A stretch of DNA of 64,000 bases from Microbacterium oleivorans (GTDB lineage Bacteria > Actinomycetota > Actinomycetes > Actinomycetales > Microbacteriaceae), in assembly GCF_013389665.1 (NCBI RefSeq), contig NZ_CP058316.1, forward strand, positions 2,170,001 through 2,234,000. The letters run 5' to 3'. Of this stretch, positions 1-64,000 are shown piece after piece; the first letter of the stretch is position 1, and the number at the start of each line of letters is the position of its first letter. A model generated the notes under the pieces. The model was not told the origin of the DNA and made no database searches. It saw only the letters and a list, made by a program, of their open reading frames with translations. Position numbers and translations under genes: made by a program.

Positions 1-186
1 GTGCGCGACCACGTCCTCGCGGGCCGGAACGCCGCGGTGGATCGGCTTCTGGAGCAGGGCAAGATCGACGCCGAGACCGCGTCGCGTGCCAAGCTGAGCG
101 CCCTCGGCATGATGTCGCTGACCGTGGCGCGCGAGGAGCGCTCGTCGTACTACCCCGAGGAGCACGAGGGCATCGACCCTCGGTGA
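1..186 (+). CDS. C-terminal end of an unidentified protein (5'-truncated)
   Basis: The frame is open from the first base of the window and ends in TGA at 184-186, so this is most likely the last 61 residues of a gene that begins outside the window. The tail is hydrophilic and helical-looking (VDRLLEQGKIDAETASRAK), with a short acidic and aromatic end. Such a tail could belong to a cytoplasmic domain, for example of a CPA1-type cation/proton antiporter, but this is only a resemblance and I do not assign a function. The GTG at base 1 could by chance be read as a start, but no ribosome-binding site can be judged. Confidence 0.45.
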   Translation: MRDHVLAGRNAAVDRLLEQGKIDAETASRAKLSALGMMSLTVAREERSSYYPEEHEGIDPR

Positions 187-213
187 CCCGGGAACGAGCC
201 CCCCGCGGGAGCT

Positions 214-254
214 TGTCAAGTCCACCGGGCCAGGTGGTCCGCCCTGAGTAGTGT
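214..254 (+). promoter_or_regulatory. Candidate promoter of glgX-treY with TGTCAAG box
   Basis: TGTCAAG at 214-220 lies 35 bases (start to start) before TAGTGT at 249-254, a plausible -10 element (TANNNT). Transcription would start near 261 and leave a short leader carrying the AGGGGAG ribosome-binding site at 268-274. The same box-to--10 arrangement recurs upstream of other genes in this window (15110, 37910, 55389). Confidence 0.35.
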
Positions 255-279
255 GAGCCTCACAAACAGGGGAGATCAC

Positions 280-2496
280 ATGCAGGTTTGGCCGGGTTCC
301 GCGTATCCGTTGGGCGCCACCTTCGACGGCAACGGGACGAACTTCGCGCTGTTCAGCGAGGGCGCCGAGAAGGTGGAGCTGTGCCTGTTCGACGAGGACG
401 GCACCGAGACGTGTGTCGACCTGCGCGACGTCGACGCATACGTCTGGCACGCCTACCTTCCCAACGTGCAGCCGGGGCAGCGCTACGGTTACCGCGTCCA
501 CGGGCCGAACGACCCGGCGTCGGGCAAGCGCTTCAACCCGAGCAAGCTGCTGCTCGACCCGTATGCGAAGGCCGTCGAGGGTCAGATCGACTGGGGTCAG
601 CCCGTGTTCGGGTACGACTTCGGTGACCCCGACTCGTTCAACGAGGAGGACTCCGCGGCCCACATGATGAAGGGCGTCGTCATCAACCCCTTCTTCGACT
701 GGGCGGGCGACCGGCTTCCGAAGATCCCCTACGCCGAGAGCGTCATCTACGAGGCCCACGTGAAGGGCCTCACGCAGCTGCATCCCGACATCCCCGAGGA
801 CATCCGCGGTTCGTACGCGGGTATCGCTCACCCGGCGGTCATCGAGCACCTCAAGAAGATCGGCGTCACCGCGCTCGAGCTCATGCCGGTGCACCAGTTC
901 GTCAACGACTCCACACTGCAGGAGAAGGGTCTTTCGAACTACTGGGGCTACAACACCATCGCGTTCTTCGCCCCGCAGAACACCTACTCCTCGACCGACG
1001 GCCACGGCCAGCAGGTGCAGGAGTTCAAGGCCATGGTCAAGGCCCTGCACGCGGCGGGCATCGAGGTCATCCTCGACGTGGTCTACAACCACACCGCGGA
1101 GGGCAATCACATGGGCCCGACGTTGTCGATGCGCGGCATCGACAACGAGGCCTACTACCGCCTCGAAGACGACGACAAGCGCTACTACACCGACTACACC
1201 GGCACCGGCAACAGTCTCAACGTCGGCAATCCCCACGCGCTGCAGCTCATCATGGACTCGCTGCGATACTGGGTCACCGAGATGCACGTCGACGGCTTCC
1301 GCTTCGACCTCGCCGCCACCCTCGCCCGCGAGTTCTACGACGTCGACCGCCTGTCGGCGTTCTTCGAGCTCGTGCAGCAGGACCCGATCGTCTCGCAGGT
1401 CAAGCTGATCGCCGAGCCGTGGGACATCGGCCCCGGCGGCTACCAGGTGGGCAACTTCCCGCCGCAGTGGACGGAGTGGAACGGCAAGTACCGCGACACC
1501 GTCCGCGACTTCTGGCGGGGCGAGGCCTCGACGCTCGGTGAGTTCGCCTCGCGTCTGACCGGCTCGGCCGACCTGTACGAGCACGACGGCCGGTGGCCGG
1601 TGGCATCCATCAACTTCGTCACGGCTCACGATGGCTTCACCCTGCGCGACCTGGTGTCGTACAACGAGAAGCACAACGACGCCAACGGCGAGGACGGCAA
1701 CGACGGCGAGTCGCACAACCGCTCCTACAACATGGGCGTCGAGGGGCCCACAGACGACCCCGAGGTGCTGACGATGCGCGGTCGGCAGCAGCGCAACTTC
1801 CTCGCGACGCTGCTGCTGAGCCAGGGCGTTCCGATGATCTGCCACGGAGACGAACTCGGTCGCACGCAGCAGGGCAACAACAACGGCTACGCGCAGGACA
1901 ATGAGCTGACCTGGATCCACTGGGACCAGGTCGACCAGCCGCTCATCGAGTTCACCGCGGCTCTTGCTCGCCTGCGCCGGCTGCACCCCACGTTCCGCCG
2001 CAGCCGATTCTTCGACGGCCGACCGGTGCGTCGGGAGGAGGGCGCCCCGCTGCCCGACATCGTGTGGCTGCGGCCGGACGGCAGCGCGATGCAGCCCGAG
2101 GACTGGGATTCCGGCTTCGGCCGCGCCGTCGCGGTGTTCCTCAACGGCGACGGCATCCGCGAGCGCGATCGTCGTGGCGAGGACATCTCGGACGACCACT
2201 TCTTCGTCCTGTTCAACGCGGGCGACGAGCAGGTCGACTTCGCCGTGCCCTCCGATGACTACAGCGACCGCTGGGAGGTCCTCATCGACACCAGCGGCGA
2301 GCTCGTCGGCTCGGAGCCGCTCGAGGGCGGCAAGTCGATCGGCGTCCGACCGAAGTCGCTCGTCGTTCTCGGCGAGTACGTCGAGCCCGAGCCGGAGGTC
2401 GATCACTCGGTCGCGGCGTCGCTCGCAGCCGGCTACACCTCGCCGATCGACATCGTCAGCGCCGAGGCCCCCACCCCGGAGGTGCCCGGACGATGA
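280..2496 (+). CDS. glgX: Glycogen debranching enzyme GlgX/TreX (GH13)
   Basis: Hydrolyses alpha-1,6 branches of glycogen or maltodextrin in the cytoplasm, giving linear chains for the TreY-TreZ trehalose route. The N-terminus (about residues 8-110) looks like a CBM48 beta-sandwich, followed by a GH13 barrel. Its four signature regions are visible: DVVYNH near 265, the nucleophile in DGFRFDLA near 340, the acid/base glutamate in IAEPWDIG near 380, and TAHDG near 450. I chose the ATG at 280 (738 residues) over a GTG at 253 because AGGGGAG ends five bases before it and homology starts immediately after. The stop overlaps the treY start by four bases (ATGA). With treY adjacent, the TreX role is more likely than glycogen breakdown alone. 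Confidence 0.93.
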   Translation: MQVWPGSAYPLGATFDGNGTNFALFSEGAEKVELCLFDEDGTETCVDLRDVDAYVWHAYLPNVQPGQRYGYRVHGPNDPASGKRFNPSKLLLDPYAKAVEGQIDWGQPVFGYDFGDPDSFNEEDSAAHMMKGVVINPFFDWAGDRLPKIPYAESVIYEAHVKGLTQLHPDIPEDIRGSYAGIAHPAVIEHLKKIGVTALELMPVHQFVNDSTLQEKGLSNYWGYNTIAFFAPQNTYSSTDGHGQQVQEFKAMVKALHAAGIEVILDVVYNHTAEGNHMGPTLSMRGIDNEAYYRLEDDDKRYYTDYTGTGNSLNVGNPHALQLIMDSLRYWVTEMHVDGFRFDLAATLAREFYDVDRLSAFFELVQQDPIVSQVKLIAEPWDIGPGGYQVGNFPPQWTEWNGKYRDTVRDFWRGEASTLGEFASRLTGSADLYEHDGRWPVASINFVTAHDGFTLRDLVSYNEKHNDANGEDGNDGESHNRSYNMGVEGPTDDPEVLTMRGRQQRNFLATLLLSQGVPMICHGDELGRTQQGNNNGYAQDNELTWIHWDQVDQPLIEFTAALARLRRLHPTFRRSRFFDGRPVRREEGAPLPDIVWLRPDGSAMQPEDWDSGFGRAVAVFLNGDGIRERDRRGEDISDDHFFVLFNAGDEQVDFAVPSDDYSDRWEVLIDTSGELVGSEPLEGGKSIGVRPKSLVVLGEYVEPEPEVDHSVAASLAAGYTSPIDIVSAEAPTPEVPGR

Positions 2497-4874
2497 CGAC
2501 CCCGGTCTCGACGTATCGGCTGCAGATCCGGCCGGGCTTCGATCTCGACGCGGCGGCCGGGCTGACCGACTACCTTCGCGAACTCGGGGTCGACTGGGCG
2601 TATCTCTCGCCGCTGCTCGCGGCGGCCGAGGGGTCGGACCACGGTTACGACGTCGTCGACCCGACGAAGGTCGATCCGCGGCGCGGCGGGCCCGAGGCGC
2701 TCGCGCGCTTCGCGGCCGCCGCCCGTGACGCCGGTCTCGGCGTGCTCGTCGACATCGTCCCGAACCACCAGGGGGTCGCCGTACCCGCGGAGAACCCCTG
2801 GTGGTGGGACGTGCTGCTCCGCGGCCGCGACTCGGTGCACGCTGCGGCGTTCGACATCGACTGGGACCACGGCGGCGGCAAGCTGAGCCTCCCGATCCTG
2901 GGCGCCCCGCTGCGGGACGCCGTCGCCGCGGGTGAGATCGAGGTCTCGCCAGCGCGCGGCGACGAGGCGCACGGGGCCACGGGCGTGGCGCGCTATTACG
3001 ACCACGTGCTGCCGCTGGCCGACGGGACCGCCCCGGCGGCGGCGACGACCGACCCGGCCACGGTGGACGCCGTGCTCGCCGCGCAGCATTGGCGTGCCGG
3101 CTTCTGGCGTGACGATGCCACCGAGCTCAACTACCGCCGGTTCTTCGCGGTGACCACCCTCGCCGGTGTGCGCGTGGAGCTGCCGGAGGTGTTCGAGGCC
3201 AGTCACGCCGAGATCCTCCGCTGGCTGCGCGAGGGCCTCGTCGACGGTCTGCGGATCGACCACCCCGACGGCCTCGCCGACCCGGGCGGCTATCTCGATC
3301 AGCTGGCGCAGGCGACCGGCGGCGTGTACGTCGTGGTCGAGAAGATCCTCGAGCACGCCGCCACCGACCACCCCGAGCAGCTGCCCGCATGGTGGGCGAC
3401 GGCCGGGACGACCGGGTACGACGCGATGGCCGAGCTCGACCGGGTGCTCATCGATCCGGCCGGCGAGAGCGCGCTCGACGAGCTCGACGCGGCACTGCGC
3501 CCCGACGGCGCCGACGCGGGATACGACGACGTGGTGCGCGTGGCCAAACGCGCGGTCGCCGACACGATCCAGGCCGCCGAGGTCGGTCGTCTGGTGCGGA
3601 GCCTCCCCGCGGACGTGCGCGAAGAGCTCGGAGACGACCTCGCCCGCGACGCGTTCGCCGAGCTGCTCACGAGCTTCTCGGTCTACCGGGTCTACCCGCC
3701 GGCCGGCAGTGAGCTGGTGGCCGAGGCCGTGGCCGCGGCATCCGCTGCGCGTCCCGACCTGGCCGAGGCGGTCGCCGTCCTCGCCCCGCTGGTGACCTCG
3801 GGTGACACCGAGCTCAGCCGCCGGTTCGGGCAGACCACCGGCCCCGTGATGGCCAAGGGCGTCGAGGACACCGCGTTCTATCGCTACCCGCGCCTCGGGA
3901 CGCTCACCGAGGTGGGCGGCGACCCCGGCGTGTTCGCGCTCGACGTGGCCGGCTACCACCGTGCACAGGCGCAGCGGCAGGCCTCCTGGCCGCACGCTCT
4001 GACCTCGCTCAGCACGCACGACACCAAGCGCAGCGAGGATGTGCGCGCGCGCCTCTCGGTGCTCGCCGAGATGCCGCAGCGCTGGACCGAGACGCTCGAC
4101 CGCCTGCGCGCCGTCGCCTCGACCGGCGACGGCCGCTTCGACGACCTCCTGTGGCAGGCGATCGTCGGCGCCTGGCCGGCGGCCGACGCGCGTCTGCACG
4201 ACTACGCCGAGAAGGCCGCTCGCGAGGGCGGGATCGTCACGTCGTGGTCGGACCCCGACGAGAACGGGGAGGCGCGCGTGCACGCGCTGGTCGACGCGGC
4301 CGACGGAGCTGCGCGCGAGATCGTCGAGGGGCTCGTCGCCGAGGTCACCGCCCCCGGGCGCTCGAACTCGCTGTCGATGAAGCTGCTGCAGCTCACCGCA
4401 CCCGGCGTGCCCGACGTCTATCAGGGGACCGAGCTCTGGGACCTCTCGCTCGTCGACCCCGACAACCGCCGCGACGTCGACTTCGCCGAGCGACGCGAGC
4501 TGCTGGCGCGGCTCGACGCCGGCTGGCATCCCGAGGTCGACGACTCCGGAGCCGCGAAGCTGCTCGTCGTCTCGCGTGCGCTGCGACTGCGGCGAGATCG
4601 CCCCGAGCTCTTCACCCGCTACGCCCCGCTGCCGGTCATCGGGCCGGCCGGCGACCACGCCGTCGCCTTCGATCGCGGCGGCTCCGTCACGGTCGCCACG
4701 CGGCTGCCCGTGGGCCTCGCCGCCCGCGGCGGGTGGGCCGACACCGTCGTGCTCGTCCCGCCGGGACGTCACATCGACCAGCTGACGGGCCGGGCATGGG
4801 AGGGCGGGGCGGTGCGTCTGGCCGACCTCCTCGACACCTACCCGGTGGCACTGCTGGCGCGACAGGAGTCCTGA
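2493..4874 (+). CDS. treY: Malto-oligosyltrehalose synthase TreY (GH13_26)
   Basis: Intramolecular transglucosylase that converts the reducing-end alpha-1,4 bond of a maltodextrin into the alpha-1,1 bond of maltooligosyl-trehalose. The 793 residues are of normal family length. Visible family features are STYRLQ at the N-terminus, SDHGYDVVD near 48, DIVPNH near 87-92, the nucleophile aspartate in GLRIDHPDG near 255, the glutamate in VVVEKIL near 281 and STHDTKRSEDVR near 507-518. A PDVYQGTE stretch near 640 also fits TreY. The ATG overlaps the glgX stop, so the two are translationally coupled. The partner TreZ is not next in line but at 13384, beyond an eight-gene cassette. A terminator-like hairpin follows. 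Confidence 0.94.
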   Translation: MTTPVSTYRLQIRPGFDLDAAAGLTDYLRELGVDWAYLSPLLAAAEGSDHGYDVVDPTKVDPRRGGPEALARFAAAARDAGLGVLVDIVPNHQGVAVPAENPWWWDVLLRGRDSVHAAAFDIDWDHGGGKLSLPILGAPLRDAVAAGEIEVSPARGDEAHGATGVARYYDHVLPLADGTAPAAATTDPATVDAVLAAQHWRAGFWRDDATELNYRRFFAVTTLAGVRVELPEVFEASHAEILRWLREGLVDGLRIDHPDGLADPGGYLDQLAQATGGVYVVVEKILEHAATDHPEQLPAWWATAGTTGYDAMAELDRVLIDPAGESALDELDAALRPDGADAGYDDVVRVAKRAVADTIQAAEVGRLVRSLPADVREELGDDLARDAFAELLTSFSVYRVYPPAGSELVAEAVAAASAARPDLAEAVAVLAPLVTSGDTELSRRFGQTTGPVMAKGVEDTAFYRYPRLGTLTEVGGDPGVFALDVAGYHRAQAQRQASWPHALTSLSTHDTKRSEDVRARLSVLAEMPQRWTETLDRLRAVASTGDGRFDDLLWQAIVGAWPAADARLHDYAEKAAREGGIVTSWSDPDENGEARVHALVDAADGAAREIVEGLVAEVTAPGRSNSLSMKLLQLTAPGVPDVYQGTELWDLSLVDPDNRRDVDFAERRELLARLDAGWHPEVDDSGAAKLLVVSRALRLRRDRPELFTRYAPLPVIGPAGDHAVAFDRGGSVTVATRLPVGLAARGGWADTVVLVPPGRHIDQLTGRAWEGGAVRLADLLDTYPVALLARQES

Positions 4875-4882
4875 GCGTCCGT

Positions 4883-4928
4883 CCCGCCCGAGGACCGCCG
4901 TCGGTGCACCTCGGGCGGGCGCTTGTTT
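4883..4928 (+). terminator. Rho-independent-type terminator after treY
   Basis: CCCGCCCGAGG (4883-4893) and CCTCGGGCGGG (4909-4919) form a perfect 11-bp stem with a 15-base loop, followed by CGCTTGTTT. It closes the glgX-treY transcript and separates it from the transporter cassette that starts at 5018. Confidence 0.7.
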
Positions 4929-5017
4929 ACGCACTGTGAAGGACGGTTTGGTGCCGACGGGGTCCGGCGTGGTGGGGTGTGTGCATCCCACGTCGTTCTG
5001 CACCTCCAGGAGACCTC

Positions 5018-6670
5018 ATGCCTCGCTTCGCCCGTGCACTCCTCGCGACGGCCTCCGCCGTCGCCGCCGCCGCGCTCATCGCCGGCTGCTCCGCCGGCAC
5101 GACCTCCGGTGCCGCAGGGGAGGCCGGCGAGCCGCAGGACGGCGGAACGCTCACCTACCTCGAGCCGCAGGCGTGGACGACGCTCTACCCGCCCAGCGCC
5201 GGCTTCTACCCAAACGGCGGCATCGTCAACAACATCACCGACCGGCTGCTCTACCAAGATCCCGAGACGCTCGAGCTCGAACCGTGGATCGCGACGGAGT
5301 ACACCGTCAACGCCGACGCCACGGAGTACACCTTCACGATCCGCGACGACGTCACCTACTCCGACGGCAGCGCGCTGACGCCCGAGAACGTCGTCAAGAA
5401 CATCGACCTCTACGGTCGAGGCGACACCGAGCGAGCCCTGCCCGTCTCGGAGGCCATCAACAACTACGACCGCGGCGAGGTCACGGGCGACGACACGGTG
5501 ACGTTCCGCTTCACCGCTCCGTCGCCGGGCTTCGCCCAGGCGGTGTCGACCATCAACTCCGGTCTGCTCTCGGACGAGACCCTCGACCGGGCGAGTGAAG
5601 GATTCGGTCCCGGAAACGCCGAGGACATCGTCGGAAGCGGCCCCTTCGTCGTCTCCGCCGAGGATCTGGGTACGAAGACGACCCTGTCGTCGCGCGACGA
5701 CTACGACTGGGCGCCCGACTCGCTCGAGCACCAGGGCGCCGCCCGTCTCGACGGTGTGGAGTTCATCGTGGCCGCGGAGGACAGCGTCCGCGTCGGCACG
5801 GTCGTGGCGGGGCAGGCCGACATCGCGCGTCAGATCGAGGCGCCCGACGAGGCCCAGTTCGCCGCCGGCGGACTCTCGCTGGTGGCATCCGCGACGAACG
5901 GCGTCAACAACGGTCTGAGCTTCCGGTTCGGCGACGACCGGCTCTCCGACATCCGCGTCCGGCAGGCGATCATCGCCGGCATCGACCGGCAGGAGATCAT
6001 CGACACCCTCTTCACCGACAACTACCCGCTGGCCACCGGCGCACTCGCCACCACCGCGCTGGGATACATCGACACGTCCGACTCCTACGTCTACGACCCG
6101 GATGCGGCGGCCGACCTCCTCGACGAGGCCGGGTGGTCGCTCGGCTCCGACGGCGTGCGCGAGAAGGACGGTCAGAAGCTGGAGCTCACGTTCAACGAGG
6201 CGTTGCCGCAGCCGCGCTCCCGCGAGGTCGTGACGCTCATCCAGGAGCAGCTGGCCAAGATCGGCATCCAGGTGGAGCTCTTCTCGGGCGACCAGGCCGC
6301 CCAGACGGCCGCGTCGGCCGACATCGGCCAGATCCAGGTGTACCACTCCATGGTCGGCCGGGCCGATTTCGATGTGCTGAAGTCGCAGTACTTCTCGGGC
6401 AACCGCAACACCCTCCTCAACCGCGACCCGGCGAGCGGCTCGGTCCGCGACCCCGAGCTCGATCGCCTCCTCGCGGCGATCGCCTCCGAGCCGACCACCG
6501 AGCAGCGGCAGGAGGCGTCGGCGGCCGCGCAGCGCTATCTCGCCGAGAACGCCTACATCCTCCCGATCTTCGAGGAGCCGCAGGTGTTCGGTGTCGGGCC
6601 GACGGTGCACGGGTTCTCGACCGAGTCCGTGGGACGCCCGTCGTTCTACCAGACCTGGCTCGCGCAGTGA
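5018..6670 (+). CDS. Family 5 ABC substrate-binding lipoprotein (oxidoreductase-linked cassette)
   Basis: Extracytoplasmic binding protein of a peptide/nickel-type ABC importer. The 550-residue product begins with a lipoprotein signal peptide (lipobox LIAGC, Cys24). It has family 5 features: a GGTLTYL start, a TEYTFTIRDDVTYSDG region, and an IRVRQAIIAGIDR region near 310. I chose the ATG at 5018 because AGGAG (5008-5012) precedes it; an upstream GTG at 4979 would place the signal peptide internally. It is the first gene of a set (5018-13319) whose enzymes match, as far as I recall, the neighbourhood described for TIGR04027-TIGR04030, in which this position is held by the KPN_01854-type binding protein. 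The ligand is unknown. Confidence 0.85.
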   Translation: MPRFARALLATASAVAAAALIAGCSAGTTSGAAGEAGEPQDGGTLTYLEPQAWTTLYPPSAGFYPNGGIVNNITDRLLYQDPETLELEPWIATEYTVNADATEYTFTIRDDVTYSDGSALTPENVVKNIDLYGRGDTERALPVSEAINNYDRGEVTGDDTVTFRFTAPSPGFAQAVSTINSGLLSDETLDRASEGFGPGNAEDIVGSGPFVVSAEDLGTKTTLSSRDDYDWAPDSLEHQGAARLDGVEFIVAAEDSVRVGTVVAGQADIARQIEAPDEAQFAAGGLSLVASATNGVNNGLSFRFGDDRLSDIRVRQAIIAGIDRQEIIDTLFTDNYPLATGALATTALGYIDTSDSYVYDPDAAADLLDEAGWSLGSDGVREKDGQKLELTFNEALPQPRSREVVTLIQEQLAKIGIQVELFSGDQAAQTAASADIGQIQVYHSMVGRADFDVLKSQYFSGNRNTLLNRDPASGSVRDPELDRLLAAIASEPTTEQRQEASAAAQRYLAENAYILPIFEEPQVFGVGPTVHGFSTESVGRPSFYQTWLAQ

Positions 6671-6719
6671 CGAGCCCGGTCGGGACCGGCCGGGCGCCGT
6701 CGGCGGGGCGGCCACGGCC

Positions 6720-7769
6720 GTGACGACGTACGTGCTGCGTCGGATCGGGCAGGCGCTGCTCGTGCTCGTGCTCGCCTACACCGTCGCGTACCTGCTGCTG
6801 GCGGCGCTGCCGGGCGACGCCGTCATCGCCCGGTACGCCAATCCCGAGCTCGGTCTCACCGCCGAGCAGGTGCAGGCCATCCGAGAGGCGCTCGGTGCCG
6901 ACCAGCCCCTCATCGTGCAGTACGTCCGATCGATCGCGGGATTCCTCACGGGCGACTTCGGATACTCGGTCAGCAGCGGCGCCGCCGTCTCGGACCTCAT
7001 CGCGACGGCGCTGCCCCCCACCCTCGTGCTCGCCGTCCTGGGTCTCGCCGTCGCCGTCGTCCTGGCCGTGACGATCGCCTTCACCGCGACCTACGGTGCC
7101 GGACGCTGGCTGCGCCGCCTGTTCCGCGGGCTTCCCCCGCTGTTCGTCTCGCTCCCGGTCTTCTGGATAGGCATCATCCTCATCCAGGTGTTCTCGTTCC
7201 GGCTGGGACTCATCCCGGCGATCGGAGCCGACCCGGTTCAGGCGCTGGTGCTGCCGGTGCTGACCCTCGCCATCCCGATCGCGGCGCCGTTGGCCCAGGT
7301 GCTGACGCGCAGCATCGACGAGGTCAGGGAGCAGCCCTTCGTCACCGTCGTTCGCGCCCGCGGCGCGAGCACATCCTGGCTGCTGTGGCGCAACGTCGCG
7401 CGGAACGCGCTGCTGCCCACCCTCACGATGGGCGGCCTGCTCTTCGGAGAGCTCGTCGGCGGGGCGGTCGTCACCGAGACCGTCTTCGCGCGCGCCGGCA
7501 TCGGCCAGCTCACCGCCCAGGCCGTGCAGACGCGCGACACCCCGGTGCTGCTGGCCGTCGTCGTGATCTCGACGGTCGCCTTCGTGACGATCAACCTGAT
7601 CGTCGACCTCCTCTACCCCGTCCTCGACGCGCGCCTGCGAACCGGCGCTCGTCGTGGTCGCCGCAGCCCGTCGTCGGGAGCCGCAGCCGTGGGCGCGGCC
7701 GCCGCGACGGGCGCGAGCGCAGCGGCGGACGTCTCGACAGATGCCATCTCGAACGGAGCGGGACGATGA
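6720..7769 (+). CDS. ABC importer permease 1 (DppB-like)
   Basis: First membrane subunit of the importer, 349 residues from the GTG at 6720. The N-terminal YVLRRIGQALLVLVLAY segment, a loop with GLTAEQVQAIREALGADQP, and about six hydrophobic helices follow the DppB/OppB pattern. The coupling motif region GASTSWLLWRNVARNALLP lies near 210-235. A poorly conserved stretch of 49 bases separates it from the binding-protein stop; a longer frame extends upstream but overlaps the end of that gene with no homology. The C-terminal tail is alanine-rich and low in complexity. The next gene starts within its stop codon (ATGA). Confidence 0.87.
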   Translation: MTTYVLRRIGQALLVLVLAYTVAYLLLAALPGDAVIARYANPELGLTAEQVQAIREALGADQPLIVQYVRSIAGFLTGDFGYSVSSGAAVSDLIATALPPTLVLAVLGLAVAVVLAVTIAFTATYGAGRWLRRLFRGLPPLFVSLPVFWIGIILIQVFSFRLGLIPAIGADPVQALVLPVLTLAIPIAAPLAQVLTRSIDEVREQPFVTVVRARGASTSWLLWRNVARNALLPTLTMGGLLFGELVGGAVVTETVFARAGIGQLTAQAVQTRDTPVLLAVVVISTVAFVTINLIVDLLYPVLDARLRTGARRGRRSPSSGAAAVGAAAATGASAAADVSTDAISNGAGR

Positions 7770-8629
7770 CCGCGCTCATGCCCCCGCCCGGCTCCGTCGA
7801 GCCCGGCCCCGTCCCGACGGCGCCGGCGCGCTGGCGCTCGCTCGTGCGGCCGGGGCTCGTCGTCCCCGCGGTCGTCGTGCTCGTCGCCCTCGCGTGGGCG
7901 CTCGCCCCCGGGCTGTTCACGGGGCAGAGCCCGACCGAGACGGTCGCCGCCTCGCTGCAGGCGCCGAGCGCCGCGCACTGGTTCGGGACGGATGCCACGG
8001 GGCGCGATGTCTACGCGCGCGTCGTGCACGGCGCATCGCAGTCGATCGTGGGAGCCCTCGTCGCGGTGCTCGTCGGGCTCATCGCGGGCAGCGCGATCGG
8101 CATCACCGCAGGCGCCGTCGGCGGGGCCGTCGACGACGTGCTGATGCGTTTCGTCGACGTGCTGCTGGCCATCCCGGGTCTGCTGCTGTCGCTCAGCGTC
8201 GTCATCCTGCTCGGTTTCGGCACGACCAACGCCGCCATCGCGGTGGGGGTCACCTCCATCGCCGTCTTCGCCCGCCTCGCCCGCTCGCAGGTCGTGAGCG
8301 TGCGGGTCAGCGACTTCGTCGAGGCCGCCTACGGCTCGGGCTCGACGGCCGCCGGCGTGCTGTTCCGGCACATCCTGCCGAACTCGCTGACGCCGGTCCT
8401 CGCGCTCGCCGCATTGCAGCTCGGATCGGCGATCCTGCAGATCTCGACTCTGGGCTTCCTGGGGTACGGCGCGCCCCCGCCGACGCCCGAATGGGGGCTC
8501 CTGATCGCGGAGGGGCGCGACTACGTCGCGACCGCCTGGTGGCTCACCGTGCTGCCGGGCGCCGTCGTCGCCGTCGTCGTGCTCGCCACCAACCGCCTCA
8601 GCCACGCCATCCAGGGAGGTGCCGAGTGA
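7766..8629 (+). CDS. ABC importer permease 2 (DppC-like)
   Basis: Second membrane subunit, 287 residues, starting at the ATG that overlaps the previous stop by four bases. It shows a cytoplasmic N-terminal tail, a first helix near 30-50, the HWFGTDATGRDVYARVVHGA signature typical of DppC/OppC proteins near 70, and a coupling region around AYGSGSTAAGVLFRHILPN near 190. GYGAPPPTPEWGLLIAEGRD near the end is also family-typical. Together with permease 1 it should form the heterodimeric channel driven by the fused ATPase encoded next. Confidence 0.9.
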   Translation: MTALMPPPGSVEPGPVPTAPARWRSLVRPGLVVPAVVVLVALAWALAPGLFTGQSPTETVAASLQAPSAAHWFGTDATGRDVYARVVHGASQSIVGALVAVLVGLIAGSAIGITAGAVGGAVDDVLMRFVDVLLAIPGLLLSLSVVILLGFGTTNAAIAVGVTSIAVFARLARSQVVSVRVSDFVEAAYGSGSTAAGVLFRHILPNSLTPVLALAALQLGSAILQISTLGFLGYGAPPPTPEWGLLIAEGRDYVATAWWLTVLPGAVVAVVVLATNRLSHAIQGGAE

Positions 8630-10302
8630 GCGCGCGACCCCTGCTGGAGATCCGCGACCTCGCCGTCCGCTACCGCACGCGCCGCGGACCGGTCGATGCC
8701 GTGCGCGGCGTCTCGCTCGATGTGGCCGCCGGGGGCGTCACGGCTCTGGTGGGAGAGTCGGGCTCGGGCAAGTCGTCGGTCGCGCAGTCGGTCATCGGAC
8801 TGCTCGCCGGCAACGGCAGGGTCGCGGGCGGCTCGATCCGCCTCGACGAGCGCAGCGGCGGGCCGGTCGAACTCGTCGGACTCGCCGAGCGCCGCTGGCG
8901 ACAGCTGCGCGGACGATGCATCGGTCTCATCCCGCAGGACCCCGGCAGCTCCCTCAACCCCGTCGCGACGATCGGCGCGAGCGTCGCCGAGCCGCTGCGG
9001 ATCCATGGCTGGCGTGACGGCGCGCGCATCCGTGCGCGCGTGATCGACCTCCTCGACCGCGTCGGCATCGACGACCCGGAGGCGCGCGCACGTCAGTATC
9101 CGCACGAGCTGTCGGGTGGGATGCGGCAGCGCGTGCTGATCGCCGCCGCGATCGCCCTCGAACCCGAGCTGGTCATCGCCGACGAGCCGACGAGCGCCCT
9201 CGACGTCACGGTGCAGCGCACGGTCCTGGACCTGCTCGACGAGCTGCGGCGCGAGACCGGCACCGGCATCCTGTTCATCACGCACGACCTCGCCGTCGCC
9301 GCCGACCGCTCGGACGACATCGTCGTGATGCGGGACGGCCAGGTGCAGGAGTCCGGCCGTTCGGCGTCGGTGCTCGCCTCACCGTCGTCGCCCTACACCC
9401 GCACCCTGTTGGCCGATGCCCCCTCACTGGCACGCGTCGTCGCTCGCGAGGCGCCGAGCGTCGACACGAGCGAGCCGCCCCTCGTCGCGGTGCGAGGCAT
9501 TCGTCAGGAGTTCGCACGCCCGGGGCGCGCCCCGCTCGTCGCCGTCGACGACGTCTCGTTCGTCGTGCCGCGCGGGACGACTCATGCGCTCGTGGGCGAG
9601 TCGGGATCGGGCAAGACGACGATCGGGCGCAGCATCGCCGGCTTCCACCGCCCGACGGGCGGCACCGTACGGGTCGGCGACACCGAGGTGACCGCCCTGC
9701 GCTCGCGCCGGGAGTTCCACCGGACGACACAGCTCGTCTACCAGAACCCCTACGCGTCGCTCGATCCACGTCAGACGATCTCCGCCGTCCTCACCGAGCC
9801 GCTGCGCAACTTCGGCATCGGCAGCCGCGCCGACCGCGCGGAACGTGTCGCGCACCACCTCGAGCTCGTCTCGCTCGCACCCGAGATCGGGCTGCGGCAC
9901 CCGCGCGAGCTGTCGGGCGGGCAGCGCCAGCGCGTCGCCATCGCCCGGGCGTTGATCGTCGAACCACAGCTCGTCGTGCTGGACGAGGCCGTCTCGGCGC
10001 TCGACGTGACCGTCCAGGCCCAGATCCTGCGCCTGCTCGCGCGGCTGCAGGACGACCTCGACCTCACCTACGTCTTCATCTCGCACGACCTGGCCGTCGT
10101 CCGGCAGGTCAGCGACACCGTCTCCGTGCTCCGCCGCGGCGTCCAGGTCGAGCAGGGACCCGTGGCCCGCGTGTTCGACGCGCCGCAGCACGACTACACG
10201 AGGCGATTGCTCGACGCCATCCCCGGCACGGGGCTGCGCTCGTCGGCCCTGCCGGCAGCCGAGGGTTCCCCGACCGCAACGAATCAGGAGGCCACAGCGT
10301 GA
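8626..10302 (+). CDS. Fused double ABC ATPase (DppD-DppF type)
   Basis: Energises the importer; one 558-residue chain contains both nucleotide-binding domains that are separate proteins in DppD/DppF systems. Domain 1 (about 1-265) has Walker [10 protein letters not shown], signature LSGGMRQRV and Walker [12 protein letters not shown]. Domain 2 (about 285-540) has [18 protein letters not shown] and VVLDEAVSALD, where the usual proline after DE is alanine. Each half ends with the peptide-type tail (SPYTRTLL, HDYTRRLL). The GTG start at 8626 overlaps the permease stop and follows AGGGAGGT, a strong ribosome-binding site. A second fused ATPase of the same design is encoded at 51166-52854. Confidence 0.92.
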   Translation: MSARPLLEIRDLAVRYRTRRGPVDAVRGVSLDVAAGGVTALVGESGSGKSSVAQSVIGLLAGNGRVAGGSIRLDERSGGPVELVGLAERRWRQLRGRCIGLIPQDPGSSLNPVATIGASVAEPLRIHGWRDGARIRARVIDLLDRVGIDDPEARARQYPHELSGGMRQRVLIAAAIALEPELVIADEPTSALDVTVQRTVLDLLDELRRETGTGILFITHDLAVAADRSDDIVVMRDGQVQESGRSASVLASPSSPYTRTLLADAPSLARVVAREAPSVDTSEPPLVAVRGIRQEFARPGRAPLVAVDDVSFVVPRGTTHALVGESGSGKTTIGRSIAGFHRPTGGTVRVGDTEVTALRSRREFHRTTQLVYQNPYASLDPRQTISAVLTEPLRNFGIGSRADRAERVAHHLELVSLAPEIGLRHPRELSGGQRQRVAIARALIVEPQLVVLDEAVSALDVTVQAQILRLLARLQDDLDLTYVFISHDLAVVRQVSDTVSVLRRGVQVEQGPVARVFDAPQHDYTRRLLDAIPGTGLRSSALPAAEGSPTATNQEATA

Positions 10303-11408
10303 GTGGACCACGACTGGGATTCTTCACACGCCTGCTCGAGGACACGACCGCGGCCGAGCGCTACCGGTTCGCGATCGAGCAGATCGAGCAGGCCGAGCGA
10401 TCCGGCTTCGCGTCGGGATGGGTCGCGCAGCATCACTTCGGCGAGGACGAGGGCGGGCTGCCCTCGCCCTTCGTGCTCCTCGCCGCGGCCGCCGAGCGCA
10501 CCTCGCGCATCGGCCTCGCGACCGCCGTGCTCACCCTGCCCATCGACGACCCGCTGCGCGCGGCGGAGGACGCCGCGGTCCTCGACCTGCTCAGCGGCAA
10601 CCGGGTGCAGCTGGGCGTCGCATCGGGGGGCACGCCGTCGTCGTTCGCCGCGTTCGGGCACGACCCCGACCGACGGCGCGAGATCTTCGACGACCACCTC
10701 GCCGTCTTCACGGATGCGCTCGCCGGCCGCGGGGTGCGCGGCACGGACTCGCGCATCTACCCCGCTGCCGGAGACCTCGGCGAGCGGGTCTGGCAGGCGA
10801 CCTTCTCGGTCGACGGCGGCCGTCGTGCGGGAGCGCGCGGTGACGGTCTGCTGCTGTCGCGGACGCAGCCGCGGACCGCCCGGGAACCGGGCGCGCCCCT
10901 GCACGACCTGCAGCTCCCGATCATCGCGGCGTACCGGGATGCTCTCCCCGAGGGCGCGCCGGTGCGGGTGCTCGCCTCGCGGACCGGCCTGGTCGTCGAT
11001 CCCGAGAACCGCACGCGGGCGCTCGAGCTCGCCGAGGACGGTCTGCGGCGGCTCGCGGCGACGATGCACGGAACCGACGTCGACGGCGTCGGCATCGACG
11101 AGCTCGTGCGCATCACCGACACGCACGTCGGCACCGTCGACGAGGTCGTGTCGTCGCTCGCGCGCGATGAGACGCTCGCGGCAGCGACGGACGTGTCGTT
11201 CCAGGTCCACTCGATCGCGGCGACGCACGAGCTCACGCTGCGCTCCCTGCAGCTGCTGGCCGAGGAGGTCGCGCCCCGGCTGGGGCTGTCGGTCGGTCCC
11301 GAGGCGGTGCGTTCGCTCCACGGCGCGCACCGGACGACCGGCGCCATCGCCGCAGGATCCGCCCCCGCACCCCGCTCGACCCACCACCGTGAGGAGACCA
11401 CCGCGTGA
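10299..11408 (+). CDS. Luciferase-like FMN-dependent monooxygenase (KPN_01858-like)
   Basis: Predicted cytoplasmic flavin-dependent oxidoreductase with the bacterial-luciferase (LLM) barrel, 369 residues. Visible family traits are the start PRLGFFTRLL, QHHF at 44-47, the FVLLAAAAERTSRIGLATAV strand-helix block near 60-80, and SGNRVQLGVASGGTP near 105. Its position after a peptide-type importer and before two CMD proteins fits the TIGR04027 subfamily (my recollection, not checked). The substrate is unknown; a reduced flavin supplier is not encoded nearby. It overlaps the ATPase stop by four bases (GTGA), so uptake and oxidation are probably made together. The last 25 residues are low in complexity. 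Confidence 0.85.
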   Translation: MSGPRLGFFTRLLEDTTAAERYRFAIEQIEQAERSGFASGWVAQHHFGEDEGGLPSPFVLLAAAAERTSRIGLATAVLTLPIDDPLRAAEDAAVLDLLSGNRVQLGVASGGTPSSFAAFGHDPDRRREIFDDHLAVFTDALAGRGVRGTDSRIYPAAGDLGERVWQATFSVDGGRRAGARGDGLLLSRTQPRTAREPGAPLHDLQLPIIAAYRDALPEGAPVRVLASRTGLVVDPENRTRALELAEDGLRRLAATMHGTDVDGVGIDELVRITDTHVGTVDEVVSSLARDETLAAATDVSFQVHSIAATHELTLRSLQLLAEEVAPRLGLSVGPEAVRSLHGAHRTTGAIAAGSAPAPRSTHHREETTA

Positions 11409-12043
11409 CCACCGCATCCGCAGACATCATCGACCTGCTCGCCGGCATCCGCCCCGGCGATGCGCTCTCGCGCGTTCGGGATTCGCGAGAGCAGGCGCGC
11501 GAGAACGCCCAGCGCAGCTTCGAGGCGCTCCTCGAGCCCGCCGACCCGGGCAGCCTCCCCGTGGCCGAACGGTACGCCGTCGCCGCGTTCGTGGCCGAGC
11601 TCCACGGCTTCCCGCAGGCGGTGTCGTTCTATGGCGACCTCCTCGACGACGAGGCGCCGGCACTCGCGGTCGCCGTCCACGCTGCAGCCGAATCCGCGCG
11701 CGCGAGCGGACCGTACGGGCGGTACCGCGAGCCGGGGCTGCGGTCGGAGGACCTCGACGGGCCGCACTGGTCGGCCGAGCCCGCCGCCGTGCCGGCGCTC
11801 GGCGAGCGGCTGGCCACCGCCCTCGCGCACGCCCACCTCCTGGTGTTCCGGCCGCGCGAGGCCCGACCGGAACACCTCCGGGCGCTCGTGTCGGCCGGGT
11901 GGAGCGCCGACGACATCGTCACCCTCTCTCAGCTCGTCGCCTTCCTCGCGTTCCAGCTGCGCAGCGCCTGGGGGCTCCGCGTGATCGCGGGCCATGCGGT
12001 CTCGGCCGTCGACCCGGCATCCGTCGAAGGAGCATCCTCATGA
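11405..12043 (+). CDS. CMD-fold protein without cysteines (Avi_7170-like)
   Basis: A 212-residue carboxymuconolactone-decarboxylase/AhpD-fold protein. The C-terminal part (WSADDIVTLSQLVAFLAFQL and following) is the recognisable CMD helix pair, but the protein contains no cysteine, so it cannot use the CxxC redox chemistry of AhpD. In the cassette it stands directly before a second CMD protein that does have CxxC, matching my recollection of the paired families TIGR04029 and TIGR04030. It may be a structural or substrate-binding partner of that protein. The GTG start overlaps the monooxygenase stop (GTGA). Confidence 0.75.
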   Translation: MTTASADIIDLLAGIRPGDALSRVRDSREQARENAQRSFEALLEPADPGSLPVAERYAVAAFVAELHGFPQAVSFYGDLLDDEAPALAVAVHAAAESARASGPYGRYREPGLRSEDLDGPHWSAEPAAVPALGERLATALAHAHLLVFRPREARPEHLRALVSAGWSADDIVTLSQLVAFLAFQLRSAWGLRVIAGHAVSAVDPASVEGASS

Positions 12044-12675
12044 CCAGTCCCGTCACCGACCACGCCGAGCTCGCCCGCCCGGAGGCGTTCACCCAGGAGG
12101 GCCTCGGGTGGGTGCCGTGGCTCGAGCCCGTCGCCGAGGACGACCTCACCGCTCAGCAGCGCGATGCGCTCATCGAGCCGGCGCGTGCGAAGATGCCCTA
12201 CTTCCGTCTGCTGGCCCGCGACCCCGAGGCGCTTCGCGCCCGGACGCTGACCGACCTCGACATCTTCTTCAACGTCTCGGGAGGCATCGGGAGGGCCGAG
12301 CGCGAGCTCGCCGCCGCGGCCACATCGCGCCGGAACGGGTGCGTGTTCTGCGCCTCCGTCCACGCGGCGGCGGCGACCCGCGAGTCGGGGCGTCGCGATG
12401 ACGTGCAGCGCCTCCTCGACGAGGGTACGGGCGCCGACGTCGGTGACGAGACCTGGAACGCCGTCGTCGCGGCATCCGTCGCGCTCGCCGACACCCCGCT
12501 CGCCTTCGACGGAGCGGACGTCGACCGTCTGGTCGCCGCGGGCCTCGACGTCGCGGAGATCGTGGACGTGGTCAACGGCGCCGCCTTCTTCAACTGGGCG
12601 AATCGGCTCATGCTCTCGCTCGGCGAGCCCGAGGTGCCCGCGCGCCGCCGCGCGACCGAGGGGAGTGACGCATGA
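12040..12675 (+). CDS. AhpD-like peroxidase-domain protein with CxxC (Avi_7169-like)
   Basis: A 211-residue AhpD/CMD-fold protein carrying the redox motif CVFCASVH (Cys101, Cys104, His108), the catalytic arrangement of alkylhydroperoxidase D. It may remove peroxide released by uncoupled turnover of the flavin monooxygenase, or act directly on its product; both are inferences. The start is the ATG at 12040, overlapping the previous stop; homology begins soon after (WVPWLEPV). A longer open frame upstream runs antiframe through the neighbouring genes and is not real. GDVVN-like helix residues (EIVDVVNGAAFFNWANRLM) near 175-190 complete the fold. Confidence 0.85.
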   Translation: MTSPVTDHAELARPEAFTQEGLGWVPWLEPVAEDDLTAQQRDALIEPARAKMPYFRLLARDPEALRARTLTDLDIFFNVSGGIGRAERELAAAATSRRNGCVFCASVHAAAATRESGRRDDVQRLLDEGTGADVGDETWNAVVAASVALADTPLAFDGADVDRLVAAGLDVAEIVDVVNGAAFFNWANRLMLSLGEPEVPARRRATEGSDA

Positions 12676-13319
12676 GCATCCCGACCCGACTCGATCACGT
12701 CGTCATCGCCGGCCCCGACCTCGCCGAGCTGGTCGCCTGGTTCGCCGCCCGCACCGGCGTGACCGCCGCCCCGGGCGGCGCGCACCCGACGGGAACCGCG
12801 AACGCGCTCGTCGCGCTGACGATCGACGGCCGCCGCGGGCCGCAGTACCTCGAGCTGATCGGTCCCGACCCGGACCGGAGCGATCGTGCACTGCCCGCGA
12901 CGTTCGACATCGCGTCGCTCGAGGCGCCGTCCGTCCAGGCGTATGCGGTCCATCCCGACGACATCCAGGCGACCGTCCACCACGCTCGAGAGCACGGCTA
13001 CGACCCGGGCGACGTCGGCGACCTGTCGCGCCGCACCCCCGCCGGAGAGCTGCTGGAATGGCGGCTGACCCGCGGTCCGGGGCAGCGGCTGGACGTGCCG
13101 TTCCTCATCGACTGGGGGAGGACGCCGCACCCCGGCCTCGCCGACATCCCCACGATCGAGCTCGTCTCGTTCGAGCGTGTCGAGCCGGACCCCGGAACCC
13201 TCCGACCGGTGATCGACGCGCTCGGTCTCGGCGACGGGGCGGCGCCGATCGTCGCCGGGCCCGCAACGGGCTACCGGCTCGTGCTCCGGACGGAGTCGGG
13301 CGAGACCGTCGAGCTCTAA
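12672..13319 (+). CDS. VOC / glyoxalase-like protein, last gene of cassette
   Basis: A 215-residue vicinal-oxygen-chelate-type protein. [11 protein letters not shown] at the N-terminus and [10 protein letters not shown] near 58 are the beta-strand motifs that normally bring metal ligands (His, Glu) in this superfamily; a TGTANALV stretch near 37 resembles the glyoxalase-3-like group. It could open or rearrange a ring or bind the substrate of the monooxygenase; nothing in the sequence fixes this. It overlaps the AhpD-like gene by four bases and is the last of the coupled genes, with a 64-base gap before treZ. I do not recall it as a constant member of the described neighbourhood. Confidence 0.75.
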
Positions 13320-13371
13320 GCACACTCCGGGTCGTTCCCGCCACCACTGGCCCGCTCTCCCCGACGATCGC

Positions 13372-13377
13372 GAGGAT
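13372..13377 (+). promoter_or_regulatory. Possible leaderless -10 element of treZ
   Basis: GAGGAT lies exactly six bases before the treZ ATG, with A and T at the two key -10 positions as in the other leaderless candidates of this window. The first base is not T, so it is weaker than the TANNNT cases. It suggests that treZ can be transcribed independently of the cassette upstream. Confidence 0.3.
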
Positions 13378-13383
13378 GGTGTC

Positions 13384-15123
13384 ATGACGATCAACGTGTG
13401 GGCACCTCGGGCCGAGCGGGTCCGGCTCCGACGACCGGAGCAGACCGACCTCGAGCTCGTGGCGGGCCAGGACGGCTGGTGGTCGGCAAACATCGAGCTC
13501 GCCGCGGGCGACCGCTACGGCTTCGTGATCGGCGACGGCGACGACGTCCGACCCGACCCGCGCTCCCGGCGTCAGCCCGACGGCGTGCACGGCCTCTCCG
13601 CCATCGACGACCCCGCCGCGTTCGCCTGGACGGACGACCGCTGGACGGGGCGGCCGCTCGCGGGTGGGATCATCTACGAGCTGCACATCGGGACCTTCAC
13701 GAGTGCCGGCACGCTCGACGCGGCGATCGCCCGGCTCGACCACCTCGTCGAGCTCGGCGTCACCCACATCGAGCTGCTTCCGGTCAATGCGTTCAACGGC
13801 ACCCACAACTGGGGATACGACGGCGTGCTCTGGTATGCCGTGCAGGAGACCTACGGCGGCCCCGAGGCGTACCGGCGGTTCGTCGACGCGGCTCACGCGG
13901 CCGGTCTGGCCGTGATCCAGGACGTCGTGTACAACCACCTCGGACCGTCGGGGAACTACCTGCCCGAGTACGGCCCGTACCTGCGCGACGGGCGCCGCAA
14001 CACCTGGGGCGACAGCGTCAACCTCGACGAGGATGCCGTCCGCGAGTACATCCTCGGCAACGCCGAGATGTGGCTGCGAGACTTCCACGTCGACGGTCTG
14101 CGACTCGACGCCGTGCACGCCCTCCACGACGACGACAGCGCGGTGCACATCCTGGAGGAGCTCGGCGAGCGGGTGGACGCGCTGAGCGCGCACCTCGGGC
14201 GACCCCTCACCCTCATCGCCGAGAGCGACATGAACGACCCGGTGATGATCCTGCCGCGGGAGGCCGGCGGCTACGGCATGACCGCCCAGTGGTCGGACGA
14301 CTGGCACCACGCGGTGCACGTCGCCCTCACCGGCGAGACCGTGGGCTACTACGCGGACTTCGACGACATCGACGCGCTGCCCAAGGTCTGGAACGCCGGC
14401 TTCTTCCACGACGGCACCTACTCGTCGTTCCGAGGACGCGACCACGGACGCCCCATCCCGACCGAGTCGCCGTCGTGGCGCCTCGTGACCTTCGCGCAGG
14501 ACCACGACCAGATCGGCAACCGCGCCGCCGGCGACCGGCTGTCGGCGACGCTGAGCGCCGATCGCCTCGCCGTCGCCGCGGTGCTCACGCTCGCCGCGCC
14601 CGGAACCCCGATGCTGTTCATGGGCGAGGAGTGGGGCGCGACGACGCCCTGGCAGTTCTTCACCTCGCATCCCGAGCCCGAGCTCGCCGAGGCGACCGCC
14701 GCCGGCCGCAAGCAGGAGTTCGCCGAGATGGGGTGGGACGAGGACCTCGTGCCCGACCCCAACGACCCGGCGACCTTCTTGCGGTCCAAGCTCGACTGGA
14801 CCGAGACCGAAGAGGGCGAGCATCTCCGCCTGCTCTCGCTCCACAGCGAGCTCGCGCGACTGCGTCGTACCGTGCCGGACCTCACCGACCCGCGTCTGCC
14901 CGCGCGAGGCGCAGCTGCCTCCGAGGGGTCGGGTGGGCGCCTCTACGATCTGCAGCGCGGTCGCGCACGCGTTCTCGTGAACCTCTCGGACGAGCCGTGG
15001 CGCATCGAACCCCGGGGCGATGTCGTCTGGCTCGAGACGCTCGAGAGTCGGCTCGTGGACGACCTCCTCGTCATCGCGCCGAACTCCGCCGTGATCGTGG
15101 GGCCCGATCTGTCAAGCCGATGA
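13384..15123 (+). CDS. treZ: Malto-oligosyltrehalose trehalohydrolase TreZ (GH13_10)
   Basis: Releases free trehalose from maltooligosyl-trehalose made by TreY. The 579 residues show an N-terminal beta-sandwich ([14 protein letters not shown]), then the GH13 barrel with [10 protein letters not shown] near 95, [14 protein letters not shown] near 180, the nucleophile in DGLRLDAVH near 237, the acid in IAESDMNDP near 280 and [11 protein letters not shown] near 371. The ATG at 13384 gives the family's usual N-terminus. Its natural partners treX and treY end at 4874; the transport cassette lies between them on the same strand. The end of the gene contains a TGTCAAG box that probably serves the next gene. 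Confidence 0.94.
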
Positions 15124-15148
15124 ACGGTCGCGGGAGTCGTCCTAACGT
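15110..15148 (+). promoter_or_regulatory. Leaderless promoter with TGTCAAG box before the TspO-like gene
   Basis: TAACGT (15143-15148) stands six bases before the ATG at 15155, so transcription would begin at or next to the start codon. TGTCAAG (15110-15116) begins 33 bases before the -10 element, inside the end of treZ. No TTGACA-like -35 is visible at the usual distance. Confidence 0.5.
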
Positions 15149-15154
15149 GAGGGC

Positions 15155-16006
15155 ATGAGCACCACCGCGCACCACGTCGCCCGTTCACCGCAGCAGAGCT
15201 CGGACATCCTCCGACAGGTCGGCGTCATCGCCGCCGTGGTCTTCATGATCATCGCGGCGATGGTCGGCACCGGTCTGTTCGGCGGCACGAACGTGCGCGA
15301 GCTGCAGGGCGGGGCGCTCGACGCCGACTCGACGGTGCTCGCGCCGGGGACGCAGGCGTTCAGCATCTGGTCGGTGATCTACCTGTTCATGATCGGCTAC
15401 ACGATCTGGCAGGCGCTCCCGTCGCAGCGCTCCCGTGACCGCCAGCGCCGCGCGGGATGGTGGATCGCCCTGACCGCCGTGCTGAACGGCGGTTGGCTGT
15501 TGGCGGCGCAGTTCACGACCCTGCCGCTCACCGTGGTCGCGATCGTCGCGCTGCTCGCGGCGCTGGGCTGGACCTTCCGGCTGCTCGTGCTCTCGCGTCC
15601 GCAGTCGGTCGGCGACCGCGTGCTCATGGATGCGACCGTGGGCCTCCACCTCGGGTGGGTCTCGCTCGCGACCGTCGCGAACGTCACGGCGTGGCTCAGC
15701 CGGACCGTCCCGGCGTCGTGGGGGATGCAGGCCGACGCCTGGGGCGTCGCGGTCCTTGTCGTCGTCGCGGCCGTCGGTGTCGGCATCGCCGCGTTCTCGC
15801 GCGGGCGGCCCTCGCCGATCATCGCGATGTCGTGGGGTCTCGCCTGGATCGCGATCGCACGCTCGACCGACCAGCCGCACTCGACGCCGGTGGCCATCGC
15901 TGCCGTCGTGGTGATCGTGGTCGTCGTCGGCGCGGCCGCCCTCGTCGCCTGGCGATCGAACGGGCGCGAGCACCGCGGCATCCTGCGCCCGACGCGCACC
16001 GCCTGA
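15155..16006 (+). CDS. TspO/MBR-related tryptophan-rich membrane protein
   Basis: A 283-residue integral membrane protein with about seven to eight hydrophobic segments. The block APGTQAFSIWSVIYLFMIGY near 70, followed by a conserved Asn and Trp-rich helix (LNGGWLLAAQF) and GLHLGWVSLATVANVTAWL near 165, matches the longer tryptophan-rich sensory protein group related to TspO. TspO proteins bind porphyrins or other hydrophobic ligands; the role of the longer members is not established. The C-terminus is basic and cytoplasmic by charge. It has its own promoter and is followed by a hairpin at the junction with the convergent debranching gene. Confidence 0.65.
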   Translation: MSTTAHHVARSPQQSSDILRQVGVIAAVVFMIIAAMVGTGLFGGTNVRELQGGALDADSTVLAPGTQAFSIWSVIYLFMIGYTIWQALPSQRSRDRQRRAGWWIALTAVLNGGWLLAAQFTTLPLTVVAIVALLAALGWTFRLLVLSRPQSVGDRVLMDATVGLHLGWVSLATVANVTAWLSRTVPASWGMQADAWGVAVLVVVAAVGVGIAAFSRGRPSPIIAMSWGLAWIAIARSTDQPHSTPVAIAAVVVIVVVVGAAALVAWRSNGREHRGILRPTRTA

Positions 16007-16016
16007 CCCGCACGCC

Positions 16017-16036
16017 CGAGGCGCCGTGCCGCCTCG
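16017..16036. terminator. Hairpin between convergent genes
   Basis: CGAGGCG (16017-16023) and CGCCTCG (16030-16036) form a perfect 7-bp stem with a six-base loop just after the TspO-like gene. There is no T-run on either side, so it is at best a weak or Rho-assisted terminator. The rest of the 123-base gap shows nothing else. Confidence 0.35.
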
Positions 16037-16129
16037 AGCGACATGTGCGTCGGACGGGTGGTACCGGTGCCGCCTCGATCGGTGCGGCCGGCGACATCGG
16101 CTCCCGGGGGTCCGGCGAACGCAGCTCCC

Positions 16130-18043
16130 TCAGCGCTCAAGCACCTGCAGGGCGACGATCGCGGCGGCGGCCGACCAGGCCTGCGGCCGGCAGGCCGCCG
16201 GGTACGGAACGGGGACGCGCGTCTGCGACGCCGCGTCGCCCGAGTGCAGCTCGGGCACCCGGTACCCGAACCCGTCGGCCGCCGCGAGCATGCCGTCGAC
16301 GACCTCGCGGGCTTCGCCGACGAAGCCGGCGCGCGCCAGCCCGTGCGCCGCGATCGCGGTGTCGTGCAGCCACACGCTGCCGCCGTGGTACGACAACGGC
16401 CAGTAGCCCCGTGCCCGGGTGGAGAGGGTGCGGATGCCGTAGCCGCTCGACATCGTCGGATCGAGCAGCCGTGCGGCCACGGCGGCCTCGTCGAGGGGAT
16501 CGAGGATGCCGGTGCCGATGAGATGCCCGATGTTGCTCGTCAGGCTGTCGACCGGACGCTTGTCACGGTCGAGCGCGATCGCGGGGTACCGGCCCTCGTC
16601 GGTCTGCACCCAGTAGGTCTCGGCGAACCGCTCGCGGAGCGTCGCCGCCCAGCCGCGCAGCTCGCCGGGGGTACGCCCGCCGCCGTGCCCGAGCCGTTCG
16701 ATCAGCTCGGCCGCCCCCATCGTCGCCTCGTAGGCGTATGCCTGCACCTCGCACAGCGCGATGGGCCCCCGGGCGAGTCGGCCGTCCCGCCACTGGATGG
16801 AGTCTCCGGAGTCCTTCCAGCCCTGGTTCGCCAGACCCCGGCCGCTCTCGTCGATGTAGTCGAGGAATCCGTCGCCGTCGGCGTCGCCGTGGTCGACGAG
16901 CCACGTGAGCGCGCGGTCGAGGTGGGGGAGCAGGTCGCGTACCTCGGCCTCGGGCATCCCCGCCCGCCAGGCGTCGACGAGGAGGCACACCCACAGGGCC
17001 GTCGAGTCGACGCTGCCGTAGTAGACCGGGGGCAGCACGACGCCTTCGCTCGGGATCTCGAGGGCTGCGGCCCGCAGCTCGTGCAGGATCTTCCCCGGCT
17101 GCTGCGCCGTGTCGGGGTCCGTCCGATCGCCCTGCATCCGAGCGAGCACGCGCAGCGTCGAGGCCGCCACCCGGATGTCGAGGGGCAGGGCCAGCCGCGC
17201 CGCCCAGAGGGAATCGCGTCCGAAGAGGGTGAAGAACCACGGTGCGCCCGCGGCGTAGAACTCGTCGTCCGGTCGCCCCGGAAGGGTCAGCCGTAGCGCG
17301 TCCAGGTCGTCGAGGGCCCGGTCGAGCCAGTGCCCGAGGCGCGGTTCGAGAGCCGTTCCGCGCCGCGCGACGGCGTCGCGCTGCCACGGCGCGGGCGAGG
17401 TCGCCCCCGCCACCACGAGCGACGGATCGGTCATCGCCAGGGCCCACGTCAGCGTCGTCTCGCCGTGCGGCGCGACGTCGATCCGCCAGGTCAGGCGCAC
17501 TCCGGTGCCCGATGCCGCGGCACCCGTCTCCACGTCGGCGCCGGGTGCCGACACGTCGAACCGCCGGTCACCGGAGGACACGCGAACGGATCCGGCGTCC
17601 GCGCTGACCTCGACGGCCGCGGCGGCCGCGTCGCCCGCCTTCACCTCGGGCAACGCCGCGAAGTCGGGGTCGAGCTCCACGACGATCGTCGTCGCCAGCG
17701 GCTCGTCGCGAGCCGAGACGATCCGCAGCGCCTCGGTGAACACACCGTCCTCGACGGTCCGCTCGCGCAGCAGTCGCACCCGCGGATCGGGCAACGGCGA
17801 GTCGAGCCCGCGCAGCAGCCCGCCGAACACGACGCGTGAGGCGGACTCCGCCGAGACCGAGACCCACTCCACCGCGGAGTCCGCGCAGGCGAGCGTCAGG
17901 GAGCGCACGTGACGGATGTCGCCGTGATAGACACCGTCGATGGGCGCGTCGCCCATGTCGCCGGACCGACGCGACCACGCCTGGGTGGGCGCGCGCAGCG
18001 CGATGATCGCGTCGTCGAGCAGGGGCTGGCGGGGGATGGTCAT
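16130..18043 (-). CDS. Glycogen-debranching-type amylo-alpha-1,6-glucosidase
   Basis: A 637-residue cytoplasmic glycoside hydrolase of the amylo-1,6-glucosidase / glycogen debranching N-terminal domain type. The first 200 residues form a beta-rich N-terminal domain; the rest is an (alpha/alpha)6 barrel with APWFFTLFGRDSLWAA near 265, QQPGKILHELR near 315, YYGSVDSTALWVCLL near 340 and NQGWKDSGDSIQWRDG near 395. The start ATG overlaps the permease stop, which fixes it; longer frames run into the permease gene. As last gene of a sugar-import operon it probably cleaves the imported oligosaccharide, perhaps branched alpha-glucoside or a related plant or microbial glycan. Exact specificity cannot be read from sequence. 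Confidence 0.85.
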   Translation of the reverse strand: MTIPRQPLLDDAIIALRAPTQAWSRRSGDMGDAPIDGVYHGDIRHVRSLTLACADSAVEWVSVSAESASRVVFGGLLRGLDSPLPDPRVRLLRERTVEDGVFTEALRIVSARDEPLATTIVVELDPDFAALPEVKAGDAAAAAVEVSADAGSVRVSSGDRRFDVSAPGADVETGAAASGTGVRLTWRIDVAPHGETTLTWALAMTDPSLVVAGATSPAPWQRDAVARRGTALEPRLGHWLDRALDDLDALRLTLPGRPDDEFYAAGAPWFFTLFGRDSLWAARLALPLDIRVAASTLRVLARMQGDRTDPDTAQQPGKILHELRAAALEIPSEGVVLPPVYYGSVDSTALWVCLLVDAWRAGMPEAEVRDLLPHLDRALTWLVDHGDADGDGFLDYIDESGRGLANQGWKDSGDSIQWRDGRLARGPIALCEVQAYAYEATMGAAELIERLGHGGGRTPGELRGWAATLRERFAETYWVQTDEGRYPAIALDRDKRPVDSLTSNIGHLIGTGILDPLDEAAVAARLLDPTMSSGYGIRTLSTRARGYWPLSYHGGSVWLHDTAIAAHGLARAGFVGEAREVVDGMLAAADGFGYRVPELHSGDAASQTRVPVPYPAACRPQAWSAAAAIVALQVLER

Positions 18044-18912
18044 TCTTTGACGGCTCCTTCGCTGGCGTTCATGATGCGCCGCTGGAAGATGAAGAACATC
18101 ACGGCGACGGGGATCGTCATGATCGCCGCCGCGGCGAGTTTGATCGGATACTGCGTGCCCTGGCTCAGCTGCCCGCTGGCGAGCGAGGCGACCCCCTTGG
18201 TGAGCGTGGTCAGCTCGGGCGACTGCGTCGAGACGATGAAGTGGCTCAGCTCGTTCCACGACCCCTGGAACGACAGGATGACGATCGTGATGAGTGCCGG
18301 TCGCGCCATGGGCAGGACCACCGACCAGAAGATCCGGAAGGTGCCGGCGCCGTCGATGCGCGCCTGCTCCTCCACGGCCACGGGGATGGACTCGAAGAAG
18401 TTCTTCATGATGAACACCCCTGCGGCGTCCACGAGCAGCGGCAGGATCATGCCCGCGTACGAGTCGTAGATGCCGAGCTGGTTGATGACCAGGAACTTCG
18501 GGATCAGCAGCACGACGGTGGGAACGGCCATGACCGCGATGAGGGCGGCGAACACGATCCCGCGCCCCCGGAACCGCAGGCGCGCGAGCGCGTAGCCGGC
18601 GAGGGAGTTGAAGAACACGCGGCCGAGAGTCACGAACACGGTCACGACCGCCGAGTTGGCGAACCAGACCGGGAAGTCCGAGAACGCGAACAGCCGCTCG
18701 TAGGCCGCCCACGATACGGGCGACGGGATCAGCGAGATGGGGTCGGTCGCGGCATCCGCCTCGGTCTTGAACGAGGTCGCGACCTGCACGAGGAACGGGA
18801 AGATGTAGATCAGCGCGATGACGATCAGCAGCGTGTACAGCGCGATCTGGCCGGTCAGGGCGCGCCGGGAGAGACGGCGACGCGTGCGCGGGCTCGCGGC
18901 GAAAGCGGTCAC
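18040..18912 (-). CDS. Carbohydrate ABC permease (MalG-like)
   Basis: Inner-membrane subunit of a carbohydrate uptake transporter of the CUT1 type, 290 residues. It starts with a basic cytoplasmic tail and has six predicted helices; the first begins at IALYTLLIVIALIYIFPFL. The coupling motif EEQARIDGAGTFRIFWSVVLP near 195-215 is the CUT1 EAA loop. The GTG at 18912 overlaps the stop of the upstream permease gene by four bases, and its own stop overlaps the hydrolase start, so three genes are translationally linked. Confidence 0.92.
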   Translation of the reverse strand: MTAFAASPRTRRRLSRRALTGQIALYTLLIVIALIYIFPFLVQVATSFKTEADAATDPISLIPSPVSWAAYERLFAFSDFPVWFANSAVVTVFVTLGRVFFNSLAGYALARLRFRGRGIVFAALIAVMAVPTVVLLIPKFLVINQLGIYDSYAGMILPLLVDAAGVFIMKNFFESIPVAVEEQARIDGAGTFRIFWSVVLPMARPALITIVILSFQGSWNELSHFIVSTQSPELTTLTKGVASLASGQLSQGTQYPIKLAAAAIMTIPVAVMFFIFQRRIMNASEGAVKE

Positions 18913-20042
18913 GGCTGCCGCCTCCGATCCGTGCGCACCTGGTACTGCCGTGCGCGTCGCGCCGACACGGGACGATCGCGCAGCACGATGCGCTGGACGA
19001 TCGTGAAGAACACGATGATCGCGAAGAGCATGAAGGCGATCGCCGCCCCCTGACCCCAGTCCTGCGAGCCGAAAGCCGCCTGGTAGCTGAGATACGCCGG
19101 TGTCAGCGTGGTCTTGCTCGGGCCGCCCTGCGTGCCGGTGTAGATCTGGTCGAACACCTGCCAGGTGCCGATGAGTCCGAGGGTCAGCACGGTGAACAGC
19201 ACGGGCTTGAGCTGGGGCAGGGTCACCCGCCAGAAGCGCTGCCATCCCGAGGCGCCGTCGACCATCGCGGCCTCTTCGGTCTCGGCTCCGATGTTCTGCA
19301 GGCCCGCGAGGAACAGCAGCATGAAGGTGCCCGAGGTCGTGAACACCGCCATGAGGATGAACGCGCTCATCGCGACGGAGGGCCCGGCGAGCCAGTCCCA
19401 CCAGGAGACGCCGAGGACGCCGCCGTCGGTCAGCGCTGCGGGGCCCTGGGTGATGCCGACCGCGGCGAGGGCGTTGTGGAGGATGCCGCCGGGGTCGTTG
19501 AACCAATTGGGTCCGGTGACTCCGATCCACGACAGCACCTCGTTGACGACGCCGCTCGAGGAGAACAGGAACAGCCACAGCACCGTGATCGCCACGGAGC
19601 TGGTGACCGAGGGGAAGTAGAACGCCGTGCGGAAGAAGCCGCGGCCCCGTAGGATCGCGCGATTCACGAGCAGGGCGAGGAAGAGCGACAGGGCGGTCTG
19701 CAGGGGGACGACCAGCAGCACGTACCAGGCGTTGTTGCGCAGTGCGATGCCGAAGTCCCGCGTCGCCAGTCCGCCCTCGGTCGTGACCGCCGCGTAGTTC
19801 TGGAGGCCGATGAAGCTCACGTCGGACGACAGCGGGCTGCCGCGACCTCCCCAGTCGGAGACGCTCACCCAGAGCGCCATCACGACCGGCACGAGCATGA
19901 AGACGCCGAGGATGACGATCACGGGTGAGACGAACAGCCAGCCCGCGGCGGCCTCGCCGCGTTGGATCCCCCGAGGGGACCCGGCGCGGCGAGGAGGGGT
20001 GCTGCGGCGGGCGCGCGGCCCCACCGGTGCGATGGCGGCCAT
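18909..20042 (-). CDS. Carbohydrate ABC permease (MalF-like)
   Basis: Partner permease, 377 residues. An N-terminal basic region (about 35 residues, proline and arginine rich) precedes the first helix WLFVSPVIVILGVFMLVPV. The coupling loop EEAAMVDGASGWQRFWRVTLP lies near 280-300. A long extracytoplasmic stretch near 130-240 is typical of MalF-type proteins. The ATG at 20042 is two bases downstream of the binding-protein stop. No ATPase gene is present in the operon. Confidence 0.92.
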   Translation of the reverse strand: MAAIAPVGPRARRSTPPRRAGSPRGIQRGEAAAGWLFVSPVIVILGVFMLVPVVMALWVSVSDWGGRGSPLSSDVSFIGLQNYAAVTTEGGLATRDFGIALRNNAWYVLLVVPLQTALSLFLALLVNRAILRGRGFFRTAFYFPSVTSSVAITVLWLFLFSSSGVVNEVLSWIGVTGPNWFNDPGGILHNALAAVGITQGPAALTDGGVLGVSWWDWLAGPSVAMSAFILMAVFTTSGTFMLLFLAGLQNIGAETEEAAMVDGASGWQRFWRVTLPQLKPVLFTVLTLGLIGTWQVFDQIYTGTQGGPSKTTLTPAYLSYQAAFGSQDWGQGAAIAFMLFAIIVFFTIVQRIVLRDRPVSARRARQYQVRTDRRRQP

Positions 20043-20044
20043 CG

Positions 20045-21298
20045 TCAGCCGACGATCGCCTCGAGGTTCGACTGCACCGAATCGAGGATGCTCGTGGGGT
20101 CGCCCGACGAGAGCGACTCGAGCTGGGAGTTGAAGTCGGTGATGACGTCGGCCGAGCCGTCCTGGTTCGGCGGGAACTGGGCGTACTCGGCGCCGTCGAG
20201 GAAGGCCTCGAGCTCGGGGTTGGCCTCGCGCCAGGCGTCCGCCGCCGACTGGATGGAGGGCATCGGACCGAAGGCGTCGGAGAACGCCAGCTGCTGGTCG
20301 GTGCTCGTGAGGAACTCGATGAGCTCGAGCGCGGCCTGCTGGTTGGGGCTGTCGGCCGCCATGCCCCAGCAGTTGGTGAACTGCAGGGTGCCCTGGCCGC
20401 CGGGGCCGGCGGGAAGCGGCGCGACGGTGTAGGCGACGTCGGGGTAGTCGGCGGCGAGGCCGCCGGTGATCCAGTTGCCCTCGATGGTCATCGCCGACAG
20501 CTGCTTTCCGAATGCCTCGCCGCCCCATCCGGCGCCGAGGTCGGCGGCGTAGGCGAACGTGCCGTCGGCGAGATGGGTCTTGACGTACTCCAGAGCCTCG
20601 ACGTTCTCGCTGCTGTCCGCCGTCGCAGCGCCGTCGGTGATGAGCCCGCCACCGGCCTGCGCCATGAAGGCTCCCAGTCGCTGATACTCCGCGCCGAACG
20701 CGAGGCCGACGCGGCCGTCGGTGGTCAGCTGCTGGGCGACCGATGCGAGCTGATCCCAGTCCGTGGGGATGTCGGCCTCGGTCAGGCCCGCCTGCTCCCA
20801 CAGCTGCGTGTTGATGACGAGGGCGAGGGTGGAGAAGTCCTTGGGGGCGCAGTAGAACTGGTCGTCCACGGTGAAGTTCTCCACCAGCGAGGGGTAGAAG
20901 TCGTCGCGGTTCGACAGCTCGTCGCCGTAGGGCTGCAGCGAGCCGTTGCCGGCGTATCCCGCCATCGCGTCGGCTGAGAGGTAGAACACATCGGGCGGCG
21001 AGCCCGCGGCGAATCCCTGCGAGAGCTGCTGCGGAAGGTCGGTCGCGGCCTGGACGGTGGCGTCGACCCCGGACTGCTCCGACCAGGCGGCGACAGCGGC
21101 GGTGACGGCCTCGGTCTCGGCGTCGCCGGACGAGCCGATGACGACGGTGAGCGCGTCGTCCGAGCTCGTGAAGCCGCCGTCGGTCGAGCCGCCGTCGCCG
21201 GCGTCGTCGAACCCCGATCCGCAGGCGGTGAGGGTGAGGGCGCCGGCGGCCAGGAGCGCGGTGGCTCCCAGCGCGGAGCGCGTGCGGTGCGATGACAT
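20045..21298 (-). CDS. Sugar-binding lipoprotein of the CUT1 importer
   Basis: Family 1 solute-binding protein, 417 residues, anchored as a lipoprotein (lipobox LTAC, Cys26) after a typical signal peptide, with a low-complexity Gly/Asp/Ser linker to about residue 45. LTVVIGSSGDAETEAVTAAVAAW is the first strand-helix of the domain; PPDVFYLSADAM near 105 and TIEGNWITGG near 265 are family-typical binding-cleft regions. The ATG at 21298 follows a GGGAGAAG ribosome-binding site. It is the first gene of the operon, about 90 bases downstream of a LacI-type operator, and its regulator is divergent. The sugar is unknown; the debranching-type hydrolase in the operon suggests an oligosaccharide. Confidence 0.9.
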   Translation of the reverse strand: MSSHRTRSALGATALLAAGALTLTACGSGFDDAGDGGSTDGGFTSSDDALTVVIGSSGDAETEAVTAAVAAWSEQSGVDATVQAATDLPQQLSQGFAAGSPPDVFYLSADAMAGYAGNGSLQPYGDELSNRDDFYPSLVENFTVDDQFYCAPKDFSTLALVINTQLWEQAGLTEADIPTDWDQLASVAQQLTTDGRVGLAFGAEYQRLGAFMAQAGGGLITDGAATADSSENVEALEYVKTHLADGTFAYAADLGAGWGGEAFGKQLSAMTIEGNWITGGLAADYPDVAYTVAPLPAGPGGQGTLQFTNCWGMAADSPNQQAALELIEFLTSTDQQLAFSDAFGPMPSIQSAADAWREANPELEAFLDGAEYAQFPPNQDGSADVITDFNSQLESLSSGDPTSILDSVQSNLEAIVG

Positions 21299-21390
21299 GT
21301 GTCTCTTCTCCCTTGATGAGGCAGGACGCGGTCTGTCGGTCGGCCGCCAGCCGGCAGGCACGGGCCGGTGAAGCGATGCGATGACGGTGG

Positions 21391-21404
21391 TTTGAACGAT
21401 CAAA
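21391..21404. promoter_or_regulatory. LacI-family operator
   Basis: TTTGAACGATCAAA is a near-perfect palindrome (one asymmetric pair) with the central CG typical of LacI/GalR operators. It lies in the 216-base gap between the divergent binding-protein and regulator genes and overlaps TATTTG on the minus strand, a possible -10 of the transport operon. Binding there by the 21515 regulator would repress import until the sugar is present. Confidence 0.65.
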
Positions 21405-21500
21405 TAGCGCGTGCAAGAACCATACGAACCGGATGCCGCCGTGTCAACGGGTGCGCCGGCGGCGTGCGCCCGGTGTCGGACGGCGAGCGTGCGCGGACCG

Positions 21501-21506
21501 TAAGAT
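21501..21506 (+). promoter_or_regulatory. -10 element of the LacI regulator gene
   Basis: TAAGAT stands eight bases before the ATG at 21515, so the transcript would have almost no leader, and no ribosome-binding site is visible. This is the same geometry as other leaderless candidates here, with a slightly longer gap. Confidence 0.5.
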
Positions 21507-21514
21507 GGTCGCCC

Positions 21515-22516
21515 ATGGCCAAGGCTCCCACCGTCGAGGACGTCGCCCGCGTCGCCGGCGTCTCGCGGCAGACGGTGTCGAACGTCCTCAACAGTCCCGC
21601 GATCGTGCGTGACGCGACGCGGGCGCGGGTCGAGCGTGCGATCGCCGACCTCGGCTATCGGCCCCACATCGCCGCCCGGGCCCTGCGCACTCGACGCAGC
21701 AGCGCCATCGGCATCCACCTCGACCCGTACGCCGGCGGGGTCTCGGGGGTCGTGCTCGACCGGTTCGTGCACGCGCTGACCGAGAAGGCGGGCGAGCGCG
21801 GACTGCGGGTGCTGCTCTACGCGGCGCGTTCGGCCGACGAGGAGATCGAGCGCATGCGCGAGCTCGTCGAAGGCGGCGAGGTCGACGGCTTCGTCGTCAC
21901 CGGCACATTCCACGGCGATCCCCGCACCGGGTGGCTGATCGACCGCGACATCCCGTTCGTCGCCTTCGGGCGCCCCTGGGGCATCGACGACGTCGACGAC
22001 CCCGCGCATCTGTGGGTCGACGTCGACGGCGCCGCCGGCACCCGCGCCGCGACGGCGCACCTCGTCGCCGCGGGCATCGGAAGCGTGGCGTTCCTCGGGT
22101 GGCCCGCGGGGTCTGGCACGGGCGACGACCGCGAACGCGGCTGGCGGGACGTCGCGGGTGCGGCCGGTGTCAGACTCACCGCCGAGGAGGACGTCACGGC
22201 GGCCCGGGCCGTCGTCGCCGCTGCACTCGCGGACCGGCCGGGCATCGCCGCCGTCGTCTGCGCGAGCGACACGCTCGCCATCGGGGCGCGTCTGGCCGCG
22301 GCATCCGTCGGGCGGGATGCCATGCCGATCATCGGGTTCGACAACACCCCGGCCGCAGAAGCCCTGGGGCTCAGCAGCATCGAGCAGCTGCCCGAGAGAG
22401 TGGCCGACGGGGTGCTGCAGCTGCTCACCGGCCCCTCCGGCGCCTTCGTCGCTCCGCAGGCGGCCACCGCCGGGGCGGCGCACGTCCTCGTCGAGCCGCG
22501 CCTCGTGCTGCGCTGA
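21515..22516 (+). CDS. LacI-family transcriptional regulator
   Basis: A 333-residue repressor-type regulator. The N-terminal helix-turn-helix TVEDVARVAGVSRQTVSNVL (residues 6-25) and hinge helix region YRPHIAARALRTRRS are textbook LacI, followed by a periplasmic-binding-like sensor domain (DGFVVTGTF, VVCASDTLAIGARLA, PIIGFDNTPAAEALGLSSI). It most likely controls the divergent sugar-import operon through the palindrome at 21391-21404 and responds to the imported sugar or a breakdown product. The start at 21515 is set by homology; longer frames upstream run through the operator region. Confidence 0.9.
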   Translation: MAKAPTVEDVARVAGVSRQTVSNVLNSPAIVRDATRARVERAIADLGYRPHIAARALRTRRSSAIGIHLDPYAGGVSGVVLDRFVHALTEKAGERGLRVLLYAARSADEEIERMRELVEGGEVDGFVVTGTFHGDPRTGWLIDRDIPFVAFGRPWGIDDVDDPAHLWVDVDGAAGTRAATAHLVAAGIGSVAFLGWPAGSGTGDDRERGWRDVAGAAGVRLTAEEDVTAARAVVAAALADRPGIAAVVCASDTLAIGARLAAASVGRDAMPIIGFDNTPAAEALGLSSIEQLPERVADGVLQLLTGPSGAFVAPQAATAGAAHVLVEPRLVLR

Positions 22517-22577
22517 GTGCGCCGCCGGCCGGTACGTCCGTCGCGCAGGTGTCGCCTCGGCCGCCGTCGCCGGAAGG

Positions 22578-22620
22578 ATCCGTCACACCGGTTCGACGGA
22601 TATCGCGGGCTCGGGCCCGC
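22578..22620. terminator. Two hairpins between convergent genes
   Basis: ATCCGTC (22578-22584) pairs with GACGGAT (22595-22601) around a ten-base loop, and GCGGGC (22605-22610) pairs with GCCCGC (22615-22620) around TCGG. They fill the gap between the LacI gene and the convergent amidotransferase gene. There is no T-run, so they are presumed bidirectional, weak terminators. Confidence 0.45.
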
Positions 22621-22625
22621 CGGTA

Positions 22626-23351
22626 TCAGAACGCGGCGGCGAAGGCGGCGAGAAGGCGCGCGGGCTCGGAGACGGGCGCCTCGAGCACCCGCGCGGCGAT
22701 GCGATCGTAGTCGGCGGCGTCGAAGTAGCCGTCGTTGCGGTAGACGGTCATCCGCTCGGTGAAGTCGCGGGGCGTGGGCTCAGGGTGGAACTGGGTCGCG
22801 TAGAGGCGATCGCCGACCCGGTACGCCTGGACGGGGCAATCGGGGTTGGTGGCCAGGAGTACCGCTCCGGGGGGTAGCGTCCGCGTGCCCTCCTTGTGCG
22901 CGGTCAGGGCCGAGAAGGTCTCGGGGAGGTCGCCCAGGAGCGCGTCGGCACGCCCGGCGTCGGTGAGCGTCACCTCGGTCGGGCCGGTCTCCTCGGGGAA
23001 GTCCCGCGAGATCGCACCTCCCAGTCGCGTCGTGGCGACCCCGATGCCGTAGCAGGTGAACAACGCGGCGGTGGTGCCGGCGGCGGCGGCGTCGGCGATG
23101 CGCGCGAGATCGGCCTCGAGCCGGATCTGCCCCTCGGCCTTCGTCTCGGCGTCGTCGGTGGCGTTGTACGGGCTGCCGCCCACGACGAAGCCGCGCCAGC
23201 GGGTGAAAGCGTCGTCGGGCAGCGGCTCACGCGTGAGATCGATGCGATCGAGCTCCGATTCGTCCAGGCCCATCGCCGCGCGGAACGACGCGTACTCGGC
23301 CTCGGCCGCGACGCGCTGCGGGCGCACGCAGACGTAGACGAGCGGGACCAT
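22626..23351 (-). CDS. Class I glutamine amidotransferase-like protein (GuaA-N type)
   Basis: A stand-alone 241-residue glutamine amidotransferase of the GMP-synthase-like group. The nucleophile elbow TCYGIG carries Cys100, and TQFHPE supplies His189 and Glu191, so the triad is complete. FVVGGSPYNATDD near 55 replaces the usual GxGxP entry. Proteins of this type hydrolyse gamma-glutamyl amides or glutamine, often in amine or peptide catabolism; they are not GMP synthase itself because the synthetase half is missing. The start is set by homology and by TAGAAT six bases upstream. Confidence 0.85.
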   Translation of the reverse strand: MVPLVYVCVRPQRVAAEAEYASFRAAMGLDESELDRIDLTREPLPDDAFTRWRGFVVGGSPYNATDDAETKAEGQIRLEADLARIADAAAAGTTAALFTCYGIGVATTRLGGAISRDFPEETGPTEVTLTDAGRADALLGDLPETFSALTAHKEGTRTLPPGAVLLATNPDCPVQAYRVGDRLYATQFHPEPTPRDFTERMTVYRNDGYFDAADYDRIAARVLEAPVSEPARLLAAFAAAF

Positions 23352-23357
23352 TCGAGA

Positions 23358-23363
23358 ATTCTA
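23358..23363 (-). promoter_or_regulatory. Leaderless -10 element of the amidotransferase gene
   Basis: Read on the minus strand, TAGAAT lies exactly six bases before the ATG at 23351. It is one of the closest matches to the -10 consensus in the window, and no ribosome-binding site precedes the start. Confidence 0.6.
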
Positions 23364-23426
23364 TGACCCCCGCGGCGCCTGAGCGCCCGGGATGACGCGC
23401 GGTGACGCGTCGATCACAATGGCCTG

Positions 23427-23726
23427 ATGACCGCCCGTGTGATCGTGACCGACGTCGCCGACCTCGTGACTGTGCTCGACGAGCTCGACCGTGCCGCGGC
23501 GCGTCACGGCTGGCGGGTGATCCGGCCGATGGATGCGGCGGAGCTCGCAGACCGTGCCCGGCGGGCGCAGGGGGGGCTGCGGATGCCCGCACCACTGACG
23601 GTGACACTCGAAGCCGATCCGGCCGCGGCCTCGTCGAGCGCCCCGATCGACGCGGCCGTGCTCCTCGCACGGACGCCGGTCAGGGGCGCCGTGGTGGACG
23701 CCGGTCGCGGGCTCCACCGCGGCTGA
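23427..23726 (+). CDS. Hypothetical 99-residue protein
   Basis: A small soluble protein I do not recognise. The N-terminal half (VIVTDVADLVTVLDELDRAA and on to residue 50) looks like an alpha/beta unit, and the second half is rich in alanine, proline and glycine. CACAAT lies six bases before the ATG, in line with leaderless starts nearby, and codon use is normal for the region. It stands alone between a divergent amidotransferase gene and a convergent LysR-like gene. The reading frame could in principle be chance, since GC-rich DNA gives many open frames. Confidence 0.5.
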   Translation: MTARVIVTDVADLVTVLDELDRAAARHGWRVIRPMDAAELADRARRAQGGLRMPAPLTVTLEADPAAASSSAPIDAAVLLARTPVRGAVVDAGRGLHRG

Positions 23727-23752
23727 CGCGTCGGCCGTTGCCGAGGCAGCGG

Positions 23753-24547
23753 TCAGCGCGAGGAGTTCGCGGTGCGACCGCGGACGATGCCGATGAAGGC
23801 GTTTACCGATGGGGTCGTCGCCTCCGTGCGCCAGGCGAGGGCGACGCCCGAGACGGGGGCGTCGACGATGGGGCGGTAGTGCACGTCTTTGCGCTGATGC
23901 AGTCGGGCCAGCGACATGGGCACGATCGCGATGCCGACACCCGCCGCCACCGTCGCGATCGCGTCGGCCGTCGACGCGACGGGCGGGAACGAGGGGGCGA
24001 CGGAGCCGGGGACGTCGAGCTGCAGCACGTCGTCGCGGGGGACGATCACCACCTCGCCGTCGAGGTCCGCGAGAGTCAGCTCGTCGACCGCGGTAAGGGC
24101 CGAATCGGCAGCGCAGACGGCCACCGGAACCTCGTCGTACAGGGCGATCACGCTCAGTCCGTCGCGCTCGACCGGCATCCGGACGATGGCGGCGTCGACC
24201 GTGCCGTCGACGAGGGCGTCACGCTGCTGCGCGACCTCGATCGGGACGAGCTCCAGCGGCGTGCGCGGCATCCGGGTCTTCCACACGTCGATCCACTTTC
24301 CCGGCGTCGCACCCGGAACCGCTCCGAGGCGGAAAGGACCCGTCGGAGCGGCGTCTCGCGTGCCGGCGTCTGCGGCGCTGCGTGCAGCCGTCGAGCCCGG
24401 GGGTCTCCCGGACGTCGGCCGCTGGTCTCGCGAGCCGCTGGAGCGCGGGGCACCGCCGCGTCGAGAACCGTTCTTGCGCGGCGCCCCACCACCGCGCTGC
24501 TGCCCGCCGCCGCGTGAGCCGCGTCCAGGGGTGCCGGCCGGTGTCAT
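23753..24547 (-). CDS. LysR effector-binding domain with RG/GS-rich N-terminus, no HTH
   Basis: A 264-residue protein. Residues 1 to about 70 are disordered and rich in Gly, Arg, Ser and Pro ([19 protein letters not shown]). From about 72 (FRLGAVPGATPGKW) it is a LysR-type substrate-binding domain: LELVPIEVAQQRDALVDGTVD, VPVAVCAAD, VVIVPRDD and VAAGVGIAIVPMSLA are the usual strands. The winged-helix DNA-binding domain is absent and there is no room for it upstream, since the next gene ends nearby. It may bind a small molecule without being a classical regulator, or bind nucleic acid through its basic tail; both are guesses. TACGCT lies six bases before the ATG. Confidence 0.8.
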   Translation of the reverse strand: MTPAGTPGRGSRGGGQQRGGGAPRKNGSRRGGAPRSSGSRDQRPTSGRPPGSTAARSAADAGTRDAAPTGPFRLGAVPGATPGKWIDVWKTRMPRTPLELVPIEVAQQRDALVDGTVDAAIVRMPVERDGLSVIALYDEVPVAVCAADSALTAVDELTLADLDGEVVIVPRDDVLQLDVPGSVAPSFPPVASTADAIATVAAGVGIAIVPMSLARLHQRKDVHYRPIVDAPVSGVALAWRTEATTPSVNAFIGIVRGRTANSSR

Positions 24548-24553
24548 GGGTCG

Positions 24554-24559
24554 AGCGTA
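24554..24559 (-). promoter_or_regulatory. Leaderless -10 element of the LysR-domain gene
   Basis: On the minus strand TACGCT ends six bases before the ATG at 24547. It supports that ATG as the true start, and thus the absence of a helix-turn-helix domain in the protein. Confidence 0.5.
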
Positions 24560-24578
24560 TCGGCCCCGCCCGGGCCGA

Positions 24579-24986
24579 TCATGCCGCCAGGCGCAGGCCC
24601 CGCTGATCGGTGGCCACGTGCTCGCCGTCGGCGATGTTCTCGTCGTCACGGATGAGCGATCCACCCGCGACGTGCGCGTGCGCACCGACGAAGGCGCGAA
24701 CGCCGATCTTGGCGCGCGGGCCGATGGCTGCACCCGAGCCGACGTGAGCGTGCGGCGCGATCTCGACGTTCGGGCCGATGACGGCCTCGCGTTCGATCCA
24801 CGCGCCACGCCCGATGTGGGCCCCCGCCGCGACCTGGACTCCGGGTTCGACGTAGGCGCCCGCTTCGACCATCGCGGTCGGGTGCACCTTGGCCCCGTTC
24901 GCGATCAAGCCCCGACCGTTGGCGTGCTTGCGATAGCGCAGCGTCTCACCGCGGTCGTTCTCGATGTCGATGTAGTTCTTGCCCAC
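24579..24986 (-). CDS. Small left-handed beta-helix (hexapeptide repeat) protein
   Basis: A 135-residue protein made almost only of hexapeptide repeats of the LpxA/acyltransferase type: VHPTAMVEAGAYVEPG, then units starting V/I-x-x-G or I-G-x (HIGRGAWIE, VIGPNVEIA, HVGSGAAIG, KIGVRAFVG, HVAGGSLIR), about residues 33-120. There is no room for an acyltransferase active-site domain, and the N-terminal 30 residues (YIDIENDRGETLRYRKHANG) are unlike known partners. Such minimal beta-helices may serve as carbonic-anhydrase-like or scaffolding proteins; no function is assigned. The GTG start has GGAGGGG at a good distance. Confidence 0.75.
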   Translation of the reverse strand: MGKNYIDIENDRGETLRYRKHANGRGLIANGAKVHPTAMVEAGAYVEPGVQVAAGAHIGRGAWIEREAVIGPNVEIAPHAHVGSGAAIGPRAKIGVRAFVGAHAHVAGGSLIRDDENIADGEHVATDQRGLRLAA

Positions 24987-25008
24987 GATCCCCTCCGACA
25001 GTTCCGGG

Positions 25009-25027
25009 TCCGGTACTGAGTACTGGA
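25009..25027. repeat. 19-bp interrupted palindrome upstream of the hexapeptide gene
   Basis: TCCGGTACTGAGTACTGGA is symmetric around its central G except for one pair. It lies 23 bases upstream of the GTG start at 24986, in a comparatively AT-rich stretch that also holds ATTCCCGAGAAT at 25052-25063. It could be an operator or a leader hairpin of the minus-strand gene. Nothing else is evident in the 253-base gap between 24986 and 25240. Confidence 0.45.
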
Positions 25028-25227
25028 AACAACCGTGCGACCCGTATTTTCATTCCCGAGAATCATTCGGAGCGGCGGGCCGACCGGTTTGCTAGAACAA
25101 GCGTGCGGTCTGCGACTTTCTCGGTCGACGGGGTGCACGCCGGAACCGCGGGGCGATAGCATGCCCGGCCCGGTGGCGAGAGCGCCGGCGCAGCGCGGAG
25201 CCGTCGCGGGGAGGCGCCCGCGTTTGC

Positions 25228-25233
25228 GAGGAT
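25228..25233 (+). promoter_or_regulatory. Possible leaderless -10 element of the YitT gene
   Basis: GAGGAT ends six bases before the GTG at 25240. It has the key A and T positions but not the initial T, and no ribosome-binding site is seen. Confidence 0.3.
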
Positions 25234-25239
25234 GGGCGG

Positions 25240-25887
25240 GTGGAGCCTTCTCGCGCGCCGTCGACCGGACCCTCGCTCGTCTTCGAGGCGGCATTGACGC
25301 GCCACACGCGGGTCGAGGATGCCGTCGGCATCCTGACGGGCACGTTCGTCGCGTCGTTCGGTCTGTTCCTGCTGCAGTCGTCGGGGTCGGTCACCGGCGG
25401 CACCGCCGGTCTCGCGCTCCTTCTCGGCTACGCGACGGGATGGTCGTTCCCGGTGCTGTTCGCCGTGGTCAACGCGCCGTTCGCCGTCCTCGCCCTGTGG
25501 AAGAAGGGCCTGTCCTTCACGCTGCGCACCTTCGCCTCGATCGGGCTCGTGTCGGTCTTCACCTTCGTCCACCAGCACCTGCTGGATTTCGCGAGCATCG
25601 AACCGATCTACGGCACCCTCGGAGGCAACCTGCTCGCCGGCGTGGGGCTGCTGATCCTGTTCCGGCACCGTGCGAGCCTCGGGGGCGTCAACATCATCGC
25701 GCTGGTGATCCAGGATCGGACCGGGTTCAGCGCCGGGTGGACGCAGATGATCTTCGACATCGTCATCATCCTCGCGGCCCTGCTGGTGCTGCCGTGGCCG
25801 GCGGTGCTCCTCAGCGCCGCCGGGGCGGTCGTGCTGAACGTGGTGCTGGTGCTCAACCATCGCCCGGGCCGGTACATCGGCCGCTGA
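25240..25887 (+). CDS. YitT-family membrane protein
   Basis: A 215-residue integral membrane protein with five to six hydrophobic helices, resembling the membrane half of YitT/YczE-type proteins. LTGTFVASFGLFLLQSSGSVTGGTAGLALLLGY near 33-65 contains the conserved glycine-rich turn, and FRHRASLGGVNIIALVIQ near 143 the second copy of it, pointing to an internal duplication. The C-terminal cytoplasmic DUF2179 domain of YitT is missing, as in many actinobacterial members. The transport or other role is unknown. The gene stands alone, convergent with the glycosylase gene. Confidence 0.8.
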   Translation: MEPSRAPSTGPSLVFEAALTRHTRVEDAVGILTGTFVASFGLFLLQSSGSVTGGTAGLALLLGYATGWSFPVLFAVVNAPFAVLALWKKGLSFTLRTFASIGLVSVFTFVHQHLLDFASIEPIYGTLGGNLLAGVGLLILFRHRASLGGVNIIALVIQDRTGFSAGWTQMIFDIVIILAALLVLPWPAVLLSAAGAVVLNVVLVLNHRPGRYIGR

Positions 25888-25924
25888 GCCGGGCAACGGG
25901 TCGCACCGGACGGGTACGCCGAGC

Positions 25925-26698
25925 TCAGTGCTGGCAGCGCGGGCACCAGAAGATGTTGCGTTCGCTCGTGGGAAGCGCGCCGATCTCGTCGGTGCGGATC
26001 AGGGTTCCGCACCGACGGCAGGGTTTGCCCTCGCGCCGATAGACCCACATGCGCTGCCCGGGCCGGTCGTTGCCCGTGAACGTCCGTCCCGAGCGATCGC
26101 GGTTGGCGTGGATCATGCGGTAGCCGGTCTCGAGCACGGCGGTGACGTCGATCTCGGTGGCCGGGGTCGTGGGCAGGATGCCGCGCACGAAGAGCAGCTC
26201 GTTCGCGTACACGTTGCCGAAACCCGCGACATTGCGCTGGTCGAGAAGCGCCACATGGGCGGCACGCGGATCGGCGCCCACCCGGCGCGCCGCCTCGGCG
26301 ATGTCCCAGTCGGGCCCGAGCAGGTCGGGTCCGAGATGGCCGACGAGACGGTCCTCCTCGGCGCTGGGCAGCACGTCGACCATCGCGAGCTCGAAGCCGA
26401 CGGCATCCGCGGATGAGGTTCCCACGATCGCGCGGGCTTGGAACGCCGGGGCGCGCCAGCGTTCGCCGCGCCGGTAGACGTGCCAGCGGCCTTCCATCTT
26501 CAGGTGGGAGTGCAGGCTGTAGTCGCCGATGCGCAGCAGCAGGTGCTTTCCGCGGGCGATCGAGGACCCGACGACCTCGCCGCGCAGGTCGGCTGTCGCG
26601 CTCCCGGGGACGCGGATGTCGAACCGCGCGACCTCCTGGCCGACGAGCGCGTCGCCGATGGCACGCGCCGCGCGGAAGACGGTGTCGCCCTCAGGCAC
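25925..26698 (-). CDS. Fpg/Nei-family DNA glycosylase (endonuclease VIII type)
   Basis: Base-excision repair glycosylase/AP lyase acting on oxidised bases, 257 residues. The mature N-terminus PEGDTV supplies the catalytic Pro and Glu; the sequence PEGD with a following helix is the Nei form, not the Fpg form (PELPEV). GNVYANELLF near 175 is the helix-two-turn-helix, and the zinc finger CRRCG...CPRC closes the protein. The GTG start lies inside the end of the Lhr gene (8-base overlap), so it is translated from the helicase transcript, which suggests a shared repair role. Confidence 0.9.
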   Translation of the reverse strand: MPEGDTVFRAARAIGDALVGQEVARFDIRVPGSATADLRGEVVGSSIARGKHLLLRIGDYSLHSHLKMEGRWHVYRRGERWRAPAFQARAIVGTSSADAVGFELAMVDVLPSAEEDRLVGHLGPDLLGPDWDIAEAARRVGADPRAAHVALLDQRNVAGFGNVYANELLFVRGILPTTPATEIDVTAVLETGYRMIHANRDRSGRTFTGNDRPGQRMWVYRREGKPCRRCGTLIRTDEIGALPTSERNIFWCPRCQH

Positions 26699-29600
26699 GT
26701 TCGGCGCTTCCCGATGGAACGGCCCGTCCGCTGCCGCTGACCCGGCGGAGCGTGAGACCGCGCGAGGATTCGACGAAACCGCCGGCCCGGAGTGCGCGGC
26801 CGGTCGCGGTGCCGTAGACGAACTCGCCGTTGACCTGTTCGACGGTCAGGGTGTCGAGCCGGCGGGCCTGCGCCGTGCGCACCAGATCGGCCGCCGCCGC
26901 GGTGAGCACGTCCTCGTCGTCGCTGAAGGCGAGGGCGGAACGGCCGCCTCGCTCGAGGTACAGCGCGAGCGCGCCGTCGACGAGGACGACGACACCGCCC
27001 GCCTTGCGCCCGGGGCGGTGCGAGACCCCCTCCAGGGCGGGCCAGCCCAGCGCCGCGCCGTAGGGGTTCGCCGGATCGGTGGCTGCGAGTGTGACCGCGC
27101 GGCGGGGCGGCGGGTCGGCCACGGCGGCGTACTCGCGCAGCCGGTCGACGGTGACGGATGCCGCGAACTGCGCGGCCCCCAGCGTCTCGATGACGTACCC
27201 GCGACGGCAGTGGCCCGCCTCCTCGAAGCCGGCGAGCACCCGGTACACCTGCGCGAAGCCCCCGGGCACGCCCTCGGACTGCACGCTGCCGCGGGTCACG
27301 ACGCCGTAGCGGTCGAGCAGCAGCCCGGCCGACGCGGTGACCCGCAGCGACGGGTCCGGCTCGACGGAGGGGAGCAGCGACCACCGGCCGCCGAGCGTCG
27401 TCGGTCGCGGCGCCGCGGTGGTGGCGGGTCGGGCCAGCGGTGTGCCGCGGTACAGGCGCGACCGCGGTGTGCGCCGCGCGCTCCGGTGCGCCTGCGACCC
27501 GCCCGAGAGCAGGGAGCGCACCGGTGAGAAGGTGTCGTTCGTCACGCGCCCCGCCCAGGCCAGACGCCAGAGGGCGTCGAGCACGCTCTGCTCGTTGGGC
27601 GCCCCCACGGCGCCCACCAGCTGTCCGGCGAACCAGCCGCCGCCGACCGCGAGCGCCTCGAGGATGGCGGTGTCGAGATCGCCCGAGGTCGTCGACTCGT
27701 CGGCCTCGGAATCCGCGTCCGCGAGAGCGAGGGTGAGGGGTGCCATGTCGGCCGGGTGCAGCGCGATCCAGCCGTCGCGGCCGGGGAGGGTGCCGTGCCC
27801 TGACCAGACGACCTCGCCCGTCGCGGTCAGCTCGTCGAGCATCCCCGGGGTGTAGTCGCGGACCCGGGAGGGGAGCACGAGCGACTCCCACGCGCTCGCG
27901 GGAATGGGGACGCCGGCGAGCTGCTCGATCACGGCGGCGACGCCGTCGACGCCCTCGAGCGGACGGGTGACGTGCTGCCAGACCGGGAGGAAGCGCGCGA
28001 ACGCCTCGGGCGAGACGGGCTCGACGGTGCCGCGGATCGCGGCCAGCGACCGCATCCGCAGTCGACGCAGCACCTCGGAGTCGCACCACTCGAGATCGTC
28101 CGTTTCGGCACCGGATGCTGCGGGCAGGAAGTACCCGCTCGAGATCCGGCCCTGTGACTCGAGCCGTTGCAGCGTCTGGCGCGCGACCGCCGTGCCGATG
28201 CCCAGACGTGCGGCGACGTCCGTCGTGCGGAAGGGGCCGTGGGTGCGAGCGTGGCGGGCGACGAGGTCGGCGAGGGGATCGACGACCGGCTCGAGGAACG
28301 CCGTCGGGATGCCCACCGGGAGCGCCGACCCCAGCGCATCGCGCAACCGACCGGCATCCTCGATCGCGGCGGTGCGCGCGGCACCGGCGATCGTGACGAC
28401 GATCGCCCGGCGGGCCGCGACGAGATCGCCCAGCAGCGCGGCCGCGTACGCGACGTGCTCGTCGGACGGCGCGGCGGTGGCGGAGGCGGTGGCGGAGGCG
28501 GCGTGCGGGTCGCGAGCGGATCTCGCACTCGACGGGTCGTCCACGCCGTCGACATCCTCGGAATCGGGGATCTCCTCGGAAGCGGCGCTGCGATCATCGG
28601 CAGCGCTGCGGGCGGGGGATCCGGCCTCGGCGGCCGTCTCGAGGCGGGCCGCGGTCTCGGCGGCGTCGAGTGGGCCGAGCAGGCGCAGCAGATCGGCGAC
28701 GCCCTCGAGACCGCGTGCGCGGCGGTCGGGCGCGAGTCGCTGCGCTTTGCGTTCGAACTGCGCGATGATCTCGGGATCGAGCAGCTCGCGCATCTCGACC
28801 TTGCCGAGCAGCTCCGACAGCAGGGCCGGATCGACCGAGAGAGCCGCTGCTCTGCGCTCGGCCAGCGGGGAGTCGCCCTCGTACATGAAGGCCCCGACGT
28901 ATCCGAACAGCAGGTCGCGTGCGTAGGGCGAGGGCTGCGAGGTCGTCGTCTCGACGAGCCGGATGCGGCGGTCGGCGATGTTCCGCGCCAGGCGCAGCAG
29001 TGCGGGCAGGTCGTAGACGTCCTGCAGCACCTCGCGGAGCGTCTCGAGGATGATCGGGAACGACGGATGCCGCCGCGCCACCTCCAGCAGCTGGGCCGAG
29101 CGCTGCCGCTGCTGCCACAACGGGGCCCGCTTGTTGGGGTTCAGGCGCGGCAGCAGCAGCGCGCGCGCCGCGCACTCGCGGAACCGCGAGGCGAACAGCG
29201 CCGACCCGCCCACCTCGTCGGTGACGATCTGCTCGAGCTCGTCGGCGTCGAAGACGAAGAGGTCTGCCCCGGGCGGTTCGGCAGCGGCATCCGGGACCCG
29301 CGCGATTATGCCGTCGTCGCTCGCCACGGCCGCGCCCTCGACTCCGAGACGCTCGCGGATGCGGGCGTTGACGGCCAGTGCCCACGGCGCGTGCACATGC
29401 ATGCCGTACGGGGAATGCAGGATGACGCGCCAGTCGCCGACCTCGTCGCGCGAGCGCTCCACCGTCAGGGTGCGGTCGGTCGGCAGACTGCCGGTGGCCT
29501 CGCGCTGCTCGGCGAGGTGGGCGAGGAGGTTCTCGATCGCGTAGTCGTCGAGCCCGGATTCGCGCAGCCGCTCGGTCGCCTTCTCGGGCCCCGCGGCCGA

Positions 29601-31601
29601 GACCTCGCGGCTGAATCTGCCGAGCGCCTCGCCCAGCTCGGCGGGGCGGCCCAGGCCGTCGCCGTGCCAGAACGGCAGCTTGCCCGGCTGGCCGAAGGCC
29701 GGAACGACGTTGACGCGGTCGTGGGTGATCTCGACGATGCGCCAACTCGTCGTGCCGAGGGTGAAGACGTCGTTGACCCGCGACTCGTAGACCATCTCCT
29801 CGTCGAGCTCGCCGACGCGGGCGTTGCGACTCTCACCGGCGACGAACACGCCGAACAGCCCGCGATCGGGGATGGTGCCGCCGCTCGTGACGGCGATGCG
29901 CTGGGCGCCGGGCCGCCCGGTGAGCGTGCCCTGGTCGCGGTCCCACACCAGGCGGGGCCGGAGCTCGGCGAACTCGTCGGAGGGGAACCGCCCCGCGAGC
30001 AGGTCGAGCGTCGCCTCGTAGGCCGATCGGGGGAGGGTGCGGAACGGTGCGCTGCGGCGGACCGTCTCGAACCAGCTCTCGACCTCGATCGTTCCGGTCG
30101 CACAGGCGGCGATGGTCTGCTGCGCGAGGATGTCGAGCGGGTTCTGCGGCACCGAGATGGCCTCGATCTTGCCGGCCAGCATGCGCTCCGTCACGACCGC
30201 GGTGTGCAGGACGTCGCCGCGGTGCTTCGGGAAGAGCGCGGCGCGGCTGACCTCGCCGACCTGGTGCCCCGCGCGGCCGACGCGCTGCAGACCGGATGCC
30301 GCCGACGGCGGGGCCTCGACCTGGATCACGAGGTCGACGGCGCCCATGTCGATGCCGAGCTCGAGGCTCGAGGTGGCGACGACGCAGCGGAGCGCGCCGG
30401 ACTTCAACTCGTCTTCGACCTGCGCGCGCTGCTCCTTCGACACCGAGCCGTGGTGGGCCTTCGCGAGCACCGGCTCTGCCCCGGCGGATGCCCCGGCCTG
30501 GGCCATCATCCCCGCCGGCACGCTCGCGTCGGGCAGCTCCCCGCCGATCCGCTCGGTGTAGATCTCGTTGAGCCGGCCCGTCAGCCGCTCGGCGAGGCGG
30601 CGGGAGTTCGAGAAGACGATCGTCGAGCGGTGCTGCAGGATGCGGTCGACGATCGCCTCCTCGACGTGCGGCCACACCGACCCGGTGACCTCGCTCGCCT
30701 GCGGAGCCTGGTACCAGGCCCCGTCGTCCCCGTCGTCCCCGTCGTCGTCGGCGTGACGGCCACGACCCCGGGGCGCGGTGCCCGGGGTGCCGCTCTCCTC
30801 GGCGGAGGGAGGGGCGGGCGGATTCAGCATGTCGGGGATGGGCACCACGACGCTGAGGTCGAAGGCCTTGGTCGCGCGGGGCGCGACGATCTCGACGGGT
30901 GCCGCGCCGCCCAGGAAGCGGGCGACCTCGTCGATCGGGCGCACGGTGGCCGACAGGCCGATGCGCTGCGCGGGCTTCTCGAGCAGCGCGTCCAGACGTT
31001 CGAGGCTCACGGCCAGGTGCGCCCCGCGCTTGGTGGCCGCGACGGCGTGGACCTCGTCGACGATCACGGTGTGGACCCCGCGCAGCGTCTCGGAGGTCTG
31101 CGAGGTCAGCATCAGGTAGAGCGACTCGGGGGTCGTGATCAGGATGTCGGGCGGCCGGGCGACCAGCGCTCGGCGATCGGCCGACGAGGTGTCACCGGAG
31201 CGGACCCCGACGGTGACCTCGGGCACCGGCTGCCCGAGGCGCCGGGCCGACTGGCCGATGCCCACCAGCGGCGAGCGGAGGTTGCGCTCGACGTCGACAC
31301 CGAGGGCCTTGAGCGGCGAGACGTACAGCACGCGGGTGTCGGCGGGCGCGGCATCCGATCGGCGTCGCTTCGCGGGCTTGTCGTCGACCGGTCCCGCGGC
31401 GACCTTGTCGCGGAAGATGCGGTCGATCGCCCACAGGAACGCCGAGAGGGTCTTGCCCGACCCGGTCGGCGCGACCACCAGAGCGTGCTTGCCCGCCGAG
31501 ATCGCGTCCCATGCCCCCGCCTGCGCCGTCGTCGGCTTCGCGAACGCACCACGGAACCAGTCCGCGGTGGGCGCGGAGAATCGGGCGAGCACATCGGCCA
31601 T
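26691..31601 (-). CDS. lhr: Lhr-type ATP-dependent DNA helicase
   Basis: Superfamily 2 helicase of the long Lhr form, 1636 residues. The ATPase core has Walker A APTGSGKT near 47, DEVH near 175, SATVRP near 215, and the second RecA domain with SNSRRLAERL, SLELGIDMG and QRVGRAGHQ at about 345-490. It is followed by the Lhr winged helix and the long C-terminal region. Lhr translocates 3'-5' on single-stranded DNA and, in mycobacteria, belongs to a mitomycin-induced repair response. An acidic DDGDDGDDG insertion is encoded by a 9-bp tandem repeat, and another low-complexity insert (AASATASATAAPSDE) lies near 1040. GAAGAT six bases before the ATG at 31601 fits a leaderless start. It overlaps the Nei-type gene downstream. 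Confidence 0.93.
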   Translation of the reverse strand: MADVLARFSAPTADWFRGAFAKPTTAQAGAWDAISAGKHALVVAPTGSGKTLSAFLWAIDRIFRDKVAAGPVDDKPAKRRRSDAAPADTRVLYVSPLKALGVDVERNLRSPLVGIGQSARRLGQPVPEVTVGVRSGDTSSADRRALVARPPDILITTPESLYLMLTSQTSETLRGVHTVIVDEVHAVAATKRGAHLAVSLERLDALLEKPAQRIGLSATVRPIDEVARFLGGAAPVEIVAPRATKAFDLSVVVPIPDMLNPPAPPSAEESGTPGTAPRGRGRHADDDGDDGDDGAWYQAPQASEVTGSVWPHVEEAIVDRILQHRSTIVFSNSRRLAERLTGRLNEIYTERIGGELPDASVPAGMMAQAGASAGAEPVLAKAHHGSVSKEQRAQVEDELKSGALRCVVATSSLELGIDMGAVDLVIQVEAPPSAASGLQRVGRAGHQVGEVSRAALFPKHRGDVLHTAVVTERMLAGKIEAISVPQNPLDILAQQTIAACATGTIEVESWFETVRRSAPFRTLPRSAYEATLDLLAGRFPSDEFAELRPRLVWDRDQGTLTGRPGAQRIAVTSGGTIPDRGLFGVFVAGESRNARVGELDEEMVYESRVNDVFTLGTTSWRIVEITHDRVNVVPAFGQPGKLPFWHGDGLGRPAELGEALGRFSREVSAAGPEKATERLRESGLDDYAIENLLAHLAEQREATGSLPTDRTLTVERSRDEVGDWRVILHSPYGMHVHAPWALAVNARIRERLGVEGAAVASDDGIIARVPDAAAEPPGADLFVFDADELEQIVTDEVGGSALFASRFRECAARALLLPRLNPNKRAPLWQQRQRSAQLLEVARRHPSFPIILETLREVLQDVYDLPALLRLARNIADRRIRLVETTTSQPSPYARDLLFGYVGAFMYEGDSPLAERRAAALSVDPALLSELLGKVEMRELLDPEIIAQFERKAQRLAPDRRARGLEGVADLLRLLGPLDAAETAARLETAAEAGSPARSAADDRSAASEEIPDSEDVDGVDDPSSARSARDPHAASATASATAAPSDEHVAYAAALLGDLVAARRAIVVTIAGAARTAAIEDAGRLRDALGSALPVGIPTAFLEPVVDPLADLVARHARTHGPFRTTDVAARLGIGTAVARQTLQRLESQGRISSGYFLPAASGAETDDLEWCDSEVLRRLRMRSLAAIRGTVEPVSPEAFARFLPVWQHVTRPLEGVDGVAAVIEQLAGVPIPASAWESLVLPSRVRDYTPGMLDELTATGEVVWSGHGTLPGRDGWIALHPADMAPLTLALADADSEADESTTSGDLDTAILEALAVGGGWFAGQLVGAVGAPNEQSVLDALWRLAWAGRVTNDTFSPVRSLLSGGSQAHRSARRTPRSRLYRGTPLARPATTAAPRPTTLGGRWSLLPSVEPDPSLRVTASAGLLLDRYGVVTRGSVQSEGVPGGFAQVYRVLAGFEEAGHCRRGYVIETLGAAQFAASVTVDRLREYAAVADPPPRRAVTLAATDPANPYGAALGWPALEGVSHRPGRKAGGVVVLVDGALALYLERGGRSALAFSDDEDVLTAAAADLVRTAQARRLDTLTVEQVNGEFVYGTATGRALRAGGFVESSRGLTLRRVSGSGRAVPSGSAERA
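30721..30750. repeat. 9-bp tandem repeat inside lhr
   Basis: The unit CCGTCGTCC is repeated about three times in a row with a few changes at the end. On the coding strand it gives the acidic Asp-Asp-Gly triplet repeat in an otherwise unconserved loop between the two helicase domains. Copy-number change by multiples of nine bases would keep the frame. Confidence 0.6.
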
Positions 31602-31733
31602 GTCCCCATCTTCGCGTGCACCACCGACATGGGCGCGGCCTTGCGCCCGCGGCCGCGCGCGTGCCAACGCGGCGTCCCTGCTCCTCCGCGACAATCGCCC
31701 GCGGCCGTGAGACTCCAGCTCCCGGGCCGAGCC

Positions 31734-31819
31734 TCACCGCTCGGTCAGCACGCCGTCGCGCAGCTCGAGCGTGAGCGTCGGCGCGAAGCGCGCGAGGAAG
31801 CCCTGGTCGCAGAAGTCTA
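31734..31819 (-). pseudogene. Remnant of the C-terminal end of an ABC-F-like ATPase
   Basis: Between the esterase stop and the Lhr start, one minus-strand frame reads DQGFLARFAPTLTLELRDGV and ends in TGA at 31734-31736. This resembles the last 25 or so residues of ABC-F proteins, where the stretch follows the SHD switch motif (here CD in its place). No upstream part is present: the frame enters the esterase gene, where it is only an out-of-frame shadow. I read it as a leftover of a deleted gene, next to a stretch (31602-31733) with no coding sign. The match is by eye and short. Confidence 0.4.
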
Positions 31820-32470
31820 CGCCTCGGGGAGCTGCTTGTGCAGGAACGTCGCGACGTCGCTCAGCTCCTGCGCGGACACGGCATGTCCCAGGTCGGGGTA
31901 CACCCGCCCGCTCAGCTCGACGTGCGCGGGCAGCCACTGCACGGTGTGGGCCACGAGCGGCGCGGGGATCACCTCGTCTCGGGCGCCCCGCCCCCAGAAC
32001 ACCGGCGGGCGGCGTTCGGCGAGGGCCGCGTCGCCCGGGAGCGGATGCGGGTTGGCGTAGCCGGCGAGACTCACGGCGAAGGAGAACGACGCGGGCTCGA
32101 GGCGGAGCGCCTCGAGGGCCATGACCCCGCCCTGGGAGAAACCGAGCAGGCCCACGGATGCGGCATCCGAGCGCGCGCCGCGGATCCAGTCGAGCAGCGT
32201 TCGGGCGCCCGCCGTGACCTGTTCGGGGGTGCGCCCGTCCAGCCCTTCGATGGGGTACCACGACCACCCGGGCGTCGGAAAAGGGGGTGCGAGGGGCGCT
32301 CGGACGGCGGCGAGGACGTACTCGCGGGGAAGGTGCGGGGCGAGGGTGAACAGATCGTTCTCATCGGACCCGTACCCGTGCATCATCACCAGGAGCGGAC
32401 GCCCCGCGCGCTCGGACTCGGGAGCCGACCAGCGAACCATCGCGGGGTCGAGAGCCGGGATCTCGGACAT
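31817..32470 (-). CDS. Phospholipase/carboxylesterase-type alpha/beta hydrolase
   Basis: A cytoplasmic serine esterase of 217 residues. The oxyanion region LLVMMHGYGSDENDL near 27-41, the nucleophile elbow GFSQGG near 112, an aspartate in GARDEVIP near 160 and the histidine in DLGHAVS near 195 give a complete triad. This is the small carboxylesterase/phospholipase group (YpfH-like). The real N-terminus MSEIPAL follows CAGGAT by six bases, so the start is probably leaderless. The TAG stop directly abuts the ABC-F-like remnant. Confidence 0.85.
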   Translation of the reverse strand: MSEIPALDPAMVRWSAPESERAGRPLLVMMHGYGSDENDLFTLAPHLPREYVLAAVRAPLAPPFPTPGWSWYPIEGLDGRTPEQVTAGARTLLDWIRGARSDAASVGLLGFSQGGVMALEALRLEPASFSFAVSLAGYANPHPLPGDAALAERRPPVFWGRGARDEVIPAPLVAHTVQWLPAHVELSGRVYPDLGHAVSAQELSDVATFLHKQLPEA

Positions 32471-32569
32471 GCCCCCATCCTGCCAGCCGGCGCCGACACG
32501 CGCCCGGCGGGCGCCGGCCCGCCGGGCGGTCGTCGACGCGTTCGGAGGCGGCATTGGTATACATGGAGC

Positions 32570-33181
32570 ATGGCCGTGCGCACCCCCGATCCCGATCCCG
32601 ACGAGCGCGGCGAGTCGTCGCTGCCGGCAGATCCGCTGCGGGGTGCTCCCGGGGGAGGGTCGACCAACCCGGCCTGGCTGAGCGACGTCGAGCTCACCGA
32701 GGCTCGGCGGCGACTGCCGATGCTCTACGTCGAGGCGGTGCCGGTGCGCACCGACGGCCTGGGCGCCGTCACCCAGGTGGGCATCCTGCTGCGGGCCACC
32801 CCGGTCGGCGAGATGACCCGCACGATCGTGTCGGGCCGCGTCCGGTACGGCGAGACGATCCGCGACGCCCTCTTCCGCCACGTCGAGAACGACCTCGGGC
32901 CCATGGCCTTCCCGCTGCTCCCGGCCTCGCCGGCGCCCTTCACGGTCGCCGAGTACTTCCCGATCCCCGGGGTCAGCGCCTTCCACGACGACCGGCAGCA
33001 TGCGGTCTCGCTCGCGTTCGTCGTGCCGGTGACCGGCACGTGCGAGCCTCGCCAGGACGCGCTCGAGGTGACCTGGCTCGACCCGGCCGAGGCGGCATCC
33101 GACGCCCTCGCCGCCGAGATGGAGGGCGGCCGGGGCACGCTCATCCGCTTGGCGCTGGCCTCGGTGGGCGCGCTGCGCTGA
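32570..33181 (+). CDS. NUDIX-like protein with degenerate box (DUF4916-like)
   Basis: A 203-residue protein with the NUDIX fold. After a hydrophilic N-terminus (Asp, Pro, Gly rich, about 40 residues) comes LPMLYVEAVPVRTDGLGAV and the NUDIX-box position near 88-110: GRVRYGETIRDALFRHVEND. The spacing G-x5-E-x7-R fits, but the RExxEE core reads R-H-V-E-N-D, so the metal-binding glutamates are lost or replaced by Asn and Asp. It may bind rather than hydrolyse a nucleotide derivative. I recall this as the actinobacterial DUF4916 group. TATACA lies six bases before the ATG. The next gene is separately promoted. Confidence 0.75.
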   Translation: MAVRTPDPDPDERGESSLPADPLRGAPGGGSTNPAWLSDVELTEARRRLPMLYVEAVPVRTDGLGAVTQVGILLRATPVGEMTRTIVSGRVRYGETIRDALFRHVENDLGPMAFPLLPASPAPFTVAEYFPIPGVSAFHDDRQHAVSLAFVVPVTGTCEPRQDALEVTWLDPAEAASDALAAEMEGGRGTLIRLALASVGALR

Positions 33182-33207
33182 CCCGCGCCGTCGCGCTCGG
33201 TCCTGCG

Positions 33208-33213
33208 TAGGCT
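33208..33213 (+). promoter_or_regulatory. Leaderless -10 element of the M3 peptidase gene
   Basis: TAGGCT lies seven bases before the ATG at 33221, with no ribosome-binding site between. Same geometry as the other leaderless candidates. Confidence 0.5.
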
Positions 33214-33220
33214 CGGGGGC

Positions 33221-35140
33221 ATGACCGAGCCGCAGCCCCTCGCCTTCCCCATCGACTCGTCCGGTTGGCTCGCGTTCGTCTCCGAGCGCCCCGATGCCCG
33301 CATCGCCCGCGTCCGAGAGATCGACGCGCAGCTGATCGCCGGACGCGACCTCTCGCCGCTGGCGCGGCTGCAACTGTGGAACGAGGCCTCGATCGCCGTC
33401 GCCGAAGCCGCCTCGGAGTCGTCGCTGCTGAGCGAGTCGCACCCCGACGCCGATGTCCGCGTGGCCGCGGAGGCGCGCGTGCAGGCCATCGACGCACTCC
33501 TGTCGCAGCGTTCGCTCGACCCGGCTCTCTTCGCCGTCTTCGACGGCCTCGCGACGGACGGGCTGGATGCCGCGGCGCGGCGTCTGCTCGCCCGCATCCA
33601 GCGCGACTTCCGCCGCGGCGGCGTCGACCGCGACGAGGCGACCCGCGAGCGGCTCCGCCTGCTGGCCGAGCGCGACACCGAGCTCTCGCTCACCTTCTCG
33701 CGCAACATCCGTGACGGCCGGCGCGAGCTGAAACTCCCTATCGACGCGCTGGAGGGGCTGCCGCAGGACTTCATCGATGCGCACCCCGCCGACGACGAGG
33801 GCCTCATCACCCTGACGACCGAGTACACCGACCTCATGCCGGTGCGCGAGTTCGCGGTGCGCCGCTCGACGCGCACCGCGCTGCTGTCGGTGTACAACGA
33901 CCTCGCCTGGCCCGACAACGACCCGGTGCTCGCCGAGCTGCTCGCCGTGCGCGCCGAGCGGGCCGAGCTGCTCGGCTACGGCGACTGGGCCGACTACGAG
34001 ACCGAGACGCGCATGATCGGCTCGAGCGCCGCCATCCGCTCGTTCCTCGACGGGATCGACGTCGCCACCCGTGAGGCGGCGGGCGTCGAGTACGAGCGGC
34101 TGTTCGAGCGCCTGCGGCGCGACGAGCCCGACGCCGACGCCGTGACCGCCGCCGACCTCTGGTACCTCCTCAGCGCGCTCAAGCGCGAGGACTACGCCGT
34201 CGACGCGCAGGCGGTGCGCGCCTACTTCGCGTTCGAGAACGTGCTCGCGGGCGTGCTCGACGTCACGGCCCGCCTGCTCGACGTCACGTACGTGCCCGTG
34301 GAGGCAGGTGCCTGGCACGCGGACGTCCGCAGCTATGACGTCGTCCGCGGCGAGCGGCGGCTCGGCCGGATCCACCTCGACCTCCACCCGCGCGAGGGCA
34401 AGTACAACCACGCGGCCTGCTTCGGTCTGGCGCCCGGCATCGCGGGGCGGTCGCTTCCCGAGGGCGTGCTGCTGTGCAACTTCTCGCGCGGACTGCTCGA
34501 GCACGACCAGGTCGTGACGTTCTTCCACGAGTTCGGACACCTGGTCCACGGCATCCTCGGCGGTGCCGACGCCGTGTGGGCCGACTTCAGCGGCATCGAG
34601 ACCGAGTGGGACTTCGTCGAGGCGCCGAGCCAGCTCCTCGAGGAGTGGGCCTGGGATGCCGGCGTGCTGGCCACCTTTGCGCGCAACGCAGACGGCGAGC
34701 CGATCCCGGCCGACCTGGTCGAGCGGATGCGGGTGGCCGACGCCTTCGGCCGCGCCCTCGAAGTCACGCGTCAGCTCGGACACGCCAACGTCTCGTACGG
34801 TCTGCACGTCGAGCGGCCGAGCGATCTGCAGGCCGCGGTCGAGGGCTGGTACCGCGCGTCGTCGCCGGTGCACCCGTTGCCGAACGGGCACACGTACGCG
34901 GGTTTCGGGCACCTCACGGGGTACGGCGCCTGCTACTACACGTACCAGTGGAGCCTCGTCATCGCCCGCGACCTGCTCTCGGCGTTCGGCGACGACCTCA
35001 TGGACCCGGCCGTGGCGACCCGATACCGCGAGCGCATCCTCGAGCCGGGCGGCAGCCGCGACGCCGCCGACCTCGTCGCCGACTTCCTCGGTCGCCCGTA
35101 CTCGTTCGACGCCTACCGCGCCTGGCTCGCCGGCGCCTGA
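33221..35140 (+). CDS. M3-family zinc oligopeptidase
   Basis: A 639-residue cytoplasmic metallopeptidase of the M3 (thimet oligopeptidase-like) family that cleaves short peptides. The zinc motif HEFGH is at about 436-440, preceded by VVTFF, and the third ligand glutamate lies about 25 residues on (the GIETEWDFVEAPS block, typical of M3). The C-terminal HPLPNGHTYAGFGHL and Tyr-rich YGACYYTYQWS are the substrate-binding signatures of M3. It has no signal peptide. The gene stands alone and may process peptides brought in by the importers in this window, but that is not shown. Confidence 0.92.
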   Translation: MTEPQPLAFPIDSSGWLAFVSERPDARIARVREIDAQLIAGRDLSPLARLQLWNEASIAVAEAASESSLLSESHPDADVRVAAEARVQAIDALLSQRSLDPALFAVFDGLATDGLDAAARRLLARIQRDFRRGGVDRDEATRERLRLLAERDTELSLTFSRNIRDGRRELKLPIDALEGLPQDFIDAHPADDEGLITLTTEYTDLMPVREFAVRRSTRTALLSVYNDLAWPDNDPVLAELLAVRAERAELLGYGDWADYETETRMIGSSAAIRSFLDGIDVATREAAGVEYERLFERLRRDEPDADAVTAADLWYLLSALKREDYAVDAQAVRAYFAFENVLAGVLDVTARLLDVTYVPVEAGAWHADVRSYDVVRGERRLGRIHLDLHPREGKYNHAACFGLAPGIAGRSLPEGVLLCNFSRGLLEHDQVVTFFHEFGHLVHGILGGADAVWADFSGIETEWDFVEAPSQLLEEWAWDAGVLATFARNADGEPIPADLVERMRVADAFGRALEVTRQLGHANVSYGLHVERPSDLQAAVEGWYRASSPVHPLPNGHTYAGFGHLTGYGACYYTYQWSLVIARDLLSAFGDDLMDPAVATRYRERILEPGGSRDAADLVADFLGRPYSFDAYRAWLAGA

Positions 35141-35162
35141 CCCGCCCCCGCCCGCCCCGTAA

Positions 35163-35183
35163 CCGCGAGCGAACCGCTCGCGG
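35163..35183. terminator. Bidirectional hairpin between convergent genes
   Basis: CCGCGAGCG (35163-35171) and CGCTCGCGG (35175-35183) form a perfect 9-bp stem with a three-base loop between the convergent M3 peptidase and threonine aldolase genes. A C-rich stretch precedes it and no T-run follows. Confidence 0.55.
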
Positions 35184-35203
35184 GCCGCGGGCCGCGCGTG
35201 GCG

Positions 35204-36271
35204 TCAGGCGGTCGTCAGCCGCGCGAGCTCGGCGACGAAGGCGTCGACGTCGGATGCGGACGTGTCGAACGAGCACATCCACCGCACCTCGCGGCGACTT
35301 TCGTCCCAGTCGTAGAAACGGAACGATTCGCGCAGCCGATCGGCGATGCCCTCGGGCAGCACCGCGAACACGCCGTTGGCCTGCGTCGGCTGCGTGAACT
35401 CCACGCCTCGCACCGAGCCGTCGGCGATGCCCGCCTCGACCGTCGAGCGCAGACGCTGGGCCATGCCGTTCGCGTGCTCGGCGTTGCGGCGCCACAGGTC
35501 GTTCTCGAGCAGGGCGACGAGCTGCGCCGAGACGAAGCGCATCTTCGACGACAGCTGCATGTTCAGCTTGCGGAGGTACGTGAGCCCCTCGGACGCCGCG
35601 GGATCGAGCACGACGATCGCCTCGCCGATCATGGCGCCGTTCTTCGTACCGCCGAAGCTCAGCACGTCGACGCCGACGTCACGGGTGATGGCGCGCAGCG
35701 GCAGGTCCAGCGCGGCGGCGGCGTTCGCGATGCGCGCGCCGTCCATGTGCAGCCGCATGCCGCGCTCGTGCACGTGGTCGGCGATCGTCCGCAGTTCGTC
35801 GGGTGTGTAAAGCGTCCCCAGCTCGGTCGACTGGGTGAGGGAGACCACGAGCGGCTGTGCGCGGTGCTCGTCGCCCCAGCCCCATGCCTCGCGGTCGATC
35901 AGCTCGGGGGTCAGCTTGCCGTCGTCGGTGGGGACGTTGAGGATCTTGATGCCGCCGACCCGCTCGGGGGCGCCGCCCTCGTCGACGTTGATGTGCGCGG
36001 TGGATGCGGCGATCACCGCGCCCCAGCGCGGCAGCATCGACTGCAGCGCGGTGACGTTGGCGCCGGTGCCGTTGAAGACCGGGAAGGCCTCCGCGCCGTC
36101 GCCGAAGTGCTCGGCGACGAGCTCCTGCAGGCGCGCGGTGTACACGTCGGAGCCGTACGCGGTCTGGTGTCCGTCGTTGGCGGCGGTGATGGCCGCGAGG
36201 ACCTCCGGGTGGATGCCGGAGTAGTTGTCGGACGCGAAGCCGCGCACCGAGGTGTCGTGCAGGGAGGTCAT
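35204..36271 (-). CDS. Low-specificity L-threonine aldolase family enzyme
   Basis: PLP-dependent fold-type I enzyme of 355 residues that splits L-threonine or allo-threonine to glycine and acetaldehyde. FASDNYSGIHPEVLAAI at the N-terminus, FNGTGANVTALQSM near 66-80, HMDGARIANA near 175-184 (Asp177 pairs with the PLP nitrogen) and SFGGTKNG with Lys210 as Schiff-base lysine are the classic motifs. The start at 36271 follows GAGGAT by six bases. It is probably independent of its neighbours. Other beta-eliminating lyases of this group are similar, so the substrate is not certain. Confidence 0.88.
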   Translation of the reverse strand: MTSLHDTSVRGFASDNYSGIHPEVLAAITAANDGHQTAYGSDVYTARLQELVAEHFGDGAEAFPVFNGTGANVTALQSMLPRWGAVIAASTAHINVDEGGAPERVGGIKILNVPTDDGKLTPELIDREAWGWGDEHRAQPLVVSLTQSTELGTLYTPDELRTIADHVHERGMRLHMDGARIANAAAALDLPLRAITRDVGVDVLSFGGTKNGAMIGEAIVVLDPAASEGLTYLRKLNMQLSSKMRFVSAQLVALLENDLWRRNAEHANGMAQRLRSTVEAGIADGSVRGVEFTQPTQANGVFAVLPEGIADRLRESFRFYDWDESRREVRWMCSFDTSASDVDAFVAELARLTTA

Positions 36272-36318
36272 GACCTCATCCTCTCAGCCTCGGGCGCGGC
36301 CTCGCCCCGGTGCGCGGG

Positions 36319-37791
36319 TCAGCCCCGGATGCCGCGGGTGGAGGCGATCACGTCGCGCATCTTCTTCTCGAGCGCCTCGTAGAACATCGACAGCGGGAAC
36401 TCGTCGTCCCGCACGGCGTCGGTGTAGCCCTTCGGCGGCCCCGCGAGGACGTCGTCGGGCAGGCCACGGGCCCACGCCGACGCCGGATGCGGTTCGAGCA
36501 CCGAGCGGACGAGGTCGTAGGCCGCCAGCCAGTGAGAGGTCTTCGGGCGGTCGATCGACTCCCAGTAGAGGCGGTCGATCGCATCTCCCAGGGCGACGAC
36601 GGCGTCCGGGACCTCCCCCCATTCGAACGCGAGAGCGGTGTCGGTCCAGTGCAGCACGCCCCGCCGGTGCAACCAGGCGAACAGCAGCTGACCGCCGAGC
36701 CCGTCGTAGTTGCGCACCCGCGTGCCGGTGATCGCGAACCGGAAGATCCGATCGAAGATCACCGCGTACTGCACGAGCCGCGACAGCCGCAGCAGCTCGG
36801 CATCCGCCTGGTCGAGGTCGGGGTCGGCACTGAGCCGCCGGTCGAGCTCGACGCACTCACGGAAGGCGGTGAGGTCGCACCGCAGCTCCTCGAGGGAGTA
36901 CAGGAAGTACGGCATCCGCTGCTTGATCATGAACGGGTCGAACGGCAGGTCCCCGCGCATGTGCGTCCGGTCGTGGATGAGGTCCCACATCACGAACGCC
37001 CGCTCGGTGAGCTCCTGATCCTCGAGCATCTGCGCGGCCTCGGCGGGGAGCTCCAGCTTCGTGATCCCGGATGCTTCGCGCACGACGCGGCGGTATCGGG
37101 CCGCCTCGCGATCCTGGAAGATCGCCCCCCACGTGAACGGCGGGACTTCGCGCATCGCGACGGTCTCGGGGAACAGCACCGCCGAATCGGTGTCGTACCC
37201 CGCGGTGAAGTCGAGCAGCCGCAGCGAGACGAAGAGCGGGTTCGGGTACAGCGTCTCGAGCCGTGCGATGGCCTCGGGCCAGATGGCCTCGACCAGCAGC
37301 GCCTCGACGTGCCGGTCGCGCGATCCGTTCTGGGTGTACATCGGGAACACGACGAGGTGACGGATGCCGTCGACGCGGTGGCGCTGCGGCTGGAAGGCCA
37401 CGAGCGAGTCGAGGAAATCGGGCACGCCGAACGCCCCCTCCCTCGAGCGCGTGCCGGCCCATCTGTCGAAGTCCCGGATCGATGCCGCGAGATAGTCGGC
37501 GTCGTGCGGGAATCGTGGCGCGAGGCGCCCGATCGCCGCGGTGATCGACGCGACATGCCGCCGCGCCGTCTCGTGATCGCCGGGATCGGGTATCGATCCG
37601 TCGGCCGCCTGCACCGCCTGCAGCGCCGTCGCGGCGTCGCGCAGGGAGATCCAGGCGGGGTCGTGCTCCACGCCGCGCGCGAGCTCGAGGCTCGGTGCGA
37701 CGTCGATCGCGCCGCCGTCCTCGACGACCTCGGGCTCGCCGATGATCGTCTTGGCGGCACCGGGGGTGGGGTGCGTCTGAGCGATGGACAT
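36319..37791 (-). CDS. Conserved protein of unknown function (DUF6421-like), zincin-like motif
   Basis: A 490-residue protein that I recognise only as the actinobacterial DUF6421 type, with no known function. It has no signal peptide or membrane segment. A striking block at 266-310 reads WDLIHDRTHMRGDLPFDPF followed by SLEELRCDLTAF: HDRTH at 273-277 and EELRCD at 301-306 resemble the HExxH plus downstream Glu of gluzincin metallopeptidases, with Asp in place of the first Glu. The start at 37791 (ATG after GGAGG) is preferred over a longer frame beginning 18 bases earlier. The gap to the divergent lipid kinase gene is 163 bases. Confidence 0.7.
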   Translation of the reverse strand: MSIAQTHPTPGAAKTIIGEPEVVEDGGAIDVAPSLELARGVEHDPAWISLRDAATALQAVQAADGSIPDPGDHETARRHVASITAAIGRLAPRFPHDADYLAASIRDFDRWAGTRSREGAFGVPDFLDSLVAFQPQRHRVDGIRHLVVFPMYTQNGSRDRHVEALLVEAIWPEAIARLETLYPNPLFVSLRLLDFTAGYDTDSAVLFPETVAMREVPPFTWGAIFQDREAARYRRVVREASGITKLELPAEAAQMLEDQELTERAFVMWDLIHDRTHMRGDLPFDPFMIKQRMPYFLYSLEELRCDLTAFRECVELDRRLSADPDLDQADAELLRLSRLVQYAVIFDRIFRFAITGTRVRNYDGLGGQLLFAWLHRRGVLHWTDTALAFEWGEVPDAVVALGDAIDRLYWESIDRPKTSHWLAAYDLVRSVLEPHPASAWARGLPDDVLAGPPKGYTDAVRDDEFPLSMFYEALEKKMRDVIASTRGIRG

Positions 37792-37909
37792 GGGGAACCT
37801 CCGATCCACGAGGTACGGCTCCCGCGCGGGAGCGGCTGTCAGGTCGCGTCAGCATATCCGGCCGCAGCGTCGGCCCGCGATCCCCATGCCCGTGGCCGCG
37901 CAGCGCGAC

Positions 37910-37948
37910 TGTCAAGGCATGGCCGGTATGCGGGGGCAGGGATAGCGT
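37910..37948 (+). promoter_or_regulatory. Leaderless promoter with TGTCAAG box before the lipid kinase gene
   Basis: TAGCGT (37943-37948) is six bases before the ATG at 37955, and TGTCAAG starts at 37910, 33 bases before the -10 element. The spacing is identical to that in front of the TspO-like and lipoprotein genes. Confidence 0.5.
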
Positions 37949-37954
37949 CGGGGG

Positions 37955-38977
37955 ATGGCCTCCTCCGCCGCGCGTCCCGAGAACATCGACACCCCCGGTG
38001 AGTCGGGGCCCACGGAGCGGCGGGCCGATCCCGACGGGATGGGCGTGCTGCTCGTGGCCAACCCGCGCTCGGGCACCTCGGTCGTCCGCCCCGACCCCAT
38101 GCCGGAGATCCGCCGGCGGCTGCCGGCCGCGCGCATCGAGATGCTCGGCGACTCCTCGATCGACGACATCGTCGGGGCTGCGATGGCCGGCGAGCCGCCG
38201 GTCGCGCTCGCCGTCCTGGGCGGCGACGGATCGGTGTCGCGGGCCGCGCAGCTGGCGCGGCGGCATGGGTTGCCGCTGCTCGTGCTCCCCGGCGGGACCT
38301 TCAACCACTTCGCCCGGGCCGCCGGACTCGAGACCGTCACGGCCGCCCTCGACGCCTTTGCCGCCGGGACGCTGCGCACCGCGGCGGTGGCCGAGGTCGC
38401 GGTCGACGACGGCGAGCCGATCACCGTGCTCAACGCCGTCTCGTTGGGCGCCTACCCCGAGCTCCTCGCGGAGCGGGAGAAGCGCACGAGCCTCGGCAAA
38501 TGGTGGGGCGGTGCCGTGGCGGCGTGGCGCGAGATCCAGGGGGCGCATCGCATCGAGGTCGTGCGCGACGGTCGTCGTGCGGTGGTCTGGTCGGTCTTCG
38601 CCGGGATCGGCCACGGCGACCCCCGGCGCATCGCGATGATGCAGCGCTCCGATCTCGACGACGCCGTGCTCGATCTGCGCGTGCACCACGCGCGCGGCAC
38701 GCGGTTGCGTGCGGTCGCCTCCCTCGCGTTCGGCCGGCGCATGCTCGCCCTGATGCGTGCGCTGCGCCTGCTGCCCCCGGCCTCCGATCTCGAGCGCATC
38801 GTGGCGTCGTCGGTCGAGCTCACGGTGCGTCCCGGCGACGCGCCCGCGGTGTTCGCCCACGACGGCGAGATCGCCGAGGCGCCGGCGACCGGGTTCCGGC
38901 TGCGGCTGCGCACCGTCTCCGACGGTCTGCGCGTGTACGCCCCCGCCGGCGCAGCGCGCGCCGCCTCGGAGGGATGA
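37955..38977 (+). CDS. Diacylglycerol/sphingosine kinase-like lipid kinase
   Basis: A 340-residue protein of the diacylglycerol kinase catalytic-domain family (DgkB/YegS-like). LLVANPRSGTS near 32-42 is the first strand with the phosphate loop, VLGGDGSVSRAA near 88 is the GGDGT-type nucleotide site, and LPGGTFNHFARAAGL near 111 is the GTxNDFA motif, with His in place of Asp. The C-terminal beta-domain includes FAHDGEIAEAP, the family's DGE motif. It probably phosphorylates a membrane lipid in the cytoplasmic leaflet. The first 28 residues are hydrophilic and variable. Confidence 0.85.
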   Translation: MASSAARPENIDTPGESGPTERRADPDGMGVLLVANPRSGTSVVRPDPMPEIRRRLPAARIEMLGDSSIDDIVGAAMAGEPPVALAVLGGDGSVSRAAQLARRHGLPLLVLPGGTFNHFARAAGLETVTAALDAFAAGTLRTAAVAEVAVDDGEPITVLNAVSLGAYPELLAEREKRTSLGKWWGGAVAAWREIQGAHRIEVVRDGRRAVVWSVFAGIGHGDPRRIAMMQRSDLDDAVLDLRVHHARGTRLRAVASLAFGRRMLALMRALRLLPPASDLERIVASSVELTVRPGDAPAVFAHDGEIAEAPATGFRLRLRTVSDGLRVYAPAGAARAASEG

Positions 38978-39033
38978 CCCGCCCGCCTGTCGGGATACAT
39001 CGCGAGACGGATGCCGCGCCGGCGGCACTCGCG

Positions 39034-39039
39034 TACCGT
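39034..39039 (+). promoter_or_regulatory. Leaderless -10 element of the histidine kinase gene
   Basis: TACCGT ends six bases before the GTG at 39046, which also is where homology to NarL-type kinases begins. It supports that start over the long upstream extension of the frame. Confidence 0.5.
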
Positions 39040-39045
39040 CGGAGC

Positions 39046-40245
39046 GTGTTCCGTCCCTTGCGCCGCTCTCAGATCGCCGTCGACGTCTCGGTCGCGGGGG
39101 CGTTCGCGGCCGTGATGCTGCTGGTCACCTGGGGCGGAGTGATCGGGGTCGTCATCCCGGCCGACCGGATCGCGGCGATCGTGTCGGTGCTGCTGATCGT
39201 GCCCTTCAGCGCCGCCGTGGCGCTGCGCCGGGCCTCGCCCGCGCTCGCGCTCGTCCTGGCCTGGGTGGGGGCGATCCTGCAGATGCTCGCGCAGCTGCCG
39301 CCGCTGCCCGTGGACATCGCGATCTTCGCGGTGCTGTACACGTGCGCCGCCTACGGCACCAACCGCATCTTCTGGCTCGGATTCGCCTCCTCGATCGCCG
39401 GTGCGCTGGCCATCACCGTCTACCTGCTCATCCCCTCGGCGGCGTACTCGCTCACCGCCGCCGGCGACGACCTCGTGTTCTTCCTCCTCACCGGCACCAT
39501 GCTCTTCATCGCCTCGGTGCTGGGCCTGCTGCTGGCCTGGACCGTCGGGGCACTCGTGCGGGTGGGCATCCGGGCCCGCGGCAACGCCGAGGCGCAGCGT
39601 CGTGCCGAGGCGCGGGCGACGGCCGAGTCCGAGCGCAACCGCATCGCGCGCGACATGCACGACGTGGTCGCCCACTCCCTCGCCGTGGTCATCGCGCAGG
39701 CCGACGGCGCGCGCTACGCCGCGACGACCGACCCCGACGCGGCATCGGCGTCGCTGCAGACGATCTCCACGACCGCCCGCTCCGCCCTCTCGGACGTGCG
39801 GATGCTGCTGACCCAACTTCGCCACAGCGAGGGCGAGGGTCCGCAGCCCACCGTCGCGGAGCTCGAGGTGCTGTACGCCCAGGTGCGTGCGGCGGGGATG
39901 GACCTGCGGGTCGACGTCGACCCGGCGCCACCCGGCGAGCCACCGGCGGCGGTGCAGATCGCGGTCTACCGCATCCTCCAGGAGGCCCTGACCAACGCGA
40001 TGCGCCACGGGGCGGGCGGTACTGTCGAGGTGTCCCTGGCCTGGCTGCCCGATCGCGTGGAGGTGCGTGTGACCAACCCCCTCGGGCACCCGGCCGTCGA
40101 CGCGTCCGGTTCCTCGCGCTCGGGCGGACACGGGCTCATCGGCATGCGCGAGCGTGCCCAGCTCATGGGCGGCACGCTCGAGGTCGGCCCCGCGGGCCGC
40201 GAGTTCGCGGTGTCGGCGACGCTGCCCATCGGCGGACCGGCGTGA
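39046..40245 (+). CDS. Sensor histidine kinase (NarL/HisKA_3 type)
   Basis: Membrane sensor kinase, 399 residues. Five to six hydrophobic helices occupy about 10-165, followed by a coiled linker (RAEARATAESERNRIARD). The dimerisation helix carries the phospho-acceptor histidine in RDMHDVVAHSLAVVIAQADG near 203, and the HATPase domain has ILQEALTNAMRHG near 310, and a G-box in SGGHGLIGMRERAQLMGG near 365. The long N-terminal transmembrane region with almost no extracellular loop suggests it senses a membrane or envelope signal. It overlaps the response regulator gene by four bases (GTGA), forming a two-gene unit. Confidence 0.92.
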   Translation: MFRPLRRSQIAVDVSVAGAFAAVMLLVTWGGVIGVVIPADRIAAIVSVLLIVPFSAAVALRRASPALALVLAWVGAILQMLAQLPPLPVDIAIFAVLYTCAAYGTNRIFWLGFASSIAGALAITVYLLIPSAAYSLTAAGDDLVFFLLTGTMLFIASVLGLLLAWTVGALVRVGIRARGNAEAQRRAEARATAESERNRIARDMHDVVAHSLAVVIAQADGARYAATTDPDAASASLQTISTTARSALSDVRMLLTQLRHSEGEGPQPTVAELEVLYAQVRAAGMDLRVDVDPAPPGEPPAAVQIAVYRILQEALTNAMRHGAGGTVEVSLAWLPDRVEVRVTNPLGHPAVDASGSSRSGGHGLIGMRERAQLMGGTLEVGPAGREFAVSATLPIGGPA

Positions 40246-40898
40246 GCGCCGTCCGTATCGTCCTGGTCGACGACCAGGCGCTGTTCCGCGCCGGCATCCG
40301 CATGGTCGTCGCCTCGCAGCCCGACCTCGAGGTGGTCGGCGAGGCGTCCGACGGCGCCGAGGCGCTCCGTGTCGTCCGCGAGACGCGGCCCGACGTGGTG
40401 CTCATGGACATCCGCATGCCGGTGATGGACGGCCTGACCGCCACGGCCGAACTCCTCGACGATCCGCTCTTCGGCGGCGAACCGCCGCGCATCGTCATGC
40501 TCACGACCTTCGACCTCGATGAGGCCGCCGCGCGCGCCATCCGGCAGGGGGCGAGCGGCTTCCTGCTGAAGGACGCCGACCCCGAGTTCCTGCTCGCGGC
40601 CATCCGCACCGTGCACGCGGGGTCGTCGGTCATCGCGGCGTCGGCGACGCGTGAGCTCTTCTCGACGTTCTCGGGTCCCGACCACAAGCCCGTGCCCGCG
40701 GCGTTCGGCGAGCTGACCGACCGTGAACGCGAGATCTTCGCGCTCGCCGCGCGCGGGCTGTCCAATGCCGAGATCGCCGGGCGGGAGTTCCTCTCCGAGG
40801 CGACGGTCAAGACGCACATCAGCCGGATCCTGGCCAAGCTCGCGCTGCGGGACCGGGTGCAGCTGGTCGTCTTCGCCTTCGAGCACGGCCTCGCCTGA
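40242..40898 (+). CDS. NarL/LuxR-type response regulator
   Basis: A 218-residue DNA-binding response regulator, partner of the preceding kinase. The receiver domain has DD at 10-11, the phosphorylation site Asp56 in LMDIRMP, and Lys in GFLLKDADP near 107. The C-terminal helix-turn-helix LTDREREIFALAARGLSNAE... and EATVKTHISRILAKL is the LuxR type. Its likely target is the ABC exporter 180 bases downstream, on the basis of position only. Confidence 0.94.
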   Translation: MSAVRIVLVDDQALFRAGIRMVVASQPDLEVVGEASDGAEALRVVRETRPDVVLMDIRMPVMDGLTATAELLDDPLFGGEPPRIVMLTTFDLDEAAARAIRQGASGFLLKDADPEFLLAAIRTVHAGSSVIAASATRELFSTFSGPDHKPVPAAFGELTDREREIFALAARGLSNAEIAGREFLSEATVKTHISRILAKLALRDRVQLVVFAFEHGLA

Positions 40899-40920
40899 CC
40901 CGCCGCCCGTCCCTGGGCCG

Positions 40921-40990
40921 CGAGACGTCGGTTCCGCGCCGAGACGACGGGTTCGCCCCCCCCGAGGCTCGGCGCGAACGTCACGTCCCG
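40921..40990. repeat. Direct and inverted copies of an 18-19 bp unit after the response regulator
   Basis: GAGACGTCGGTTCCGCGCC (40922-40940) is followed at once by GAGACGACGGGTTCGCCCC (40941-40959), and a third, inverted copy lies at about 40966-40987 (CTCGGCGCGAACGTCACGTC). Left and inverted copies could form a large imperfect hairpin. It may act as terminator of the two-component operon or be a genome-wide intergenic repeat. The gap (40899-41076) shows nothing else apart from the -10 element of the next gene. Confidence 0.6.
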
Positions 40991-41063
40991 CGGTTCCCGG
41001 GGTCATCCGCGAGATGTAGACGACGACGACGAGCGACGGATGCGGCGGCGCGGGGCCGCTTCG

Positions 41064-41069
41064 TAGCGT
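41064..41069 (+). promoter_or_regulatory. Leaderless -10 element of the ABC exporter operon
   Basis: TAGCGT lies seven bases before the ATG at 41077; no ribosome-binding site is seen. The exporter genes can thus be transcribed apart from the two-component genes. Confidence 0.5.
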
Positions 41070-41076
41070 CGACATC

Positions 41077-41838
41077 ATGCAGATCTCGACCTCCGACCTC
41101 GGCCTCGCCGCCCGGGTCCAGAACCTCACCAAGACCTTCGGCTCCGGCGAGTCCGGCGTCCGCGCCCTCGACGGCGTCTCGGTCGGCATCCGTCGCGGGG
41201 AGTTCACCGCGATCATGGGCCCGTCCGGTTCGGGCAAGTCCACCCTCATGCACATCATGGCCGGCCTCGACGCGCCCACGTCGGGGCGAGCCTGGATCGG
41301 CGACACCGAGATCTCGGGACTGTCCGACCTCGACCTCACGATCCTGCGGCGACGCCGCGTGGGGTTCGTCTTCCAGTCCTTCAACCTCGTGCCGACCCTC
41401 GATGTCCTGGGCAACATCACCCTGCCCTTCGAACTCGACGGTCGCGCGCCGTCGGCGCTCGAGCGCTCACGCATCGACGGACTCGTCGACTCGTTGGGCC
41501 TCGGCGGCCGGCTGCGTCATCGGCCGCACCAGCTCTCGGGCGGCCAGCAGCAGCGCGTCGCGATCGCCCGCGCGCTGGCGACCGCGCCCGATCTCGTGTT
41601 CGCCGACGAGCCCACCGGCAACCTCGACTCCCGCACCGGACGTGAGGTGCTGGCGCTGCTCGCGGCGGCCAGCCGCGATCACGGGCAGTCGATCGCGATG
41701 GTCACCCACGACCCGGTCGCCGCCGCGCACGCCGACCGGGTGATCTTCCTCGGCGACGGCCGCATCGTCGCCGACAAGTCGAGTCAGAGCGCCGAGGCCA
41801 TCTCGTCGCACATGCTCGCCGCCGAGGTGTCGGCGTGA
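41077..41838 (+). CDS. ABC exporter ATPase (MacB/LolD type)
   Basis: A 253-residue ATP-binding subunit. Walker [10 protein letters not shown] near 48, Q-loop [17 protein letters not shown] near 97-113, signature [16 protein letters not shown] near 152 and Walker [13 protein letters not shown] near 172 are all intact, and the NLVPTLTV-type Q-loop is typical of the MacB/LolD/FtsE group. It powers the FtsX-like permease encoded next, probably extruding a peptide or lipid or acting in envelope-stress defence. The first ten residues ([10 protein letters not shown]) precede the family's usual start; the leaderless -10 supports them. Confidence 0.93.
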
Positions 41839-43316
41839 CCGCGGTGGCCGCGCCCGCCGTCACCGCGGGCAGGGGTGGGGTCGAGGCGCCGCGCGCAGCG
41901 GCATCCGGCCGGCTCGCGTGGCTGCGCGAGCGGGGAATGGGGGCCTCGGTGCTCGTCTCGGCGATCTCGGGCGGTTTCGGGGTGCTGCTGATCGCGGCCA
42001 CCGGTCTCATCGGAGCCTGGCTGCTGGCCGATCCCTATCTCGGTGGGGGAGACACGGTCGCGGCGGTGGTGGCCATCCTGAGCGTGCTGCTGGTGGCCGT
42101 GGCCGTGTACGTCGCCGCGATCGTCACCGCCAACACGTTCGCCACGATCGTCGCGGGCCGCACCCGGCAGATCGCGCTCCTGCGCCTGATCGGCGCCTCG
42201 GCCCGCTCGCAGCGTGCTCAGATCGCGCGGCAGGGGCTGGTCGTCGGCGCGATCGGCGCGGTGCTCGGACTCGTCGGCGGCACCGCGGCGGCCATGATCC
42301 TGCAGTGGGCGGCGGATGCGGCCTGGGGCATCGACGTGGACTACAGCGTCGTTCAGCCGATCCTGCTGGCACCCGCCGTCATCGTCGCGCTGACCACGTG
42401 GATGGCGGCGTGGGCGGGGTCGCGGCGGGTGCTCGAGGTCACACCGCTCGCAGCCCTGTCGGGCGCTGCCCCCCGCACGGCGGGGGAAGCCGCCGGCCGT
42501 ACGCCGCGGCGGGTCGCGGCGATCGCGCTCTTCGCCGTCGGAGCGGCGCTGCTCGCGCTCGGGATCCTCGCCGGGTTCGTGACGCCGCTCGGTGTCGTCA
42601 TCGCCTTCCTGGGTGGCCTGGCCTCGTTCACCGGTCTCAGCCTCGGCGCGACGCTCGTGATGCCGCCGCTGCTGCGCGCGACCGGACGCCTGTTCGGTCG
42701 ATCGGCCGCGGCCCGCCTGGCGGCGGAGAACGCGCTGCGGTATCCGGAGCGATCGAGCCGCATGGCCATCGGAGTGGTGATGGGGGTCACGCTCGTGACG
42801 ATGTTCGCCGTCGCCACCGAGTCGGTCAAGGGCGTCATGGCGGCCTCGGGGGGCGGCGAGGTCGCCCCCGAGATGGCGCAGCTGCTCGACACGTTCAGCG
42901 CGGTCATGATGGCGCTGGTCGGCGTGTCGGCGGTCATCGCCGCGGTCGGCCTGGTGAATCTCCTCACGATCGGCGTCGTGCAGCGCACGCGCGAGCTCGG
43001 GCTGCTGCGAGCACTCGGTCTGACGGGGCGGCAGGTCCGCGCGATGGTGCTCTTCGAGGCGGCGCACGTGACCATCACGGCCGTCGTGTTCGGCCTCGTG
43101 CTCGGGATCGCGTACGGCTGGGCCGCCGCGCAGTCGCTCCTCGGCTCGGTGCAGGTTCCGCCGCTGTGGTCGTCACCGACCTTCGTGCTCCCCGGCATCC
43201 CCTGGCTCATCGTCGCGGGCGTCGTCGCGGCCACCGCGGTGCTGACGCTCGTCGCGGCCGTCGTGCCCACCCGGCTGGCGACGCGCGTCTCACCGGTCGA
43301 GGCGCTCGCCGACTGA
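41835..43316 (+). CDS. FtsX-like ABC permease
   Basis: A 493-residue membrane protein with about eight hydrophobic helices arranged as two FtsX-like halves separated by short loops, not a large extracytoplasmic domain. FATIVAGRTRQIALLRLIGASARSQRAQI near 105-130 and VVQRTRELGLLRALGLTGRQVRAMV near 380-405 are the two coupling regions, each with the RxxELxLLRAxG signature. The GTG start overlaps the ATPase stop by four bases. It lies behind a NarL-type two-component system, a pairing common for antibiotic- or envelope-stress exporters. Confidence 0.9.
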   Translation: MTAVAAPAVTAGRGGVEAPRAAASGRLAWLRERGMGASVLVSAISGGFGVLLIAATGLIGAWLLADPYLGGGDTVAAVVAILSVLLVAVAVYVAAIVTANTFATIVAGRTRQIALLRLIGASARSQRAQIARQGLVVGAIGAVLGLVGGTAAAMILQWAADAAWGIDVDYSVVQPILLAPAVIVALTTWMAAWAGSRRVLEVTPLAALSGAAPRTAGEAAGRTPRRVAAIALFAVGAALLALGILAGFVTPLGVVIAFLGGLASFTGLSLGATLVMPPLLRATGRLFGRSAAARLAAENALRYPERSSRMAIGVVMGVTLVTMFAVATESVKGVMAASGGGEVAPEMAQLLDTFSAVMMALVGVSAVIAAVGLVNLLTIGVVQRTRELGLLRALGLTGRQVRAMVLFEAAHVTITAVVFGLVLGIAYGWAAAQSLLGSVQVPPLWSSPTFVLPGIPWLIVAGVVAATAVLTLVAAVVPTRLATRVSPVEALAD

Positions 43317-43346
43317 GGAGCGGGCAGAGCGGGGTCCGGTCCGCCG

Positions 43347-43901
43347 TCACCGACGGACGAGCCGGACCTCGCTGATCGTCGCACCCCAGCCCGTGTCGTC
43401 CTTGGCGGCGCCGTCGGGGCGGAACCCGTTGCGGGCGTAGAACGCCCGGGCGCGCGGGTTGTCGGCGAGCACCCAGAGAGACGCGGGTCCGCGGCCGATC
43501 GCGGCATCCAGGAGTGCCCGGCCCGCCCCCGAACCGTGATGGGCGGCGAGCACGTAGATCGCGTACAGCTCGCGCGGTGTCGGCGGCGCGTCGTCGCGCG
43601 AGGGTCCGCTGACGGCCCACCCCACGATCTCGCCCGCGTGGACGGCGACCCAGGTGGCGACCGGGCCGGGCTCCGACGCCGCAGCGCGACCCTCGGTCGG
43701 CGCGCCGTCGCCGCCGCCGTACGGGAGCTGCTCGTGCTCGAGCGACTCGGCGCGCGTGCGGGTCAGTCGCTCCTCGTCGAGGCGGTCGAGGATGCTCTGC
43801 GGCATCCGGCCCGTATAGGCCTCGCGCCACGCCTGCACATGCACGTGCGCGATGCCCGCGGCGTCGGCGGGAACGGCCCGTCGCACCGCCACGGCGGTCA
43901 T
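43347..43901 (-). CDS. GNAT-family N-acetyltransferase
   Basis: A 184-residue acyl-CoA-dependent acetyltransferase. The opening VRRAVPADAAGIAHVHVQAWREAYTGRMP is common to GNATs of the YkkB/ElaA-like Trp-containing group. HHGSGAGRALLDAAI near 128 is the pyrophosphate-binding Q/RxxGxG/A loop, with VLADNPRARAFYARNGF near 150 the acceptor helix and strand. Acetyl acceptor unknown. The ATG at 43901 overlaps the stop of the gene before it by four bases. Confidence 0.88.
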   Translation of the reverse strand: MTAVAVRRAVPADAAGIAHVHVQAWREAYTGRMPQSILDRLDEERLTRTRAESLEHEQLPYGGGDGAPTEGRAAASEPGPVATWVAVHAGEIVGWAVSGPSRDDAPPTPRELYAIYVLAAHHGSGAGRALLDAAIGRGPASLWVLADNPRARAFYARNGFRPDGAAKDDTGWGATISEVRLVRR

Positions 43902-44461
43902 TCGAGCGGCGCGGCGGTTCCCGTGCCGGCCCCGGTGCCCGCGTCGGGCTCGGCAGCGGGGTCGAAGGCCCAGGTCGGCGCGACCTGCCGCAGCCGCGCG
44001 GCGCGCCACTGCCACGTCGTCCACAGCACGGGCCAGAGCACGGGTGCCGCGAGGCCGCCGATCACGAGCCGCTCGCGCCACAGCGTGCGGCCGGGATCGC
44101 CGGGAGCGGGCGAGACCGCCATCTGGTGGTCCCACACGTCGAGCACCGAGAGGGGGCCCGTCAACGGGATGCCGCTGTCGCGCAGGATCCGCACCGGGTC
44201 GCCGCCGGGCGCATCCGCCCGCCGCTCCTCGAGGTATCGGTCCGAGACGTGGATCAGCTGGCGTCCGATCGGAAGCCCGAGCGCGCTCAGCTGGACGGGG
44301 ACGTCGGCCCCGGGCTCGAGCGAGGTCGGCATCCCCTCCGTCGCGAGGGGTTCCATGCCCATGAGCGGTGCGTACAGCTCGGCGAGGGCCCGCGGAGAGT
44401 GCAGGGCGCGCCAGGCGGCGTCGGCGTCGCAGTCGAGCACGAGCTTCTGGAGGATGCGCAT
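43898..44461 (-). CDS. SRPBCC-like hypothetical protein
   Basis: A 187-residue protein. LQKLVLDCDADAAWRALHSPRALAELYAP at the start and VWDHQMAVSPAPGDPGRTLWRERLVIGG near 108 resemble the first helix and the beta-strands of SRPBCC/START-like ligand-binding folds, and the LWPVLWTTWQWRAARLRQ helix fits the long C-terminal helix of the fold. The C-terminal twenty residues are low in complexity. No catalytic residues can be named. CAGACT ends six bases before the ATG. It is coupled to the GNAT gene by a four-base overlap. Confidence 0.6.
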   Translation of the reverse strand: MRILQKLVLDCDADAAWRALHSPRALAELYAPLMGMEPLATEGMPTSLEPGADVPVQLSALGLPIGRQLIHVSDRYLEERRADAPGGDPVRILRDSGIPLTGPLSVLDVWDHQMAVSPAPGDPGRTLWRERLVIGGLAAPVLWPVLWTTWQWRAARLRQVAPTWAFDPAAEPDAGTGAGTGTAAPLE

Positions 44462-44481
44462 GCGCCCAGTCTGCCCCGTCG

Positions 44482-44487
44482 TAGGCT
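44482..44487 (+). promoter_or_regulatory. Leaderless -10 element of the ComB-like gene
   Basis: TAGGCT lies six bases before the ATG at 44494, in the 32-base divergent gap. The opposite gene has CAGACT at 44468-44473, so two divergent leaderless starts may be packed into this short gap. Confidence 0.55.
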
Positions 44488-44493
44488 GATCGG

Positions 44494-45177
44494 ATGCCGT
44501 CGCCCGCCGCAGGTTCGCCGTTCGACCAGTCCCGCTACCAGGTGCGGCTGGACTGGGGCCGTGCCGGGCTCGAGCGCCTGGCCCCCGCAGACGTCGTCGT
44601 CGTGGTCGATGTCGTGGGCCCGTCGTCCGCGGTCGCGGCGCGGATCGCCGCGGGTGCCGAGGTCGCTCTGGCGGAGCTCGAGGCGGAGCGCGACGGTGGC
44701 GCGATCGCTGCCGCCGCCGCGGCATCCGGATCGCTCGTGCTGCTGGGCTGCCTCCGCAACGCCGGCGCCGTGGCCGACGCCGTGCTCGGCGAGCAGCAGC
44801 GCCGCGGCGCGCGCACGAGCATCGCGGTCATCGCCGCCGGCGAGCAGCGGACGGCCGCCGCCTTCGACGGGTCGGAGGGGCGTCCCGCGCCGGTCGACGC
44901 CGTCGAGCTGCGCTTCGCCGTCGAGGACCTGCTGGGCGCCGGGGCGGTCGTCGACGCCCTCTCGCGGCGAGGCCTCGACCACACCTCGCCCGAGGCCGCG
45001 GCGGCCTGCGAGGCGGCGCGCGGGCTCGGCGGCGCCGTGCGCCATCTGCTCACCGCCAGCGGCTCCGGGCAGGAGCTCATCGCGGCCGGGCGCCGCGACG
45101 AGATCCTCGCCGCCGCGCAGCTCGACGTCGACGCGGCCGTCCCGACGCTCCGCGACGGGGTGTTCACCGTGGCCTGA
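44494..45177 (+). CDS. ComB-like 2-phosphosulfolactate phosphatase family protein
   Basis: A 227-residue protein of the ComB fold. The signature blocks are VVVVDVVGPSSAVAARIAAGA near 36-55 (the usual DVLRATT stretch), GSLVLLGCLRNAGAVADAV near 82-100, VAVIAAGEQR near 113, VEDLLGAGAVVDAL near 140 and the ending GRRDEILAAAQLD...VPTLRDGVF. ComB makes sulfolactate in methanogens; in bacteria members often act on other phosphates. The catalytic region DVLRA is changed here (DVVGP), so activity on phosphosulfolactate is doubtful. No coenzyme M genes are nearby. Confidence 0.75.
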   Translation: MPSPAAGSPFDQSRYQVRLDWGRAGLERLAPADVVVVVDVVGPSSAVAARIAAGAEVALAELEAERDGGAIAAAAAASGSLVLLGCLRNAGAVADAVLGEQQRRGARTSIAVIAAGEQRTAAAFDGSEGRPAPVDAVELRFAVEDLLGAGAVVDALSRRGLDHTSPEAAAACEAARGLGGAVRHLLTASGSGQELIAAGRRDEILAAAQLDVDAAVPTLRDGVFTVA

Positions 45178-45218
45178 CGCGCCGAGTCCTCACCTGCCGA
45201 CCGCCGCCCCGGGTCCGC

Positions 45219-45707
45219 TCAACGCGGGGTCGCGGCGGCTCGCCGGTCGGCGGCCGAGATGTCGCGACGCACCCACCGGAACAGATAGCGCTCGTCGTAC
45301 GACGATGCGCACGAGCGACAGGATGCCGCCCGCGTCGGACGGCGGTGACGGTAGGCGACGTGGCCGGCGGGGCAGTGGCCGATCCAGGGTGCGAGCTCCA
45401 CGGCGGTCTCACCGCGGTGAGTCGTGCCGCCGACGTAGCCGAGGTCGCGGGCGATGCGCAGCCACTCCCGGCCGTGACCGGCGGTGGGGCCGGCGAGGGC
45501 GTGGCCCACCTCGTGCAACAGGGTCTGGTGGTTCTCGTCGTCGTCGAAGCGGGCGGCGAGATACCGCGAGACGCTGATGCAGCGGCGGGTGTAGTCGCAC
45601 TGGCCGGCGCGGCGCTTGGCGTTGTCGAAACGGAAGGTCCACGAGTCGTCCAGGTGCGTGGCGATGAGTGCCTCGGCCCAGACGCGGACCCGATCGAGAT
45701 CGCTCAT
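45219..45707 (-). CDS. SprT-like zinc metallopeptidase-domain protein
   Basis: A 162-residue SprT-like protein. The motif HEVGH is at 65-69 and a third potential ligand, His78, lies in GHGREW. A C-terminal zinc ribbon (GHCPAGH near 110, CRSCAS near 130) completes the family pattern. Eukaryotic Spartan repairs DNA-protein crosslinks; bacterial SprT-like proteins are mostly uncharacterised. The TAGCGT -10 element seven bases before the ATG supports the start. Confidence 0.85.
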   Translation of the reverse strand: MSDLDRVRVWAEALIATHLDDSWTFRFDNAKRRAGQCDYTRRCISVSRYLAARFDDDENHQTLLHEVGHALAGPTAGHGREWLRIARDLGYVGGTTHRGETAVELAPWIGHCPAGHVAYRHRRPTRAASCRSCASSYDERYLFRWVRRDISAADRRAAATPR

Positions 45708-45714
45708 GACGTCG

Positions 45715-45720
45715 ACGCTA
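45715..45720 (-). promoter_or_regulatory. Leaderless -10 element of the SprT-like gene
   Basis: On the minus strand TAGCGT lies seven bases before the ATG at 45707, just past the stop of the next minus-strand gene. Confidence 0.5.
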
Positions 45721-45750
45721 CGCGCGGGGTGGGACAGGGCCGCTGCCGGT

Positions 45751-46275
45751 TCAGCCGGCCACGCTCGCGCGCGACCGACGCTCCGCAGCGTCGACGGCGA
45801 GCAGGGTCGACTCGAGCTGATCCTCGGACGCGCCGCTCTCCTGCCGGAGGAACAGGGCGCGCTTGAAGTCGGTGCGGGCGGCGGCGTAGTCGGCGGCGTC
45901 GTACGATACCTTGCCGCGGTGCTGGAACGCGAACGCGGCCAGCGCCGGCCAGTTCTGCCCCTCCGCCTCTTCCGCGCACGTCGTCAGCTCCTGGATCGCC
46001 GCGGCGTAGGCGCCGCGATGCTGCAGGATCGTCGCGTGGAGCACGCGCGCGCGCAGCAGGTCCTTGCGTGTGCCGCCCATACGCGCCACGCGCACCGCCT
46101 GCTCGGCGACGACGAGACCCTCGTCGAGGCGGTCGAGGACCTTCAGCAGCCAGACGCGCTCGAGGAGGGCGGGCAGGCTGCGCTGCTCGCCGATCTCGTC
46201 GAGGCGCTCGACGCACTGCTCCGGGTCGACGATCTCCCGCAGCGTGTCCGGGTCGTACCCGAGGATGTAGCCCAC
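45751..46275 (-). CDS. Helical-repeat (TPR-like) hypothetical protein
   Basis: A 174-residue, largely helical protein. Repeating helix pairs such as LLERVWLLKVLDRLDEGLVVAEQA, DLLRARVLHATILQHRGAYAAAIQ and ALAAFAFQHRGKVSYDAADYAAARTDFKRAL have the small-residue and aromatic spacing of tetratricopeptide repeats, so a protein-protein interaction role is likely. No partner can be named. The GTG at 46275 is chosen because GGAGGGGG precedes it. It lies between a SprT-like gene and a methyltransferase-like gene, all on the minus strand. Confidence 0.7.
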   Translation of the reverse strand: MGYILGYDPDTLREIVDPEQCVERLDEIGEQRSLPALLERVWLLKVLDRLDEGLVVAEQAVRVARMGGTRKDLLRARVLHATILQHRGAYAAAIQELTTCAEEAEGQNWPALAAFAFQHRGKVSYDAADYAAARTDFKRALFLRQESGASEDQLESTLLAVDAAERRSRASVAG

Positions 46276-46353
46276 CGTCGCCCCCTCCGCGATTCGAGAA
46301 CGGTGTATCCCAGTCTGGACCGAACCGGCGCCACCCCCCGGCCGCCGCGCCGA

Positions 46354-47217
46354 TCAGCGCTCGAAGACGGATGACGCGGGCTTGGGCGAGGGCGTCGCGT
46401 CTGCGTCGGTGGCGATGCGCGCGCCGCGCGCGAACTCGTCGATCTCGGCCCCCTGGGCCACCTTCGCGGGGAAGGGCCCCGCGGCCATGAGTCGTGGCAG
46501 CCATTCCGAGGGGAGCGGCGATGCGGAGGCCGCGATGACGATGTTGCCGAACCGGCGCCCCTTGAGCAGCTGCACCTCGGCCAGCAGCAGCACCTCGGGG
46601 AGCACCTCGCGCACGGTCGCCACCTGACGCCGCGCGAAGGCCAGGCCGGCGCCGTCGGCGACGTTGACCAGCAGCACGCCGGCGGGATCGAGCAGCCGTG
46701 CGATCGAGCGGTAGTACTCCACCGTGGTCAGGTGGGCGGGTGTCTGCGCGCCGGCGAACACGTCCGAGACGACCAGGTCGGCGGCTCCGGTCAGCCCCGG
46801 GGGGAGCTTCTCGGCCACGGTGCGCGCGTCGCCGATGCGCACCCGGACCTGCGCCCCTCGCGGCAGCGGCAGGGCCTCGCGGACGAGGTCGACCAGCGGC
46901 TGCTCGAGCTCGATGACCTGCTGCCGTGAGCCCGGACGGGTGTGGGCGATGTAGCGGGGGAGCGTCAGGGCGCCGGCGCCGAGATGGACGGCGGTCAGCG
47001 GTTGCCCCGGCATCCGCAGCCGGTCGATCACGGCCGCCATCCGCGCGATGTACTCGAAGTGCAGGTGCGTGGGGTCGTCGAGGTCGACGTGCGACTGGGG
47101 CGTGCCGTCGACGTCGAGCTCGTAGCCCGAGGTGAAGCCGCTGGGCACGATGCGCGCGATCGTGCCGTCCGACAGGCGGGCCTGCGGACCGGACTCCTCC
47201 ACGCGCGCTCGAGCCAT
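46354..47217 (-). CDS. Spermidine synthase-like methyltransferase-fold protein
   Basis: A 287-residue protein of the spermidine synthase (polyamine aminopropyltransferase-like) family. VHLGAGALTLPRYIAHTRPGS near 75-95 is the nucleotide-binding loop, VIELEQPLVDLVREAL its second strand, and DLVVSDVFAGAQTPAHLTTVEYY near 148-170 the catalytic loop. The N-terminal beta-domain is short, as in the actinobacterial 'fused MFS/spermidine synthase' relatives without the membrane half. Actual aminopropyl transfer is uncertain. TAGCGT stands six bases before the ATG. Confidence 0.78.
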   Translation of the reverse strand: MARARVEESGPQARLSDGTIARIVPSGFTSGYELDVDGTPQSHVDLDDPTHLHFEYIARMAAVIDRLRMPGQPLTAVHLGAGALTLPRYIAHTRPGSRQQVIELEQPLVDLVREALPLPRGAQVRVRIGDARTVAEKLPPGLTGAADLVVSDVFAGAQTPAHLTTVEYYRSIARLLDPAGVLLVNVADGAGLAFARRQVATVREVLPEVLLLAEVQLLKGRRFGNIVIAASASPLPSEWLPRLMAAGPFPAKVAQGAEIDEFARGARIATDADATPSPKPASSVFER

Positions 47218-47223
47218 TCCCCC

Positions 47224-47229
47224 ACGCTA
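47224..47229 (-). promoter_or_regulatory. Leaderless -10 element of the spermidine synthase-like gene
   Basis: On the minus strand TAGCGT lies six bases before the ATG at 47217, in the divergent gap to the peptide importer operon. Confidence 0.55.
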
Positions 47230-47281
47230 TCGGCCTCCGGTGCACCGATCTGCGCAGTCGAAACACGATCGAGACATCGAT

Positions 47282-47326
47282 GTAATGACTTCGAGCCTCC
47301 GGCCCGTATAGGTTCGGACGCATTAC
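47282..47326 (+). promoter_or_regulatory. Promoter region of the second peptide-type importer
   Basis: ATGACT (47285-47290), 16 bases, then TATAGG (47307-47312) form a plausible sigma-A-type promoter, and the leader then holds a ribosome-binding site (AAAGGGA) before the ATG at 47379. The promoter is enclosed by the inverted repeat GTAATG (47282-47287) and CATTAC (47321-47326), which could be a regulator site. Confidence 0.45.
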
Positions 47327-47378
47327 CTCGGAGCGCGCCGCGGTGTGCCCGCTCCGGACCTCAGAAAGGGACACCCCC

Positions 47379-49052
47379 ATGCTCTCCACTCCTCGGAAGC
47401 GCGCGCTCGCGGGTCTGGCGGTGGTCGCCGTCGGCGCCCTCGCCCTCTCGGCGTGCACCAGCCAGCGCGGAGGTGGCGGCGAGACCGACGCCGCGACCGA
47501 CGTCGACGGCACATTCGTGTTCGCGGCATCCGCCGACCCGGCCAGCCTCGACCCCGCCTTCGCGCAGGACGGCGAGACCTTCCGCGTCTCGCGTCAGATC
47601 TTCGAGGGTCTCGTGGGCACCGAGCCCGGCACGGCCGACCCCGCGCCGCTGCTCGCGGAGAGCTGGGAGTCCTCCGAGGACGGACTCACCCACACGTTCC
47701 AGCTGAAGGAGGGCGTGACCTTCCACGACGGCACCGCGTTCGACGCCGAGGCGGTGTGCGCGAACTTCGACCGCTGGTACAACTGGACGGGCCTGGCCGC
47801 GAGCGAGGCGCTGTCGTACTACTACGGAAAGCTCTTCCGCGGCTACGTCGACAGCCCCGACACCGCGGTGTACGACTCCTGCTCCGCCGACGGCGAGCTC
47901 GAGGCGACCGTGCAGCTGAAGCAGCCCTTCGCCGGGTTCATCCCCGCCCTGTCGCTGCCGGCCTTCGCGATGCAGAGCCCCGCAGCCCTCGAGGAGTACG
48001 GTGCCGACGAGATCGGCGGCACCGAGGAGGCGCCCTCGCTGTCGGAGTACGGTGCGGGTCACCCGACCGGCACCGGTCCCTACAAGTTCGACGAGTGGTC
48101 GCCGGGCGAGGAGCTCACGCTCTCGGCCTACGACGAGTACTGGGGCGAGTCGGGTCAGGTCGACCAGATCATCTTCCGCGTCATCGATGACCCGACCGCG
48201 CGCCGTCAGGCGCTCGAGGCCGGTTCGATCGACGGCTACGACCTGGTCGGCCCCGCCGACACGGCCGCTCTCGAGGACGCCGGCTACACGATGGTCTCGC
48301 GCCCGCCGTTCACGATCCTCTACCTCGCGTTCAACCAGGCCCAGCCCGAGCTGCAGGACGTCCGCGTGCGCCAGGCGCTGTCGCACGCGATCGACAAGGA
48401 GGCCCTCATCACGCAGGTCCTCCCCGAGGGCACCGAGGTCGCGACGCAGTTCATGCCCGACACGGTCAACGGGTACAACCCCGACGTGACGACCTACGAG
48501 TACGACCCCGAGCAGGCGCGCGCGCTGCTCGCCGAGGCCGGCTACACCGCCGACAACCCGCTGACGCTGACCTTCAACTACCCGGTCAACGTCTCGCGTC
48601 CCTACATGCCGGACCCCGAGCAGATCGCCACGGTCATCTCGACGCAGCTGACCGAGGTCGGGGTGCAGCTGACGGCCCAGACGGATGCCTGGAGCCCGGA
48701 CTACCTCGACAAGATCACCGGCACGCCCGATCACGGCATCCACCTGCTCGGGTGGACGGGTGACTACAACGACACCGACAACTTCGTCGGCGTGTTCTTC
48801 GGGGCGCAGTCGGCCGAGTGGGGCTTCGACAACCCGGAGCTGTTCGCGGCGCTGAACGAGGCCCGCGGCATCCCGAACCTCGACGAGCAGACCGAGCTCT
48901 ACGAGCAGATCAACGAGCAGGTCGCCGAGTTCATCCCCGGTGTCCCGCTGGCCCACCCGGCCCCGACGCTGGCATTCGACCCGCGCGTCGAGAGCTACCC
49001 GGCCAGCCCGGTCAACGACGAGGTGTTCACCGGCATCGTGCTGACCGAGTGA
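47379..49052 (+). CDS. Family 5 ABC substrate-binding lipoprotein
   Basis: Peptide/opine/nickel-type binding lipoprotein, 557 residues; lipobox LSAC with Cys26 follows a clear signal peptide. TFVFAASADPASLDPAF near 46 and the VRVRQALSHAIDKEALI block near 335 are family-typical. The closing domain carries LGWTGDYNDTDNFVG near 450, typical of DppA/OppA-like proteins; the high acidity is normal for secreted actinobacterial proteins. It has a strong promoter region and is separated from its permease genes by a GC-rich hairpin. It is distinct from the 5018 protein. Confidence 0.9.
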   Translation: MLSTPRKRALAGLAVVAVGALALSACTSQRGGGGETDAATDVDGTFVFAASADPASLDPAFAQDGETFRVSRQIFEGLVGTEPGTADPAPLLAESWESSEDGLTHTFQLKEGVTFHDGTAFDAEAVCANFDRWYNWTGLAASEALSYYYGKLFRGYVDSPDTAVYDSCSADGELEATVQLKQPFAGFIPALSLPAFAMQSPAALEEYGADEIGGTEEAPSLSEYGAGHPTGTGPYKFDEWSPGEELTLSAYDEYWGESGQVDQIIFRVIDDPTARRQALEAGSIDGYDLVGPADTAALEDAGYTMVSRPPFTILYLAFNQAQPELQDVRVRQALSHAIDKEALITQVLPEGTEVATQFMPDTVNGYNPDVTTYEYDPEQARALLAEAGYTADNPLTLTFNYPVNVSRPYMPDPEQIATVISTQLTEVGVQLTAQTDAWSPDYLDKITGTPDHGIHLLGWTGDYNDTDNFVGVFFGAQSAEWGFDNPELFAALNEARGIPNLDEQTELYEQINEQVAEFIPGVPLAHPAPTLAFDPRVESYPASPVNDEVFTGIVLTE

Positions 49053-49068
49053 CGCTCCGCTGATCCAC

Positions 49069-49107
49069 GCGGGGCGGGCCACCGCCTCGGGCGCGAGCCC
49101 GCCCCGC
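49069..49107 (+). terminator. Strong intra-operon hairpin after the binding-protein gene
   Basis: GCGGGGCGGGC (49069-49079) and GCCCGCCCCGC (49097-49107) form a perfect 11-bp stem with a 17-base loop. There is no T-run. Its position between binding-protein and permease genes suggests an attenuator or mRNA-stabilising structure that leaves more binding protein than permease. Confidence 0.6.
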
Positions 49108-49131
49108 ACTCCTCGACCGAAAGATTCCGCG

Positions 49132-50136
49132 TTGCTGCGAACCATCGGCCACCGGCTGCTCCTGCTGATCCCCACCCTCCTCGGGCTCAGCATCCTTCTC
49201 TTCCTCTGGGTTCGCGCTCTTCCCGGCGGTCCTGCCGTCGCCCTTCTCGGCGAGAAGGCGACCCCCGCCGCCATCGAGCGCATCAACGAGCTCTACGGCT
49301 TCAACCGCCCCATCCTCGAGCAGTACGCCACCTACATGGGGCGCCTGCTCACCGGTGACTTCGGCTCCTCGATCGAGACCGGCCGTCCGGTCGTCGAGGA
49401 GTTCTTCCGCCGCTTCCCGGCGACGATCGAGCTCTCGATCGCCGCGCTCATCATCGCCGTCGGCATCGGCATCCCGCTCGGGTACCTCGCCGCGCGCCGG
49501 CACGGCCGCATCAGCGACCACCTCGCCGTCGTGCTGAGCCTCGTGGGCATCACGATCCCGGTGTTCTTCCTCGCGTTCATGCTGAAGTACGTCTTCGCGG
49601 TCCAGCTGGGCTGGCTGCCCTCGGACGGCCGGCAGAACCCGCGCATCGACGCCACCCATTACACGAACTTCTACGTGCTCGACGGTCTGATCACGGGGGA
49701 GTTCGACGCCGCCTGGGATGCCGTGCTGCACCTCGTCCTGCCCGCCCTCGCCCTCGGCACGATCCCGCTCGCGATCATCGTGCGCATCACGCGTGCGTCG
49801 GTGCTCGAGGTTCAGAACTCCGATTACGTACGCACCGGCCGGGCGAAGGGCATCGCCCGGCGCACGCTTCGCGGCCGCTTCATCCTCCGCAACGCCATGC
49901 TCCCCGTCGCCACCACCGTCGGGCTCCAGGTGGGTCTGCTGCTGGCGGGCGCGATCCTGACCGAGACCGTCTTCGCCTTCCCCGGCATCGGCTCGTTCCT
50001 CGCCCGCGCGATCACGGCCCGGGACTTCCCGGTGCTGCAGGGGTTCATCATCTTCATCGCGATCATCTACGCGCTCATCAACCTCATCGTCGATGTCTCG
50101 TACAGCCTGATCGACCCGAGAGTGAGGGTCTCATGA
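49132..50136 (+). CDS. ABC importer permease 1 (DppB-like)
   Basis: A 334-residue DppB-type permease starting with a TTG codon; homology begins directly there (LRTIGHRLLLLIPTLLGLSILLFLWVRALPGG), and no better in-frame ATG/GTG precedes it. LTGDFGSSIETGRPV near 78 is the family loop, and RTGRAKGIARRTLRGRFILRNAMLP near 230-255 the coupling motif. Six helices are predicted. It overlaps the next permease gene by four bases. Confidence 0.9.
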   Translation: MLRTIGHRLLLLIPTLLGLSILLFLWVRALPGGPAVALLGEKATPAAIERINELYGFNRPILEQYATYMGRLLTGDFGSSIETGRPVVEEFFRRFPATIELSIAALIIAVGIGIPLGYLAARRHGRISDHLAVVLSLVGITIPVFFLAFMLKYVFAVQLGWLPSDGRQNPRIDATHYTNFYVLDGLITGEFDAAWDAVLHLVLPALALGTIPLAIIVRITRASVLEVQNSDYVRTGRAKGIARRTLRGRFILRNAMLPVATTVGLQVGLLLAGAILTETVFAFPGIGSFLARAITARDFPVLQGFIIFIAIIYALINLIVDVSYSLIDPRVRVS

Positions 50137-51086
50137 GCACCAACGCGCTTCCCCCCGCCCCCGGTGGCGGGCCGGCCACCGCGGCGGCCGAGCACGAGGT
50201 GTTGGAGGCCCGCACCGGCGGCGGGTTCTGGCACGACGTGTTCGCCCGGCTGCGCCGCAATCCGGTCGCCTGGGCGGGAACGGCCATCGTGCTCCTGTTC
50301 CTCCTCGTCGCGATCCTCGCCCCGTGGCTGGCGCCGTATCCCGAGACGGCCCTCCCGGGCGCGCGGGAGGTCACCCCGACCAACATCCCCGGGCCGGGCG
50401 AGATCCCCGGCTTCCCGTTGGGGCTCGACCGCTTCGGCGGGGACGTGTTCTCGAAGCTCATCTGGGGGGCGCGGGCGTCGCTGCTCATCGGCATCATCTC
50501 CACCGCGTTCGGGCTGATCGGCGGCATGCTCCTCGGCCTTCTCGCGGGCATGTTCGGCGGCTGGGTCGACACGGTGGTCATGCGCTTCGTCGACATCCTG
50601 CTGTCGGTGCCGAACCTGCTGCTGGCGGTCTCGATCGCGGCGATCCTCGGTCAGTCGCAGCTGGCGATCATGATCGCGATCGGAGCGTCGCAGGTGCCGA
50701 TCTTCGCGCGCCTGCTGCGGGCCTCGATGCTGCAGCAGCGCAGCGCCGACTACATCCTCTCGGCTCAGACGCTCGGCCTCGGGAGAGGCAAGATCACCAT
50801 GAGCCACGTGCTGCCCAACAGCCTCGGTCCCGTCATCGTGCAGGGGACTCTGACCCTCGCGACGGCGGTCATCGACGCGGCGGCGCTGTCGTTCCTCGGC
50901 CTCGGCGGCGGCGGCGCGGCGACGGCCGAATGGGGTCGCATGCTCACCTACGCGCAGAACGAGCTGGCGATCGCGCCCTGGCTGGCCTTCCTCCCCGGCA
51001 TCTGCATCATGATCACGGCGCTCGGCTTCACCCTGCTCGGCGAGTCGCTCCGCGAGGCGATGGACCCCCGCACGCGCGCCCGCTGA
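50133..51086 (+). CDS. ABC importer permease 2 (DppC-like)
   Basis: A 317-residue DppC-type permease. A cytoplasmic tail is followed by a first helix near 48, the LGLDRFGGDVFSKLIWGARAS block near 95 typical of the family, and the coupling region AQTLGLGRGKITMSHVLPNS near 215. The C-terminal TLLGESLREAMDPR ending is standard. The ATG overlaps the permease 1 stop. No ATPase gene follows on this strand; the convergent ATPase gene at 51166 is the probable partner. Confidence 0.92.
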   Translation: MSTNALPPAPGGGPATAAAEHEVLEARTGGGFWHDVFARLRRNPVAWAGTAIVLLFLLVAILAPWLAPYPETALPGAREVTPTNIPGPGEIPGFPLGLDRFGGDVFSKLIWGARASLLIGIISTAFGLIGGMLLGLLAGMFGGWVDTVVMRFVDILLSVPNLLLAVSIAAILGQSQLAIMIAIGASQVPIFARLLRASMLQQRSADYILSAQTLGLGRGKITMSHVLPNSLGPVIVQGTLTLATAVIDAAALSFLGLGGGGAATAEWGRMLTYAQNELAIAPWLAFLPGICIMITALGFTLLGESLREAMDPRTRAR

Positions 51087-51107
51087 CCGCCCGGCACCGC
51101 GGTCGGC

Positions 51108-51122
51108 CGCCGCCTCGCGGCG
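51108..51122. terminator. Small hairpin between convergent permease and ATPase genes
   Basis: CGCCGC (51108-51113) pairs with GCGGCG (51117-51122) around a three-base loop in the 79-base convergent gap. It lacks a T-run and is short; the function as terminator is uncertain. Confidence 0.3.
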
Positions 51123-51165
51123 ATGCGCGCTACAGCTGCACCACCGGCGGCGCCGGCGTGCGGCC

Positions 51166-52854
51166 TCAGGAGGCGATGTCGAGCTCGTTGCCGGGGATCG
51201 AGGAGAGCAGCCGGCGCGTGTAGGGGTCGCGGGGGTTCGTGAAGATCTCCTCGCTCGAGGCCGCCTCCACGAGAGCCCCGTCCTTCATGACGCAGACGTA
51301 GTCCGAGATCAGGCGCACGACGGCCAGATCATGCGAGATGAAGAGGTAGCTCAGGCCGTATCCGCTCTGCAGGTCGCGCAGCAGCGTGAGGATCTGATCC
51401 TGCACGAGCACGTCCAGAGCCGACACCGGCTCGTCGCACACGATGAGGTCGGGGTTCAGGGCCAGTGCCCGCGCGATCGCGACGCGCTGGCGCTGGCCGC
51501 CCGACAGCTCCGACGGGTACCGGCGCAGCATGGACTGCGGCAGGGCGACGTCGTCGAGGAGCGTGCGCACCCGCGCGGAGCGCTCCTTCGACGACCCGCG
51601 CCGGTAGAAGTCGAGGGGTTCGCCGATGATCCGCTCGATCGTGAACATCGGGTTCAGCGACGAGTACGGATCCTGGAAGATCGGCTGCACCTTCTGGCGG
51701 AACTCCCGCAGCTGCGCACCCTTCAGCCCCGCGACATCCTGACCCTCGTAGCGGATCGTGCCCGACGTCGGCTCGATCACCTTCAGCAGCATCCGCGCGG
51801 TCGTGGTCTTGCCCGAACCCGACTCGCCGACGATCGCGACCGTCTCGCCGCGCGGGATGGCGAGCGAGACGTCGGTGACGGCGGCGAAGTCCTCCTTCTT
51901 GCCGCGGATCTTGTACAGCTTCGTCAGGTTCTCGATCTCCACGATGTTGTCGGCCGCGGATGCCGCGACACCGGGCGCCGCGGCGACGGGCGCGCCGACG
52001 GATGCCGTCTCGGCGGGCGGCGCCGGACGGTAGGCCTCGGGGCGCAGGCGCACCGCGGCGACCGACGGCGCGGCCTTCACGAGGGCCTGGGTGTACGGCT
52101 GCTGCGGATCCTCGAGGATCTGGCGGGCGGGACCCTGCTCGACGATGCGGCCCCGGTGCATCACGACCACGCGCGCGGCGCGCTCGGCGGCGAGCCCCAG
52201 GTCGTGGGTGATGAGAAGCACCGAGGTCCCCAGCTCGCCGGTCATCCGCCCGAGCTGGTCGAGGATCGTCTTCTGCACCGTGACGTCGAGCGCGCTCGTG
52301 GGCTCGTCGGCGATGAGCAGGCGCGGGTTGCAGGCGAGGCCGATCGCGATCAGGGCCCGCTGGCGCATGCCGCCCGAGAACTCGTGGGGGTACTGCTTCG
52401 CGCGCTCCGCGGCGTCGGGCAGGCCGGCGGCGGCGAGGGTCTCGACGACCTTGCGGTCGACGTCCTTCGGGGTCGCGAGGCCGTGCGCGAGTAGCGTCTC
52501 GGCGACCTGGGTGCCGATCTTCGAGACCGGATTGAGGTTCGACATGGGGTCCTGCGGCACGAGTCCGATCTGGCCGCCTCGGATGCGTCGCAGCGCGCTC
52601 TCGGGAGCACCGACGAGCTCGGTGCCGTCGAGCTGGATGCTGCCGCGCACGACACGACCGTTGCCGGGGAGCAAGCCGATCACCGCCATCGCGGTCGTGG
52701 ACTTGCCTGACCCCGACTCGCCGACGATCGCGACGGTCTCGCCGGCCGAGATCTCGATGTCCACGCCTTCGACGGCGTGGACGGGTCCCTCGAGCGTGCG
52801 GAAGTCGACGGCCATGTCGCGCACCCGCAGCAGGGGAGTGGAGGAGTCTGCCAT
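51166..52854 (-). CDS. Fused double ABC ATPase (DppD-DppF type), opposite strand
   Basis: A 562-residue protein with two nucleotide-binding domains. Half 1 has [11 protein letters not shown] near 45, [16 protein letters not shown] near 160 and [12 protein letters not shown] near 180. An alanine-rich linker near 305-325 leads to half 2, with [11 protein letters not shown] near 360, [16 protein letters not shown] near 460 and [12 protein letters not shown] near 480. It ends in [12 protein letters not shown], the peptide-importer tail. The gene faces the binding-protein/permease operon that lacks an ATPase, so both probably form one importer although transcribed apart. The start at 52854 follows CAGGAT by six bases. 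Confidence 0.92.
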
Positions 52855-52948
52855 GTCCTCATCCTGCCCTCCCCGACGTGAGAGCGCACGGGCCGCCGCG
52901 CAGCCGTTACACCGACGTAACGCCGGCGGCACCCGCGCGGCGCGGGGC

Positions 52949-52954
52949 TAGCGT
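52949..52954 (+). promoter_or_regulatory. Leaderless -10 element of pxpA
   Basis: TAGCGT lies six bases before the ATG at 52961, in the 106-base divergent gap shared with the ATPase gene. Confidence 0.55.
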
Positions 52955-52960
52955 GGGGTC

Positions 52961-53707
52961 ATGGACCTGAACGCCGACCTGGGTGAGACGGTCGACGGCG
53001 TGCCGACGGCCGACGACACGGCGATGTTCGCGGTCGTGTCGAGCGCCTCGATCGCGTGCGGCGGTCACGCGGGCGACGACCGGTCGATGCGCGACGCCGT
53101 CGCGGGTGCTGCGGCAGCCGGGGTCGCGGTGGGCGCGCATCCCTCCTACCTCGATCGGCCCGGGTTCGGGCGCGTCGCGATGTCGGTGGCGCCGCGCGAG
53201 CTGCGCCGGCAGATCGGTCACCAGCTCGCCGCGCTCGACGCTGCCGGGGCCGACATCCGTTACGTCAAGCCCCACGGCGCCCTCTACCACGCGGCGAGCA
53301 GCGACCCCGAGACGGCGCGAGCGGTGGCCGAGGCTGTGGCCGACCTCTCGGCCGTGACAGGACGCGCGGTACCCGTCCTGGGGCTCGGTGGCGCGATCGT
53401 CGACGCCGCTGCAGCGGTGGGGCTCCCCTTCCGGCAGGAGGCCTTCCTCGACCGGGGCTATCGGGCCGACGGCACCCTCGTGCCCCGGGGTGCGCCCGGC
53501 GCGCTGCTCGCCGACCCGTCGGAGGTCGCTGACCGCGCCCTGCGGCTCGCCGTGGACGCCCGCGTGGTCGCGGTGACGGGCGAGACGATCCCCAGCGAAG
53601 CCGTGTCGCTGTGCCTGCACGGCGACTCGCCGGGCGCCGTGGCGATGGCACGGGCCGTGCGCTCGGCGCTGGATGCCGCCGGCGTCGCGGTGCGCGCCCC
53701 GTGGTGA
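52961..53707 (+). CDS. pxpA: 5-oxoprolinase subunit PxpA (LamB/YcsF family)
   Basis: Subunit of the ATP-dependent 5-oxoprolinase that opens 5-oxoproline (pyroglutamate) to glutamate. The 248 residues show the LamB/YcsF hallmarks MDLNADLGE at the start, ASIACGGHAGDD near 28-40, VGAHPSYLDRPGFGR near 56-70, KPHGALYH near 103 and a lysine-free EAFLDRGYRADGTLVPR block near 158-175. The length is normal for the family. PxpB and PxpC follow as one fused gene 46 bases downstream. It is divergent from the ATPase gene of the peptide-type importer, a possible source of pyroglutamyl compounds. Confidence 0.93.
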   Translation: MDLNADLGETVDGVPTADDTAMFAVVSSASIACGGHAGDDRSMRDAVAGAAAAGVAVGAHPSYLDRPGFGRVAMSVAPRELRRQIGHQLAALDAAGADIRYVKPHGALYHAASSDPETARAVAEAVADLSAVTGRAVPVLGLGGAIVDAAAAVGLPFRQEAFLDRGYRADGTLVPRGAPGALLADPSEVADRALRLAVDARVVAVTGETIPSEAVSLCLHGDSPGAVAMARAVRSALDAAGVAVRAPW

Positions 53708-53753
53708 GGACCTCGGCGCCTCCGGCTCCGAGCCGGGGGAGGGGCGCAGCCCG

Positions 53754-55361
53754 ATGAGGATCCTGCGGATGGGTTCGGCCGCCGTGCTCGTGGAGGTCGG
53801 CGGTCTCGACGAGGCGATGGCGCTGCACGCTCGACTCGCCGCGGCTCCGCCGGCGGGCGTCGTCGACATCGTCCCGGCCGCCGCCACGGTGCTCGTGAAG
53901 ATCGACCGCGGCATGCTCTCGCCCGAACGGGCACGCGAGTGGATCGCGGCGGCGGCGGCCGAGCCGGCCCCGGCGGCGGGCGTTGCCGGGGAGCTCGTGC
54001 TGCCCGTGGTCTACGACGGCGCCGATCTCGCCGAGGCCGCGCGGCTGCTCGGCATGGGGCCCGACGCGCTCGCCGCCCGCCATGCCGCGACGGCGTGGAC
54101 CGTCGCCTTCACCGGTTTCGCGCCGGGCTTCGGGTACCTCGTCGGCGCTGACTGGGACCTCGACGTGCCGCGCCGTCGTGAGCCGCGCACCCGGGTGCCC
54201 GCGGGTGCGGTGGGTCTCGCGGGTCGCTTCTCGGGCGCCTACCCCCGCGAGACCCCCGGGGGCTGGCAGCTGATCGGCACGACGTCGGCGGCGCTGTTCG
54301 ACCCCGACACCGAGCGCCCGGCGCTCCTCGTGCCCGGCGTCCGGGTGCGCTTCGAGCCCGTCCGTGCCGCGACAGTCGTGCCCGCCGCGCCATCCCCGAC
54401 GGGATCCCCGGCTCGCCCCGCCCGCCCCGACGCGCCCGTCGACCCCGGTCCGCGCCGGGGGCCGATGCGGCCCGGCATCCGGATCCTGACACCCGGCCTG
54501 CTCGCCACGGTGCAGGACGGCGGGCGACCCGGGCGCGCCGCCGCGGGCATCGCATCCGGCGGCGCCGCGGATGCGGACGCATGGGCTCTCGCCAACCGTC
54601 TCCTCGGCAACGACGGCGACGCGGCGGCGATCGAGGTCGTCCTCGGCGGCTTGCGCGCCGTGGCCGAGGGCGACCTCGAGGTCGTCGTCACCGGAGCCTG
54701 GGCGATGCTCTCGATCGACGGGTGGCCGCGCGACCCGTTCGTCGTGCACCCGTGGCCGTCGGGGAGCGAGCTGCGCCTGGACGGATTCCTCGGCGGCGCC
54801 CGGGCCTACCTCGCCGTTCGAGGCGGATGGGATGCCGCCGTCGTCGCCGGTTCCCGCGCCACCGACACCCTCGCGGGGCTCGGGCCGGCGCCCCTGCGCG
54901 CGGGCGACCGGCTCCCGGTCGGCGAGGCGGTCGCCCGGGCCGTGCCGGCGCTGCCGCTCCATCCGTGGGGGCTGCCCCCGGTGGGGACGGATGCCGCGCC
55001 GCTCGAGATCCCGTTCGTGCGCGGTCCGCGCGACGACTGGTTCACCGCCGGAGCGCTCACCGCGCTCGGGGACGCGGTGTGGACGGTGTCGGCGGACGCC
55101 GACCGGGTCGGCATCCGTCTCGACGGGCCCGAGCTCGAGCGCTCCCGCGGAGGCGAGCTACCGAGCGAGGGGATGGTCCCGGGCGCGATCCAGGTGCCGC
55201 CGGCCGGCAGGCCGGTGATCTTCGGAGTCGACGGTCCGGTGACCGGCGGCTACCCCGTGATCGGGGTCGTCACCGGCCTCGGACGGTCGCGGCTCGCGCA
55301 GACGCGACCGGGCGACCGGGTGCGGCTGCGACCGGTCGCGTCGCCCGGGCGCAGCGTCTGA
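53754..55361 (+). CDS. 5-oxoprolinase subunits PxpB-PxpC fusion
   Basis: One 535-residue chain joins PxpB (about 1-205, with TAWTVAFTGFAPGFGYLVG near 115-133 and PAGAVGLAGRFSGAYPRETPGGW near 150-172) and PxpC (about 240-530, with LTPGLLATVQDGGRPG near 247 and SEGMVPGAIQVPPAGRPVIF near 465). A Pro/Ala/Arg linker near 210-240 connects them. PxpB and PxpC activate 5-oxoproline with ATP as a carboxylase-like complex. The start at 53754 follows a GGGGGAGGGG ribosome-binding site; an upstream in-frame ATG at 53673 lies within pxpA. Confidence 0.9.
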   Translation: MRILRMGSAAVLVEVGGLDEAMALHARLAAAPPAGVVDIVPAAATVLVKIDRGMLSPERAREWIAAAAAEPAPAAGVAGELVLPVVYDGADLAEAARLLGMGPDALAARHAATAWTVAFTGFAPGFGYLVGADWDLDVPRRREPRTRVPAGAVGLAGRFSGAYPRETPGGWQLIGTTSAALFDPDTERPALLVPGVRVRFEPVRAATVVPAAPSPTGSPARPARPDAPVDPGPRRGPMRPGIRILTPGLLATVQDGGRPGRAAAGIASGGAADADAWALANRLLGNDGDAAAIEVVLGGLRAVAEGDLEVVVTGAWAMLSIDGWPRDPFVVHPWPSGSELRLDGFLGGARAYLAVRGGWDAAVVAGSRATDTLAGLGPAPLRAGDRLPVGEAVARAVPALPLHPWGLPPVGTDAAPLEIPFVRGPRDDWFTAGALTALGDAVWTVSADADRVGIRLDGPELERSRGGELPSEGMVPGAIQVPPAGRPVIFGVDGPVTGGYPVIGVVTGLGRSRLAQTRPGDRVRLRPVASPGRSV

Positions 55362-55367
55362 GCGATG

Positions 55368-55427
55368 TGTCAAGGGGAGAACTCCCCCTGTCAAGGGCCG
55401 TCCCCGACTGTCCGATTCCCCTACCGT
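55368..55427 (+). promoter_or_regulatory. Regulated leaderless promoter of the lipoprotein gene
   Basis: Two TGTCAAGGG direct repeats (55368-55376 and 55389-55397), exactly 21 bases apart, partly overlap the palindrome GGGGAGAACTCCCC (55374-55387). TACCGT (55422-55427) seven bases before the ATG at 55435 is the -10 element; the second repeat begins 33 bases before it. Two helical turns between repeats suggests a dimer or pair of a regulator bound to one DNA face. Confidence 0.55.
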
Positions 55428-55434
55428 GTGAGCC

Positions 55435-56070
55435 ATGACTCGCACCAAGACCACCACCGCCGCAGCCCTCCTCGTCTCCGCAGCCCTGCTTCTGGCCGGA
55501 TGCGGTGGCCAGTCCGGCGACGCCGAGCCCGCCGCGTCGGGGGACGCCGGCTCGTCCGCGTCGCCCTCCGCCAGCGCGCCGGCCGAGACGCCGACCGCTG
55601 AGCCGGCCGCCGGCGAGACCATCACCGGCACCGGCTACTCCTTCTCGGTCCCCGAGGGCTGGGCCATCCCCGACCAGGCGCTGCCGGGCACCGAGCAGGT
55701 CGACGTCTTCGTGGCCAACCTCACCGACGCCTCGGCCGACGGTTTCGCCGACAACGTCAACGTGGTGCTCTCGCCCGCGCCGCAGGCCATCACCGCCGAC
55801 CAGGTCGAGACGCTCGGCGTCGACGAGCTCGAGGGCGCCGCGGGCGCCACGAACGTCACCGTCGAGGAGCGCACCACCGTCGCCGGCGAGGAGTCCGCAC
55901 ACCTCTCGGCTTCGGTCGACCAGCAGGGCGTGCAGTACAACATCGACCAGTTCTACGCGTCGCAGGGCGACCAGACCTACGTCGTCACCTTCTCGTTCAG
56001 CACCGACGTCACCGCCGCCGACCGTGCCGCCGTCTACGAGTCCGTGCTCGCCACCTGGACCTGGGCCTGA
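55435..56070 (+). CDS. Lipoprotein of unknown function
   Basis: A 211-residue secreted lipoprotein (lipobox LAGC, Cys23). A low-complexity Ala/Ser/Pro/Glu linker runs to about residue 65. The mature domain starts YSFSVPEGWAIPDQALPG and continues with VDVFVANLTD, VNVVLSPAP and the ending YVVTFSFSTDVTAADRAAVYESVLATWTW, a pattern of the LpqN/DcrB-like (PsbP-like) fold found in many actinobacterial cell-wall lipoproteins. No ligand is known. It has its own repeat-bearing promoter and is followed by a strong terminator. Confidence 0.75.
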   Translation: MTRTKTTTAAALLVSAALLLAGCGGQSGDAEPAASGDAGSSASPSASAPAETPTAEPAAGETITGTGYSFSVPEGWAIPDQALPGTEQVDVFVANLTDASADGFADNVNVVLSPAPQAITADQVETLGVDELEGAAGATNVTVEERTTVAGEESAHLSASVDQQGVQYNIDQFYASQGDQTYVVTFSFSTDVTAADRAAVYESVLATWTWA

Positions 56071-56093
56071 CCTTCCCCGGCTCGTCCCACACC

Positions 56094-56130
56094 CGCGCCG
56101 CCCGCTCCCCGGAGCGGGCGGCGCGCTTTT
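56094..56130 (+). terminator. Intrinsic terminator after the lipoprotein gene
   Basis: A 14-15-bp GC-rich stem (56094-56108 with 56111-56125; the loop opens to four bases) is followed by TTTT at 56127-56130. It isolates the rpoB promoter from upstream transcription. Confidence 0.85.
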
Positions 56131-56165
56131 ATACCGCAGCACCCGGGGGTCGTCAAGGATCCCGC

Positions 56166-56194
56166 TGGACATGGCGCGTCGCGCCGCCTATAGT
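56166..56194 (+). promoter_or_regulatory. Sigma-A-type promoter of rpoBC
   Basis: TGGACA (56166-56171) and TATAGT (56189-56194) are separated by 17 bases, a textbook housekeeping promoter. CGTCAAGG, close to the TGTCAAGG box seen elsewhere, lies at 56151-56158. Transcription would start near 56201 and leave a leader of about 150 bases, in which I see no clear riboswitch or other fold. The remainder of the 283-base gap is occupied by the terminator and this promoter. Confidence 0.75.
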
Positions 56195-56353
56195 TGCTAT
56201 TTGCGCTCCCGTCCCCTTGCCCTCATATGGTGGTCGGCTTGTGCTCTGCGCGATTCCGCCCCGTCCAACGGCGTGAGACGCGCGAGCTCGGATCGGGAGC
56301 ACTCCACCTGACGACAAGGAACCGGCCCCACTCGGGCCACGGAGGTAATCCCC

Positions 56354-59848
<3,495 letters not shown>

Positions 59849-59889
59849 TCCGGCCAGGCAACGAACAGAATTCCGACACAGGAGAATCA

Positions 59890-63762
<3,873 letters not shown>

Positions 63763-63776
63763 TCGATCGCTGATCC

Positions 63777-63811
63777 ACGAAGGGCCCCGGGCTTGTCCCG
63801 GGGCCCTTCGT
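63777..63811 (+). terminator. Strong hairpin terminator after rpoC
   Basis: ACGAAGGGCCCCGGG (63777-63791) and CCCGGGGCCCTTCGT (63797-63811) form a perfect 15-bp stem with the loop CTTGT. It is palindromic enough to act in both directions and separates rpoBC from the next gene. Confidence 0.85.
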
Positions 63812-63845
63812 CGTGTGTCGGTGCGCTGTCGACGGTGCGGCCGAT

Positions 63846-63851
63846 TAGCGT
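63846..63851 (+). promoter_or_regulatory. Leaderless -10 element of the last, partial gene
   Basis: TAGCGT lies six bases before the GTG at 63858. Confidence 0.5.
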
Positions 63852-63857
63852 GGAGCT

Positions 63858-64000
63858 GTGTCACGCATCGGGGGTCGCAACATCGTCTTCGCCTGGATCG
63901 TCGGCGTCGTCTGCGCCGTCGTCATCGGGGTGTTGGCGTTCCTGACCGTGCCCCTCGTCACGACCGGCATCGGGCTGCTCGGCGGCGGTTCGAGCGAGGC
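63858..64000 (+). CDS. Start of a small membrane protein (3'-truncated)
   Basis: The first 47 residues of a gene that leaves the window. It begins SRIGGRNIVFAWIVGVVCAV and contains one hydrophobic segment of about 25 residues (an uncleaved N-terminal anchor), followed by TVPLVTTGIGLLGGGSSE. The rest cannot be judged. The GTG with TAGCGT six bases before it makes the start likely. Confidence 0.6.
   Translation, partial: MSRIGGRNIVFAWIVGVVCAVVIGVLAFLTVPLVTTGIGLLGGGSSE

Follow-up and report, generated by a model that had tools for sequence, protein, structure and literature searches.

A cysteine- and methionine-poor importer and monooxygenase cassette in Microbacterium oleivorans that probably scavenges sulfur

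The operons ssuEADCB, tauABCD, sfn, and msu belong to the bacterial response to sulfate starvation, combine an importer with an oxygenase, and encode proteins poor in cysteine and methionine. The Bacillus yxe and ytm/cmo operons, which salvage S-adducts, hold an importer and a flavin monooxygenase, with an N-acetyltransferase and a deacetylase beside the monooxygenase. In the accessible text of one paper, the cg2678-cg2674 operon of C. glutamicum (peptide importer plus AhpD) is predicted to be controlled by McbR and is listed among the genes induced at pH 6, where the McbR sulfur regulon is also induced (PMC2807442). Genes of the families TIGR04027-TIGR04030 form a neighbourhood (KPN_01854-01858, Avi_7169-7170) whose gene order in Klebsiella, Pantoea, rhizobia, and Pectobacterium is that of the cassette described here. 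A 2024 paper assigned poly(acrylic acid) monooxygenase activity to one enzyme of this kind, PCX02514 of Klebsiella sp. PCX (PDB 8k74), and reported an NADPH-dependent loss of ~34% of polymer molecular weight, less active mutants, and a crystal structure; the accessible part of that paper contains no operon context (PMC11354265).

The window analyzed here is a stretch of 64,000 nucleotides from the Microbacterium oleivorans genome. Its preliminary description proposed eight same-strand genes joined by four-base overlaps from the first permease on, and all eight open reading frames were confirmed on the + strand at 5018-13319, with a 49-bp gap between genes 1 and 2 and 4-bp overlaps at the six following junctions. 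The starts are those chosen in that description together with those of a codon-usage caller. The features are as follows:

4884..4919, + strand: hairpin, then a T-rich stretch (edges read by eye)
4927..4941, + strand: TTACGCACTGTGAAG, a 15-bp operator-like motif, T[TG]ACG-N3-[CT]GTGA[AC][CG], 76 bp before the SBP start
5018..6670, + strand: family 5 solute-binding lipoprotein (SBP; TIGR04028, SBP_bac_5), 550 aa
6720..7769, + strand: ABC permease 1, DppB/NikB type (PF00528, PF19300), 349 aa
7766..8629, + strand: ABC permease 2, DppC/NikC type (PF00528), 287 aa
8626..10302, + strand: fused (duplicated) ABC ATPase with two PF00005 stretches and oligo_HPY, 558 aa
10299..11408, + strand: luciferase-like monooxygenase (LLM; TIGR04027, Bac_luciferase), 369 aa
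11405..12043, + strand: CMD protein without cysteine (TIGR04029), 212 aa
12040..12675, + strand: AhpD-like protein (TIGR04030, CMD/AhpD domain with CxxC), 211 aa
12672..13319, + strand: VOC protein (Glyoxalase_3; PF13468, 118.8 bits), 215 aa

Profile searches placed four of the proteins above the curated cut-offs of the families named in the preliminary description, which was right on this point: the SBP scored 836.8 bits against TIGR04028 (cut-off 468.5), the LLM 508.6 against TIGR04027 (412.9), the CMD protein 235.1 against TIGR04029 (100.75), and the AhpD-like protein 291.4 against TIGR04030 (233.15). NCBIfam types these families as hypothetical equivalogs or equivalog domains. Permease 1 fell under the cut-off of every family listed. 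In the PDB, AgaA ranked second among sequence matches to the SBP, whose predicted structure (pLDDT 64) was too poor for a fold search. The CMD protein had no Pfam match; its model (pLDDT 91.8) returned 47 AhpD/CMD-family proteins among the 50 fold matches listed, the best Foldseek E value being 0.0039 and none reaching 0.001. It lacks the redox cysteines of AhpD, and on this model it is probably an inactive AhpD-fold partner. The AhpD-like protein, as the preliminary description read it, keeps the active-site pattern: E89, C101, C104, and H108 are invariant in 28 aligned members, assuming the Glu/Cys-x2-Cys/His spacing of M. tuberculosis AhpD. H9, H38, and E61 of the VOC protein are invariant in 15 aligned members. 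In the LLM, H45 and H46 are invariant and align with the His pair of LuxA. SsuD alkanesulfonate monooxygenase was tried as an identity for the LLM and rejected (TIGR03565, 21 bits against a cut-off of 518.2).

That no substrate or product had been reported for these families, as was first supposed, no longer holds, given PCX02514 (PMC11354265). The LLM is 52% identical to the Klebsiella cassette LLM, itself near-identical to PDB 8k74, and R10, R125, S186, and R187 of PCX02514 correspond to R11, R126, S187, and R188 here.

Like ssu, tau, sfn, and msu, the cassette joins an importer to an oxygenase and is poor in cysteine and methionine; it differs in its Dpp-type importer in place of SsuABC, its AhpD pair, and an LLM far from SsuD. 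The pairing of an importer with a flavin monooxygenase also resembles yxe and ytm/cmo, as does the M20D amidohydrolase seen in relatives, yet the importer of the cassette is of another class, and neither an N-acetyltransferase nor a deacetylase of the yxe/ytm type is among the eight genes. With cg2678-cg2674 it has in common a peptide-type importer with a duplicated ATPase and an AhpD-like gene, whereas no LLM is among the listed genes of that operon. Among 14 control genomes, TIGR04028 was present in C. glutamicum only, presumably as cg2678, and none passed the TIGR04027 cut-off; the importer may therefore work in C. glutamicum without this LLM. The 26 enteric TIGR04027-TIGR04030 cassettes differ in that CMD and AhpD form one fused protein, while here the two genes are separate and a VOC gene is added.

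The sulfur signature of the cassette, which the preliminary description overlooked even as it named the families correctly, lies in its composition. The eight proteins contain 13 Cys+Met in 2743 residues (0.47%), whereas a 394-gene sample from this genome gave 1.89%, and none of 247 eight-gene runs was as low (minimum 0.85%). The SBP has one Cys and one non-initial Met, and the VOC protein no Cys and no internal Met. Across relatives in two phyla, the cassette was below its own flanks in 67/67 scored loci, with a median of 0.61% versus 2.12%; 69 loci were called, of which L059 had no cassette by the cut-offs used and L077 no flank. Cassette ATPases had 0.57% (n=56) compared with 2.16% in 37 other ATPases from the same loci. 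Another family 5 importer group in the window (47379-52854, with its ATPase on the opposite strand) is ordinary, its 1770 residues including 7 Cys and 26 Met. Single proteins under 0.9% are common (67/394 sampled genes), and the adjoining TreY has 4 Cys+Met in 792 residues. The depletion in the cassette is operon-wide, as in sulfur-sparing operons. Such a composition suggests expression under sulfur shortage; it does not point to what the enzymes do.

The arrangement is conserved. The order SBP-permease-permease-ATPase-LLM plus CMD and AhpD domains was observed in 53/69 related loci, which were found through the LLM and include 22 hand-picked from 128 plasmid records, and are therefore not a random sample. 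Because the gene order is kept in these loci, the arrangement is not due to chance, and transporter and oxidases travel together rather than occurring apart as a rule. Nine loci keep LLM-CMD-AhpD without the Dpp-type importer; in five of these, two small ATPases lie upstream of the triad, and the one binding protein tested among them (L066) belongs to the branched-chain amino acid type. This makes the enzyme triad the core of the set, with an importer that can be replaced by another, so the importer-oxidase unit first proposed stands as a rule but not in these nine loci. An M20D amidohydrolase was found within 10 kb of the cassette in 10 cases versus 1.07 expected (56 related genomes or records), although no amidohydrolase adjoins the M. 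oleivorans cassette. Aldo/keto reductase-like and DUF1684 genes also lie beside relatives. Other neighbors include a CysB-type regulator with an NtaA-type LLM (L042), tauA with 0.00% Cys+Met (L039), a sulfonate ABC system with tauA (L046), MetE (L072), OAH sulfhydrylase (L008), and SfnB-like (below cut-off) and NtaA-type LLM genes (L063). SsuA proximity was tried as a marker of sulfonate systems and dropped: among the matches listed, SsuA-family neighbors occurred within ~10 kb in 3/57 genomes or records (W02, W07, W11), not clearly above chance. The single SsuA-family match in M. oleivorans (at 1752005) is below cut-off, in what we take to resemble a purine or thiamine-precursor cluster; since its surrounding genes have ordinary Cys/Met content, it was used as a negative control.

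We also observed a shared upstream motif. Among 14 cassette upstreams, 13 from Microbacterium (including the window) and one from Microlunatus, the strict motif was present in 10 and a relaxed form in two, and none was found in L011 and L012. The M. oleivorans genome contains five exact matches, with none for the reversed control. Four of the five precede importer or LLM genes by 52-86 bp. They fall at three loci, the first of which is the cassette. The second is an operon with the composition ABC-M20-DUF1684-LLM, and its SBP resembles TIGR04028 without reaching the cut-off (327.6 bits). The third is an SfnG-like monooxygenase gene, likewise under the cut-off (245 bits), which at 0.88% Cys+Met is no outlier given how common such single proteins are. 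A Fisher test of the motif in this genome was set aside because the sample was partly made of motif-selected stretches and counted one gene twice. In 12 other genomes, including those from which the motif was derived, there were 77 matches versus 10 for the reversed pattern, and among 30 loci fetched from these genomes, the motif preceded a fitting gene in eight. In one related genome (G330), tandem copies of the motif stand 103 and 113 bp upstream of a cysI-like gene, after which CysH, CysD, CysN, and an SsuA-family protein are encoded. The M. oleivorans genome itself gave no CysN match (E <= 1e-60) and no CysD/CysH match (PF01507, E <= 1e-8). Only two of six scored cysI upstreams, three of which look like close relatives, scored above the 99th percentile of the background (18.2 and 12.1; the others 9.0, 8.7, 6.9, and 1.4), and the CysN loci L151 and L155 had no usable cysI upstream. 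Undepleted background genes also score above 10 (L092:13319, 2.15% Cys+Met; L088:1705, 3.90%).

Taken from sequence comparison, the cassette is probably a sulfur-scavenging operon that imports an organosulfur compound (probability roughly 0.84). We infer the following mode of induction, substrate class, and division of labor. Under sulfur shortage, the lipoprotein and Dpp-type ABC importer would take up a small polar organosulfur compound, and the LLM, supplied with FMNH2 by a flavin reductase from elsewhere in the genome (there is none among the eight genes), would oxygenate it beside the sulfur, breaking the C-S bond and releasing sulfite or a thiol. We lean towards C-S cleavage by the LLM with somewhat less confidence than towards scavenging itself. 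The AhpD-like protein and the cysteine-free CMD subunit would reduce peroxide or sulfenate formed en route, and the VOC protein may act on the carbon fragment. The M20D amidohydrolase of some relatives would fit an N-acylated, amino-acid-like substrate. A bolder version is tentative, with the odds against it: TIGR04027 would be an unrecognized FMNH2-dependent C-S-cleaving family that acts on an S-substituted cysteine derivative, probably N-acylated or bound in a dipeptide, after its import. The CMD-AhpD heteropair would be the dedicated sulfenate/peroxide reductase of this family. Together they would form a desulfurization machine across Actinobacteria, enterics, rhizobia, and betaproteobacteria and a main sulfur route in M. 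oleivorans, whose genome showed no sulfate activation genes in these searches.

The nearest alternative keeps the sulfur-starvation operon, but has the LLM remove another group from the imported sulfur compound by N- or O-dealkylation, with other enzymes freeing the sulfur later. Luciferase-type enzymes are diverse, and the amidohydrolase, aldo/keto reductase-like, and DUF1684 genes of relatives would suit such a route; the neighborhood's other LLM families (NtaA/DmoA and SfnG-like), however, include desulfurizing enzymes, and we consider dealkylation unlikely. That the operon instead serves carbon or nitrogen catabolism of a compound without sulfur (an opine, dipeptide, or amide, for example) is quite improbable. 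Family 5 importers do usually carry peptides, opines, or nickel, the AgaA match and the recurrent amidohydrolases agree with this, but the ordinary Cys/Met content of the second family 5 group in the window and the flavin monooxygenases at the motif-sharing loci of M. oleivorans argue against it. Less probable again is a module against peroxide or oxidative stress to which an importer has been added. The AhpD active-site pattern is conserved, cg2674 is described in the accessible text as an AhpD reduced via Lpd/SucB (PMC11266056), and a second paper discusses cg2675-cg2678 for heme tolerance and HrrA control (PMC9491836); such a module would need neither importer nor luciferase-type enzyme, and sulfur starvation is itself reported to raise antioxidant defenses (PMC12581299). 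Polymer breakdown by the LLM, for which the activity, mutants, and structure of the Klebsiella enzyme PCX02514 speak, is just as improbable, since the reported kcat is 0.00214 per s with no support of activity from FMN or FMNH2, unlike the luciferase family (PMC11354265, accessible text), a synthetic polymer is unlikely family 5 cargo, and the Cys/Met depletion and shared motif are left unexplained; we doubt that poly(acrylic acid) oxidation is the physiological role of PCX02514.

Under the sulfur-scavenging reading, TIGR04027-TIGR04030 would gain a concrete, testable role, and the only published LLM activity found, on a synthetic polymer, would appear in a different light. The case also shows how Cys/Met composition, read together with one conserved upstream motif, can hint at the physiological state in which an orphan operon is used. 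No publication in the open-access literature searched gave the cassette a role in sulfur metabolism, and term searches of papers on chromate in Klebsiella, on sulfur starvation in Pseudomonas, and on Rhodococcus produced no clear mention of it; one paper, in its accessible part, names KPN_01858 and TauC together in a passage on iron-dependent proteins. No DNA match to the Samsonia erythrinae (L014) LLM gene was present in 5,426 E. coli genomes. Carriers include Pantoea, Pectobacterium, Agrobacterium, rhizobia, and Microbacterium, which are plant-associated or soil bacteria; the substrate may therefore be a common plant or soil organosulfur compound.

No Rfam match exceeded the gathering score within the window. 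At the cassette's edges, treZ begins 64 bp downstream, and the hairpin at 4884..4919 is probably the terminator of the upstream GlgX/TreX-TreY unit; the fold of 4875-4945 has an energy of -38.2 kcal/mol (z -3.13 versus 200 shuffles).

We read the eight-gene cassette as a probable scavenging operon of the known sulfate-starvation kind and put the probability of a sulfur-scavenging role at about 0.84. The window covers positions 2170001-2234000 of a single-contig genome of 3.35 Mb that is 99.99% complete.

Window 5018-13319, + strand: eight-gene cassette, the last seven genes linked by six 4-bp overlaps

In profile searches, four of the eight proteins exceeded the curated cut-offs of TIGR04028 (binding lipoprotein, SBP), TIGR04027 (luciferase-like monooxygenase, LLM), TIGR04029 (CMD) and TIGR04030 (AhpD-like), and the remaining four were assigned by family as two permeases, a duplicated ATPase and a Glyoxalase_3 (VOC) protein. 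The cassette separates glgX/treX-treY from treZ (window 253-15123), and it occupies the corresponding place in L002, L003, L004, L006 and L029, all Microbacterium loci. Nearest among the fetched loci was that of Microbacterium sp. cf332, with 89% LLM identity. A hairpin with a T-rich tail lies 3' of treY, upstream of the cassette, so transcription of the cassette probably starts from a promoter of its own.

Proteins made under sulfur shortage tend to be low in Cys and Met. PMC7661421 states the same of Gordonia desulfinases. Over their 2743 residues the eight cassette proteins contain 4 Cys and, initial Met left out, 9 Met (0.47%), compared with 1.89% in 394 other host genes called in the window and in 20 stretches of 20 kb spaced along the genome. 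None of the 247 contiguous eight-gene runs in this sample was as low as 0.47%, the minimum being 0.85%. Individual genes that are poor in both are no rarity, 67 of the 394 falling below 0.9%; the depletion signal is that of the operon as a whole, not of single genes. A further family 5 importer group of the window (47379-52854) has 33 Cys and Met in 1770 residues. Across loci, the cassette was below its flanking genes in all 67 scored (median 0.61% vs 2.12%), same-genus loci not being independent of each other, and depletion was seen in Microbacterium, Microlunatus, Nonomuraea, Pectobacterium, Klebsiella, Pantoea, rhizobia, Roseateles and Variovorax. Mean Cys+Met of the ATPases was 0.57% in cassettes (n=56) vs 2.16% elsewhere in the same loci (n=37), and the CMD and VOC means were 0.07% and 0.00%. 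Flanks were nearly as poor as the cassette (0.79-0.83%) in L039 and L051 (Allorhizobium/Agrobacterium vitis) and L050 (Rhizobium NXC24), where genes for tauA, a sulfonate ABC system, LLM and acyl-CoA dehydrogenase lie among the neighbours. TreY (window 2493-4874) is also very poor, with 0 Cys and 4 Met in 793 aa.

An operator-like motif, T[TG]ACG-N3-[CT]GTGA[AC][CG], was found upstream of 12 of the 14 cassettes checked (13 Microbacterium, window counted, and one Microlunatus), 10 of them carrying the strict pattern and 2 a relaxed one, and was absent upstream of the L011 and L012 cassettes. Genome-wide in the host, the strict motif had five matches and the reversed control had 0. One is the cassette's own, the fifth lies at the end of an unrelated gene, and the others are placed as follows.

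Host genome 1838335/1838345: tandem motif pair ahead of a second importer operon
Host genome 1838412-1846942 (L109:16412 to L110:4942): second importer operon, Cys+Met 0.00-1.31% per gene
Host genome 2008203: motif ahead of an SfnG-like monooxygenase gene (245 bits, cut-off 383; Cys+Met 0.88%)

The second operon encodes an SBP (327.6 bits against TIGR04028, under the cut-off), permeases, an ATPase, an M20 hydrolase-like protein, a DUF1684 protein and a CE1758-like LLM (under the cut-off) with no Cys and no internal Met. In another genome, G130 (L146), a DUF1684 protein likewise adjoins Cys/Met-poor LLM genes. Three LLM-like genes at host positions 1828219-1832408 (L109:6219-10408), of 339, 391 and 441 aa, have zero Cys or internal Met; the 441-aa one is over the NtaA/DmoA cut-off and the 391-aa one under.

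Twelve further genomes, the source of most motif sequences, gave 77 matches vs 10 for the reversed pattern. Thirty of the 77 were inspected as loci (L114-L143): four lie before cassettes, two are the paired copies ahead of a cysI-like gene, one stands ahead of an SfnG-like gene (judged from a near-identical start), one ahead of an NtaA-type LLM gene (249 bits, cut-off 280), and 22 are in coding sequence or have no recognisable fitting gene. In Microbacterium memoriense, a tandem motif stands ahead of a sulfite/nitrite reductase-like gene (under cut-offs), followed in the operon by CysH, CysD, CysN, an SsuA-family protein and a siroheme-type methyltransferase. A weight matrix trained solely on the cassettes (438 background upstreams, 99th percentile 10.1, maximum 15.1) scored six cysI upstreams at 18.2, 12.1, 9.0, 8.7, 6.9 and 1.4; two more CysN loci (L151 and L155) were left out of this scoring. 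Against 432 background upstreams, the cysI set gave a Mann-Whitney p = 0.0007, weakened by three close relatives. The top background scorer was another family 5 binding-protein gene (L095, 0.60%), and the upstreams of L092:13319 and L088:1705 exceed 10 though their genes show no depletion. From the host matches, the M. memoriense tandem and the mixed cysI scores, evidence for the predicted regulatory link is strong for the host and clear for M. memoriense, and in other genomes it amounts to no more than a trend.

The host genome had no CysN match and no CysD/CysH (PF01507) match at the thresholds used, and control genomes matched both. Among 14 cassette-bearing Microbacteriaceae genomes (completeness given for just 2), seven have both CysN and CysD/CysH; the other seven show neither, so sulfate assimilation may often have been lost in this group. 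Without sulfate activation, a cell depends on uptake of reduced or organic sulfur, a way of life that PMC5069961 describes for Pelagibacter. Among neighbours, the LLM-CMD-AhpD triad of Variovorax is flanked by an NtaA-type LLM and by a regulator that scores as CysB type (413.5 bits, cut-off 402), methionine synthase MetE lies directly 5' of one cassette on the same strand (L072:13916-18014), L008 has an OAH sulfhydrylase, and L063 has SfnB-like and NtaA-type LLM genes. M20D amidohydrolase genes lay no further than 10 kb away in 10 cases, 8 of them Microbacterium and 2 Pantoea, vs 1.07 expected from 135 matches in 56 genomes or records, a count in which some LLM positions were inferred from the SBP position and genome G124, having no position, was excluded. 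SsuA-family genes were not clearly enriched near the cassette (at least 3 of 57 genomes or records among the matches listed).

The sole TIGR04028-positive among 14 control genomes was C. glutamicum, whose match may correspond to the operon cg2678-cg2674, which encodes a peptide importer with a duplicated ATPase and an AhpD-like protein. PMC2807442 describes these genes as induced at pH 6, like the McbR sulfur regulon, and lists them with predicted McbR control; PMC9491836 connects the genes for the importer with heme tolerance and with HrrA. A passage of PMC7194016 on iron-dependent proteins mentions both Klebsiella KPN_01858 and TauC. The literature searches turned up nothing that gives the TIGR04027-TIGR04030 families a sulfur role.

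LLM residues H45 and H46 are conserved and align with the catalytic LuxA histidine pair, and Ala-Ser aligns where LuxA carries Cys-Arg. For PCX02514, a Klebsiella enzyme of the TIGR04027 type published as a poly(acrylic acid) monooxygenase, PMC11354265 assigns five residues to substrate binding. Among 37 members, R125 and S186 never vary, R10 and R187 hardly do, and H253 falls within a variable stretch; by analogy with luciferases, some of these residues may hold the flavin phosphate. Since the same paper reports activity with NADPH alone, none with FMN or FMNH2, and a kcat of 0.00214 per s, we read the published activity as a side reaction. All 28 aligned members of the AhpD-like family retain E89, C101, C104 and H108. 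The CMD protein has zero cysteine, and its structure model (pLDDT 91.8) gave AhpD/CMD-family structures in 47 of the 50 matches listed, with no Foldseek E-value <= 0.001. This cysteine-free AhpD-like model and the enteric CMD-AhpD fusion suggest that one active and one inactive AhpD subunit are joined in one complex. In the proposed mechanism, the transporter would import the substrate, the LLM would carry out flavin-dependent oxygenation with C-S cleavage, and the AhpD pair would then reduce a peroxide or sulfenate.

We compared 69 related loci, comprising 29 from a genome-contig scan, 22 chosen from 128 plasmid records and 18 from further genomes, under identity cut-offs of our own; some of them, L013 and L077, are the ends of contigs. 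The order SBP-permease-permease-ATPase-LLM, then CMD and AhpD domains, was found in 53 of the 69, with CMD and AhpD fused into one protein in 26 of those 53, from enteric bacteria and relatives. Nine loci have the triad alone, three the LLM alone by our cut-offs, and in four (L038, L059, L065 and L077) the cassette is partial, cut off or absent. Because nine loci keep the triad without this importer, the enzyme triad is the predicted core and the importer appears exchangeable. In L066, L067, L068, L070 and L071, which are five of these nine, the triad comes after two small ATPases, and the one binding protein tested among them, that of L066, belongs to the branched-chain amino acid type. TIGR04027 matches at E <= 1e-80 occurred in 15 of 120 genomes from the host's family, host counted, and TIGR04027 matches in 4 of 197 from the order of a Pectobacterium, that Pectobacterium counted. 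In Pectobacterium polonicum (L019), tandem TIGR04028 SBP genes (2790-4424 and 4839-6473) stand ahead of one importer.
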